This document shows positions 1 through 44,126 of a DNA stretch of 44,126 nucleotides, piece after piece (position 1 is the first letter of the stretch; every line of letters starts with the position of its first letter). The stretch comes from Phycisphaerae bacterium. Lineage in GTDB: Bacteria; Planctomycetota; Phycisphaerae; Sedimentisphaerales; SM23-30. The translations under genes were made by a program, and so were the position numbers. The notes under the pieces were generated by a model that made no database searches, was not told where the DNA came from, and worked only from the letters and a program-made list of their open reading frames with translations. The stretch is taken from assembly GCA_016342495.1 (NCBI GenBank), contig JAEIOG010000038.1, forward strand, positions 1 through 44,126, in the 5' to 3' direction.

Positions 1-57
1 TCCATTGCCCAGATTATAAACGAAAAGCTGGAATTATTCACTTGTAAAAAGAACTAA
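1..57 (+). CDS. possible C-terminal tail of a gene cut by the window edge
   Basis: Frame 1 is open from the first base to a TAA at 55-57 and encodes 18 residues ending in LELFTCKKN. A second frame is also open for a similar length (to 45-47), so the evidence is weak. No function can be given. Confidence 0.3.
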   Translation, partial: SIAQIINEKLELFTCKKN

Positions 58-441
58 TTATTTATGCAACAGGCTCCTTTATTCGATTAAATAAATAGCA
101 GTTTTTTCAGGGCAAATCAAGAATAAAGTCTGCACAAAAAGAAAAACTAAATTTGTTTGGTTAATATCATAACAGTGTAGCATTACTGGATTTATTCACT
201 TAAATATGATTTATAAATATTCATAACCTTAGCTCATTTTTAAGGAGATATTATTGTGAAACTCGCATTTAATATGTGATAGATTTTGGTGGATATACCA
301 GTTAAAGCAAGTAGAAAGTGTGATTTTGGTAAATAATGAACAATTTTGCAGAATTTTGAACAAAATTTATAAATAGCAGTAATAGTGATGGTATTGAAGA
401 AGATATAAACCGATATTAAAAAAGAATAAATTAATTATTGA
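58..441. other. AT-rich intergenic stretch with a micro-ORF
   Basis: No credible gene is seen here. The only translation signal is a very good Shine-Dalgarno sequence (AAGGAG, 242-247), 8 nt before a GTG that opens a 7-codon frame (256-279, V-K-L-A-F-N-M, stop TGA). This could be a leader peptide, the relic of a decayed gene, or chance. The rest is A/T-rich. A weak promoter-like pair (TTGAAG at about 398, TAAAAA 17 bp later) lies before the structured-RNA candidate that follows. Confidence 0.4.
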
Positions 442-642
442 CTGTTGGCGTTTCTGGGCAGCCCGGCTTAGGCGGTGATTTTTGGGACGTCCAAGATATG
501 CTTTATATATCGATTTATTTGGCCTTGACGGATCGTATCTTCTTGTTGTACAATGTGTTATTGTGGCAAGAAGAAGCCTCCCAAAAGTCCACAAAGTGAG
601 TCCCAAGCCTGGGCTCAACAAGAACCCACCAAGTGGCAACAG
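442..642 (+). ncRNA. candidate branched structured RNA of about 200 nt
   Basis: This stretch is visibly more GC-rich than its flanks and contains nested complementary arms, paired by eye. P1 is 442-447 with 637-642. A TGGG/CCCA helix is 455-458 with 625-628. P3 is 460-469 with 605-615 (10 bp, one bulged T). P4 is 475-486 with 580-592 (12 bp, one bulge, one GU). P5 is 538-545 with 567-574 (8 bp), capped by ACAAT/ATTGT (550-554 with 560-564). A smaller CCAA/TTGG hairpin (491-494 with 519-522) gives a branched rod. Asymmetric bubbles separate P2, P3 and P4. Size and overall shape recall 6S-type RNAs, but no family-specific sequence was recognised. Frames on both strands here look unlike proteins. 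The strand is not certain, because the arms also pair on the minus strand. Confidence 0.4.
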
Positions 643-779
643 CTACAAAGTGAATAATAAGTCCTTGTTATTACTGGGTTTATATTAAAGATAGCCAGTG
701 AGCCAGGCATTTTTTTAGACTTTGACATTCAGGTGGAATAGGCAAACTCAACTGAGACCAGATAATTTAGGAATCTTAG

Positions 780-2510
780 ATGGCCAAGAATCGCAAGAAA
801 TTAGGTGATATATTAATAGAATGGGGCGTGATCGACAGTAAACAGCTCGCTCAGGCTGTCGAGCATTCCAGTCAGTCTCGTAAAAGGCTGGGTGATGTGC
901 TGATCGAGCTGGGGATGGTTACCGATGATCAGGTTGCCAAAGCCATGGCGCGCCAGTTCGATCTGGAATATATCGATCTAACACAACATAGAATTGATCA
1001 GGTTCTGATTGAACAAATCCCCAATGATTTAATGCTCCGGCATTTATTTATACCCTTGTCAAAAGAGGGAGGTCGCCTGAAGATAGTCATTCATGATCCG
1101 CTGGATCTGGATATGATGGATCTTTTGCGATTCAGGCTCAATATTGAGCTTGATTGTGCCCTGGCACCTAAGGGTAAGATCAAAGCGGCATTAGATAATT
1201 ATCTGAATAAAGTCGATAGCTCTATCGATCACACCATCGACGAAATCCACCGCTCAATTGATGCTTCAATTGATGCTTCGATGGATAAATCCATTGACCT
1301 TGCCAACCTCGATGCCAGCAAATTAGATGATTCATCAGCACCAATTATTAAGCTGATTAATAAAATTATCGATGAAGCCTGTAATGGTCGGGCATCTGAT
1401 ATACATATTGAGCCGATGGCCGACAGGGTTCGGGTTCGCTATCGTGTAGATGGTGTTTGTATCGAACGTGATAATATTCCAAAGCAACTTCAGAATGTGG
1501 TTTCGACCCGTTTTAAGATTATGAGCGGTATGGATATTGCCGAAAAGCGTTTGCCTTTGGATGGTCGTATCAAAAAGAGCGTAAATGGCAAAGATATCGA
1601 TTTTCGTGTAAGTTCACTCCCAGGTTATCACGGTGAATCTATCGTGTTGCGTATTTTGCGACCTGAATCAGTTCTGGTTGGTATTCAGGCTCTTGGTTTC
1701 GGTGACCGGGATTATGAACGTTTTCAGAAAATCATTAAAAGACCCAATGGTATTTTTCTGGTTACCGGTCCTACTGGTTCTGGAAAAACCACTACTTTAT
1801 ATTCAGCTTTACAGGTTCTCAACAGGCCTGACAAAAAGATTATTACCGCCGAAGATCCTGTCGAATTTAATTTCCCTGGTATGAACCAGTGTCAGATTCG
1901 CCACGATATAGGTTTATCATTTTCAAAAGTTCTTCGTTCTATGCTACGTCAGGCACCTAATATTATTCTGGTTGGTGAAATTCGTGACCAGGAGGTGGCA
2001 GATATCGCTATTCAGGCGGCTCTGACTGGACATTTGGTTTTCAGTACACTTCATACCAATGACGCACCATCAGCTATTACTCGTCTGGTGGATATGGGTG
2101 TTAAGCCGTTTTTGGTTGCATCTGCGGTACAGGCAATTATGGCTCAGCGTCTTATCAGAACAATCTGTAAAGAATGCAAGGTTGAAGATCCTTCACCAGA
2201 ATTGAAATACCTCAAACTGGTTGGTTTCACTGATGATGAAATTTCCAAGCATACCTTCTATAAAGGCGCAGGTTGCAAGAGATGCAGTGGGACTGGCTAT
2301 AAAGGACGACTGGGTATTTTTGAAATGATGTTGATGACGACGCAGATTCGTGAGCTTGCCTTTAATCGTGCACCTTCAAATAAAATAAGACAGGTTGCTT
2401 TGGCAAGTGGAATGAATGCTTTGGCCACTGATGGAAAATTAAAAGTGATAAACGGTATAACCACAGTCGAAGAAGTTGCTCGTGTAGCTCAGGTCGAAGG
2501 TTTGGTATAA
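780..2510 (+). CDS. GspE/PilB-family assembly ATPase with MshEN domain
   Basis: A cytoplasmic hexameric ATPase that powers pilin or pseudopilin assembly. The N-terminus (about residues 6-65) carries two tandem copies of the LGxxLxxxGxxxxxxLxxA pattern (KLGDILIEWG and RLGDVLIELG), the c-di-GMP-binding MshEN motif known from MshE. After a Ser-Ile-Asp-rich linker (about 146-183) comes the ATPase: Walker A GPTGSGKTT (330-338), Asp-box region TAEDPVEF (366-373), Walker B IILVGE (395-400) and His box TGHLVFSTLHTND. Zn-type cysteines are C473/C476 and C499/C502. At 576 aa it is full length for the family. It is the first gene of the plus-strand secretion/pilus locus; a TTGACA lies at 723-728 but has no matching -10. 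GspE and PilB cannot be told apart from sequence alone. c-di-GMP control is inferred from the motif. Confidence 0.93.
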   Translation: MAKNRKKLGDILIEWGVIDSKQLAQAVEHSSQSRKRLGDVLIELGMVTDDQVAKAMARQFDLEYIDLTQHRIDQVLIEQIPNDLMLRHLFIPLSKEGGRLKIVIHDPLDLDMMDLLRFRLNIELDCALAPKGKIKAALDNYLNKVDSSIDHTIDEIHRSIDASIDASMDKSIDLANLDASKLDDSSAPIIKLINKIIDEACNGRASDIHIEPMADRVRVRYRVDGVCIERDNIPKQLQNVVSTRFKIMSGMDIAEKRLPLDGRIKKSVNGKDIDFRVSSLPGYHGESIVLRILRPESVLVGIQALGFGDRDYERFQKIIKRPNGIFLVTGPTGSGKTTTLYSALQVLNRPDKKIITAEDPVEFNFPGMNQCQIRHDIGLSFSKVLRSMLRQAPNIILVGEIRDQEVADIAIQAALTGHLVFSTLHTNDAPSAITRLVDMGVKPFLVASAVQAIMAQRLIRTICKECKVEDPSPELKYLKLVGFTDDEISKHTFYKGAGCKRCSGTGYKGRLGIFEMMLMTTQIRELAFNRAPSNKIRQVALASGMNALATDGKLKVINGITTVEEVARVAQVEGLV

Positions 2511-2645
2511 GCACTATGCCAGTAAGTTTGAAGCTGGGGATGACTTGTTTATCTCACCTTGTAAATAAATGGAAAAAGAGAATAATAGCTTAATAAGGCT
2601 AATAAATTAAAATTTTAGATAAAATATTGGCAGGATTAAATAAAA

Positions 2646-3788
2646 ATGGCAACAATTCATATTGATAGAGTGTTGGAAACCTGTGTTAAGCAGGGTGCCT
2701 CTGATATTCACCTGGTAACCGGCAGACCACCGGTTTTGCGTTTGCATGGCGGACTTCGGTCCCTGGAAACCAAGGTTATGGATGCTGACGATACTCAGGC
2801 AATCATGAAAAGTATAACCCCGGATCGAAATCAGCAGGAATTGCAAGAAGTGGGATCGACTGACTTTGGTTTCGCGTTTAAGGATCGTGGGCGTTTTCGC
2901 GTATCAGTATTTCGTCAGCGTGGTGAACTTTCACTAGTTTTGCGTTTGATTCCCAATGAATTACTTTCATTTGAAGCCATTGGTTTGCCGTCAATTATCG
3001 CCGAGCTGTGTCGTCGTCCTCAAGGAATGTTTCTGGTTACCGGGCCAACTGGTTCAGGTAAGTCAACTACGCTGGCATCAATGATCAACTGGATTAATGA
3101 ACATCTTGATCACCATATCATTACCGTTGAAGATCCAATTGAATATTATCATTATCATAAAAAATCAATTATTAATCAGCGTGAGGTCGGGTTGGACTGT
3201 CCAACTTTTGCCGAAGCACTTCGCCGCTCATTGCGTCAGGACCCTGATGTTATCTTAGTTGGTGAATTGCGTGATTTGGAAACAATTGAATCAGCAGTTC
3301 GTGCAGCAGAAACTGGTCACTTGGTGTTTAGCACACTTCATACCACTGGCTGTCAGGGTACTGTGACTCGTCTTATTGATGCATTTCCAGTTAATCAGCA
3401 GGAACAGCTTCGCGTGCAGTTATCGACAAATCTGATTTCGGTTCTTAGCCAAACGCTATGTAAAAAAGTTGGTGGAAAGGGCCGTGTTGCTGCTTATGAA
3501 TTTATGATGGTAACACCAGCGATATCTAACTTAATACGTGAAAACAAGACTTTTCGTATCAATTCAGCGATCCAGACAGGTAAAAAATATGGCATGCAGC
3601 TGATGGATGATCATCTATGGGAACATTTCCAGAATAAGAAAATTACTTTAGATGAAATGATGAGTAAAGCTCGTTTTCCTGATAATTTACGTGAAAAAGC
3701 TACCGGGGTTAAAAAGGAATTGATGGCCAAGGGCAAGCTATCTGAAGAAGCAGGCTTTGAGAGTGAATTTGATAAAAAAGAAGAGTAG
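2646..3788 (+). CDS. pilT: PilT-type retraction ATPase
   Basis: An ATPase that disassembles type IV pili and drives retraction and twitching. It is 380 aa and lacks the long N-terminal domain of the assembly ATPases. Walker A GPTGSGKS is at 133-140, the acidic box TVEDPIEY at about 160-167, Walker B DVILVGE at 201-207 and the His box TGHLVFSTLHTT at about 223-234. It ends with AISNLIRE (292-299), close to the AIRNLIRE signature known for PilT, which is the main reason for the PilT call. A charged tail of about 25 residues (ending FDKKEE) follows. It sits between the two assembly ATPases, with 135 and 141 bp gaps. A retraction ATPase suggests that the locus makes a retractable pilus or pseudopilus and not a pure type II system. 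Confidence 0.92.
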   Translation: MATIHIDRVLETCVKQGASDIHLVTGRPPVLRLHGGLRSLETKVMDADDTQAIMKSITPDRNQQELQEVGSTDFGFAFKDRGRFRVSVFRQRGELSLVLRLIPNELLSFEAIGLPSIIAELCRRPQGMFLVTGPTGSGKSTTLASMINWINEHLDHHIITVEDPIEYYHYHKKSIINQREVGLDCPTFAEALRRSLRQDPDVILVGELRDLETIESAVRAAETGHLVFSTLHTTGCQGTVTRLIDAFPVNQQEQLRVQLSTNLISVLSQTLCKKVGGKGRVAAYEFMMVTPAISNLIRENKTFRINSAIQTGKKYGMQLMDDHLWEHFQNKKITLDEMMSKARFPDNLREKATGVKKELMAKGKLSEEAGFESEFDKKEE

Positions 3789-3929
3789 TTTACAGTAGTT
3801 TTTAAGACAAAAAGACCGATTAAAATGGAATAAAGGCTATAATATGTCATAAAAATGTATTTGTAGATGTCTTTAGCGACTGGGCGAAAGCTTTAATCGA
3901 CCGTATAATAAAGTGTAAAGGAAATAAAG

Positions 3930-5675
3930 ATGGCAAAAATGCCACCAATTGAGCAACTGAAAGGTCGTCCATTAGGGCGTGTGCTGATAAAGATGGGGCT
4001 TTTGACTCGTGAAAAAGTCCATAAAGCCCTTAGTGTGCAGAATAAATCCGAGAAGTCTTCTCCGATAGGCCAGATATTACTGGACATTGGCGATATTACC
4101 GAACAGGATTTAAAATATGCATTGGCTTTTCAGTTGGGCATGCCTTATGTCGATGTTAATGAAATTGATCTTCAACCTGAAATTGTAAGTCAGTTGACAT
4201 CGCAGATGGCTATGACTTATCGGGTTTTGCCGGTAGATTACGATAAAAAAAGTAATACTATCAGTATTGCCATGGATACCGCGGATAACTTCCGTGCTAC
4301 CGATGATTTACAGACTTTATTAGGTTTTAAAGTTAAGCCTATGATCGCCGATAGCGACGCACTGGAAAAATCGCTGTCGCGTTATTATGGCAATCAAAGT
4401 GAAAGTATTAATGATTTAATCGGCGAGTTGGCCGATGATGATTTTCTTAGCGATTTACAGAATCGCGGCGACAGTATTGACTTAGGTGATATTCGTGAGA
4501 TGGCCGAGTCTAACCCGGTGAAGAAATTGCTTAACCTGGTGCTGATGCAGGCGATTCGCGACAAGGCTTCGGATATACATTTTGAGCCTTTTGAAAAAGA
4601 ATATAAGATGCGTTATCGTATTGATGGCGTGCTTTACGAAATGGTGCCACCGCCATCGCATATTGCTATGGCGATCAGCTCCCGTATTAAGGTTATGGCT
4701 GATCTGGATATCGCAGAAAGACGTATGCCACAGGATGGACGTATTCCGCTGGTGGTCCAAGGCCGCCAGGTTGACTTGCGTGTATCGATTTTACCAACGA
4801 TGTTTGGCGAAAGTGTTGTACTTCGTGTTCTGGATAGAAGCCAGGTGAACCTTGATCTCGAGCGTTTGGGTCTGCGAGAAAAAGAATTGTCACAATTTAG
4901 ACAGTTGATTCACAGGCCTAATGGTATCGTGATTGTTACAGGGCCTACTGGCTCTGGTAAGACCACGACACTGTATTCTGCTCTTAGTGAATTAAATTCG
5001 ATAGATGCCAAGATTATAACCACCGAAGACCCGGTTGAGTATGATATTGATGGCTTGATTCAGTGCCAAATTCGTACTGAAATTGGCCTGACCTTTGCAG
5101 CTTGTTTGCGTAGTATTCTGCGTCAGGATCCGGATATCGTGCTGGTTGGTGAAACGCGTGACTTGGAAACTGCACAAATTGCGGTTCAGGCATCGCTAAC
5201 GGGTCATCTGGTATTTACGACGCTTCATACTAATGATGCACCGGGTACTGTTGCTCGTTTGCTTGATTTGGGCGTAGAGCCATTTTTGATTACAGCGACG
5301 ATGGAAGGTATTTTGGGGCAGCGACTGGTAAGGAAAATTTGTAATAATTGTCGTACAGCATTTGAGCCAACCGAAGAGGTATTAATGGAATTGAATTTGT
5401 TGCCTGAAGATACCCAGGGTCGACAGTTCTATTATGGCAAAGGCTGTGATTATTGTAATAATACCGGGTATAAAGGCCGAATGGGTCTTTATGAAATTAT
5501 GACCGTTGATGACCAGTTGCGTGAAGCTATTATGCAGCGTGCTTCAACGAATGAATTGCGTGAGCTGGCATTAAAAAATGGTATGACTACCATGCGTGAT
5601 GGCGGTATTGCAGCAATCTATGATGGCCAAACTACAATCGAAGAAGTAGTTAAAGAAACCATGCTCGACGACTAA
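3930..5675 (+). CDS. second GspE/PilB-family assembly ATPase with MshEN domain
   Basis: A paralogue of the ATPase at 780-2510 and another cytoplasmic motor for pilin or pseudopilin assembly. The MshEN motif pair is present (PLGRVLIKMG about 14-23, PIGQILLDIG about 45-54). Walker A GPTGSGKTT is at 338-346, acidic box TTEDPVEY at 364-371, Walker B DIVLVGE at 402-408 and His box TGHLVFTTLHTND. Zn-type cysteines are C471/C474 and C506/C509. The 581-aa length is normal. The start ATG follows AAAGGAAATAAAG, a good ribosome site. Compared with the first ATPase the linker after MshEN is acidic and lacks SID repeats. Because it directly precedes the GspF gene it is the more likely partner of that platform protein. 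The division of work between the two motors is unknown. Confidence 0.93.
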   Translation: MAKMPPIEQLKGRPLGRVLIKMGLLTREKVHKALSVQNKSEKSSPIGQILLDIGDITEQDLKYALAFQLGMPYVDVNEIDLQPEIVSQLTSQMAMTYRVLPVDYDKKSNTISIAMDTADNFRATDDLQTLLGFKVKPMIADSDALEKSLSRYYGNQSESINDLIGELADDDFLSDLQNRGDSIDLGDIREMAESNPVKKLLNLVLMQAIRDKASDIHFEPFEKEYKMRYRIDGVLYEMVPPPSHIAMAISSRIKVMADLDIAERRMPQDGRIPLVVQGRQVDLRVSILPTMFGESVVLRVLDRSQVNLDLERLGLREKELSQFRQLIHRPNGIVIVTGPTGSGKTTTLYSALSELNSIDAKIITTEDPVEYDIDGLIQCQIRTEIGLTFAACLRSILRQDPDIVLVGETRDLETAQIAVQASLTGHLVFTTLHTNDAPGTVARLLDLGVEPFLITATMEGILGQRLVRKICNNCRTAFEPTEEVLMELNLLPEDTQGRQFYYGKGCDYCNNTGYKGRMGLYEIMTVDDQLREAIMQRASTNELRELALKNGMTTMRDGGIAAIYDGQTTIEEVVKETMLDD

Positions 5676-7145
5676 GCACTAAGCATGCAGTTATCGTTTG
5701 CGACGGTGTTTAATGAATAAAATGGAAAATAGATTTTTTTGCGGCATCTGATGAAAAATTTCTAAGGTGCGGCGTCCTTATTATAGAGTTACTTAAAAGT
5801 CCAGTTTTATGCTGGTGGCTATGCATTTGTTTTAGTGTGTAGCTTAGACAATGTGGATCTAACTAACGAGGTTTTGTTATGCCACTATTTAATTATGAAG
5901 CAATGGACTCACAGGGCAAGGAGATTAAAGACTCCGTAGAAGCCCTAAGCAGTGATGAAGCTATCAGTAAAATAAGAGGTATGGGCTATTTCCCAACAAA
6001 GGTTAGGGAAAAAGGCGGCGGGCGGCGCGTTCGGCAGGAAAAAGCGGCGAAATTGGGTAAAACCAAAAGAGTTCGCGGCGTACATGGTCGCGTCAAAGGT
6101 AAAGCATTAGTGCAGTTTACCCGGCAGCTCAGTACGCTTCAGGATGCGGGTTTGCCGATTTTGCGTTCACTTCGCATTCTGGAAGAACAGCAAAAGCCTG
6201 GCACCTTAAAAAATGTTGCCCGCGCTGTAGCGAACGATGTCGAGGGCGGTTCGACTCTGTCAGAAGCGATGGCTAAATACCCCAGAACTTTTGATGATTT
6301 ATATTCTAATATGGTAGCTGCTGGCGAAGCCGGTGGTGTATTGGATATTATCTTGCAGCGTCTTGCCGATTTTATGGAAAAAGCCGCCACCTTGAAACGC
6401 AAGATCAAAGGCGCAATGATTTATCCTATCTGTGTATTGACAATCGCTTTCGGTATTGTTATGGGTATTATGACCATGGTGGTGCCTAAATTTCAGACGG
6501 TTTTTAAGGATTTTGATACCGAGTTGCCAGCAGTTACCTTGCTGCTCTTGGATATTTCCGAATGGATCGTGGAAAGATGGGGTTGGCTGATATTGATTGG
6601 TACGCCATTTGCGATTATGTTCCTGTTCAAATTAATAAGAATGTCTGATCAAGGGCGATATGTTCATGACAGGGTTAACCTCAAGCTGCCGGTTGTTGGT
6701 CAGCTTATTGAAAAAACGTCAATTTCCCGTTTTTGTCGTACATTAGGTACGTTGATTTCTGCTGGTGTGCCGATTCTTGAAGCCATCAATATTACCCGTG
6801 ATACCGCTGGTAATGAAGTTTACCGTCGGGCCCTGATAGAAGTGCATGATAGCATCAGAAAAGGTGAAACTTTTGCAGAGCCTTTGCGTAAGACCAAGGT
6901 TTGTGATTCGCTGGTAGTAAATATGATCGACGTTGGCGAAGAAACTGGTGACCTCGACAAAATGCTATCTAAAATTGCCGACAACTATGATGAAGAAATT
7001 GATATTCTTGTTGGTTCGCTGGTAGCAATGCTTGAGCCTATTTTGGTTGTGGGATTAGGTGGCATTTGCGGCTTTATCGTTGTCGCTTTGTTTATGCCTA
7101 TGGTTGCACTAATTGAAAATCTCGGCTAGCACTAAGCGTGCGGTT
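5676..7145 (+). repeat. short repeat placed directly after stop codons
   Basis: The 17 bases after the stop of the second assembly ATPase (5676-5692, GCACTAAGCATGCAGTT) recur almost exactly at the stop of the GspF gene (7129-7145, GCACTAAGCGTGCGGTT; two differences, both A to G). A weaker relative follows the first ATPase (from 2511, GCACTATGCCAGT). The span given here encloses the two good copies only. They may be remnants of a small mobile repeat or a post-stop mRNA element. No T-run follows, so they are not simple terminators. Confidence 0.45.
5879..7129 (+). CDS. gspF: GspF/PilC inner-membrane platform protein
   Basis: A polytopic inner-membrane protein that couples the cytoplasmic ATPase to pseudopilin assembly. 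At 416 aa it has the family's usual length and opens with the typical start PLFNYEAMDSQGK. A very basic linker (about 42-75, rich in R, K and G) precedes two repeated T2SSF domains: the first begins at about 78 (FTRQLSTLQDAGLPILRSLRIL) and the second at about 283 (FCRTLGTLISAGVPILEAI). Hydrophobic membrane segments are near 181-203, 233-252 and 385-411. The ATG follows AACGAGGTTTTGTT, with GAGG as ribosome site. It lies 203 bp after the second ATPase and 245 bp before the first pseudopilin. Confidence 0.95.
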   Translation: MPLFNYEAMDSQGKEIKDSVEALSSDEAISKIRGMGYFPTKVREKGGGRRVRQEKAAKLGKTKRVRGVHGRVKGKALVQFTRQLSTLQDAGLPILRSLRILEEQQKPGTLKNVARAVANDVEGGSTLSEAMAKYPRTFDDLYSNMVAAGEAGGVLDIILQRLADFMEKAATLKRKIKGAMIYPICVLTIAFGIVMGIMTMVVPKFQTVFKDFDTELPAVTLLLLDISEWIVERWGWLILIGTPFAIMFLFKLIRMSDQGRYVHDRVNLKLPVVGQLIEKTSISRFCRTLGTLISAGVPILEAINITRDTAGNEVYRRALIEVHDSIRKGETFAEPLRKTKVCDSLVVNMIDVGEETGDLDKMLSKIADNYDEEIDILVGSLVAMLEPILVVGLGGICGFIVVALFMPMVALIENLG

Positions 7146-7374
7146 GACTTGTTGTTGCCAGTTGGCTTGTTTGCCGGTGGCGTTGCCACCTTGGGCTGTT
7201 CGCTTCGTGCGGACGGTTGTGGCAGGAAAATTATAGAGCATGGGCAATAGCCCATCGGACCTGAGAGCCAAGACTATAGATATTTAAGGTGGCCCCTGAT
7301 TATTTGGGGGCGATCTTATTAATGATATTGAAATTTAATAATTTGGAAAACATTACCATATTGGGGATGCAGTT
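7146..7374. repeat. intergenic hairpins including a REP-like palindrome
   Basis: This leader before the pseudopilin genes holds several small hairpins: GGTGGCGTTGCCACC (7176-7190), a GTTCGC/GCGGAC stem with a TTCG-type loop (about 7198-7214), and GCCCC/GGGGC (7292-7311). The palindrome GCATGGGCAATAGCCCAT (7238-7255) belongs to the same family as the repeats at 10527 and 12236-12364. No gene is seen. Confidence 0.5.
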
Positions 7375-8259
7375 ATGAAACGCAAAGGTTTTACATTAAT
7401 TGAGTTATTAGTAGTTATCGCCATCATCGCGACATTGATGGCTATTGTTATGCCAGCGATCAGCAAGGTGCAAAAATCCGCCCGGGAAACCGCGGTTAAG
7501 GCTAAAATAAACTCTATTGGTCAGGGTTTGGAATCTTTCCATAATGATCAGGGTTTTTATCCCAGTTCTGCTCTTGATACTGCACAAGTAAGTTATGTTG
7601 AAGGTGTCACGGATTTCAATAGTCCACCTGGTGTACTTGATACTGGTGCCCATCATTTGGCCCGTTCAATGTTTGGTGCTGATTTACTTGGATATGCAAC
7701 AAAAGAAGATTATTATGTTAATGCCTCCGGCATAACAGAAGATTCTGTTGGCAACAAAGTAGGTCGCACATCTTATTTAGATCCGGAAAATATGGATATC
7801 TTGAATCCACGTGGTGACAAAGTTTTGCAAAATGATCCGGCAAATCCCGGATACTGGATGTCGCTTGGCCTTAAATCAGGTGAAAATTATCTAGGATTTA
7901 GTAGCGATACCGTCATTGCCAATATGAATCCTTTGATTGATGATGGAATGAAAGCTAATAGTCCCAGAGCGATTCTATATTTCAAGGCTAGAAAGAGCGG
8001 AGCGTTAAGTGGGCAGATTTATAATATTGACGATAATGTTGTATTTGCAGGTTCTACCTTTGATTCTTTAAAAGGAAAAGGGTTTAATTTTAGTGCCGAT
8101 GACAGGGATTTTTATGAATTCATTTTAGATGGTAAAACCGGTGTTTTGGGACAGCCAACAGCTCGACCATATAATAAGGACACCTATATCCTGATCGCCG
8201 CTGGCACTGATGGCATTTATGGCACTAAAGATGATATTTGCAATTTCCCTAATGATTAA
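7375..8259 (+). CDS. gspG: GspG-like major pseudopilin (type IV prepilin)
   Basis: A membrane-inserted prepilin that is cut by prepilin peptidase and polymerised into the pseudopilus. The leader MKRKG is followed by FTLIELLVVIAIIATLMAIV: G-1, F+1 and E+5 are all present, then a hydrophobic helix to about residue 25. The 294-aa length is roughly twice that of classical GspG, the extra being in the globular part. The C-terminus (AGTDGIYGTKDDI, about 278-290) matches the D-rich Ca-binding end of GspG-type proteins and recurs in the next two genes. The ATG follows TTGGGGATGCAGTT, with GGGGA as ribosome site. It is the first of seven consecutive prepilin-like genes. Confidence 0.88.
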   Translation: MKRKGFTLIELLVVIAIIATLMAIVMPAISKVQKSARETAVKAKINSIGQGLESFHNDQGFYPSSALDTAQVSYVEGVTDFNSPPGVLDTGAHHLARSMFGADLLGYATKEDYYVNASGITEDSVGNKVGRTSYLDPENMDILNPRGDKVLQNDPANPGYWMSLGLKSGENYLGFSSDTVIANMNPLIDDGMKANSPRAILYFKARKSGALSGQIYNIDDNVVFAGSTFDSLKGKGFNFSADDRDFYEFILDGKTGVLGQPTARPYNKDTYILIAAGTDGIYGTKDDICNFPND

Positions 8260-8406
8260 AAAATAGATAAAAACAGCAGGCAGGCGGGTTGGTAAAGGAG
8301 CCCGGCTGCCTGTTTGATAATTAAAGTTAGCAAGAGAGAAAGCGAGAAAGTGGGTAATGAGGATTGGAACTTTGTCGCTTTATGCCTTTTAAAAAATGGA
8401 AGTAAA

Positions 8407-8934
8407 ATGAAAAATAATAAGAGCAATCGTGGTTTTACCCTGGTAGAAATTATTGTCGTTATCGGTATTATTGGAATATTGACCGTAGCATTATCGAAGG
8501 TCGCTACCGTGGTTAAAACTAATGCTGAGATTAAATCCACCGAAGGACTTATCAGTCAACTGGTTGATGCCTTGCAGGCTTATGTGGACAATGACCCAAG
8601 TAAAAACAAAAATATCGATGGTGGTGGTTTTCCAGACCGCCATGAAATTAATCCTGAAGATAACGACGGTCAGTCATATACTGTGTATGTTGTTTGCATA
8701 CAAGGACTAAGCGGATGTCCACAAGCGCGTGAGGTTATAAATGCGATTGCCGATGAGTATAAAAAAAGTTATGTAGATCCAGCTGAACCACATGATATAA
8801 TTTATCTGGTAGATGCATGGGGCAAAGCTTTGAATTACAAGAAGGATGGTAGCGGCAATTTTCCGGTAATCAAATCTGCCGGGCCGGATATGGTTTTTGG
8901 CACTGCTGATGACATTGTAAGTTCGGAATTTTAG
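8407..8934 (+). CDS. GspG-like pseudopilin, tandem copy 1
   Basis: A prepilin with leader MKNNKSNRG and then FTLVEIIVVIGIIGIL (E+5 present). The frame is open further upstream (to 8314), but the start at 8407 is chosen because it gives a normal 9-residue leader and is preceded by GGAAG at about 8398-8402. The mature part contains a conserved helix (LVDALQAYVD) and ends SAGPDMVFGTADDIVSSEF, the Asp-rich motif probably involved in Ca binding as in GspG. It is 175 aa. It is clearly a paralogue of the next gene: both helices and both C-terminal motifs align, while the middle differs. Confidence 0.87.
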   Translation: MKNNKSNRGFTLVEIIVVIGIIGILTVALSKVATVVKTNAEIKSTEGLISQLVDALQAYVDNDPSKNKNIDGGGFPDRHEINPEDNDGQSYTVYVVCIQGLSGCPQAREVINAIADEYKKSYVDPAEPHDIIYLVDAWGKALNYKKDGSGNFPVIKSAGPDMVFGTADDIVSSEF

Positions 8935-8958
8935 TATAATTAATTGTTGAGGTCGCCT

Positions 8959-9459
8959 ATGACCCGAAAAAATAAAAAAGGTTTTACGCTCATCGAAATT
9001 ATCGTGGTGATAGCGATAATGGGCATTTTGATGGTGGCCTTGTCCAGAGTTGCCATCTCGATTAAGACCAAAACCCAAGTCAAGGCGACCGAAGCGGTGA
9101 TGAGACAGGTTATTGATGCCTTGCAGGCTTATGTTGATGGGCATTATGGTAAAAATACCGGTGAATTTGAATATCCTTATAGTTCTTATACCGGAGGCTA
9201 CAAACTGGATGGAAAGTTGGTAAGTGTTCCCAGAATCGTGCCATATCCAACAATAGATGCGTTCCCTGACAGTCGGCAAATATTGGATAGTATTTCTGAT
9301 GAATTTAAGAAGAAACAGAATATTATTGTTATTCTTGATGCCTGGAAAACACCATTGCTATATGAATTGCAAACAGATGGCAATTTTCCAACCCTCCGAT
9401 CGGCAGGCCCGGATATGATTTTTGGCACGGTTGATGATATAGTAAGTACCGATTTTTAA
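8959..9459 (+). CDS. GspG-like pseudopilin, tandem copy 2
   Basis: A prepilin with leader MTRKNKKG and then FTLIEIIVVIAIMGIL. An upstream TTG would extend the frame to 8944, but the ATG at 8959 has a TTGAGG ribosome site and a normal leader, so it is preferred. It is 166 aa. The IDALQAYVDGHYGKN helix and the end SAGPDMIFGTVDDIVSTDF match the preceding gene, which lies 24 bp upstream, so the two arose by tandem duplication. The three GspG-like proteins may be alternative or mixed major subunits of the filament. Confidence 0.87.
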   Translation: MTRKNKKGFTLIEIIVVIAIMGILMVALSRVAISIKTKTQVKATEAVMRQVIDALQAYVDGHYGKNTGEFEYPYSSYTGGYKLDGKLVSVPRIVPYPTIDAFPDSRQILDSISDEFKKKQNIIVILDAWKTPLLYELQTDGNFPTLRSAGPDMIFGTVDDIVSTDF

Positions 9460-9645
9460 CCTGAATATTCCCTTAATATGGTAAATAGATAAATTACAGC
9501 CTTAACCACTGGGCGAATTGACTGGACACTTGTAGAATTAAGCAGACAAAGAAGACGCCAGCGTCAAAACCTCTTGACTCCTTTGGTTTTGGAATCGAAG
9601 AGCGGCTTTAGCATAAATTTGACTTTTGGCGTGGCCATCGAAATT

Positions 9646-10527
9646 ATGAGAAAAATGATGAAAAACAACAGAAAATCAGGTTTTACGCTCGTTGAGCTGC
9701 TGGTGGTGGTCTCGATCATAGCCATTATGGTTGCGATAGCCCTGCCAACGTTGCCGGGCATGATCCGCAGCCAGAAGATGAGCTCCTCGCAGACGGCGAT
9801 CAAGGCGATACTGGCCAACGCCCAGGTACGGGCCGCAACCAGCCAAAAATATGCCGGTGTCCGCTTCCAGGCCAGTCCGCAAGGGCGGTTTTATGCCGTG
9901 CATCTGGAACAAGCTACTCAGACCAATAGGGATATTGATGGTAATGGCAGTGTAGATATTGATTTTTATTATATTGGTTCTGGCGGTTGGGAAAGTTTTT
10001 TACCCATGGTTCCAGTGCCAAACAGCAAACCTATCGCATTACCTGAGGGGATGGCGATGATGTCGATTGACATCGATAATTCCACAATTCCCGATGATAT
10101 GCTTATTAATTACGACCAGAGTGCGCCGCAATTCTATTGTCTTGAAAATTTTGAGACTTTTACCATTGTGTTTTCACCCAGTGGCCAGATTGTGACAAAG
10201 AAAGTTGGAGTTCTTTGGAGAAATGATAATGATGCTATTTTTGGCCCGGCAATAGATACAATAACAGCCGATGGACAAAAATCAGTTCGACTATTGTCAT
10301 ATGATAATTTTTTAATGGTTCCAAGTAATGTAAATAATAATGAAAATGAACCCTGGTGTTGGCCCGAAGACAGCACCACTGGTTTATATTTATATGAAAA
10401 GGATGCCCTGACCGAGACTGACCCGGATTTGCGTTATACTGATATTATCAGTCAGCATAAGTCCAATTTATCGGTTCAGCAGATGGTCTTTAATGTTTAT
10501 ACCGGCGCCGTTATCCGGGTCGATTAG
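9646..10527 (+). CDS. GspH/FimT-like minor pseudopilin
   Basis: A prepilin with leader MRKMMKNNRKSG and then FTLVELLVVVSIIAIMVAI. The H/FimT assignment rests on the segment after the helix (SSSQTAIKAILANAQVRAATSQ), typical of GspH. It is 294 aa from ATG 9646, against about 150-200 in classical GspH. The exact start is unsure: ATGs at 9655 and 9658 also give good leaders and no strong ribosome site favours one. The 5' quarter is GC-rich and G/C-ending in its codons, while the remainder is AT-rich, so the gene looks mosaic. GspH would sit at the pseudopilus tip with I, J and K. Confidence 0.83.
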   Translation: MRKMMKNNRKSGFTLVELLVVVSIIAIMVAIALPTLPGMIRSQKMSSSQTAIKAILANAQVRAATSQKYAGVRFQASPQGRFYAVHLEQATQTNRDIDGNGSVDIDFYYIGSGGWESFLPMVPVPNSKPIALPEGMAMMSIDIDNSTIPDDMLINYDQSAPQFYCLENFETFTIVFSPSGQIVTKKVGVLWRNDNDAIFGPAIDTITADGQKSVRLLSYDNFLMVPSNVNNNENEPWCWPEDSTTGLYLYEKDALTETDPDLRYTDIISQHKSNLSVQQMVFNVYTGAVIRVD

Positions 10528-10547
10528 GTAGGGTGGGCCACGGGCAC
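10527..10547 (+). repeat. REP-like short repeat
   Basis: GGTAGGGTGGGCCACGGGCAC, starting on the last base of the H-like gene's stop codon, resembles the arms of the inverted repeat at 12236-12364 (GGTAGGATGGGC...GCCCATGC). Its right half is degenerate. It is probably a diverged single copy of that family. Confidence 0.45.
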
Positions 10548-10605
10548 ACTGATTATGATTTAACAACATGAGCTGGATTTTTCTGGCTTGGTTTTGGAAA
10601 TAAAA

Positions 10606-12231
10606 ATGAGAAATTATAATAGACAAAATGGTTTTTCGATGATGGAGATACTCTTTGCGATCTTCATTTTGACCATGGGTATGGTTTTTGTGGCTACCCA
10701 GTTCCCCATCGGCTTGAACAACAGCAAAAAGGTCGCCGAAACCACCGTCAATGCCGCTGCCACCCACAATGCCGCGATCTTGTTTGAAAAAGAGATGGCA
10801 AGGGTAGGCGAAAGAGGGCGGGATTTGCGTAATGGCTATGGCACTATAACCGGAACTACTGATCTTGACAATGCAATGCTGGATGTTTATATGCCAGCGA
10901 CAATTCATTATATGCCACGTCCAAATGTTTATGCCGATAATGATACCCTGGTAGTTGATGATGTTGAATGGGTTTATGCAGTTGATGGAACCTCGGTTGA
11001 TGGAACTTCAAAGCCTTACTGGAATAATAATGATTGTAGATATTATTTGTTAAATAAGGGTGTAGGTGATGATGGCGAAGAGCTATCGATAAATACCGAT
11101 AATGAAAAGTCTAAACGTGACCATTATCGCCATCTTGATCCACCATTTTGGCAATATTCACCTTATTACCCAGATACTTCTAGTTTGCCATATTTGAGAA
11201 ATCTTAGTGATAATAAAGAAAGGTATAAGGCTTTAGAAGATGAAAGTGGTGCTAATGGTTATGTAGATAACTATCCTACTCCTAGTGGTGATAACTGGCC
11301 TGATAATTTTTCACCTTATACAATAGATTTTATTGGAGCAATAGGCAGTATTGTCGAGCCGCAGATAGACTATAGTGACCCTGAAATTGCATTGAAAACC
11401 AGAATGGCAGCAAAAGTTGGCGAAAATGATATTTCTTATTTATATAGCCATACCGCAATTGAGCGTATTGATTATCTTTATCCTGAAATATATAAAAAAG
11501 CACTGGAAAGCCGTTACAATATGGCGGCGTTTTATACTGATGATAAAATAGGTTATTTGAATAGTGGTGGCACATTTGTTATTGGTAACAACAATCCCCG
11601 CTATATGTATATCTTTACCTTACGTCAGAATACCAAACCTAATATTCGTTATGCTATTCAAGATCCAGAAAGTTTTGCTTTTGATTCTGCTAATCTGAAT
11701 TTTCCTATGCATACTGGTGCCCCTTTGGTTGCTCCAATCCCTTATGATGCTGGATACGACAGAATTTTTCCAGTACCGTGGCGGGTGTTCTTAGATGATT
11801 TTTCCCGTAAACATCCAACCGCATTTCCAGAAATGAGCACTGTTAATCAATATCGAGATTTTAATGACATCGATAGATTTGTTCATCCATGGAATGAATC
11901 ACAGAGTTTTTCTGTTGATGCCTCCATCGGTGAAATTTTAAGGGTTGGCTCAGTTATTATTGATGCTGATGTTGAAGATAGAGTGCCAGCGACAGCAGCT
12001 AACAAAGATATAAAAATTAGATCTGGCTCTGGCCAGGCCTATAAGATCACTGATCGTCAGCCTGATGGCGGTACAGATCGCTGGATTATTACCCTTGACC
12101 GTGTATTGGAAAATGACCTGGCCAGTTTTTGGGTTTTTCCGCCGGCGATTGTTCGCTTTGACGATGGCACTTATGAATTTGAAGATACCCAGCCGGTGAT
12201 AGATTATGTCAAGGTTCAGGTGGATTTCTAA
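10606..12231 (+). CDS. oversized GspI/PilV-like minor pseudopilin
   Basis: A prepilin with leader MRNYNRQNG and then FSMMEILFAIFILTMGMVFVATQFPIG (E+5 present). The F-x-M-x-E-x-L-x-A-x-x-I-L pattern is that of GspI/PilV proteins. The ATG at 10606 is chosen over the upstream TTG (10588) because TTGGAAATAAAA gives a ribosome site at proper distance. It is 541 aa, against about 120-180 for classical GspI or PilV. Residues after about 85 form a large region rich in Tyr, Asn and Asp with no family recognised. As in neighbouring genes, the first 200 bases are GC-rich and the middle AT-rich. It sits between the H- and J-like genes, as expected for I. Confidence 0.8.
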   Translation: MRNYNRQNGFSMMEILFAIFILTMGMVFVATQFPIGLNNSKKVAETTVNAAATHNAAILFEKEMARVGERGRDLRNGYGTITGTTDLDNAMLDVYMPATIHYMPRPNVYADNDTLVVDDVEWVYAVDGTSVDGTSKPYWNNNDCRYYLLNKGVGDDGEELSINTDNEKSKRDHYRHLDPPFWQYSPYYPDTSSLPYLRNLSDNKERYKALEDESGANGYVDNYPTPSGDNWPDNFSPYTIDFIGAIGSIVEPQIDYSDPEIALKTRMAAKVGENDISYLYSHTAIERIDYLYPEIYKKALESRYNMAAFYTDDKIGYLNSGGTFVIGNNNPRYMYIFTLRQNTKPNIRYAIQDPESFAFDSANLNFPMHTGAPLVAPIPYDAGYDRIFPVPWRVFLDDFSRKHPTAFPEMSTVNQYRDFNDIDRFVHPWNESQSFSVDASIGEILRVGSVIIDADVEDRVPATAANKDIKIRSGSGQAYKITDRQPDGGTDRWIITLDRVLENDLASFWVFPPAIVRFDDGTYEFEDTQPVIDYVKVQVDF

Positions 12232-12235
12232 ATTA

Positions 12236-12364
12236 GGTAGGATGGGCTATGCCCATGCGGTGATTTTTGAGCTGGTATGATCGCTCAACATGGTCAAAGC
12301 CCATCCTGCAAAGCTATTAAAAAGCATAAAGCATAAGTTCAGCATGGGCAGAGCCCATCCTACC
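12236..12364. repeat. REPIN-like inverted pair of palindromic repeats
   Basis: The left arm 12236-12258 and the right arm 12342-12364 are 23-bp inverted copies with one mismatch. Each arm contains its own small palindrome (ATGGGC-x-x-GCCCAT). A third, degenerate copy lies between them (12289-12309, same orientation as the right arm). Two REP units in inverted orientation bounding about 80 bp is the architecture known as a REPIN, usually mobilised in trans by a RAYT transposase. No such gene is in the window. The element fills nearly the whole gap between the I- and J-like genes. Confidence 0.7.
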
Positions 12365-12384
12365 GAGTTGATTGATATAGAGAA

Positions 12385-13587
12385 ATGAAAATGAAAATAA
12401 ATCATAAAAATAGAATATCCGGCGTTACGCTGATTGAATTGATGGTGGCTGTGGGCATTATGACTATGATGCTGGCTATCACTGGCATGGTTTTTAAAAG
12501 TGCCTCCGATGCCTCGGGCAAGGCCCTCAGTAATAATGACCTGATGCAGCAACGGCGGATTATCACCCAACAGCTGGATAAGGATTTTGCCGGTCTGCTT
12601 AATGATATGCCTTTTGCTATCAGTTTCCAGCGGGTAGCGATAGCCGACCCGACCCCCGATTATCCCCGCAGTGGCGATGAAACCTGGATTCGCCGCGATA
12701 AAATCGTTTTCTATACTAGTGGCGACCTGCAAAGTGTCGATGGTAATGTACAAGGTAATACCGCCAAGGTATTCTATGGCCTGATGGGCTATTTGGAAGA
12801 TTTGGGCGATTATTCAGGAAATACAACACCCAATGGCCAACTGGAAATGTTTGCTGATTACAGTGAACTTATTGGCTATCCGCCAAATATGATTAATACA
12901 GAAATTTTAGAAGATAATTATGATTATCATCCTATTGATAATCCTCAAGGAATCCCATATCCTCCTCGTGAGATAATGGTGCGCAATCAGTCTATTGTTT
13001 TACCGATTGAATATAATCCTATAATCACAGACCCGGGCTATTGTCTTAATTCTGCCCGGTTCCTGACATTGGAAGAATGTAAAGATACGGCATTATTAAC
13101 TCGTGATATGGATAATTATTATCTTGATACAACTTCTAGTCAACCGGTTTATGTCTTAAATTATGACCCCGATGTCATAGCCAACAGTAGCGGTGTTACA
13201 TCTTTATATTATGAGTGCATGACTAATCGCGACTTTATTAATAAACCTCTTGTCGAAGACCCTAGCATTATTAATTTGCAGCGGTTCTTAATGGGTAGCG
13301 ATGTTTCCAGTATTTCGATTCAGTATTCTAAAACTGACCCTGTTACAAAACAGACTACATGGTATCCTAATGATCACGATTTCATGCCCGCTGGTGCGAT
13401 GGGGGCGGTTTATTATTGGAATACAAATACCTCTGGTACTTTTCCCAGCCCCAACGGGGCCGACTGGATTCCTGGCGGCACTTTCCCGACCGAGTTAAAA
13501 TTTACCATAACCCTGCACGATCAGGATCGGCGGCATTTCCCGCAGGGTCAGACCTTCAGTTATATTGTCAAGTTGCCCCAGAGATAA
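12385..13587 (+). CDS. oversized GspJ-like minor pseudopilin
   Basis: A prepilin with leader MKMKINHKNRISG and then VTLIELMVAVGIMTMMLAI. E+5 is present and +1 is Val instead of Phe, which is seen in some J proteins. The following helix (SNNDLMQQRRIITQQLDKDF) and the closing beta-rich segment (PTELKFTITLHDQDRRHFPQGQTFSYIVKLPQ) are typical of GspJ ends. The 400-aa length is about twice the usual, from an AT-rich, Tyr/Pro/Asn-rich middle section (about residues 130-310). It is expected to form the tip complex with the I- and K-like proteins on either side. Confidence 0.82.
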   Translation: MKMKINHKNRISGVTLIELMVAVGIMTMMLAITGMVFKSASDASGKALSNNDLMQQRRIITQQLDKDFAGLLNDMPFAISFQRVAIADPTPDYPRSGDETWIRRDKIVFYTSGDLQSVDGNVQGNTAKVFYGLMGYLEDLGDYSGNTTPNGQLEMFADYSELIGYPPNMINTEILEDNYDYHPIDNPQGIPYPPREIMVRNQSIVLPIEYNPIITDPGYCLNSARFLTLEECKDTALLTRDMDNYYLDTTSSQPVYVLNYDPDVIANSSGVTSLYYECMTNRDFINKPLVEDPSIINLQRFLMGSDVSSISIQYSKTDPVTKQTTWYPNDHDFMPAGAMGAVYYWNTNTSGTFPSPNGADWIPGGTFPTELKFTITLHDQDRRHFPQGQTFSYIVKLPQR

Positions 13588-13653
13588 TTATAATAAATGA
13601 GAATGGACAAACGCTGTCGCTGTGCGGCAGATAAAAATAACAGGAATGAAAAG

Positions 13654-16600
13654 ATGAAAACGCATAAATCAAATCGAAAGATGATCGCCCAGCGTGGCTC
13701 GGCATTGCTTTTAGCGATGGTCATAACCATGATCCTCTTTGTGATGGGCTTTGCCTTTATGTCCGCCACCCGCGTCGATCAGGAAGCCGTTACCAAGGTC
13801 AATGACCGCAAGAGCCTCGATGTAGCCGTCGATGCCGTCATCGAAAAAATCTCCGATACGCTCGTTACCGATTTGTTTGATCAGGGTGGCACAGAAAATT
13901 CTGCCAATAAAAATAATTTCCTAGAAGGCAAAGCCGCCTATGACTATCCCGATGTTAATGATCAATGGCTGGCAAACCTGGAACCGGAGGAAACTACTTT
14001 TATTGATACATATAATTCCAAATCATATTTGTTGCCTTGGTGGAATCAGATAACAGATTTGTGGGGTAATTTTAGTGGTTCAGGTAGCGTAAGTGGGTAT
14101 TATGAAAGTTTGGGACGACCTGCGGATAGATTGAATTCTATCGGATCTGGTAATTATGGTATAGTTGGACCTTTTGTAGAGGCCAAAATTATTCCCGAAG
14201 ATCAGATAATCGATGAAGTGTTTTGGTATGATTCTACCGCATCATATTTGTATAGCCGATGGCGGGGAGCTCCTGCTGATGCTGACGGCGATGGCATTGC
14301 CGATTCCCGTTGGGATGTCGTCCCCGGCTTAACCGGCCCCCACGATGAAAGAATTTATGCCGCAGTCAGAATCATCGACAATGGCGGCATGATAAATATC
14401 AACACCGCATATCGCAATCCCGATGATGCTACTTTTTCAAATACAGGCACTGCCAAAGGCAAATGGGATGGCACCCAATTAGGCCATGTCAATCTTGGCG
14501 GCATAATGGCGGACGGCGATGTTACAAAAGGCCGTACCCCAGCCGACATCCAGTTGGGCCGCCGATATGGTGCTAAGGTTTATGATCCTTCCACCCTCAA
14601 AGACCAAGATGGCGATACCGCAGCTCTTAGCCTCAATGATATTGAACTTAGCTATTCCGAAGATATAAATAATGAAATGTATCTGGCTCGTCGCCTGTCA
14701 AAGCCGCATTGGTTTAATGAAACCACCGGCAACGGCTTTAATGCCTATTACTCGCCTTTTGATATGACAGATGAAATGGAATTGCGTAATAGACTGTTGC
14801 TGACCAGCAGTACATTTAACTCTGCTACTTCTACAGCATATCGCTATAAAAGAATATCGAATATCTGGCCCACAACATTTGATCCTTGGCCTGGGGCTGT
14901 TGGTGCAACGAATCCTTATGTTAGCAGTATAGGTGGGTGGTATGACAAAATGAAAGCTGATATCGATCAGGGTGGTACTTCTATCGGCAATTACAATCGT
15001 CGTCACTTAGCCACCACTTATAATGCTGATCGGGAAATTACCCCGAAAATCAGTGAAACCGATCTGGATAGCTTCTTTAAGGATGCCTGGTCGGGAAATG
15101 TGGCAAAGGGTGTACCTGGCCGTTTGACAATTTCTGGTTATGAAAAGTTACGGAACGGTACCCAACTGAAGGATATTCCAAATTCTGACAAAATCGAAAA
15201 AACCTATGGTGCAATTAATGTCCCTGAAATTCTCCAGCGAATTCAAGATAGAACTCGTGAATTCCTGAGTGATGGAACTACTAAAAATCCGAAATATGAA
15301 TCTAATACCACAACTCGCAAGAGTAAAAATGATGAAGACACAGCCATCATCGCCGCCGCTATCTGGCATAGCCTCTCTGGGGTAACTGAAGATAGTCCAC
15401 GGGATACTAAGGTTGGCGCCATTCTGGAACCATTGCCAATATTCCGTGGTAATGATGCAAATGTTAATGAACAAAATGAAATTAAACTCACCGAGATAAG
15501 CCGCAACACTGACAAACTAAGTTATTATCGGGAAGTGCTCGCTTGTCAGATGGCCGCCAACCTCATCGACCATTTCGATACCGATGATGAAGTGACTGAA
15601 TTTGTCGTTAATACCGGTGGCAATATCAATAAATTCTATGGCTTCGAATTCCGCAGCCCCAAACTGTTTATCGGCCAGGTCGTCTATTGCAGCTATCGCA
15701 CTGAAACCTATAATGATCCTGCTAAGGATCCTGCTGCTACAGATAGCAGTACAGAAGATGATACGACTCCGACAGATAAAACAGAATCTGATAAAGAATA
15801 TTATGCCATCGAGCTATATAACCCCGGTCCGGTCGATGTTGAACTGAAAGATTTTCAGCTGATAATCAGTAAAAATGAAGAGGGTAATGATCCCGATAAA
15901 AGCAAGATTGGTGAATTGAATTTTAATACCAAAACCATTCGTGTAGGCGAATCAGTTTTTATTACTAATGCCAAAGAATCTGAAATAGTCAGAGAGGGTG
16001 CAACTAGCAAGACCGGTATTTATGCTAAAGCTGGCGTTGAGTTTGTTCAACCTGATACTACCGACAGCAGGTATACCACAGGGTTTACTGTCGTTGGTGA
16101 TTTTCTGAATGATATTATGATTGAACTACAGCATAATGCCAGTGCTGATGGTACCCGTGGTAGCTATATTGTTGACCATATCGGCGCTGTCGAAGGTGGC
16201 CTCGGTAAGCTCAGCGACTTTGATATCGGTGATGAAGATGTCAAGGCTGTTAACAATAATACCCCCATGGAAAAATATGAACAACGTATAGTCCAGCATG
16301 ATACCGAACGTAAGTTTGTACGTCTGACCGGTTATGATAGCAAAGATGATGGCAAAACTACTAATGACAAGGAACCCGATGAAATCATTATGCCGGTCTG
16401 GGATAATGATGTTGATCCCGATATAAATAGAAGATGGGTTCCGTATGTCAAGGCCATTGATGAGTTGAAACTGGAAACTACTGGCAAAGAAATAAATCTG
16501 GATGGCACGAAAAAAATCCCAATCTTTGCCGAAGGCATCCGCAGTAACTACGGTAGCGACGGTAGTAAGAAAGGCTATTTTAGTGACACTGCTTCAGCAG

Positions 16601-17763
16601 ATTCAGCTACCGCCCAGACCTTAGATGATGCCTTTACCCATCAGCCTGATATTTATGATATTTTAACTTTTGGCACGATGGCTATCAGTGAAGATCGAGG
16701 TAACAGTACCTTTGATAAAAAGAAAATCAAGGTCTGCACTATCCCGGAATTCTGGCGCAGGCTTTCTGACACTACCGGTAGCAAGATTAGCGATAGCCGC
16801 GCTGGCAGGTTCTCGATGTATGACCCGAAATATCAGGGGATGATGAGTTACTTCTCAATTTTCAATCCGCGTAATGATGGCTTTGATTATAATAATAATG
16901 GTTTTATTGATAGCTATGAAGGTATTGACAATAATGGCGATGGCACAGCCAACGAAGAAGGTGAAGACCTCGTCTTTGGCCGTATCAATATCAACACAGC
17001 TCCATGGTATGTAATCGCCCAGCTGCCCTGGGTCCAGGATTTAGCGGCGGTTGATGCTTCAGGCTTATCTGGTGCTGAATATGAACTGGCCCGCTATCAG
17101 CTGGCCCGGGCAATCTGTGCCTATCGGGATAAGGATGCGATCTGGAATGGCAGCGACCTGCTGATCAATTATGGTGAACCAAAAAATGCAGGAGAAAGTG
17201 ATTGGACATCTTGGTTTAGCGGAAGTGACTCCGCTGATCGTAGAAAATCAACTCGTCAGTATATGATGGGGGTAGATAAAACCAAATGGGATGAAGACTT
17301 TAATGAAGATAAAGGTTTTAGCAGAATCCTGGAATTGTTAAATGTTACTTATGATCCAGATAAAATATCCTCAGATCGGCATTCATCATTGTCTAAAAAT
17401 GGCAATGATGAGACCATCCGTGAATTCGGCAGTATCGAACGCTATGGCCGCAATGAAGATAGTAGCGGCCCAATTAATGATAATGAAACCGAAGCTACTA
17501 TTACCAATAATGTAGCTTCTCATCCGTTTTATGATGAAACTGACAGTTTTGCCAACGATGACAAGGAAAAGGCCATCCTCTTTAAACGCATTAGTAATCT
17601 GGTAACGGTTCGCAGCGATGTCTTTACCGTTTATATTCTGGTTCGACTCGGGCAGGCTGGCCCGCAGAAACGCTATATAGCCGTCTTTGACCGCAGTAAC
17701 TGCACAGAACCCGACCATAAACCTAGAATGATGACAATGTACCAGGTACCCGATACCTACTAG
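13654..17763 (+). CDS. gspK: giant GspK-like pseudopilin with LTD-like insert
   Basis: A minor pseudopilin expected at the filament tip. From ATG 13654 (preceded by CAGGAATGAAAAG) it has leader ...AQRG, then SALLLAMVITMILFVMGFAF. The Glu at +5 is absent, as is normal for GspK. GRININTAPWYVIAQLPWV (about 1109-1127) is the V/I-N-x-NTAP helix-hairpin segment diagnostic of GspK. D-rich Ca-type loops are at about 209-217 (DADGDGIAD) and about 1077-1100 (YNNNGFID, DNNGDG), the second directly before the NTAP motif. About residues 715-800 (ELYNPGPVDVELKDFQLII ... GESVFIT) resemble a lamin-tail (LTD) domain. It is 1369 aa, against about 300-350 normally. It is the last gene of the cluster. An upstream in-frame ATG (13597) was rejected because it would give a long unusual leader. 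Confidence 0.85.
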   Translation: MKTHKSNRKMIAQRGSALLLAMVITMILFVMGFAFMSATRVDQEAVTKVNDRKSLDVAVDAVIEKISDTLVTDLFDQGGTENSANKNNFLEGKAAYDYPDVNDQWLANLEPEETTFIDTYNSKSYLLPWWNQITDLWGNFSGSGSVSGYYESLGRPADRLNSIGSGNYGIVGPFVEAKIIPEDQIIDEVFWYDSTASYLYSRWRGAPADADGDGIADSRWDVVPGLTGPHDERIYAAVRIIDNGGMININTAYRNPDDATFSNTGTAKGKWDGTQLGHVNLGGIMADGDVTKGRTPADIQLGRRYGAKVYDPSTLKDQDGDTAALSLNDIELSYSEDINNEMYLARRLSKPHWFNETTGNGFNAYYSPFDMTDEMELRNRLLLTSSTFNSATSTAYRYKRISNIWPTTFDPWPGAVGATNPYVSSIGGWYDKMKADIDQGGTSIGNYNRRHLATTYNADREITPKISETDLDSFFKDAWSGNVAKGVPGRLTISGYEKLRNGTQLKDIPNSDKIEKTYGAINVPEILQRIQDRTREFLSDGTTKNPKYESNTTTRKSKNDEDTAIIAAAIWHSLSGVTEDSPRDTKVGAILEPLPIFRGNDANVNEQNEIKLTEISRNTDKLSYYREVLACQMAANLIDHFDTDDEVTEFVVNTGGNINKFYGFEFRSPKLFIGQVVYCSYRTETYNDPAKDPAATDSSTEDDTTPTDKTESDKEYYAIELYNPGPVDVELKDFQLIISKNEEGNDPDKSKIGELNFNTKTIRVGESVFITNAKESEIVREGATSKTGIYAKAGVEFVQPDTTDSRYTTGFTVVGDFLNDIMIELQHNASADGTRGSYIVDHIGAVEGGLGKLSDFDIGDEDVKAVNNNTPMEKYEQRIVQHDTERKFVRLTGYDSKDDGKTTNDKEPDEIIMPVWDNDVDPDINRRWVPYVKAIDELKLETTGKEINLDGTKKIPIFAEGIRSNYGSDGSKKGYFSDTASADSATAQTLDDAFTHQPDIYDILTFGTMAISEDRGNSTFDKKKIKVCTIPEFWRRLSDTTGSKISDSRAGRFSMYDPKYQGMMSYFSIFNPRNDGFDYNNNGFIDSYEGIDNNGDGTANEEGEDLVFGRININTAPWYVIAQLPWVQDLAAVDASGLSGAEYELARYQLARAICAYRDKDAIWNGSDLLINYGEPKNAGESDWTSWFSGSDSADRRKSTRQYMMGVDKTKWDEDFNEDKGFSRILELLNVTYDPDKISSDRHSSLSKNGNDETIREFGSIERYGRNEDSSGPINDNETEATITNNVASHPFYDETDSFANDDKEKAILFKRISNLVTVRSDVFTVYILVRLGQAGPQKRYIAVFDRSNCTEPDHKPRMMTMYQVPDTY

Positions 17764-18036
17764 GCAGGTTGAACCTGCGGGCAGCTTACATAAGAATCAT
17801 TGGATGGTGGGTTTTCCGCTTCCGTTGGGCGCTGCATCCGGCTGGATGTCGCAGAGCTTGGCAAATGTAGAGACAAGGCATGCCTTGTCTCAGCGTCAAC
17901 CGAAAACCGGCCCTGTGGTCCATCTGCAGACAGCTGGATGACGCAGATTTGTTGGAAAAGTAGGATAAGCTTCCAGTTTGTCGTTAGAAATGTCAAGCAA
18001 GGATGCTCGACCTACTTGATATAAAAGTAAATAAAA
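17764..18036. repeat. intergenic palindrome cluster after the pilin locus
   Basis: Directly after the GspK stop comes GCAGGTTGAACCTGC (17764-17778), a near-perfect hairpin without a T-run. Further on is a perfect 22-bp palindrome (17870-17891, centre GGCATGCC). It lies inside a larger imperfect inverted repeat (17807-17833 against 17890-17911, containing GGTTTTC/GAAAACC and CGCTG/CAGCG). A direct repeat GCTGGATGwCGCAGA occurs at 17841-17855 and 17933-17947. The pattern looks like a MITE- or REP-type element. Short open frames crossing it show no protein features. Confidence 0.5.
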
Positions 18037-18154
18037 TCGTCACGGCTTTATAACTCCTTCAAAAATTGAGCCGTGCGATTAGCACCTTACCAGGCGAAGG
18101 ACGGAGAAAAGCGGGTGCTATTATATGGCCATGGGCTCTTCGGGGCTCATGGCC
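18037..18154 (+). ncRNA. candidate three-hairpin structured RNA
   Basis: Three consecutive hairpins can be drawn by hand. H1 is 18037-18047 with 18069-18078 (10 bp, one bulged T). H2 is TAGCACC/GGTGCTA, 18080-18086 with 18114-18120. H3 is 18127-18138 with 18143-18154, a 12-bp stem with two GU pairs and a C-TTCG-G tetraloop. The H1 loop (TCCTTC, 18055-18060) is complementary to the H2 loop (GAAGGA, 18096-18101), allowing a kissing interaction. A 10-bp direct repeat AAAATCGTCA (18033-18042 and 18203-18212) brackets the region. The UUCG loop is stable only as RNA of the plus strand, which sets the strand. It could instead be the processed 3' end of the pilin operon mRNA. No known family was recognised. 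Confidence 0.42.
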
Positions 18155-18290
18155 TTGTGCATTTTAAACATCTGGCAGGGCCCAAAAAGCCTAAAAACAG
18201 CCAAAATCGTCATAAAGTCATATTTGACAGTGTTTTATATCTATTTGGCCCGGGATTTAATAGCTGTTTAAGAGCTTAATTAAACTCTTT
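18155..18290. other. AT-rich spacer before the 21-bp array
   Basis: No gene or clear signal is seen. The sequence has GGGCCC at 18178-18183 and a related GGCCCGGG at about 18247-18254. AAGAGCTTAATTA (18270-18282) recurs with one change after the array as AAGAGCTTGATTA (18573-18585). Confidence 0.4.
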
Positions 18291-18570
18291 GAGCACTCCA
18301 CGCGAGCCTCTGAGCACTCCACGCGAGCCTCTGAGCACTTCACGCGAACCTCTGAGCACTCCACGCGAGCCGCTGAGCACTTCACGCGAGCCTCTGAACA
18401 CTCCACGCGAGCCGCTGAGCACTCCGCGCGAACCTCTGAGTACTCCACGCGAGCCGCTGAGCACTCCATGCGAGCCGCTGAACGCTCCACGAGAGCCGCT
18501 GAACGCTCCACGAGAGCCGCTGAGTACTCCACGCGAGCCGCTGAACGCTCCACGAGAGCCGCTGAGCACC
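18291..18570. repeat. GC-rich 21-bp tandem array, 13 units plus a partial
   Basis: Thirteen full units of exactly 21 bp (starts 18291, 18312, 18333 and so on to 18543) and a 7-bp partial unit at 18564. Each starts with an 8-bp palindromic core GARYRCTC (GAGCACTC, GAGTACTC, GAACGCTC and others) followed by a CGCGAGCC-type segment. There is no length variation, and units differ mostly by transitions. Because 21 is a multiple of three and no stop occurs, frames are open on both strands (for example a heptapeptide STPREPL on plus), so openness is not evidence of coding. None has a convincing ribosome site. The array is flanked by a 13-bp near-perfect direct repeat (18270-18282 and 18573-18585). 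It lies between the convergent 3' ends of the pilin locus and selD, 40 bp from the selD stop. Confidence 0.9.
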
Positions 18571-18610
18571 AAAAGAGCTTGATTATGGCCGGCAAATGGG
18601 CCCAAAATTA

Positions 18611-19864
18611 TTATCGTTTGATCTTCAGATAATTAATATTATTTTGTCCTTGTTCCAGCGGGATGACCTGGCCAATAATAGCGGCGGTGGCATCACCGGC
18701 TGCCTGAATAGCTGCTAAGGCATCGCTGGCCTGGTCGGCTTTAACCATGATTAATAAGCCACCGGAAGTCTGGGCTTCAGCGATCAAAGACTGCATCTGG
18801 GGGCTGACATTATCATCATAGCTGCAGGCTCCGGCGATATATTCATTGCATTTGCAGACCCCGACACAATTAAAGTCTTGCATGTATTGCAGGATATTAT
18901 CAAACAATGGGATGCAATCGGTATGATAACATAAGGTGACATTGGCGTTTTTAGCCATCGCCAGAGAATGACCCAGCAGACCAAAACCAGTAACATCGGT
19001 AACCGCACTGATATCAAAACCACCGATGGCATCGGCGGCATACATGTTTAATCTTTCCATGCTGGATGCGAACTGGTGATAATGTTCAGCGGTTAAACCG
19101 TCGGCTTTATGGGCATTGGAATAAATGCCGGTGCCGATTGGTTTGGTCAGGATAATCTTATCGCCGATGCGGGCTTTGCTATTAGTTAAAACCTGATTAG
19201 GATTGCACAGGCCGGTGACACTCATGCCATAGACCATGCTGTCCTGTTCGATAGTGTGGCCGCCAACCAGGGAGACTTTGGCCTCCTGCAGTTTTTCGCT
19301 GCCGCCAATGAGTAATTGCTCGATAGCTTCTGGCGGTATCAGACCGGCAGGATAGCTAAGCAGATTCATCGCGGTGATTGCCCGGGCGCCCATGGCCCAA
19401 AGGTCAGAGAGGCTGTTAGCTGCTACGATTCGACCAAAACTTTTCGGGTCATTGACCACCGGATAGAAAAAGTCGACAGTCTGGACCAGGGCGGTATCAT
19501 CATTGATACGATATACCCCGGCATCATCCATGGTGTCCATACCTACCAGTAAATTAGGGTCAGCGGTTTTAGGGAGTTTATTAATGATTCCGGCCAACAT
19601 GGTCGGATTGAGCTTACCTACTCAGCCAGCGCAAGGGGCATAATCCAGCAGGCGAATCTCTTTGCCGCTTTGGATAGCACTATCTGGGGTAACTGGAGCT
19701 TTATCGTCAGCGTTTTCCGGAGGATAGGGCACACCCGCTAAATGCTCACAATAAGTCTGCTGAGCCCGGCCATGATGAAAGTCAATGCACTGCCGGCATT
19801 TGCCATGCCGCTGGCAATTCGATGGGCAGGGGCATTTTTTACCATTATATAGTTCTATAGTCAT
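18611..19864 (-). CDS. selD: selenide, water dikinase (SelD), Sec-containing, with Cys-rich N-terminus
   Basis: Makes selenophosphate from selenide and ATP for selenocysteine and selenouridine synthesis in the cytoplasm. A TGA at 19622-19624 interrupts an otherwise continuous frame. Read as Sec it gives DYAPCAG-U-VGKLNP, which lines up with E. coli SelD YSHGAGCGCKISP, placing U81 on the catalytic Cys17 and K84 on the essential Lys20. After it come TMDDAGVY, VGGHTIE, DVTGFGLLGH and TSGGLL, all SelD signatures. Total 417 residues. Starting at the ATG after the TGA (19600) would lose the active site. Residues 1-45 are an extra Cys-rich module (C11, C13, C17, C23, C26, H30, H31, C39) of possible metal-binding type, absent from E. 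coli SelD. A strong promoter lies at 19911-19939; the ribosome site is weak. Confidence 0.9.
19589..19607 (-). promoter_or_regulatory. bacterial SECIS-like hairpin downstream of the selD UGA
   Basis: In the mRNA, counting from the base after UGA, bases 15-22 pair with 26-33 (UCCG-A-CCA with UGG-C-CGGA, one A/C mismatch), leaving loop UGU at 23-25. A G in the first two loop bases, about 16-37 nt after the UGA, is the accepted bacterial SECIS pattern recognised by SelB, and this fits it. It was folded by eye only. Confidence 0.6.
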
Positions 19865-19910
19865 ATATTATGCTTTTTATAGTCAAAACAGTTGTAGTAA
19901 ATAAAAGAAT

Positions 19911-19939
19911 AGTATACCCGTTTGATTTGCCGCTGTCAA
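19911..19939 (-). promoter_or_regulatory. sigma70 promoter of selD
   Basis: On the minus strand TTGACA (19934-19939) and TATACT (19911-19916) are separated by exactly 17 bp. The -35 is perfect and the -10 matches 5 of 6. Transcription would start near 19904, about 40 nt before the selD ATG. Confidence 0.75.
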
Positions 19940-20003
19940 TGAATACCAAAATTGATTATGCAGGGAAAATAATCTATGAATATACAATTGCTATCAATTA
20001 TTA

Positions 20004-21278
20004 TTATCCGGTAAAGCGGATATTAATTGACATTTCTTTGCCAGATCGCTGGATGGTTAATTTGATATTGGTATCCTTTTGGGCCTGATTAATTAATAGT
20101 CTCAGATGCTTAAAGTTATTAATCGGTTTGCCTTGCCATTGTAATAGCTCATCACCTTTTTGCAGTCCGGCTTTGGCCGCTACGCTATCCGGGGCGATAC
20201 TGCTGATTTGTAATATGTCATTTGCCCGGTTTTTATTATCCATCATGCCAACGCCCAGAGTATTGGGTTTTATCTTGCTGAGCATCTGGTCGCGTTTGAT
20301 TAATTCCAATGCGATATTTTCGATAAGGTTAACGGTCTTGACGGCTCCTGTGAAATTGATTTTATCTACGGTATCGCGGGTCGAATGAAAATCCTTGTGC
20401 AGACCCGAATTAAAGAACAGCACCGGAATATCATGTTTGATAAAAGAAGCATGGTCGCTCTGGCCAAAGATTCGGGTATCTCTTTGGATATCCAGGTCGA
20501 TTCCTATCGAAGCTTTATCTAAAATAGCATTCCATTGTTTAGCGGTTCCGGTAGCAAAGACATGTATCTCCTTGTCACGGACCCGCCCGATCATATCCAT
20601 ATTAAGCATAGCAATGACGCTTCCAGCATCTTTAATCCCAAAATCTGCCAGATTGTCAGCTATCATTTTCGAGCCAAACAGGCCAATTTCCTCGGCGTCA
20701 AAACAGCAGAATAAGATACTGCGTCGGTTGGCATCATCCATTATATCAACCTGCTCTTTAATAGATTTTGACAGCAGGATCACTCCGGCGGTTCCGGATG
20801 CATTGTCATCAGCCCCGGGATAAATTTTTCCCGTGTCATTACCCATACCCAATAGCCCGCTACCGATATGATCATAATGGCCACCGATAATCAGCCATTG
20901 ATCCTTGAGTTGGCCCACTCCGGGTATCGCCCCTACAACATTAATAATCTTTTTTTCATAATATATATGTTCTTGGGTGAATTTTTCATCACAAGGGGGA
21001 GTTAAAGCGATTTCTTTGAAATGGCCCACCAGATAACGCTGGATCATTTTATTGCCAACGGTGCCATTAGATCGATTGGGTATTTTTTTCCCGGCGATAT
21101 TGGTTATAACCCTGGTATAAAGTGCCATATCTGCGGCCTGAGCGGCTTGGGCAGCTTGGGACTTTTCTGTCTGAGTGGTTTTGGTATCGGTTGCCAGGGT
21201 TTGGGCCCAGTTGCCCATAGCTAAGATACCAATAACAGCTAAAGCTCCCAGTTTATTATTCCATTTGAATTTATACAT
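20004..21278 (-). CDS. secreted M28-family aminopeptidase with PDZ domain
   Basis: A zinc-dependent exopeptidase, probably periplasmic or secreted. The N-terminus (KWNNKLGALAVIGILAMGNWAQTLAT) is a signal peptide ending near residue 30. The M28 zinc and catalytic motifs are in order: GGHYDHIG (HxD), GADDNASGTAG, FDAEEIGLFGS (EE), NMDMIGR and a late FHSTRDTVDKI (His ligand). The last ~90 residues (VGMMDNKNR ... SVAAKAGLQKGDELLQWQGKPI) form a PDZ domain that may present substrates. It is 424 aa. A ribosome site AAGGT precedes the ATG. It is divergent from the fucosidase operon, with 300 bp between start codons. M28 enzymes with a C-terminal PDZ are common in environmental bacteria. Confidence 0.9.
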   Translation of the reverse strand: MYKFKWNNKLGALAVIGILAMGNWAQTLATDTKTTQTEKSQAAQAAQAADMALYTRVITNIAGKKIPNRSNGTVGNKMIQRYLVGHFKEIALTPPCDEKFTQEHIYYEKKIINVVGAIPGVGQLKDQWLIIGGHYDHIGSGLLGMGNDTGKIYPGADDNASGTAGVILLSKSIKEQVDIMDDANRRSILFCCFDAEEIGLFGSKMIADNLADFGIKDAGSVIAMLNMDMIGRVRDKEIHVFATGTAKQWNAILDKASIGIDLDIQRDTRIFGQSDHASFIKHDIPVLFFNSGLHKDFHSTRDTVDKINFTGAVKTVNLIENIALELIKRDQMLSKIKPNTLGVGMMDNKNRANDILQISSIAPDSVAAKAGLQKGDELLQWQGKPINNFKHLRLLINQAQKDTNIKLTIQRSGKEMSINIRFTG

Positions 21279-21472
21279 AATATTACCTTATTAATGATTT
21301 TTCTGAGCTTACCTGTTAATATGATGCATAAAAATGATGATTCAATACGCATTTTTACGATTTTTAATTAATATCCTGAATTTTAACATCTAAATAATTC
21401 TTTTGATATAGGCACGGTTGTAGATTTTCTAAGATTCGCCACCAGATACTCTCTTTCAATAAGTATTTATTC

Positions 21473-21501
21473 TTGTTATTGTAATGTTATTAAATTAAAA
21501 T
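21473..21501 (+). promoter_or_regulatory. probable promoter of the fucosidase operon
   Basis: TTGTTA (21473-21478), 17 bp, TAAAAT (21496-21501) on the plus strand, about 75 bp before the ATG of the first fucosidase gene. The intergenic stretch 21279-21578 shows nothing else clear. Confidence 0.45.
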
Positions 21502-21578
21502 AGGTTTACCAATGCAAAATGAGCAGGGATAGTAATAGTTTTATTCAAAAACAGTCTCTAATTTGAAAAGGAATGAAC

Positions 21579-23993
21579 ATGCTAAAAAAGAGTAAATTTA
21601 TAATTATTGTCATGGTTATTATGTTTATTGTGCAAAATGTTTCACTGGCGCAGTCTGAGCAGAAAAAGGTACAGGAACTTAAAGATTTGCGATTTGGCAT
21701 GTTTATTTGCTGGTCTTTCAGCACCTTCAGCGGCTATGAATGGTCCCCCGGCGTTGAAGATGTTTCATTTTTCAATCCGACCGGGTTCGATCCGGACCAG
21801 TGGTGTCGGGTTGCCAAAGATGCCGGCATGGGTTATATCCTTTTTCTCACCAAGCATCACGATGGCTTTTGCCTGTGGAATACCTCCACTACTGACCGCA
21901 AGGTTTCTAATACCAAAGCTCTAAAAGGTATTGATGTCTTAGCTGAAGTTAAAAAGGCCTGCGACAAGCATGGATTAAAGCTGGCTTTATATTTTTCCGA
22001 AGGTGACTGGTCCTGGTCTGGTCGCAAAGATATTCATACCTCGGTAGCCCGGCCTGAAACCAAAAAAGCTCAACTCAAAGAATTACTCACGAATTACGGG
22101 CCCATCGAATATATCTGGTTTGATCATGCCGTTGGAACTGGCGGACTTAGCCATGCCGAAACAGCTGAATTCGTTAAGTCGATCCAGCCAGATTGCTTTG
22201 TTGGCTATAATCATGGCCCACAGGATGGCTCAGATATTCGTCTGGGCGAACGCGGAAAACCAGCACCATTGGATGTTGCCGATGCTGAAACTATTGGAAG
22301 TGCCCAGCGGGCCAGTTTCATGAAAGGCTACACTGGTCATAAATTAGCGGAATTTACTTATCCCATTCTGGAAGGGCAAAAGCGATTAACCATGCGTGGA
22401 GCCCAATGGTTTTATTCCCTGCCGGAAAATGATAATTTTGCCGCTTCCGCTGAAAAAATCTACAAAGACTATCTAGGTGCTGTTAAATATGGTAATATTT
22501 TCTCACTGGACGTTGGTCCGGATCGTAGCGGGAAACTTCGAAAAATTGATGTTAAAACTTTAAAGAAAGTTGGTCAGTATATCCGGGGTGAAATTCAATT
22601 GCCGCCGGAACCTCTGGAAGTAAAGCAAGTAACCGCTTCGAGTATCTGGGATGATAGTTACAAAGCTGAATTTGCTATCGATGGCGATTCTAATACCCGC
22701 TGGGGGGCAAAAGAAGGCAGTCGTAGCGGTTGGCTGGAATTTGACCTTGGCGAAAAACAAAATATTCAGCGTATAGTCATTAGCGAAGCTGGCTATAACA
22801 GAATTCAACAATATCAAATGCAAGTAAAGGTAGGCGATCAATGGCATACTTTTCTTGAAGGCGACACCATAGGTAATATGGACAAATCTTTTGGTTCGGT
22901 TAAAGGCCAGTTTTTTCGTTTGAATATTATAAAAGCTTCTGAAGTGCCAACCATTAGTATATTTAATATTTTCTCAGAAAAGTTTGTTCAGGAAGTGGAT
23001 ACTTTAAGCCTCACAACTGAAATTATCCCGGCGGCTTCAAAACTTGCTTTGGCAAGCCACAATGCCCAGCCATATATACTCACCGATTCTGACTGGTTTA
23101 TCTGGGGTGGCTCTGTTATCGAAGAAAATGGCAAATATCATATGTTTACCGAACGTTGGCCCCGAAAGTATGGTTTCTATTGCTGGCTGACTCATGCTGA
23201 AATCGCCCACTATATCGCTGATGTCCCGCAAGGGCCATATCATTATGTAAGCACTGTTCTGAAAGGCCGTGGAAAAGGGCATTGGGACCAGATCGCTTCT
23301 TATAATCCCATGATTTGCAAATTTAATAATAAATATTACCTCTATTATGTTTCAACTACCCATCCCACTATTGATGCAAAGGGATTAATTGAAACCGCTA
23401 AAGTTGGCTATTCTCACCCAAACTGGATGCCTATCCGCAATGCGCAACGCAGCGGCGTGGCAATCGCTGATTCAATTGATGGACCATGGCATTGCAGTGA
23501 TAAACCGATTGTCCAACCTTCCGGGCCGATTACAAAATTAACTGTTAATCCAGCGGTATGTCAGGGCCCAGATGATAAATATTATATGATTATCAAAGGC
23601 GATAAACCCGGCAGTCGTAAGCGCAATCAGGCAGTTGCTATTGCCGAAAATCCTGCAGGACCCTTTATCGTTCAACCAAAACCTGCTATCAAAGATATTG
23701 ACACCGAAGATGCTTCTATGTGGTATGATACTAATCAAAAACGATTCTATGCTGTTTTTCACGCCCATACCTTCATTGGCATGATAACCTCAACCGATGG
23801 CCTCAATTGGCAAAAAGCAAACCAGTATGAACTTAAAAGCAAAGAAGTTCTCTTTGATGATGGTTCAATATTAAAGCCCGATAGAATGGAAAGGCCCTTC
23901 GTTTATACAGACAAAACTGGCAAACCGCTTTTCCTTTTCTTTTCGGTTAAAAAAGCAAATGATACAATGAATATATGTGTAGAAATTCAATAG
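21579..23993 (+). CDS. GH29 alpha-L-fucosidase with discoidin domain fused to a GH43-like propeller
   Basis: A secreted enzyme removing alpha-L-fucose from polysaccharides. The ATG at 21579 is preferred over 21573 because AAAAGGA lies 7 nt before it. After a signal peptide (to about ...NVSLAQ) comes a GH29 barrel (about 30-345) with TKHHDGFCLW and IEYIWFDHAVG. The Asp of WFD (about residue 182) is the expected nucleophile. Then comes an F5/8 type C (discoidin/CBM32-like) domain (about 350-470: TRWGAKEGSRSGWLEFDLGE). The last ~310 residues are a second unit with propeller-type repeats (GGSVIEENGKYHMFTERW, YNPMICKFNNKYYLYYVS, DDKYYMIIKGD, ERPFVYTDKTGKPLFLFFS) resembling GH43/GH117-like folds. 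804 aa. Ten bases separate it from the next fucosidase gene. The second activity is unknown. Confidence 0.87.
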   Translation: MLKKSKFIIIVMVIMFIVQNVSLAQSEQKKVQELKDLRFGMFICWSFSTFSGYEWSPGVEDVSFFNPTGFDPDQWCRVAKDAGMGYILFLTKHHDGFCLWNTSTTDRKVSNTKALKGIDVLAEVKKACDKHGLKLALYFSEGDWSWSGRKDIHTSVARPETKKAQLKELLTNYGPIEYIWFDHAVGTGGLSHAETAEFVKSIQPDCFVGYNHGPQDGSDIRLGERGKPAPLDVADAETIGSAQRASFMKGYTGHKLAEFTYPILEGQKRLTMRGAQWFYSLPENDNFAASAEKIYKDYLGAVKYGNIFSLDVGPDRSGKLRKIDVKTLKKVGQYIRGEIQLPPEPLEVKQVTASSIWDDSYKAEFAIDGDSNTRWGAKEGSRSGWLEFDLGEKQNIQRIVISEAGYNRIQQYQMQVKVGDQWHTFLEGDTIGNMDKSFGSVKGQFFRLNIIKASEVPTISIFNIFSEKFVQEVDTLSLTTEIIPAASKLALASHNAQPYILTDSDWFIWGGSVIEENGKYHMFTERWPRKYGFYCWLTHAEIAHYIADVPQGPYHYVSTVLKGRGKGHWDQIASYNPMICKFNNKYYLYYVSTTHPTIDAKGLIETAKVGYSHPNWMPIRNAQRSGVAIADSIDGPWHCSDKPIVQPSGPITKLTVNPAVCQGPDDKYYMIIKGDKPGSRKRNQAVAIAENPAGPFIVQPKPAIKDIDTEDASMWYDTNQKRFYAVFHAHTFIGMITSTDGLNWQKANQYELKSKEVLFDDGSILKPDRMERPFVYTDKTGKPLFLFFSVKKANDTMNICVEIQ

Positions 23994-24003
23994 GATTTAG
24001 AAA

Positions 24004-26100
24004 ATGATTATGAAAAAAATAATATTCGTGTTTATAGTCTTTTTTATGACTATCAACTTAAATGCTCAAAGCCCAGAGCCTTATGGCCCGGTCCCTACAG
24101 CCAGCCAGCTGCGATGGCATGAAATGGAATATTATTCCCTGATTTGCTATGGCTTAAACACCTATACCCAGCAGGAGTGGGGCTATGGCGATATTGCCCC
24201 CAAACTGTTTAATCCATCTAATCTCGATACTGATCAATGGGCCCGTGTATGCAAAGATGCAGGTATGAAAGGTATTATTCTCGTAGCCAAACACCATGAT
24301 GGTTTTTGCTTATGGCCATCTGAAACCACAAAATATACTGTCTCTGCTACGCCCTGGAAAGATGGTAAAGGTGATGTATTAGGAGATTTGGCTAAGTCAT
24401 GTGAAAAATATGACCTTAAACTTGGTATATATATTTCCCCCTGGGACCGCAATCACGCCGAATATGGCCGTGAAGCTTATGTTAAAGCCTATCATCAGCA
24501 ATGGCGCGAAGTTCTGCAATATTCCGACGATATTTTTGAAGTATGGTTTGATGGTGCTAATGGCGGCACTGGATATTATGGCGGTGCCAAAGAATCTCGC
24601 AGTATAACCAAAGATTATTATCAATATGACAAAGTCTATGAGATAATCAAAAAAGCTCAGCCACAAACTATCTTTTTTGGCCAACTGGGTGGGGTAACCA
24701 AAGATACTGCTCGCTGGGTGGGCAATGAGAGTGGCTATGCTGATAAATCAAACTGGGCAACTTTTACTTATCCCGATAAACCAAATTTCAAATTACTGGA
24801 AAAAGGTCTCAAGGATGGAAAATACTGGATGCCTGCTGAAGCGGATACTACTTTGACCTGGCCTAAGGCATGGTATTATCACGCCAACACCCGTCCCAGA
24901 ACCCTCAAACAACTTCTCGATGTCTATTATCAAACCATAGGTCGCAACGCCACATTTAATCTGGGCATTGCTATAGCCCCGGATGGCCAGATTAGTCCCG
25001 CTGACGCAGAAGCAATGCTTTCCTTAAAAAAACAGCTCGATCAGGAATTTTCCCATAATCTTATTGAAAAGGCGATAATTAAATCTTCAAATCAAAGGCC
25101 AGATTTTCCTGCCCAAAACTGTATCGACCAGAGCAGCAAAACTTATTGGGCAACTACCAAAGGCGATCAAAAAGCAACCATCACTATTGACTTCCAGCAG
25201 CCAACTACTTTCAATAGAATTTTATTACAGGAATATATTGCGTTAGGCCAACGTATTGATGGTTTTACTATTGAAGCATGGGATGATAATAAGTGGAAAA
25301 CCATCGAACAGCAAACTACCATCGGCTATAAAAGAATCCTGCGAACCGACACAATCAAAACCGACAAAATTAAAATAACATTCCAGACTGATGCACCCTG
25401 TATTACTCTGGCAAACATAGGCATTTACAATGCGCCAATAATTCTTTCAGACCCAATTATAAAAGTCGACATAAACGGAATGCTTTCGATAGATGCTCCT
25501 AAAGGCGCTGATATTTTTTATGTCATTGGCAAAAATGTAAATAACTCATCTTTTCAAAAATACATCCAATCAATTGATTTAAGCAAAGGCGGTAAAGTTC
25601 AAGCTTATGCTGTTGACCCTGCTACAGCCAACAAAACTTCTATCGTTACCGCACAATTTGGCATAGCAAAAACGAAAATGAAAATTTCAGATTGCACTTT
25701 TGCCAATACTGGCGACGCCCATATTTCCAGAATAATCGATGGCAACCCTGAAAGCATGTGGCATACTCATGATAGCATAAAAGGGCGGCAAATCCCTCCT
25801 CAATCATTTACAATTGGTTTATCAATGGATATGACTATTACTGGCTTTGCTTACACCCCACGCCATGATGGTTGTTTTGTGGGCCTGGTCGATAGGTACC
25901 AGCTGCATGTCAGCTCTGATAATATAAACTGGCAGTTGGCCAGTCAGGGAGAATTTCATAATATAAAAAATAACCCGATAAAACAAATCATAAAACTGGA
26001 CCAGCCCGTAAAAGCTCGCTACATCAAATTTACCGCAACTCATGCTTTAGAAGATAATGATTGCGTGGCTATTTGTGAATTTGATGTTTTGGCAGATTAA
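24004..26100 (+). CDS. GH29 alpha-L-fucosidase with two discoidin-like domains
   Basis: A secreted fucosidase, second gene of the operon. The signal peptide MIMKKIIFVFIVFFMTINLNAQ is followed by the GH29 barrel (about 35-345) with AKHHDGFCLWPSETTKYTV and IFEVWFDGANGG; D183 of WFD is the expected nucleophile. The WFDGANGG form and the SPWDRNHAEYG segment resemble the narrow-specificity (1,3/1,4-linked) GH29 group, but this is inference. An F5/8 type C-like domain is at about 350-475 (NCIDQSSKTYWATT), a linker containing a chitobiase-like beta segment follows, and a second discoidin-like domain occupies about 560-698 (RIIDGNPESMWHTHD). 698 aa. AGGA overlapping the previous stop serves as ribosome site. 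Confidence 0.9.
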   Translation: MIMKKIIFVFIVFFMTINLNAQSPEPYGPVPTASQLRWHEMEYYSLICYGLNTYTQQEWGYGDIAPKLFNPSNLDTDQWARVCKDAGMKGIILVAKHHDGFCLWPSETTKYTVSATPWKDGKGDVLGDLAKSCEKYDLKLGIYISPWDRNHAEYGREAYVKAYHQQWREVLQYSDDIFEVWFDGANGGTGYYGGAKESRSITKDYYQYDKVYEIIKKAQPQTIFFGQLGGVTKDTARWVGNESGYADKSNWATFTYPDKPNFKLLEKGLKDGKYWMPAEADTTLTWPKAWYYHANTRPRTLKQLLDVYYQTIGRNATFNLGIAIAPDGQISPADAEAMLSLKKQLDQEFSHNLIEKAIIKSSNQRPDFPAQNCIDQSSKTYWATTKGDQKATITIDFQQPTTFNRILLQEYIALGQRIDGFTIEAWDDNKWKTIEQQTTIGYKRILRTDTIKTDKIKITFQTDAPCITLANIGIYNAPIILSDPIIKVDINGMLSIDAPKGADIFYVIGKNVNNSSFQKYIQSIDLSKGGKVQAYAVDPATANKTSIVTAQFGIAKTKMKISDCTFANTGDAHISRIIDGNPESMWHTHDSIKGRQIPPQSFTIGLSMDMTITGFAYTPRHDGCFVGLVDRYQLHVSSDNINWQLASQGEFHNIKNNPIKQIIKLDQPVKARYIKFTATHALEDNDCVAICEFDVLAD

Positions 26101-26118
26101 TAATTTAATGTAAATAAA

Positions 26119-26147
26119 AACCCCAACAATGCAAAATTGTTGGGGTT
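26119..26147. terminator. bidirectional terminator
   Basis: A perfect 12-bp stem (AACCCCAACAAT with ATTGTTGGGGTT) and a 5-nt loop lie between convergent genes. Read on the minus strand the stem is followed by TTTTTATTT, a good T-run for the dockerin-type gene. On the plus strand the tail is TTGAAAATTTT, weaker, for the fucosidase operon. Confidence 0.88.
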
Positions 26148-26170
26148 GAAAATTTTAATCATAAATTATT

Positions 26171-27889
26171 TTAATCACCAATAGGCCCATACCATAGCCA
26201 ATTGTTCGCAATGACTGCTACATCAAGGATATCAACCCGGTTGTCTTGATTAACATCTCCTTCGTGCGGACTGACTTTAAGAATTGTAAAATCATAAACA
26301 CTGGATTCCTCACAGCGTGCCGTGATAAAATAATCATCACATGGCAATGGCGGAGCTAAAAACTCAGCAAAGAAATTACCCTCAGGGTCTGTTTCTGCAA
26401 GGGTTAATAATTCATCATCAGCATAGATGGAAACCAGTTCATTAGGCATAAACATGTTGCCTTCAAGCTGGATTAGCTCACCAGGAAATGCGTCAGTATT
26501 AGAAAGTATTAGCTGTTGTCCTGGAGGGCTGACAATCTCAAGAAAACCGGCTACTTCATCAAATTCTCCTGAAATATGGTCAAATACTGTGGCATGAATA
26601 GTGGCTACAGGAGCGTCCAGCCCAAGGATTTCCATTGGAATTTCCAAGTGCAAGATATTTTGATAGTCTGTTTCAACTGGCATTTCTCCCTCAATTGTAT
26701 CATGTAGTTTAGCAGATTGGCCAATAAAGCATCCCGGCAAATAAGTAAGTTCAGGGCCATTGCTATGCCAAACTGTAATCTGAGCACCTGGCATTGTATT
26801 AGGAATCATGCCTAATGGTGTTTGTGCCTCAGGGAGAATCTCAACAAGAATCTGATTACTCTGAAGTCCACCAAGAATATCAAGATTCATTCCCATATCT
26901 AATACATCACCTAAGTTTGATGAACCACTCATCATTACATCGATGTATAATGTATCATAATTATTTGTCGCAAAAAGTGTTATGGTGTGAATGTCACAGA
27001 TTGCGGTTGTTATTTCTTCAAGGTCATCGATAATGCAACCCTGGATGGCATGTTGTTTATTAACAACAGGTTTGCTTTTGTCGCAGCCTGTAGCTTTTTG
27101 AGTTACGGTGACAGTTTTGCCTAAGGTTTTAGCTGTTTTTTTGATTTCTTTTATCTGTTCAGGTGTTAGATCACTGCCGCGATATTTTTTCTTACCATCT
27201 TTGATATAAGGGTTGTGTGGGTACATTGCATTATTGGGGTCATCACTATGCCAGGTATTATCAGCATATTTGCCTTTGCCTGAATCAATAGCATGACCTT
27301 TGCCGAGAGTCAACACATGGAATGCTTCATGGGCCAGATCATTGCCTTTGGCGGCATTGGTTTCATTGTTCTTTTTAATATATATAACCGGTGGGGTTCT
27401 GGCAGGTTTACTGCCGGATGAAGCCTTAGTGGTTTTGGGTACAGGTTTGCTATGCGGAGCCAGACCCATGGTATTGGGACTTCCATGAATTTCATTGGTA
27501 ATATAGACCTTGATTCCCTGACCATTACCAAATGTGCTGTTCAGTTCTTCCTGACCTTTTTTATCTAGCTTGGTGTCTTCTGATGATGCTATTTTGCCAT
27601 CATCTTTGGTTGTGCCGCTACCCTCATCGCTTACATCTGTTTTGATATGTTTATCCTTATCAAATTCAAGCTGGATACCGGCTTTTTTGGCGACTTTATT
27701 GGCTTCCTTGACTATTTCATCGATTTCGGCCTTAGTGATTGTCACGCCTTTGAGCACATTGATTAGCAATGGAACCTTTACTTTTTCCTCGGTGGTAGTT
27801 TTATCAGCCGCAAAGCCAATATTAGCGTAAAGCATTGAAAGTAAAAGTGTTAATAGAATTGTGATGTGTGATTTTCGAAGGTAAAACAT
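26171..27889 (-). CDS. secreted metzincin-like protein with dockerin-like C-terminus
   Basis: A probable extracellular zinc metalloprotease. A signal peptide (KSHITILLTLLLSMLYANIGFAA) is followed by a Lys-rich N-terminal region, a HEAFHVLTLGKGH segment (187-199) and, 22 residues later, NNAMYPHNP (219-227), which looks like a Met-turn. A metzincin usually reads HExxHxxGxxH; here the third His is two residues further away, so the ligand set is unusual. The middle (about 290-540) is beta-rich and unrecognised. Residues about 544-565 (GDVNQDNRVDILDVAVIANNWL) form a dockerin-like Ca-binding half repeat, a C-terminal tag common in Phycisphaerae exoproteins. 572 aa. AGGAG precedes the ATG. It is followed by a strong terminator and preceded by a clear promoter. 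Confidence 0.75.
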   Translation of the reverse strand: MFYLRKSHITILLTLLLSMLYANIGFAADKTTTEEKVKVPLLINVLKGVTITKAEIDEIVKEANKVAKKAGIQLEFDKDKHIKTDVSDEGSGTTKDDGKIASSEDTKLDKKGQEELNSTFGNGQGIKVYITNEIHGSPNTMGLAPHSKPVPKTTKASSGSKPARTPPVIYIKKNNETNAAKGNDLAHEAFHVLTLGKGHAIDSGKGKYADNTWHSDDPNNAMYPHNPYIKDGKKKYRGSDLTPEQIKEIKKTAKTLGKTVTVTQKATGCDKSKPVVNKQHAIQGCIIDDLEEITTAICDIHTITLFATNNYDTLYIDVMMSGSSNLGDVLDMGMNLDILGGLQSNQILVEILPEAQTPLGMIPNTMPGAQITVWHSNGPELTYLPGCFIGQSAKLHDTIEGEMPVETDYQNILHLEIPMEILGLDAPVATIHATVFDHISGEFDEVAGFLEIVSPPGQQLILSNTDAFPGELIQLEGNMFMPNELVSIYADDELLTLAETDPEGNFFAEFLAPPLPCDDYFITARCEESSVYDFTILKVSPHEGDVNQDNRVDILDVAVIANNWLWYGPIGD

Positions 27890-27940
27890 TTTGCTGCTCC
27901 TAATAAAGAAAAGTAGATAAAATAGAACCTATTATCACTT

Positions 27941-27969
27941 ATTATAATAAATATTCGTAGTAATGTAAA
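27941..27969 (-). promoter_or_regulatory. promoter of the metzincin-like gene
   Basis: On the minus strand TTTACA (27964-27969), 17 bp, TATAAT (27941-27946). The -10 is perfect and the -35 matches 5 of 6. It lies about 50 bp before the start codon. Confidence 0.7.
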
Positions 27970-28013
27970 TACTTTTTTAAAATTCTTCCCAGTAAATACA
28001 TCATACAGGGCAG

Positions 28014-28847
28014 TTAATTTAGTGTCCGGGCTTTTCTGATAGAGCGAATCCCAATGGCAATTATTACTATTGTTCCCCCAACCATGGCCCAGGGACCGGG
28101 TATTTCCGGGGTGAATATCGCTACCCATACTGGGCCGAGAACAGGTTCCAGCATGGTTATCATTACCGCTTCTAAAGCTGTAACATGCTTGATGGCATAA
28201 GAATAAATTGCGTATGCCAGGCCAATTTGAACAATCCCCAGAACCGCCAGGCATATCCAGCTTTGTCCATCTGGCATTGATTCAAACATAAATGGCAGGT
28301 TCACCAGCCCGACCAGGATATTTCCTAAAAATACCGATCCAATTGGCGATGCGTCTTTTTGCATTCGCATAAAGATGAACATAGCGGCAAAGAATACCCC
28401 GCTAAGAATCCCCAGCAGATTGCCCCAGATATTGCTTGTGCTAAGATCATCCAAAAAAAAGAGTATCATTCCGCCAATGGTAATAAATATAATCATCCAG
28501 TCAAATTTGTTAACTTTTTCTTTTAATAGCCACCCGCCCAGCAGAGCTACGTAAATTGGAGCTGAATATTGCAATAGCACAGCATTAGCCGCTGTCGTTA
28601 AAACCATAGCTTGGACGTAGCATGTCAATGTTGCACAATAGCAGATGGCCCCGGCTATTTGAACTTTGGATAATGTTATATCTTTACGTCTGACAATTAC
28701 CAGCAATATTGGCAAAGCGAAAATACTTCGCATCCCAGCTATAGCGGATGCATTCCAGTGAACGTTTTTGATTAAAACTCCGCCCAGACTCCAAAGTACT
28801 GCAGTCATGGCCATCAAAACAATATATTTATAACGTCTATTTTTCAT
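28014..28847 (-). CDS. EamA-family (DMT) membrane transporter
   Basis: An inner-membrane permease of the drug/metabolite transporter superfamily. 277 aa with about ten hydrophobic segments in two EamA repeats (about 10-135 and 150-272). Typical features are the start LWSLGGVLIKNVHW, ATLTCYVQAMVLTTAANAVLLQYSAPIYVALLGGWLLKE closing the first repeat, and IYSYAIKHVTALEAVMITMLEPVLGPVWV in the second. The substrate cannot be read from sequence; family members export amino acids, sugars or metabolites. It is transcribed away from the DUF2238 gene, with 164 bp between the start codons. The ribosome site is weak. Confidence 0.88.
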   Translation of the reverse strand: MKNRRYKYIVLMAMTAVLWSLGGVLIKNVHWNASAIAGMRSIFALPILLVIVRRKDITLSKVQIAGAICYCATLTCYVQAMVLTTAANAVLLQYSAPIYVALLGGWLLKEKVNKFDWMIIFITIGGMILFFLDDLSTSNIWGNLLGILSGVFFAAMFIFMRMQKDASPIGSVFLGNILVGLVNLPFMFESMPDGQSWICLAVLGIVQIGLAYAIYSYAIKHVTALEAVMITMLEPVLGPVWVAIFTPEIPGPWAMVGGTIVIIAIGIRSIRKARTLN

Positions 28848-28881
28848 TAGCCTTGTTATTATTTGAGGATTATGATAGATA

Positions 28882-28902
28882 TGAGCTGATTAATTTAGCT
28901 CA
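28882..28902. promoter_or_regulatory. inverted repeat between divergent genes
   Basis: TGAGCTGA-TTAAT-TTAGCTCA, an 8-bp inverted repeat with one GT mismatch, lies in the divergent spacer between the EamA and DUF2238 genes, closer to EamA. It could be an operator. No promoter pair stands out. Confidence 0.3.
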
Positions 28903-29011
28903 TTTACCTTAAATATACAAGTAATATTATACTAGGAGATGAAATAGCTGGAAAATTTATAAAATTCTTGCTATAAATATACTTGATTTACTGAATTTGA
29001 AAGGAAGAGCT

Positions 29012-29650
29012 ATGGATATTAATAATAATTCTCAGAAATACCACTTATTGCTATTTTTGATTTTCTTTGGATTTTATGTATGGTCTGCGATCAAACCTTA
29101 TGATATTGAAGTATGGTTTATGGAAGTAGCTCCTGCGGTTGTTGGCTATATTATTCTACTGATAACCTATAAAAAATTCCCATTGACTACCCTTAGCTAT
29201 TTCTGGATATGCTTTTTTGCTATTATTCTCGTAATTGGTGGGCATTATACTTATGCTCGAATGCCTTTATTTGAATATTTCAAAGAGCCACCTTTTAATG
29301 CTACCCGCAATCACTTTGACCGCTTTGGCCATTTCTTTCAGGGTGTTATGCCTGCGATTGTTACCCGTGAGCTATTGATACGTACATCACCATTAAAACC
29401 GGGCAAATGGTTGTTTTGGATTGTTCTGGCGATTCCATTGGCGATTAGTGCCTGTTATGAACTTATCGAATGGTATGCCGCCGCTAGCGGTAGCCAGGAT
29501 GGTATGGCTTTTGTTGGGGCTCAGGGCGATATATGGGATGCTCAAAAGGATATGGGTTTGTGTCTGTGCGGTGCCTTTACGGTGCAGGTATTTTTTAATT
29601 GCTGGCAAAACAAACAGATTCGTAAACTCACAGGACGGGCTGATATATGA
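29012..29650 (+). CDS. DUF2238 (YjdF-like) inner-membrane protein
   Basis: A polytopic membrane protein of unknown function, of the family containing E. coli YjdF. 212 aa with about six membrane segments. Family marks are GGHYTYARMPLFEY, RNHFDRFGHFFQGVMPAI, SACYELIEWYAA and GAQGDIWDAQKDM (charged and polar residues typically kept). The ATG at 29012 is chosen because AAAGGAAGAGCT precedes it; an upstream TTG at 28997 would extend the frame by five codons. It overlaps the next gene by the bases ATGA, so the two are translationally coupled. Confidence 0.88.
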   Translation: MDINNNSQKYHLLLFLIFFGFYVWSAIKPYDIEVWFMEVAPAVVGYIILLITYKKFPLTTLSYFWICFFAIILVIGGHYTYARMPLFEYFKEPPFNATRNHFDRFGHFFQGVMPAIVTRELLIRTSPLKPGKWLFWIVLAIPLAISACYELIEWYAAASGSQDGMAFVGAQGDIWDAQKDMGLCLCGAFTVQVFFNCWQNKQIRKLTGRADI

Positions 29651-30150
29651 TCAAAAATATTTCATGTTTAATATTAATAGCATTATTAGCTGGCTGCGAA
29701 CCTGTCGCTCAAAAATCCAGTATTGACAATATTAATAACCCCTTGGGGACAAAGCAGCAATATCAAAATGGTTTTGTGCCTACGAAGTTAAAAGTCAATT
29801 CCGCTTTTACGAAAATCAAAGCCAACAAAGGTGAAATAGAAGTTTTTGTAGAATTTTTTGATCAACATAATGATCCGATCAAAGTATTGGGTAAAGTTCA
29901 ATTTGAATTGTATCGATGGCAGGCCGCTGATGCCGACCCGCGGGGCGAGTCTATCAAAATTGACAGCAAACCCATCGATATCAGCACCGTCAATTTAAGC
30001 CAGAAATACTGGGATCGCATTACTGGCCATTATCGCTTTAAGATTAATATTCCCGATACCGCCAGTGGATTGAACACTATAGTTATCCAAATTGTATGTA
30101 TTTTAACCAATAATACCAGACTCGAAGATACCGCTGTCATAACTCTTTGA
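29647..30150 (+). CDS. small lipoprotein of unknown function
   Basis: A short signal peptide ends in the lipobox LLAGC (Cys at about residue 17), so it is probably a membrane-anchored lipoprotein. The mature part of about 150 residues looks like a beta-sandwich (KGEIEVFVEFFDQHNDPIKV, FELYRWQAADADPRG, HYRFKINIPD). No family was recognised. The start overlaps the stop of the DUF2238 gene (ATGA), suggesting the two products act together. It is followed by a terminator shared with leuD. Confidence 0.75.
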   Translation: MIKNISCLILIALLAGCEPVAQKSSIDNINNPLGTKQQYQNGFVPTKLKVNSAFTKIKANKGEIEVFVEFFDQHNDPIKVLGKVQFELYRWQAADADPRGESIKIDSKPIDISTVNLSQKYWDRITGHYRFKINIPDTASGLNTIVIQIVCILTNNTRLEDTAVITL

Positions 30151-30163
30151 TAGACAAAAAAAT

Positions 30164-30196
30164 AAACCCCCGATTATTATCGAGGGTTTTTATTTT
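30164..30196. terminator. terminator between the lipoprotein gene and leuD
   Basis: Stem AAACCC-C-CGAT with ATCG-A-GGGTTT and loop TATT, followed on the plus strand by TTATTTTTTA. On the minus strand the stem is followed by TTTATTTTTTTG, so it can serve both convergent genes. Confidence 0.8.
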
Positions 30197-30676
30197 TTAT
30201 TTCTTTGCAATATGGTTCAATAATCCACCATCATCAATGATTTCTAATGCGAAGTCGGGCAAAGGAACGAAATTATAGGTTTCATTCCGGGTTTTATTGG
30301 TAATAACGCCTTTGCGAGCATTAATTTCCAGTTCATCACCATCTTTTATCTTTTCATTAGCACCGGGGCATTCTACGACCAGGAAGCCACAATTGATGGA
30401 ATTGCGATAGAATATGCGGGCAAAAGAGCTGGCTATGACAGCAGATACTTTGGCCCCGCGGATAGACCATACCGCATGTTCACGGGATGACCCACAACCG
30501 AAATCATTGCCGGCTACAATAATATCGCCCGGTGCGACTTTGCTGGCAAACCTGGGGTCCAGGTCTTCCAGACAAAACTTGGCCAACTCAGCTTCATCAT
30601 CAGTATTAAGATGACGAGCCGGGATGATTTCATCAGTATTAACATTATCTCTTAAATATACATGTGCTTTTGGCAT
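30197..30676 (-). CDS. leuD: 3-isopropylmalate dehydratase small subunit
   Basis: The small subunit of isopropylmalate isomerase; with LeuC it converts 2- to 3-isopropylmalate in leucine synthesis. 159 aa, the short form. It opens with [18 protein letters not shown] and carries [15 protein letters not shown] (substrate-recognition loop region) and [15 protein letters not shown], all family hallmarks. AAGGAAAATTAAA precedes the ATG. It lies 62 bp downstream of leuC and is the last gene of the operon. Confidence 0.96.
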
Positions 30677-30738
30677 TTTAATTTTCCTTTATATAGTCAA
30701 TCAGCTTCAGAATAATATCTGAGCTATTGCTGAGAAGT

Positions 30739-32001
30739 TTACAGATATTTTCTTGGGTCAGTCAGTTTACCTTCAATTGCAGAAGCCGCCGCTGTTGCAG
30801 GGCTGGCCAGATAAACTCTTGATTCTGGATGTCCCATACGCCCCACGAAGTTTCGATTAGTTGTAGCGATGCATTTTTCGCCAGAGGCTAAGACGCCCAT
30901 AAAACCACCCAGACAGGCGCCACAGGTTGGAGCTGAAATTACACAGCCGGCATCATAGAATATGTCAAAAAGTTTCTCGTCGCTGGCTTGTCTCCATATT
31001 CCAGGAGTTGCCGGGACAACAATTGTGCGTATCGCAACTTTTTTACCTTTGAGTATTCCAGCTGCAATTCTTAGATCTTCAATTCTGCCATTGGTACAGC
31101 TGCCAATATAGCACTGGTCCATTGCTTCACGTTCAATTTCGGTGATACCTTTGCCATTACTAGGCAGATTTGGCAATGCGACCATAGGCTCGATTTTAGA
31201 ACAATCAAATTTTTCAATCGATTCAAAAACCGCATCAGCATCAGATTCATAAGCAGTATATTCAGAATCGTCTTTGAGGCGACCTTTTAGATATTCTCTG
31301 GTGATATCATCAACAGGCATGATCCCATTTTTCCCACCTGCTTCGATAGCCATATTGGTAATGGTCATGCGTGCTTCCATAGAAAGTTCAGATAAGGTGT
31401 TGCCAACAAATTCCATTGCTTTGTATCGGGCGCCATCTGTACCTATACGGGCTATTACAGTCAATATAACATCTTTGCTGTAAACACCATGGGATAGCTT
31501 GCCATTCAGCTGAAATTGAATTGTCTGGGGGATTCTGAACCAAAGTTCACCGGTGGACATCGCTGCAGCCAGATCAGTTGAGCCTATGCCTGTGCTAAAT
31601 GCCCCAAGTGCGCCATAAGTACATGTGTGGCTGTCACCGCCAACGATAGTTTCACCTGGGCGAATATGACCCTGTTCCGGCAATAATGCGTGGCAAACGC
31701 CAGCCTGACCAACAGGGTAATAGTGTTTGATTTTATGTTTTTTTGCCCAGCCGTCCAGACGTTTTAATAGCTCAGCGGACTTGATGTCTTTGGCTGGCTG
31801 GAAATGGTCGGGTGTAACGACGATTTTTTCAGGATCGAAAATCTTTTCCATTTTTTTTGCCTGAAGCATTGAAGTCGCTGGCGGTGTAGTAACATCATGG
31901 CACATCACCACGTCAATACTGGCATTAATCAGTTGACCGGGGATAACGGTATCCTGACCGCTATGGGCGGCCAGGATTTTTTCAGTCATTGTCATTGGCA
32001 T
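30739..32001 (-). CDS. leuC: 3-isopropylmalate dehydratase large subunit
   Basis: The large, [4Fe-4S]-binding subunit of isopropylmalate isomerase. 420 aa, the shorter LeuC type. [23 protein letters not shown] and [14 protein letters not shown] are aconitase-family motifs. Cluster-ligand cysteines are in SCTNG and in the PTCGACLGG segment. Aconitase-like homologues (for example homoaconitase) share these motifs, but pairing with leuD and leuA settles the assignment. It lies 20 bp downstream of the membrane-protein gene, so it is cotranscribed with it. Confidence 0.96.
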
Positions 32002-32021
32002 TTTATTAATTTCCTTATCAT

Positions 32022-33317
32022 TTATTGAGTTAAATCATTTATTATATCTTCATTATTAGTTTTTGTTTCAACAATATTATTCACGCTTGAGGGTATTGGC
32101 TCATTTGGTATTTCAGGTTTTAACTGGTTTTTCCAGCTACCATTTCCCCATTTTTCCTGAGCCCATTGTAGCAAAGCTCCGCCGCCAAGCAACAGAAATG
32201 CCAGTAATAAAACGGCATAACCTTTACCATTTTTCGCCTGACCCAATTCTTTGACGCATTTTACAATTATACCGCTAATTGGTGCGATAAACGCAAAAAT
32301 TAACAGCCACCAGCACGAAATCGTAATTGCTGCCAAAGCGAAAGTTATTGATCCCCATGCAATCGCAGGATAAACAGGGTGCATTAACAGCCAGATGCTA
32401 TTATCTTTTGGGAAACCTTTAGGCAAATGGTCGCTAGCTACCATCAGCATGAACAATAGCGAAGCTAATAGCACTGCCCAGGCTAAAGGTTGGCCAAATC
32501 TGGCAAGTTTTGTCAGGCAAATCAGCACAATTGCCATCGTGATAAATATTGGAGAAAAGTACCAAAACGCCCATCCAGCGAAAACATAGGTTACAGCAGC
32601 TGCCTGTCCGACAGCACAAACAAATAATAACGCAATTACAATCCAGCCAACAGGCCAGCTCTTGAAAATATTTTCTTTATCAATAGCAAAGCCGCGAAGC
32701 TGTTGCTGTTTTACCAAAACCAGGTGTCCAGCTAAATAGGCCGCAATTACCCAGCAAAGCATTATTGCACCAATATATCGAGGCCCATCGCTTAGGCTTT
32801 CAAAAAGTGGTGCCGGACCAGCTGTCATTGCCAGCCAACCCAAAGCAAATATCTTTTGCATTCCACTGAGCTTGATATTACTTATATTGCACATCCATAC
32901 GATTTTAATTACAGTTGAGGCTATCCCAATGACTGTCAGGCTGTATGCCGTCCTTATCAGGTAGTCAGCCTTGATGTATTTTGTTGCTGCGTACAATTCA
33001 TTCAAAACCATAAAGAAAAAACCGCATAACACCAGCATGAAGCAAAATGAGCGAATAGCATCAACTTTCAGTTTCTGAATCAATTGCCATCGTCCCAGCG
33101 TAAGTAATAGCCACATATACACCTCAAAAGAGCCAAGGGTGATATATATGTGCCCAAGGGTTCCGGCTTTGCGATTGGATGGGTCTATTATCATCCGCAT
33201 TGCAACTAATAGCAGGAAAAAACTAAGCCAGTAAAACAGGTTGGCCATACTGTGGGCCAAAGGCTTATTTACAGACAGTTCTGTTGGCCTGTAATTTGCG
33301 ATTTTTTCGTTAGTCAT
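32022..33317 (-). CDS. polytopic membrane protein of unknown function
   Basis: 431 aa with about 11-12 hydrophobic segments, starting after a ~25-residue polar N-terminus and ending in a ~50-residue Asn/Glu/Pro-rich cytosolic or periplasmic tail. No transporter or enzyme motif was recognised. Pairs of Trp and aromatic residues near the membrane edges and a [13 protein letters not shown] segment are seen. The overall look is that of a multi-span protein with no soluble domain. It lies between leuA (303 bp upstream) and leuC (20 bp downstream) in the same direction. A link to leucine or a simple ride-along are both possible. Confidence 0.7.
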
Positions 33318-33620
33318 GATAAACCCGCCTTTCTTAAAAAAGTTGCATTGTGCTAATTAAGAACATTTAATTAGCAAATAAAGTCATCTCTAAAAAATCC
33401 CCTAAAGCCTGTTCATGAAAGTAAGAACAAGCAATATATTGAATTGTAGAGAAAGCTTAGATTGTTGCAGCGAAAGAAAATGTTCACAGCTATGCTGGAA
33501 CCAATGATAACCAAAAAAGATAAGATATAAAATAACTACTTATTCTACTTCTGGAATTACCATTTGGTTCACGGGTTTATGATATTTTTTTGTAAAAGAG
33601 CATAAATAATGTTTTCAGTG
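33318..33620 (-). promoter_or_regulatory. leuA to membrane-protein spacer with perfect inverted repeat
   Basis: About 300 bp without a gene. The notable item is a perfect 10-bp inverted repeat TGCTAATTAA / TTAATTAGCA with a 6-base centre (33351-33376), 34 bp before the ATG of the membrane-protein gene. It could be an operator or an mRNA leader hairpin. No T-run follows it in the direction of transcription, so a terminator is unlikely. No clear -35/-10 pair was found. Confidence 0.4.
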
Positions 33621-35159
33621 TTATTTGCTTTCAAGCGAATGAGCCATCATGTGATTTAAGGCATTAATATAAGCTTTTGTCGAAGCTTCAATAATATCTG
33701 TACTGACACCATGACCTACAAATATTCTGCCACCTTCTTTAATGCGAACCACTGCCTGGCCCATAGCTTCCTTACCAGCGGTAACAGCGCTAATCGTATA
33801 CTTTTCCAGCTTAGGCTGCATATTTATCGCTGCATTAATGGCATTAAATGCTGCATCCACAGGACCATCGCCCCAGGCTGCCTGCTGCAAAATAAGTTCA
33901 CCCTGCAAAACCCGAACCGTGGCGCTGGGCAGGGTTGCAGTCCCTGATGATACCTGCATATAATCAAGTTTGAATGTTTCCTTGAGTTCTTCGGTCTCAT
34001 CACTGAGCAAAGCGATCAAATCTTCATCAAAGACCTCTTTTTTCTTATCTGCCAAAACCAGGAATTTTTCATAGGCTTCAGTCAATATTTCTTCAGTCAT
34101 TTCAAAGCCCAGTTCTTCACAGCGAACCTTAAAGCCATGGCGGCCAGAGTGACGGCCTAGTACAAGCTTGGTTTTTGTTACGCCAACAGATTCAGGTGTC
34201 ATAATTTCATAGGTTTCCCGATTCTTGAGTAATCCATCGACATGAATACCTGATTCATGGGCAAATGCGTTGGCTCCAACAATGGCTTTATTGGGTTGAA
34301 CATCAATACCCATCAAACGGGCAACCATGCGAGATGTCCGGTAAATCTCGGCAGTTTCAATCTGGGTTTCAAGCTTCAAAATATCTTTACGCACACTCAA
34401 TGCCATCACACATTCTTCAAGAGAAGCATTTCCAGCTCTTTCACCCAGACCGTTAATGGTGCATTCAATCTGACGGGCACCGGCATGAACCGCTGCGATA
34501 GAATTTGCTGTCGCCAGCCCCAGATCATTGTGGCAATGGGTGCTGATAATGATATTTTTGGCCCCTGGGACATTTTCTACCAGATCCGCTATCATCATCG
34601 CATAATCATGCGGAATGCCATAGCCAACAGTGTCAGGTATGTTTATGGTCGTCGCTCCAGCTTCAATTGCTGCCTGAACCATCTCACGAAGGAAAGCCTG
34701 TTCGGTTCGGGTTGCGTCCTGACAGCTGAATTCAACATCAGGTGTCAGGCTTCTGGCATATTCAACCGCTTCGACGGCTTTAGCCAACACTTTATCAGAA
34801 GACATCCGCAGCATGTGTTCCATGTGGACTTTACTGGTGCTGGTGAAGGTGTGAATCCGCCATCTTTTGGCATTCTGAAGTGCTTCGGCGGCTGAATCAA
34901 TATCTTTTTTGACGGTTCGAGCCAGACCGGCAATGATTGGTCCTTCGACTTCACGAGCGATTCGCTGGACGGCTTGAAACTGAACCGGTGAACTTACTGG
35001 GAAACCCGCTTCAATGACATCAACATTGAGTTTGGCCAGCTGATGGGCAATTTCAACTTTTTCACTTATATTTAGACTGGCCCCTGGCGATTGTTCGGCA
35101 TCTCTTAGGGTTGAGTCGAAAATTACTATATGATTTTTCTTAACTTCTTTTTCAGACAT
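33621..35159 (-). CDS. leuA: 2-isopropylmalate synthase
   Basis: The first committed step of leucine synthesis: acetyl-CoA plus 2-oxoisovalerate gives 2-isopropylmalate. 512 aa, the usual LeuA length. The DRE-TIM barrel starts FDSTLRDAEQSPGASL (catalytic R-D). The metal-binding HCHNDLGLA and the linker NAFAHESGIHVDG are present. The C-terminal ~130 residues (LDYMQVSSGT ... GPVDAAFNAINAAI ... HGVSTDIIEASTKAYINALN) form the allosteric leucine-feedback domain, which suggests feedback inhibition. AGGAATGTAAACT precedes the ATG. Citramalate synthase is less likely given the full regulatory domain and the neighbouring leuC and leuD. leuB is not in the window. Confidence 0.96.
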   Translation of the reverse strand: MSEKEVKKNHIVIFDSTLRDAEQSPGASLNISEKVEIAHQLAKLNVDVIEAGFPVSSPVQFQAVQRIAREVEGPIIAGLARTVKKDIDSAAEALQNAKRWRIHTFTSTSKVHMEHMLRMSSDKVLAKAVEAVEYARSLTPDVEFSCQDATRTEQAFLREMVQAAIEAGATTINIPDTVGYGIPHDYAMMIADLVENVPGAKNIIISTHCHNDLGLATANSIAAVHAGARQIECTINGLGERAGNASLEECVMALSVRKDILKLETQIETAEIYRTSRMVARLMGIDVQPNKAIVGANAFAHESGIHVDGLLKNRETYEIMTPESVGVTKTKLVLGRHSGRHGFKVRCEELGFEMTEEILTEAYEKFLVLADKKKEVFDEDLIALLSDETEELKETFKLDYMQVSSGTATLPSATVRVLQGELILQQAAWGDGPVDAAFNAINAAINMQPKLEKYTISAVTAGKEAMGQAVVRIKEGGRIFVGHGVSTDIIEASTKAYINALNHMMAHSLESK

Positions 35160-35523
35160 AGTTTACATTCCTGTATTTGTACTGTTCGATATTGATCCAG
35201 TATCGGTCTTAGTTCAAAATAGCTCTATCTAACGGTAATTTTACCACTAAAATAACCTATGGACAAGCGCAACGATACTATTTTATTAAAATTGAATTAC
35301 GGGTTTAGAGATATGTGTAAATATATTAGCCCAAAGGGGCTAATAGTAGCAGGCTAACAACAGTAATAGACATAAAACTTCCAGAAACAACGGTATTCCC
35401 CTTGCTGGTTGATGTTGTCAAATTGTAATTGTTACTGTTCATACATTGAATTATCGGGAAAAATAATGAATTAGACAAGTAAAAAAAAAGAAAAACAGTT
35501 AAAAAAGAAAATTATTCGCAATT
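35160..35523 (-). promoter_or_regulatory. leuA leader and upstream region with hairpin
   Basis: Non-coding stretch of 364 bp. A perfect 9-bp stem TATTAGCCC / GGGCTAATA with loop AAAG (35324-35345) lies about 165 bp before leuA. GGTAA-TT-TTACC is at about 35234-35245. No Leu-rich leader peptide was found and no T-run follows the hairpin, so classical attenuation is not supported. The end near 35524 is poly-A-rich. Confidence 0.35.
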
Positions 35524-35961
35524 TTAGCCTATAGCAGGTACCTGTAATACCTTAAGAAACGAAGCGAAATTCTCAAGAGTAGCAATAAATTTATCATAGC
35601 CAATGGGCTTGGTGATATATCCATTGCACCCTAAGCGATGGCAAGTATTGATTTCATGGGGGGTATCAGTGGTTGTGAGCATAAAAACCGGCATAGGCTG
35701 AAGATCAGGGCAGCTTTTGATAATTTTCAAAATTTCTATTCCGTCAATAACAGGCATTCTTATGTCTAATAATAGTATAAATGTCTTGCCTTTTGGCAAA
35801 TTTACCTCACCATTGGTGTTAAATATGAATTCCAACAACTTTTGACCATCATTGAAATGTTTTATTTCATTGAGGATACCTGCCCGTCTTAAATTTCTCA
35901 GGATCAGGCCAGTATGGCCACTGTCATCTTCTGCCATCAATATTATTGTATCTTCAAGCAT
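35524..35961 (-). CDS. single-domain response regulator (Rcp1-like)
   Basis: A CheY-like receiver without an output domain, 145 aa. The acidic pair is in LMAEDD (residues about 9-13), the phosphorylated Asp in LLLDIRMP (D66), the switch Thr in FMLTTTDTP and the conserved Lys in YITKP. The insert FNTNGEVNLPKG before the phospho-site and the MAEDD start resemble the Rcp1 type that pairs with phytochrome-like kinases. The start at 35961 gives the standard length; a GTG at 36009 would add 16 residues unlike the family. It lies 106 bp downstream of the histidine kinase and is its likely partner. Target unknown. Confidence 0.88.
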   Translation of the reverse strand: MLEDTIILMAEDDSGHTGLILRNLRRAGILNEIKHFNDGQKLLEFIFNTNGEVNLPKGKTFILLLDIRMPVIDGIEILKIIKSCPDLQPMPVFMLTTTDTPHEINTCHRLGCNGYITKPIGYDKFIATLENFASFLKVLQVPAIG

Positions 35962-36067
35962 TATGCACTTCTCTACAAAAAAATGTCTGTTTGTTGCTTG
36001 GTCACCCACTCATATCATATTCTCTATTATCTCTATCGACCACTTTAAAAGTAAAAAAAACAACAAT

Positions 36068-38098
36068 TTACATTTTTTTGTTTGGCATGGTTACTATGAA
36101 TTCACTTCCAATTTCTAATTCAGAGTTAACTGATATGCTTCCATTCAGATTTTTGGCGATTTTGGAAGCAATTGTCAATCCCAGACCATCGCCTTTGTTT
36201 TTTTTGGACTTAGCATTCCGGTAAAATAGTTCAAATATTTTATCTATGTGATTTGCCGATATGCCTAAACCATTATCTTTAATTCGATAAATGCTGGAAT
36301 CACCTTCTTTACTGCCATTTATATTAATTTCCAGTTTGCGGTCAGGATGACGATATTTAATTGCATTTTCAATCAGATTTGTTATTAGTTGAGATAATTG
36401 ATTGTAGTCAGCTATGCAGCTGGGCAACTTTTCTTTTTTTACTTCGACATCAAAACGAGTAATACGATATTGAAGCGTATCGATAATATTAGTTATGATC
36501 TTATTGACATTTACGGTGCGGATATCGCTGGGTGCCCGACTTATGCGGCATAATTTCAGCAAGCCGGTCAATAAAGTATCCATTTGAGCGGTGCTTGATT
36601 CAATGTATTGCAGCGATTCGTTTAATCGGGCTTGAATCGATTCAAAGGACTCTTCGGTGGAATCCTGTGAAATGTTTTGATTTTGTATGATATTGCCCAG
36701 CCCTTGTATGTCTTTATCGATTTCGCGGCTGTAACCCTGTATATTAATCAATGGAGTACGCAGATCATGCGATGATATGTAAATAATATTTTCCAGATCA
36801 TTATTTTTACTTGCCAGATCCTTCAAAAGTTTCTCACGTTCAAGGCCCAGATTGATCCGATCCAGCTCCGCTGAAATATGTAAAGCAAATATTTCCATTA
36901 TTGAATGGGCAAACTCAGCATCGGCCAGTGGCTGCTGGAACATTGCACATAAAATGCCCTGCGGCTTCCCAATATGATCAGTTAGAGGAATACCGATATA
37001 GCCTTGAATATCCATTTCTTTTAACTTTGTGGCATTGGGGAAATGAACCTGGACATCTTTAGGGTAAATGGTGACTTTGTTATTCAGAGCTATCTGGCAT
37101 GGTATATCTTGCAGGTCAAATATTTTATCAAAGCTTTGTTCTATTGAGCAGTGTTGGGAAATCATGGTGATTGATTGCTGTTTGGAGTCTGGAATACCAA
37201 TAAACAGCATGCTGGATTCTATTATTTCACTCAAATAAATAGCAATTTCATCAAGCAGTTCCAAACCACCTTTTGATGATGATTTCATTATCAGGGCTTT
37301 GATTGCCTGGGCATATTTTTTCTGCTCGGTAACATCAATGAAAAAACCAACTAAACCTTCGATGTCGCCATCATTATTTTTAAATACAGAACGATGAAAA
37401 ACCAGATCACGATATTGGCCAGCATGATTTTGGAGTTTATATTCAAATGTTTGTTTTTCCCCCGGTGAATCGAATAATTCTTTATCCTTTTGTGTGAAAA
37501 AATCAGCATCTATGTCTGAGAACATATCCTTTACCGTTTTATTTGTAAAAAGTTCGACATTAAGGCCAAAAAAATCTTCTGCGGCTTTATTGAATCCCAG
37601 ATATTTACCATTGATATCTTTGTAATAAACCGGGGTTGGCGTGGCAAAAAGTAATGATTTGGTAAATTCCTTTTGTCTTATCAGTTCCTGCTCATGGGCT
37701 TTGCGTTTACTTATATCCATCACAATTGCTAAGGTCATAATAACGCCATCAATTGTAATATTAGTTAAAGAAACTTCACCAAAGAACTCTTGCCCATCAC
37801 TTTTTATGTGCAGCCATTCAAAGTTCTGTGGTTGGCCATCCAAAGCCAAGTTTATTAAATCATCTGCTTTGACAGAAGACTTGATGCCATCAGGCTGGAA
37901 TTCAGGGGAGAACTCTTCCGGGGGATATCTGCCGGTAAGGTCATTGGCCCCAAACATTTTATTAGCACCAGGATTACTCAAGATGACTTTTTTATCATGA
38001 ATAATAAAAAGGGCGGTACCGTTGTTTTCAAAAAATGCCTTGTACAATTCATTATTTTGATTGATGCTGCTTAGTTCTGAATTGTTATCAAGAACCAT
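36068..38098 (-). CDS. PAS-PAS-GAF sensor histidine kinase
   Basis: A cytoplasmic sensor kinase, 676 aa, with no membrane segment. PAS1 is about 18-135 (ALFIIHDKKVILSNPGANKMFG), PAS2 about 148-262 (TPVYYKDINGKYLGFNKAAEDFFG) and GAF about 270-415 (LQGILCAMF-type ending at about 390). The dimerisation/phospho-acceptor helix carries H444 in ISSHDLRTPL. The ATPase domain has the N box NLIENAIKYRH, the G1 box DNGLGI and the G2 box GDGLGL. HDLRTPL and the domain order recall phytochrome-type kinases, but the GAF shows no obvious bilin-binding Cys motif, so the signal is unknown. The response regulator follows directly. Confidence 0.9.
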   Translation of the reverse strand: MVLDNNSELSSINQNNELYKAFFENNGTALFIIHDKKVILSNPGANKMFGANDLTGRYPPEEFSPEFQPDGIKSSVKADDLINLALDGQPQNFEWLHIKSDGQEFFGEVSLTNITIDGVIMTLAIVMDISKRKAHEQELIRQKEFTKSLLFATPTPVYYKDINGKYLGFNKAAEDFFGLNVELFTNKTVKDMFSDIDADFFTQKDKELFDSPGEKQTFEYKLQNHAGQYRDLVFHRSVFKNNDGDIEGLVGFFIDVTEQKKYAQAIKALIMKSSSKGGLELLDEIAIYLSEIIESSMLFIGIPDSKQQSITMISQHCSIEQSFDKIFDLQDIPCQIALNNKVTIYPKDVQVHFPNATKLKEMDIQGYIGIPLTDHIGKPQGILCAMFQQPLADAEFAHSIMEIFALHISAELDRINLGLEREKLLKDLASKNNDLENIIYISSHDLRTPLINIQGYSREIDKDIQGLGNIIQNQNISQDSTEESFESIQARLNESLQYIESSTAQMDTLLTGLLKLCRISRAPSDIRTVNVNKIITNIIDTLQYRITRFDVEVKKEKLPSCIADYNQLSQLITNLIENAIKYRHPDRKLEININGSKEGDSSIYRIKDNGLGISANHIDKIFELFYRNAKSKKNKGDGLGLTIASKIAKNLNGSISVNSELEIGSEFIVTMPNKKM

Positions 38099-38156
38099 GA
38101 TTGTTTTTCCATTAATACCAGATTCATTATTTGCATTAAGGTCCCAGCAAAATCAA

Positions 38157-40070
38157 TTAGCTTTTCTTTGCTACTTTATACAGCCATATAGTTACTGCCA
38201 CAAACATCGCTATGCCTATCAAAACAGGCAAAGGTTCAATTAATTGTCTTGGCAATGCCAAAGCGTTTTTGTCTTTCATTATAACAATTGGTATCGCCAG
38301 CAAAATCCCAACTAATGCTTCACCGGTAATAAGCCCCGATGCAAACAATAGCCCATGGCCTTTGAGCGAATTACCATTTTCCTTTTTCGTTTTACGATGA
38401 CGATGCACCGCCCAATGCACTAAACCGCCTATCAAAATCGGCACTTCCAGCTCCAGTGGCAAATATATTCCAATGGCAACAGCCATCACCGGCATACGAA
38501 ATGCCGAACCAGCGGATTCAAGATAGCAGTCAAACAAAATTACGCCCACCGCTGCGGCCATACCAATATAAATGAAATTCCAAGGCAGATCACCCGAAAA
38601 TACCCCTTTGGCTACCGATGCCATCAAATTGGCCTGCGGGGCACTTAGTGCGTTTTCTGTTGCAGATTCATGTCCTTCAAATCCATAAGCTTTCAATAGC
38701 AAAGTCAAGACCGGTGCCACAATTAATGCCGCTGAAATCGTCCCAACAATTTGCATTATCTGTTGCTTATATGGCGTAGCCCCAACAATATGGCCAGCTT
38801 TGAGATCCTGCATATTATCACCGGCGATAGCTGCTGCACAGCATACCACACTACCAATTATAATCGCCGCAGCAGGGCCTGCCGCCGAATCTTTGCCCAA
38901 AAGCATCATCAACATTAAGGATGCTACAAGCACCGTTGCAATTGTAATGCCTGATATTGGATTATGCGATGACCCCATTATCCCGGCCATATATCCGGCC
39001 ACTGCAGAGAATAAAAACCCCGTAATCAGCATCATCCCGGCCATAGTCAGCGAAACAGCGATATTCTGCACAAATACCTGATACATAAGAAACAAAGGCA
39101 CCACCGATGCTACAATTAGCATAATTACCCATTTCATAGCAATATCTTTTTCGGTGCGGGGTACTTCTGCTTTTTCGATATTCTTATATGCACTTAATCC
39201 AGAAACGATCCCCGATGTTATCGATTTACGCAGCTTTAATATTGTCCATACTCCACCAACCAGCATGCCGCCCACACCGATATAACGGGTTTTAGTTGAC
39301 CATATCTGATTGGCAAATTCCGCAGCCGATAATGGCAGTCCATCCTTAACGGCCCATTCCTGCATTGAAGCACATATCGGTATTGCGATCAACCAGTTGG
39401 CGACTCCGCCAATGACGATTAGAATTGCAATATTCAATCCGACAATATAACCTACTGATAATAATGCCGGGCTAAGATTAGAACCAAAATAAGCGATTGA
39501 GCCTTTGACTCTGCCGGCTGCTTCAAATACTTCAGCCCAAATCCGCAAGCCCGAACTGCCTAATTTAAATAATCCTCCCACAATTGATGCCTGCACCAGA
39601 TATTTTATCCCTTTGTGGCCTTTAGTCTGGCCAGTCTGCAATATCTCAGCAGTTGCGATACCTTCGGGGTATTTTAACTTGGCATCAATAATCAGGGCTC
39701 GCCGCAGCGGTATTGTAAACAATACTCCCAATATTCCGCCAAAGCCTGCGATTGCTGATACCCACCAGTAATTAAAATCTTTCCAGAATCCTAAGATTAC
39801 CAACGCTGGCAGGGTAAATATCACCCCGGCTGCCACTGATTCACCTGCCGAGGCGGCGGTCTGGACGATATTGTTTTCCAGGATATTATTATTGCGGAAC
39901 ATTCGCAATATCCCCATTGAAACTACAGCCGCCGGTATCGAAGCTGATACCGTCATCCCGGCAAATAACCCCAGATAAGCATTAGCGGCAGCCAGTATAA
40001 TCGAAAGCAATACCCCAAGTATAACCGCCTTAATAGTAATTTCGGGCAAATTTTTCTGTTCTTCAGCCAT
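38157..40070 (-). CDS. OPT-family oligopeptide transporter
   Basis: An inner-membrane transporter of the OPT superfamily, importing peptides or metal-chelate compounds. 637 aa with about 14-16 membrane spans. Family marks are LLSIILAAANAYLGLFAGMTVSASIPAAVVSM near the start, the YPEGIATAEIL segment (about 150-160), and AGDNMQDLKAGHIVGATPYKQQIMQ (about 419-443). AAAAGGATTAATT precedes the ATG. It lies 58 bp upstream of the kinase gene in the same direction, so kinase and regulator may be cotranscribed behind it. The substrate is not readable from sequence. Confidence 0.92.
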   Translation of the reverse strand: MAEEQKNLPEITIKAVILGVLLSIILAAANAYLGLFAGMTVSASIPAAVVSMGILRMFRNNNILENNIVQTAASAGESVAAGVIFTLPALVILGFWKDFNYWWVSAIAGFGGILGVLFTIPLRRALIIDAKLKYPEGIATAEILQTGQTKGHKGIKYLVQASIVGGLFKLGSSGLRIWAEVFEAAGRVKGSIAYFGSNLSPALLSVGYIVGLNIAILIVIGGVANWLIAIPICASMQEWAVKDGLPLSAAEFANQIWSTKTRYIGVGGMLVGGVWTILKLRKSITSGIVSGLSAYKNIEKAEVPRTEKDIAMKWVIMLIVASVVPLFLMYQVFVQNIAVSLTMAGMMLITGFLFSAVAGYMAGIMGSSHNPISGITIATVLVASLMLMMLLGKDSAAGPAAAIIIGSVVCCAAAIAGDNMQDLKAGHIVGATPYKQQIMQIVGTISAALIVAPVLTLLLKAYGFEGHESATENALSAPQANLMASVAKGVFSGDLPWNFIYIGMAAAVGVILFDCYLESAGSAFRMPVMAVAIGIYLPLELEVPILIGGLVHWAVHRHRKTKKENGNSLKGHGLLFASGLITGEALVGILLAIPIVIMKDKNALALPRQLIEPLPVLIGIAMFVAVTIWLYKVAKKS

Positions 40071-40470
40071 AATTAATCCTTTTTATCCGTGAACTGTATA
40101 TATATGAAGCCAGTATTATTAACTATGACCCTTTAGATGTCAAAAGAAAAACTGTTAGAACGACTTTCAGGTAATAAGTTTATTTGTTGGCTACCTAAAG
40201 TCATATTCAACATACATTTAAGGTTGACTCCTGCCAAAAATCAGGCATTTCAGGTTAATAGTCACCAATAGCCATAAAAAAATCTGGCCCAATTAAAACC
40301 GCATAAATTGAGTTAATATTGGGAATTAAAGCCTTAATTATCGCCTGGGGCTTTGATCCTGCTTAACGGGCTTAATTTTTGGACCAAACAGGGCGGTTTT
40401 AACTATGATCCTTGTAAGTTTAGCTATAAACAGGGTTTATAGTGGAATAATCTTGTTTGGATCCATTGAA
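40071..40470. other. OPT upstream region with long hairpin
   Basis: No gene is seen. A long hairpin is present: GACTTT-C-AGGTA (40162-40173) with TACCT-AAAGTC (40192-40202), 11 bp with one bulge and an 18-nt loop. Part of its loop side (TTTCAGGTAATAAGT, from 40165) recurs as TTTCAGGTTAATAGT at about 40248. Its function is unclear; it may be regulatory for the OPT gene. Confidence 0.35.
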
Positions 40471-40671
40471 AGTTAATTTACAAATGCCATTTGTAAATTA
40501 ACATTTGACGATTGTAAGTTTGCAAACGCCAAATGTAAACTTGCAAGCGTTAATTGCAAGCTTACATTTGGTACTTGCAAATTTGTAATCGCCGTTTGCA
40601 GGTTTACATCTAATAAATGCAAACTTACATGTTTCGGTTGCAAACTTGCATTTAGCCAATGTAAGGGTGAA
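40471..40671. repeat. 21-bp tandem array with palindromic 12-bp core and variable spacers
   Basis: Eight 12-bp cores matching TGYAARYTTRCA (or one base off) occur at 40492, 40513, 40534, 40555, 40576, 40597, 40618 and 40639. They are spaced exactly 21 bp apart, with half-degenerate cores in the same phase at 40471 and 40660. The core is self-complementary; the nine spacer bases between cores differ in every unit. Most core changes are transitions that keep the purine/pyrimidine pattern. Units of 21 bp are two helical turns, so all cores face one side of the DNA. Open frames through the array encode CK(F/L)(A/T)xxx heptads on both strands because of the palindrome. A minus-strand frame (40498-40734) has no convincing start. 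The arrangement looks like a protein-binding array, but no function is shown. Confidence 0.9.
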
Positions 40672-40843
40672 TTTTACTGAAATGCAGGGCCTTAAGCCTG
40701 ATTTTGATACAAATTTGGGATGATGACAGGCCAAAACCTGCTATTTGGGGTTAAAAACCCTGTCAGTAAGTTAAGCTAATCCGGGTTTTCCCATGCTAAT
40801 CAGTTAAAATCCCTGATATATATCAATGCTGCCAGCTTTTCCT
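40672..40843. other. spacer after the array, possible weak terminator
   Basis: GGGGTTAAAAACCC (about 40747-40760) forms a small hairpin and would lie downstream of the propeller-protein gene on the minus strand (GGGTTTTTAACCCC). No other feature is seen. Confidence 0.35.
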
Positions 40844-43800
40844 TTATTTTTTAGTGATTATCCTGGCTGTTTTATTAGTAAACTGTTCGAGGGCCCGGTC
40901 TGCATGGAAGTTTATATAATAAATCAGGCCATCGGTGGTAATGAGTCTGCTGCGATTCAAATTAAGATTAAAGGAACTGAGGCATTTATTCCAGATACGG
41001 ACATTTCGGATGGCACCGGCGATGGGTTTTTGGCCAAAAGGGTCGGCCAGCAGCGTAGTCCTGAGCACATTATTAAGGGAAAGAGTACCCCCGGCATTAT
41101 CGGTCTGGATTGCCCCGGCTTTTTCACCATCTATATAAAGAATTGCCAGCCCGGTTTTACTAACTGTAAAGGCAATCTGGGCCCATTGATCAAAGATAAG
41201 CTTGCCCGGTTCGGTTTTGATGATAAAGGCCTGCTCTTTAGGGGTATCGGTGGTCTTACTGAGATTGCGGTTCTGCCTTGGGGAAAGAAATAGCGAAACT
41301 TCTCCCTTATCATCGACTTTAAGATACCAGCCTTTGGCATCCCGATAGAAATGTCGGCGATTACCGGCGATTATGCCAGAGCCTTTGACTCTGGCGGTCA
41401 GTTCAAAGGTGAAATCCTCATTGGCACTGAAAAGTTCGACAATACCCAGATCGACAAAGCAACCTTTTGCAAGCTCAAGTGAACTGTCCCAGTGATTATC
41501 GAGGGCCCGGGCCTTCGATTGGATCTCGATTTCAGCCGATTCGGTGCTGATGTCAGGATAGCGGCGTGGAGAAATTTTCAGTTTGACCTTATCTCCTGTC
41601 GATGAGCCTGGGCCCAGAGTTAATATCGGCTTATTGGAACCAGCTTCTTTGCCATTAATGAACCATTGATAATTATAATAGTCAGGGGTGACCAGCTCGC
41701 TGTCAATGCCAAATGTTTTTATGCCTTGAATATCGCTGAATTGCTGGATGGCAAAGCCGTTTTTGTAGAAACGTTCACAGGGATGCATCAAAGTCGCCTG
41801 CCAGAGACCCCGGCCATAGCTGGCCCCGAGCAATTGCTGGCTGGGATAATCAATGCGAATCTCAGAAAAGTCTATCAAGGGATAGCCAGTGTTCCATAAT
41901 ATCCATTCTTTTGCATTTTCGGCCTTATAATAGATGCCAAAACCTTTAACTAAGGCATATAAATCACCGGCAGAGCCTTCATGAAAGCATAATTCGGTGA
42001 CCTGTCCTTCAGGCAGCCCCGCTGAAAGATCATTCCAGGTTTTACCGCCATCGCTGCTGGCTATTACTTTGCCATCTCTGGCCCCGGCCCAAACTTCATT
42101 GGGCTTATCGGGGTTGACCGCCCCGCATACCGATTTGGTTCCGCCTTGAGCTTTGAAGTATTGGGGATAAAGCTGTTCCTGCCAGGTCTGGCCCATGTCC
42201 TGAGAAGTCATAATCGATTTTCGGGTAAAGATTGTCAGTAAAGGCTCTGAGGTTCTGGATATATTGCTGGCATAAACTTCCTGGTCAAGGTTTGGCACCC
42301 GGCTAAAACTCATGCCATAGTCTGTGGATTGATATAAATGCTTGGGCGTGGTCTTCTTATCGATTCGCAAGGGAAAAGATATTAATAACCGGGAGGGCTC
42401 ATAATAGTTAACTGCAGTGCGAGGGCAACCCCAGGATGAAATTACCCACATGTTCTGCTCGAAAAAGTCCAGCCCTTCACCTTTTTCAATTGGTGAACAG
42501 GGAAAATAAGTTATGTTGGTATAAGGATTGATAAAGATGGTATCCCCTTCATAGCCAATTTCATTGTCCCATGAGCCATAGCGATAAGTCTGGATATTGA
42601 CATCCTGGGTATTGCCGGCGATATAGCGATCCCCGAATTCATTGACAACAATGGAATACCACAGAAATGCCGGAATGTCGCCATTAATATTGGTCCAGTT
42701 GTCTTGATGATCTTTGACCTTGCGCATAATGCCGGCATCGCAGCCTTTGACCTTAAAGCCTTGGAGCTTTGGATGGAATTTTAAGACATGATTGTCGGCA
42801 TTGTGGCCGCCATGGGGAGAGATGCCAATTGTTCCATCAGCATAAACTGCATCAGGGCGTTTAGCCCAGGATTGAAATTCCCAGTTAACCCCGCCATCAT
42901 AGGATTCGCAGCTGCCGACACTGGATGCGATCAGATGATTTTTGTCAAAAGGGTCAACTTCAAAAAAACTGGTCCAGCTGCTGCTGGAGGCATTGCCAAA
43001 AATACCTTTGGGATAGCCAGTTTTATTAATGGAATCCTGCCGCAGCTGCCAGCTCTTGCCCATATCAGGTGAATAATAGACCTGAGTGTCACTGCCGCCA
43101 ATGGAAACCGCTGCATACAAGGCATCAGCATCGGGGCCATAGAGAGTTGAGATAAACATTGGTTGGAATATTTTTAATTTTTCATCTTCAGATTCAAAAG
43201 TGAACTCTTTTAGGAGTTTAAATGACAGTCCGGCATCAGTAGAGATATAGAGTCTGGCCCGACCGGCAAGATAAACAATATCTTTTTTGCTTTTATGGAA
43301 AGCAATCTCTTGAAGCAGGCCTTTTTTCTTATCAAAAGATTCCGGGACAAGGTCAATATATTCCCAGCTTATACCGGAATTGGCGGAACGATACAAGCCC
43401 GGCTTAAAACCGGGGTTGGCACCGCCTGAATTTGGAACCGTACCGATAAGAATGAGATTGTTATGGGAATCTCTAAATGCTTCTACCCATTTGAATTGCG
43501 GTGCCCGGCCATCTTTGTGGCCTTGATTGATATTATGAGCCCAGCTTTTGCCCTGATCTTGTGTTTCATATAATTGACCTTTGCGTGATATAGAAAAAAC
43601 ATGTTTGAAATCCAAAGGGTCGACAATGATATTTACATAATTATTTCGATGGAAACGATCAGGGATGTTGTCAGTTATTGGCTCCCAGTGTCTGCCGCCA
43701 TCGACAGTGATAAAAATGCCATCATTGTCGGGATTGGCGTAAATTTCATCGGGGTTATCGGGGTTTAATTCCAGGTCATAAATCCTGCCGGCTGAAGCAA

Positions 43801-43903
43801 ACATGGGAATGTGGGACCATAGGCCAGGTTTAGATGGAGATGCTGCTTTTAGAACAGCACAAATTGCGATAAGGATAAAAATAACTCTTGATGCTGGTTT
43901 CAT
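40844..43903 (-). CDS. giant secreted Asp-box (sortilin/VPS10-like) propeller protein with LamG-like C-terminus
   Basis: A large exported protein, 1019 aa. A signal peptide (ASRVIFILIAICAVLKAA) is followed by about 680 residues of beta-propeller blades bearing repeated S/T-x-D-x-G-x-x-W/F Asp-box motifs: VDGGRHW, TQDQGKSW, SANSGISW, STDAGLSF, SPDMGKSW, SYDGGVNW, STDYGMSF, SQDMGQTW and SSDGGKTW. This is the pattern of sortilin/VPS10-like and xyloglucanase-like ten-bladed propellers. After an Ig-like stretch (YNYQWFINGKEAGSNKP, about 745) the last ~200 residues (DLGIVELFSANEDFTFELTARV ... ILYIDGEKAG ... IRNVRIWNKCL) look like a LamG/concanavalin-type domain that may bind glycans. No enzymatic residues were assigned. 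The ribosome site is AAAGGA, 11-12 nt before the ATG. Confidence 0.85.
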   Translation of the reverse strand: MKPASRVIFILIAICAVLKAASPSKPGLWSHIPMFASAGRIYDLELNPDNPDEIYANPDNDGIFITVDGGRHWEPITDNIPDRFHRNNYVNIIVDPLDFKHVFSISRKGQLYETQDQGKSWAHNINQGHKDGRAPQFKWVEAFRDSHNNLILIGTVPNSGGANPGFKPGLYRSANSGISWEYIDLVPESFDKKKGLLQEIAFHKSKKDIVYLAGRARLYISTDAGLSFKLLKEFTFESEDEKLKIFQPMFISTLYGPDADALYAAVSIGGSDTQVYYSPDMGKSWQLRQDSINKTGYPKGIFGNASSSSWTSFFEVDPFDKNHLIASSVGSCESYDGGVNWEFQSWAKRPDAVYADGTIGISPHGGHNADNHVLKFHPKLQGFKVKGCDAGIMRKVKDHQDNWTNINGDIPAFLWYSIVVNEFGDRYIAGNTQDVNIQTYRYGSWDNEIGYEGDTIFINPYTNITYFPCSPIEKGEGLDFFEQNMWVISSWGCPRTAVNYYEPSRLLISFPLRIDKKTTPKHLYQSTDYGMSFSRVPNLDQEVYASNISRTSEPLLTIFTRKSIMTSQDMGQTWQEQLYPQYFKAQGGTKSVCGAVNPDKPNEVWAGARDGKVIASSDGGKTWNDLSAGLPEGQVTELCFHEGSAGDLYALVKGFGIYYKAENAKEWILWNTGYPLIDFSEIRIDYPSQQLLGASYGRGLWQATLMHPCERFYKNGFAIQQFSDIQGIKTFGIDSELVTPDYYNYQWFINGKEAGSNKPILTLGPGSSTGDKVKLKISPRRYPDISTESAEIEIQSKARALDNHWDSSLELAKGCFVDLGIVELFSANEDFTFELTARVKGSGIIAGNRRHFYRDAKGWYLKVDDKGEVSLFLSPRQNRNLSKTTDTPKEQAFIIKTEPGKLIFDQWAQIAFTVSKTGLAILYIDGEKAGAIQTDNAGGTLSLNNVLRTTLLADPFGQKPIAGAIRNVRIWNKCLSSFNLNLNRSRLITTDGLIYYINFHADRALEQFTNKTARIITKK

Positions 43904-43997
43904 TAGATGAATAATCCTTTACAAGGCAGTTTAATTAAAGTAATCAGGGAATTACGATATATCTCAGTCAGCTGTAAAACTGAGCATTTACCTGAGT

Positions 43998-44026
43998 AGA
44001 ATATCAAATCTAAATCAATAATACAA
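43998..44026 (-). promoter_or_regulatory. possible promoter of the propeller gene
   Basis: On the minus strand TTGTAT (44021-44026), 17 bp, TATTCT (43998-44003). Both hexamers match 4 of 6, so this is a weak call. Confidence 0.3.
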
Positions 44027-44071
44027 GGTTTCCTGCTTCATTTTGATACTATTACTCCGGCAATTAAATAG

Positions 44072-44100
44072 ATGAAAGTTTTGTATTTTTATGCTATAAT
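44072..44100 (+). promoter_or_regulatory. sigma70-like promoter at the right edge
   Basis: ATGAAA (44072-44077), 17 bp, TATAAT (44095-44100). The -10 is perfect and the -35 matches 4 of 6. Transcription would start near 44107. Confidence 0.45.
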
Positions 44101-44106
44101 GTTGCG

Positions 44107-44126
44107 ATGGAAACACGAGATGCACG
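44107..44126 (+). CDS. possible start of a truncated gene
   Basis: ATGGAAACACGAGATGCACG runs off the window. The ATG falls on the predicted transcription start of the promoter at 44072-44100, so if real the mRNA would be nearly leaderless. Only six full codons are visible. Confidence 0.25.

Follow-up and report, generated by a model that had tools for sequence, protein, structure and literature searches.

A single gene in the window (the whole 44,126-nucleotide stretch of Phycisphaerae DNA analysed here) encodes a GH29 domain, a discoidin domain and a five-bladed propeller of GH117 fold within one reading frame. With modest confidence, we interpret this fusion as two tethered catalytic modules directed at one fucose-containing polysaccharide or glycan. 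The GH29 domain would, judging from its sequence and predicted structure, remove alpha-L-fucose with retention, and the discoidin domain would act as a binding module. The propeller would be a second glycoside hydrolase, from an uncharacterised family that has the GH117 fold without the GH117 catalytic residues, and its chemistry would be carried out by the carboxylates E710, D711 and E771 on blades 4 and 5. Tethering may allow one module to expose the substrate of the other. The fusion protein is probably secreted. The features of the gene and its downstream neighbour are as follows.

21579..23993, + strand: whole gene, GH29 - F5/8 type C - propeller, 804 codons plus stop (reading frame, Pfam)
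21579..21653, + strand: signal-peptide-like N-terminus with a charged start, a hydrophobic stretch and ...SLAQ (judged by eye)
21666..22613, + strand: GH29 catalytic domain, aa ~30-345 (Pfam, alignment, model, Foldseek)
22122..22124, + strand: D182, nucleophile position, matching D172 of 3ues (alignment, Foldseek)
22248..22250, + strand: E224, acid/base position, in the column of the GNE/GSE glutamate, E217 of 3ues (alignment)
22626..22976, + strand: F5/8 type C (discoidin, CBM32-like) domain, aa ~350-466 (Pfam)
22977..23021, + strand: short linker, aa 467-481
23022..23990, + strand: five-bladed GH117-fold propeller, aa ~482-804, about 323 residues (alignment, model, Foldseek/VIA)
23103..23105, + strand: W509, where GH117 has its general base Asp90; W in 95/95 domains (residue register by eye)
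23595..23597, + strand: K673, counterpart of GH117 Lys260; K in 91 and R in 4 of 95 (alignment)
23706..23711, + strand: E710-D711, inner strand of blade 4, candidate catalytic acids (model, conservation)
23889..23891, + strand: E771, which opens the ERP motif, on the inner strand of blade 5, candidate catalytic acid (model, conservation)
24004..26100, + strand: next gene, 10 bases downstream, GH29 with F5/8 type C domains (Pfam)

The frame is open throughout its 804 codons, or 806 if an alternative ATG 6 bases upstream is used. On the opposite strand of the same interval no frame of at least 150 aa was found, and the one reverse frame displayed is riddled with stops. Pfam searches placed Alpha_L_fucos at aa 63-336 (139.4 bits, cut-off 25.2) and F5_F8_type_C at aa 350-454 (64.5 bits, cut-off 28.2). 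Glyco_hydro_43 (PF04616) gave a weak and fragmentary match to the protein (34.2 bits for the whole protein and 37.8 for the domain, cut-off 32.2), and scans of the propeller with Pfam and NCBIfam returned no specific family name. An earlier sequence-only reading had proposed a fucosidase joined through a discoidin domain to a GH43/GH117-like propeller. The order of the Pfam domains, the profile matches and the predicted fold all agree with that architecture.

A mixed full-length alignment was discarded, its GH29 and propeller rows having apparently merged into shared columns, and the GH29-discoidin part (aa 25-467) was modelled alone from a 21-row alignment (pLDDT 88.2). All 50 Foldseek matches listed for the GH29 part were GH29 or fucosidase entries. 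The best was 3uet, the alpha-1,3/4-fucosidase of B. infantis, whose entry title names a D172A/E217A mutant; these superpositions were loose (TM about 0.5-0.6, rmsd 10-17). Column 182 holds Asp in 14/14 of the other aligned GH29 sequences and column 224 holds Glu in 13/14, the exception being a Lys in a GH29 of another type (L005). In the model, by our count of the strands, D182 ends barrel strand 4 and E224 lies within strand 6. The available text of a review (PMC10154630) assigns the GH29 catalytic residues to strands 4 and 6. As both catalytic positions are kept and stand on the expected barrel strands, the fucosidase domain looks competent. As part of the favoured interpretation, and with the same modest confidence, alignment and model suggest an alpha-1,3/4-type (B-type) alpha-L-fucosidase that acts with retention, with D182 as putative nucleophile and E224 as putative acid/base. 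By sequence comparison the window GH29 belongs to a distinct GH29 group: in a quick tree of the set used it shares a long branch (1.39) only with the copy from genome G067. This type was found in 20/397 genomes of the class, own included, at 57-74% identity, with some matches covering part of the query.

The propeller was modelled from a 25-row alignment, giving a mean pLDDT of 94.7 and a pTM of 0.93 (AlphaFold); the five blades of about four strands are our own division of the strand list. In a Foldseek search with this model, the 18 top-ranked matches were all GH117. The nine best VIA matches were also all GH117, with Z of 28.3-29.3 over 277-284 aligned residues (rmsd 2.5-3.3), followed by BT_0996 (5mt2, Z 27.2) and GH159 (7zei, Z 26.6) and then by GH43 and other propellers; the VIA comparison covers chains ranked by Foldseek, and families outside that list may match too. 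A profile of 25 relatives matched GH117 structures with E values of 2e-21 to 4e-16, with 4u6d at 1.4e-12. Thus the claim that the C-terminal region is a glycoside-hydrolase-like propeller holds, with limits at aa ~482-804.

Relatives of this propeller are widely distributed. A single-sequence scan of the genome contigs found none, and a search with a three-row alignment yielded 211 relatives in 235 stretches, the best 80 of these being kept. At the family level the propeller was present in 3/13 genomes, own included, and within the class 45/397 genomes had a match with an E value no higher than 0.001, in some cases a weak and partial one. Named genomes with a propeller come from Bacteroidota, Bacillota, Planctomycetota and others, and plasmid-borne relatives occur in Pseudomonadota and a haloarchaeon. 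The plasmid records label the protein 'glycoside hydrolase family protein' in 6/9 cases and leave it unnamed in the other three.

Within the window's own clade of propellers, gene neighbourhoods of flavobacterial relatives point to fucose. The propeller of Aestuariibaculum (L078) adjoins an L-fucose dehydrogenase gene (369 bits, cut-off 300) and FucP (TIGR00885, 535 against a cut-off of 280; a second FucP model reached 275 of 427). Further matches there were below cut-off, to an L-fuconolactonase-like protein (277 of 400) and a didehydro-deoxy-rhamnonate-hydrolase-like protein (355 of 500). Locus L081 has the same neighbours, as judged by similarity with fewer checks, and in Snuella (L079) three further GH29 genes lie upstream and a GH141-like gene downstream. 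Elsewhere the contexts are mixed. Seven plasmid regions, in 6/9 records, were examined: a fucose isomerase lies immediately upstream of the propeller in Bacteroides finegoldii, in Paenibacillus an alpha-L-fucosidase is found two genes further along, and the other regions contain GH16/GH2, sulfatases, an SDR with an MFS transporter, or pectin lyases (oligogalacturonate and rhamnogalacturonan lyases) with GH95. A PL8-type lyase also adjoins a propeller relative. Because of these mixed contexts, support for a link with fucose extends to the window's clade and not to the whole propeller family. A GH29 or GH95-cluster protein was found in the flanks of only 25/80 named loci (GH29 at 18, the GH95 cluster at 16 and the sulfatase cluster at 21), all as raw, uncontrolled counts. 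Of these loci, 73 carry at least 3000 aa of frames; Pfam checks covered two GH95-cluster members and one from the sulfatase cluster.

The window itself holds 31 frames of at least 150 aa, the gene pair included, and no fucose genes were found among the 17 other proteins scanned. The genome as a whole contains 16 GH29 matches, 91 sulfatase and 10 GH95 matches (a few of the latter two kinds being paired hits within a single frame), and fucose isomerase is matched once above cut-off. Such a gene content would suit an organism that breaks down sulfated, fucose-rich polysaccharides. Across the class, own genome excluded, strong propellers occurred in 5/19 genomes with a window-type GH29 against 15/377 without (Fisher p 0.0014), a test whose thresholds were picked post hoc from the lists and which ignores kinship.

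It is likely that the propeller acts on the same fucose-containing substrate as the GH29 domain. The sequence-only reading proposed a substrate in which fucose adjoins another sugar, which is possible, and an exo-glycosidase for a non-fucose sugar lying under or beside fucose is a serious contender, which we put just short of an even chance. GH117 relatives release anhydro-L-galactose according to the available text of PMC11574756, the GH29 domain already handles fucose, and in Verrucomicrobiota a GH43_12 adjoins GH29 genes, for which the portion of PMC8857213 available to us infers a sulfated fucose/xylose substrate. Moreover, the GH16/GH2 and pectin lyase loci suggest that specificities probably differ among propeller clades. 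Against a non-fucose sugar stand the relatives in the window's own clade, which adjoin L-fucose catabolism genes (L078, and L081 by fewer checks) or GH29 and GH141-like genes (L079). The L-fucose catabolism genes next to the flavobacterial relatives mean that a fucoside may be the substrate of the propeller itself; we regard cleavage of an L-fucosyl or other L-galacto-configured residue as possible but somewhat doubtful.

Whether the propeller is an enzyme at all was addressed through its residues. In the text available from PMC11574756, Asp90 is the general base of GH117 and His302 the general acid together with Asp320; single changes of Glu303, Asp90, Asp245, Glu167 or His302 inactivate the enzyme, and Lys260 comes close to the glycosidic oxygen. 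Chain numbers of 4ak5 in our profile alignment equal those of that paper plus 2. In this alignment Glu167 corresponds to Met578, in a column that is variable among relatives, Asp245 to Asn657 (N in 86/95), His302 to Glu710, Glu303 to Asp711 (a different residue that retains the carboxylate) and Lys260 to K673. The place of Asp90 falls outside the profile alignment and was set by eye, ungapped and blade 1 on blade 1 (the pairing implied by the profile register and by the end-to-end VIA ranges), at Trp509; a single-sequence phmmer alignment shifts by one blade and pairs the Asp90 stretch with Asn576, so that the residue is a non-acid in either register. For Asp320 the gap placement is unsure, and the nearby column 729 is Asp in 72/95 relatives and Ala in the window protein.

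Conservation was assessed over 95 distinct propeller domains drawn from 110 domains above 150 bits, leaving out identical rows, rows with unread residues, 11 near-copies and frames of 60-150 bits (8/115). W509 and D711 are invariant (95/95 each). Position 710 is E in 86 and D in 9, and position 771 is E in 90 and D in 5, such that 710, 711 and 771 are acidic in 95/95 domains spanning several phyla. The ERPFVY motif is a hallmark of the family (E 90 or D 5, R 86 and P 93 of 95), and N576 (94), R526 (92), K673 (91) and H521 (89) are also conserved. The window copy departs from the family at 575, with Tyr where 87/95 have His, and at 729 as given above. The active site of this propeller fold class lies at the first strands of the blades. 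In the model, W509, N576, N657, E710-D711 and E771 stand on the strands that we take as the first, or inner, strands of blades 1 to 5. From model and conservation together we infer a funnel active site whose carboxylates would lie on blades 4 and 5. The expectation that the propeller would carry the acids of an active site was therefore borne out in part: the catalytic residues of GH117 are lost (Asp90 to W509, Asp245 to N657, His302 to E710), and as three other positions (710, 711 and 771) are acidic in every domain, active-site acids are not simply absent.

These replacements, with W, N and E at the places of Asp90 (register by eye), Asp245 and His302, could also be read as the decay of a GH117-like enzyme into a non-catalytic carbohydrate-binding relic that targets or positions the GH29 domain. 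The lack of the common His575 and Asp729 in the window copy is consistent with this. We consider such a relic unlikely, given the three acidic positions retained in 95/95 domains of several phyla and the Lys conserved at the place of GH117 Lys260. Moreover, 69/77 propeller frames above 150 bits in the named loci are standalone (330-460 aa), which is unusual for a pure binding module, and three tandem propeller-propeller frames exist. The propeller is thus likely to be catalytic, as the favoured interpretation of two tethered enzymes supposes, although we know of no activity for any of the propeller members found here.

The two halves of the fusion can be found apart. In two same-order genomes, G366 (contig C210) and G351 (contig C232), the GH29-discoidin gene (74% and 72%) stops directly after the discoidin domain. 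In both, it is succeeded by the partner of the window gene at 24004-26100, at 58% identity over 708 columns in G366 and as a fragment at the contig end in G351 (62% over 74 columns). On other contigs, G351 and G366 also hold the two standalone propellers that scored best in the class search (57%, 51%). Comparison with these relatives shows that halves which are separate genes in one genome are joined in the window. Speaking against the fucose link, no fucose genes were recognised among the 5 (G351) and 3 (G366) neighbours of the standalone propellers that were scanned; one neighbour in G366 is a sulfatase. In a further genome (G023) the GH29-discoidin part is fused to another GH29 instead.

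GH29 and the propeller are fused in 5/115 propeller frames of the loci examined (113 distinct sequences), in both domain orders and in both Planctomycetota and Bacteroidota. The window genome is the only one found with the exact order GH29-discoidin-propeller, and it carries a second fusion, GH29-propeller (L003). The order is propeller-GH29-discoidin in G067 (L068), and propeller-GH29 in both Snuella (L079) and a Cytophagales MAG (L082). A tree of the 95 propellers requires five changes of the fusion label, which may be gains or losses, and shuffled labels average 4.9; the fused rows are unclustered, which does not in itself prove separate origins. A quick GH29 tree gave two groups, one with the window and G067 copies and the other with L003, L079 and L082. 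The window and G067 share 72% identity over GH29-discoidin and 32% over their propellers, which sit at opposite ends. The L079 and L082 fusions may share one origin. From domain order and GH29 type, four fusion events are most likely, suggesting that the partnership arose more than once. A partnership that arises repeatedly implies that the two parts probably act together on fucose-rich sugars.

That the fusion is an artefact of assembly or of the reading frame, or a single accident of no functional consequence, is highly improbable, even with the exact order confined to the window genome and the parts separate in two same-order genomes, since the frame is continuous, base composition is similar (43.0% and 41.9% G+C) and further GH29-propeller fusions occur in both orders in Planctomycetota and Bacteroidota; on these grounds we rejected an artefact.

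A broader proposal, which we offer tentatively and consider rather unlikely as a whole, is that the propeller represents a distinct GH family of GH43/GH117 fold, with carboxylates moved from blades 1-3 to blades 4-5. It would be a specialist for L-galacto sugars (L-fucose, L-galactose, anhydro-L-galactose), fused repeatedly with GH29 and present in at least Planctomycetota, Bacteroidota, Bacillota, Pseudomonadota and an archaeon. The family may already be numbered in CAZy. A GH29-propeller fusion was not described in the literature searched, as judged by titles and the openings of abstracts. The terms propeller, GH43, GH117, CBM32, multimodular and fused are absent from the main text of PMC11189522, as is propeller from the available text of PMC10154630, and fusion, propeller and GH117 from that of PMC8857213.

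A widespread, enzyme-like propeller family so far bears only a generic annotation. Its substrate can be approached directly through its repeated fusion to a fucosidase whose active site is recognisable, and through the same-order genomes in which the parts are split. If the propeller is catalytic with relocated acids, it shows that a scaffold of five blades can form its active site anew at another place in the funnel. A catalytic propeller would also add a tool for degrading fucose-rich polysaccharides such as fucoidan.

Lastly, we compared both halves of the protein with known systems. The N-terminal domain has its fold and both catalytic positions in common with GH29 enzymes of the B type (3ues/3uet, 3mo4 and SpGH29 6org; also 3eyp, 4zrx and 8ayr), from which the window copy differs in its placement on a long branch with G067. 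For the propeller, the propellers of BT_0996 (5mt2), which we take to be GH137, and GH159 (7zei) are the next best folds after GH117, at 11-15% identity. GH43 (PF04616) shares the fold, with VIA matches at Z about 24-25 and a weak profile match in 24/25 propeller members. In GH43 enzymes, blades 1, 2 and 3 bear the three catalytic acids. The first strands of blades 1-3 in the propeller hold W509, N576 and N657, which may set it apart from GH43; this comparison was made blade by blade, and the profile match is fragmentary. The closest system is GH117, the 3,6-anhydro-alpha-L-galactosidase family (4ak5-4ak7, 3p2n, 5ta7, 3r4y/3r4z, 4u6d and 4u6b), which has the same propeller fold and a Lys at the Lys260 place. 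However, identity to the window propeller is 16-19%, and Asp90 is replaced by Trp, Asp245 by Asn, His302 by Glu and Glu303 by Asp. We reject a true GH117 (agar) enzyme because of these differences in the catalytic residues, and the likeness that the propeller retains to GH117 is one of fold and of the conserved Lys.

The propeller family of the gene under study has a further member in the window's own genome, and the window-type GH29-F5/8 unit, the N-terminal part of that gene, is found joined to another domain in genome G023:

L023 (G000, contig C78) 10273-13443, minus strand, 1057-aa frame with C-terminal propeller
L189 (G023) 6278-9043, minus strand, GH29-F5/8 unit joined to a second GH29

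The 1057-aa frame runs from a propeller-like start through an F5/8 domain, which scores under its cut-off, to the C-terminal propeller, and is adjoined by a sulfatase and a GH20 gene. Elsewhere, the propeller shares frames with other partners:

L063 421-3348, plus strand, FAD-dependent oxidoreductase
L096 3-2033, plus strand, GH97
L108 6723-8981, plus strand, alginate-lyase-family domain
L045 378-2486, minus strand, endonuclease/exonuclease/phosphatase domain

Standalone propellers are also adjoined by FAD oxidoreductase and sodium symporter genes. On a haloarchaeal plasmid, a family member (L200, NZ_CP119797, 7926-8984) adjoins oligogalacturonate lyase, rhamnogalacturonan lyase and GH95 genes.

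The window itself carries, among other genes:

13597-17763, plus strand, 1388-aa frame
18611-19600, minus strand, selD-like selenide, water dikinase gene
32022-33317, minus strand, 431-aa frame

The 1388-aa frame is preceded by type II secretion and N-methylation-motif genes (780-13587); a Pfam scan at E 0.001 matched neither it nor the 431-aa frame. The selD-like gene scored 318 bits against a TIGR00476 cut-off of 125.
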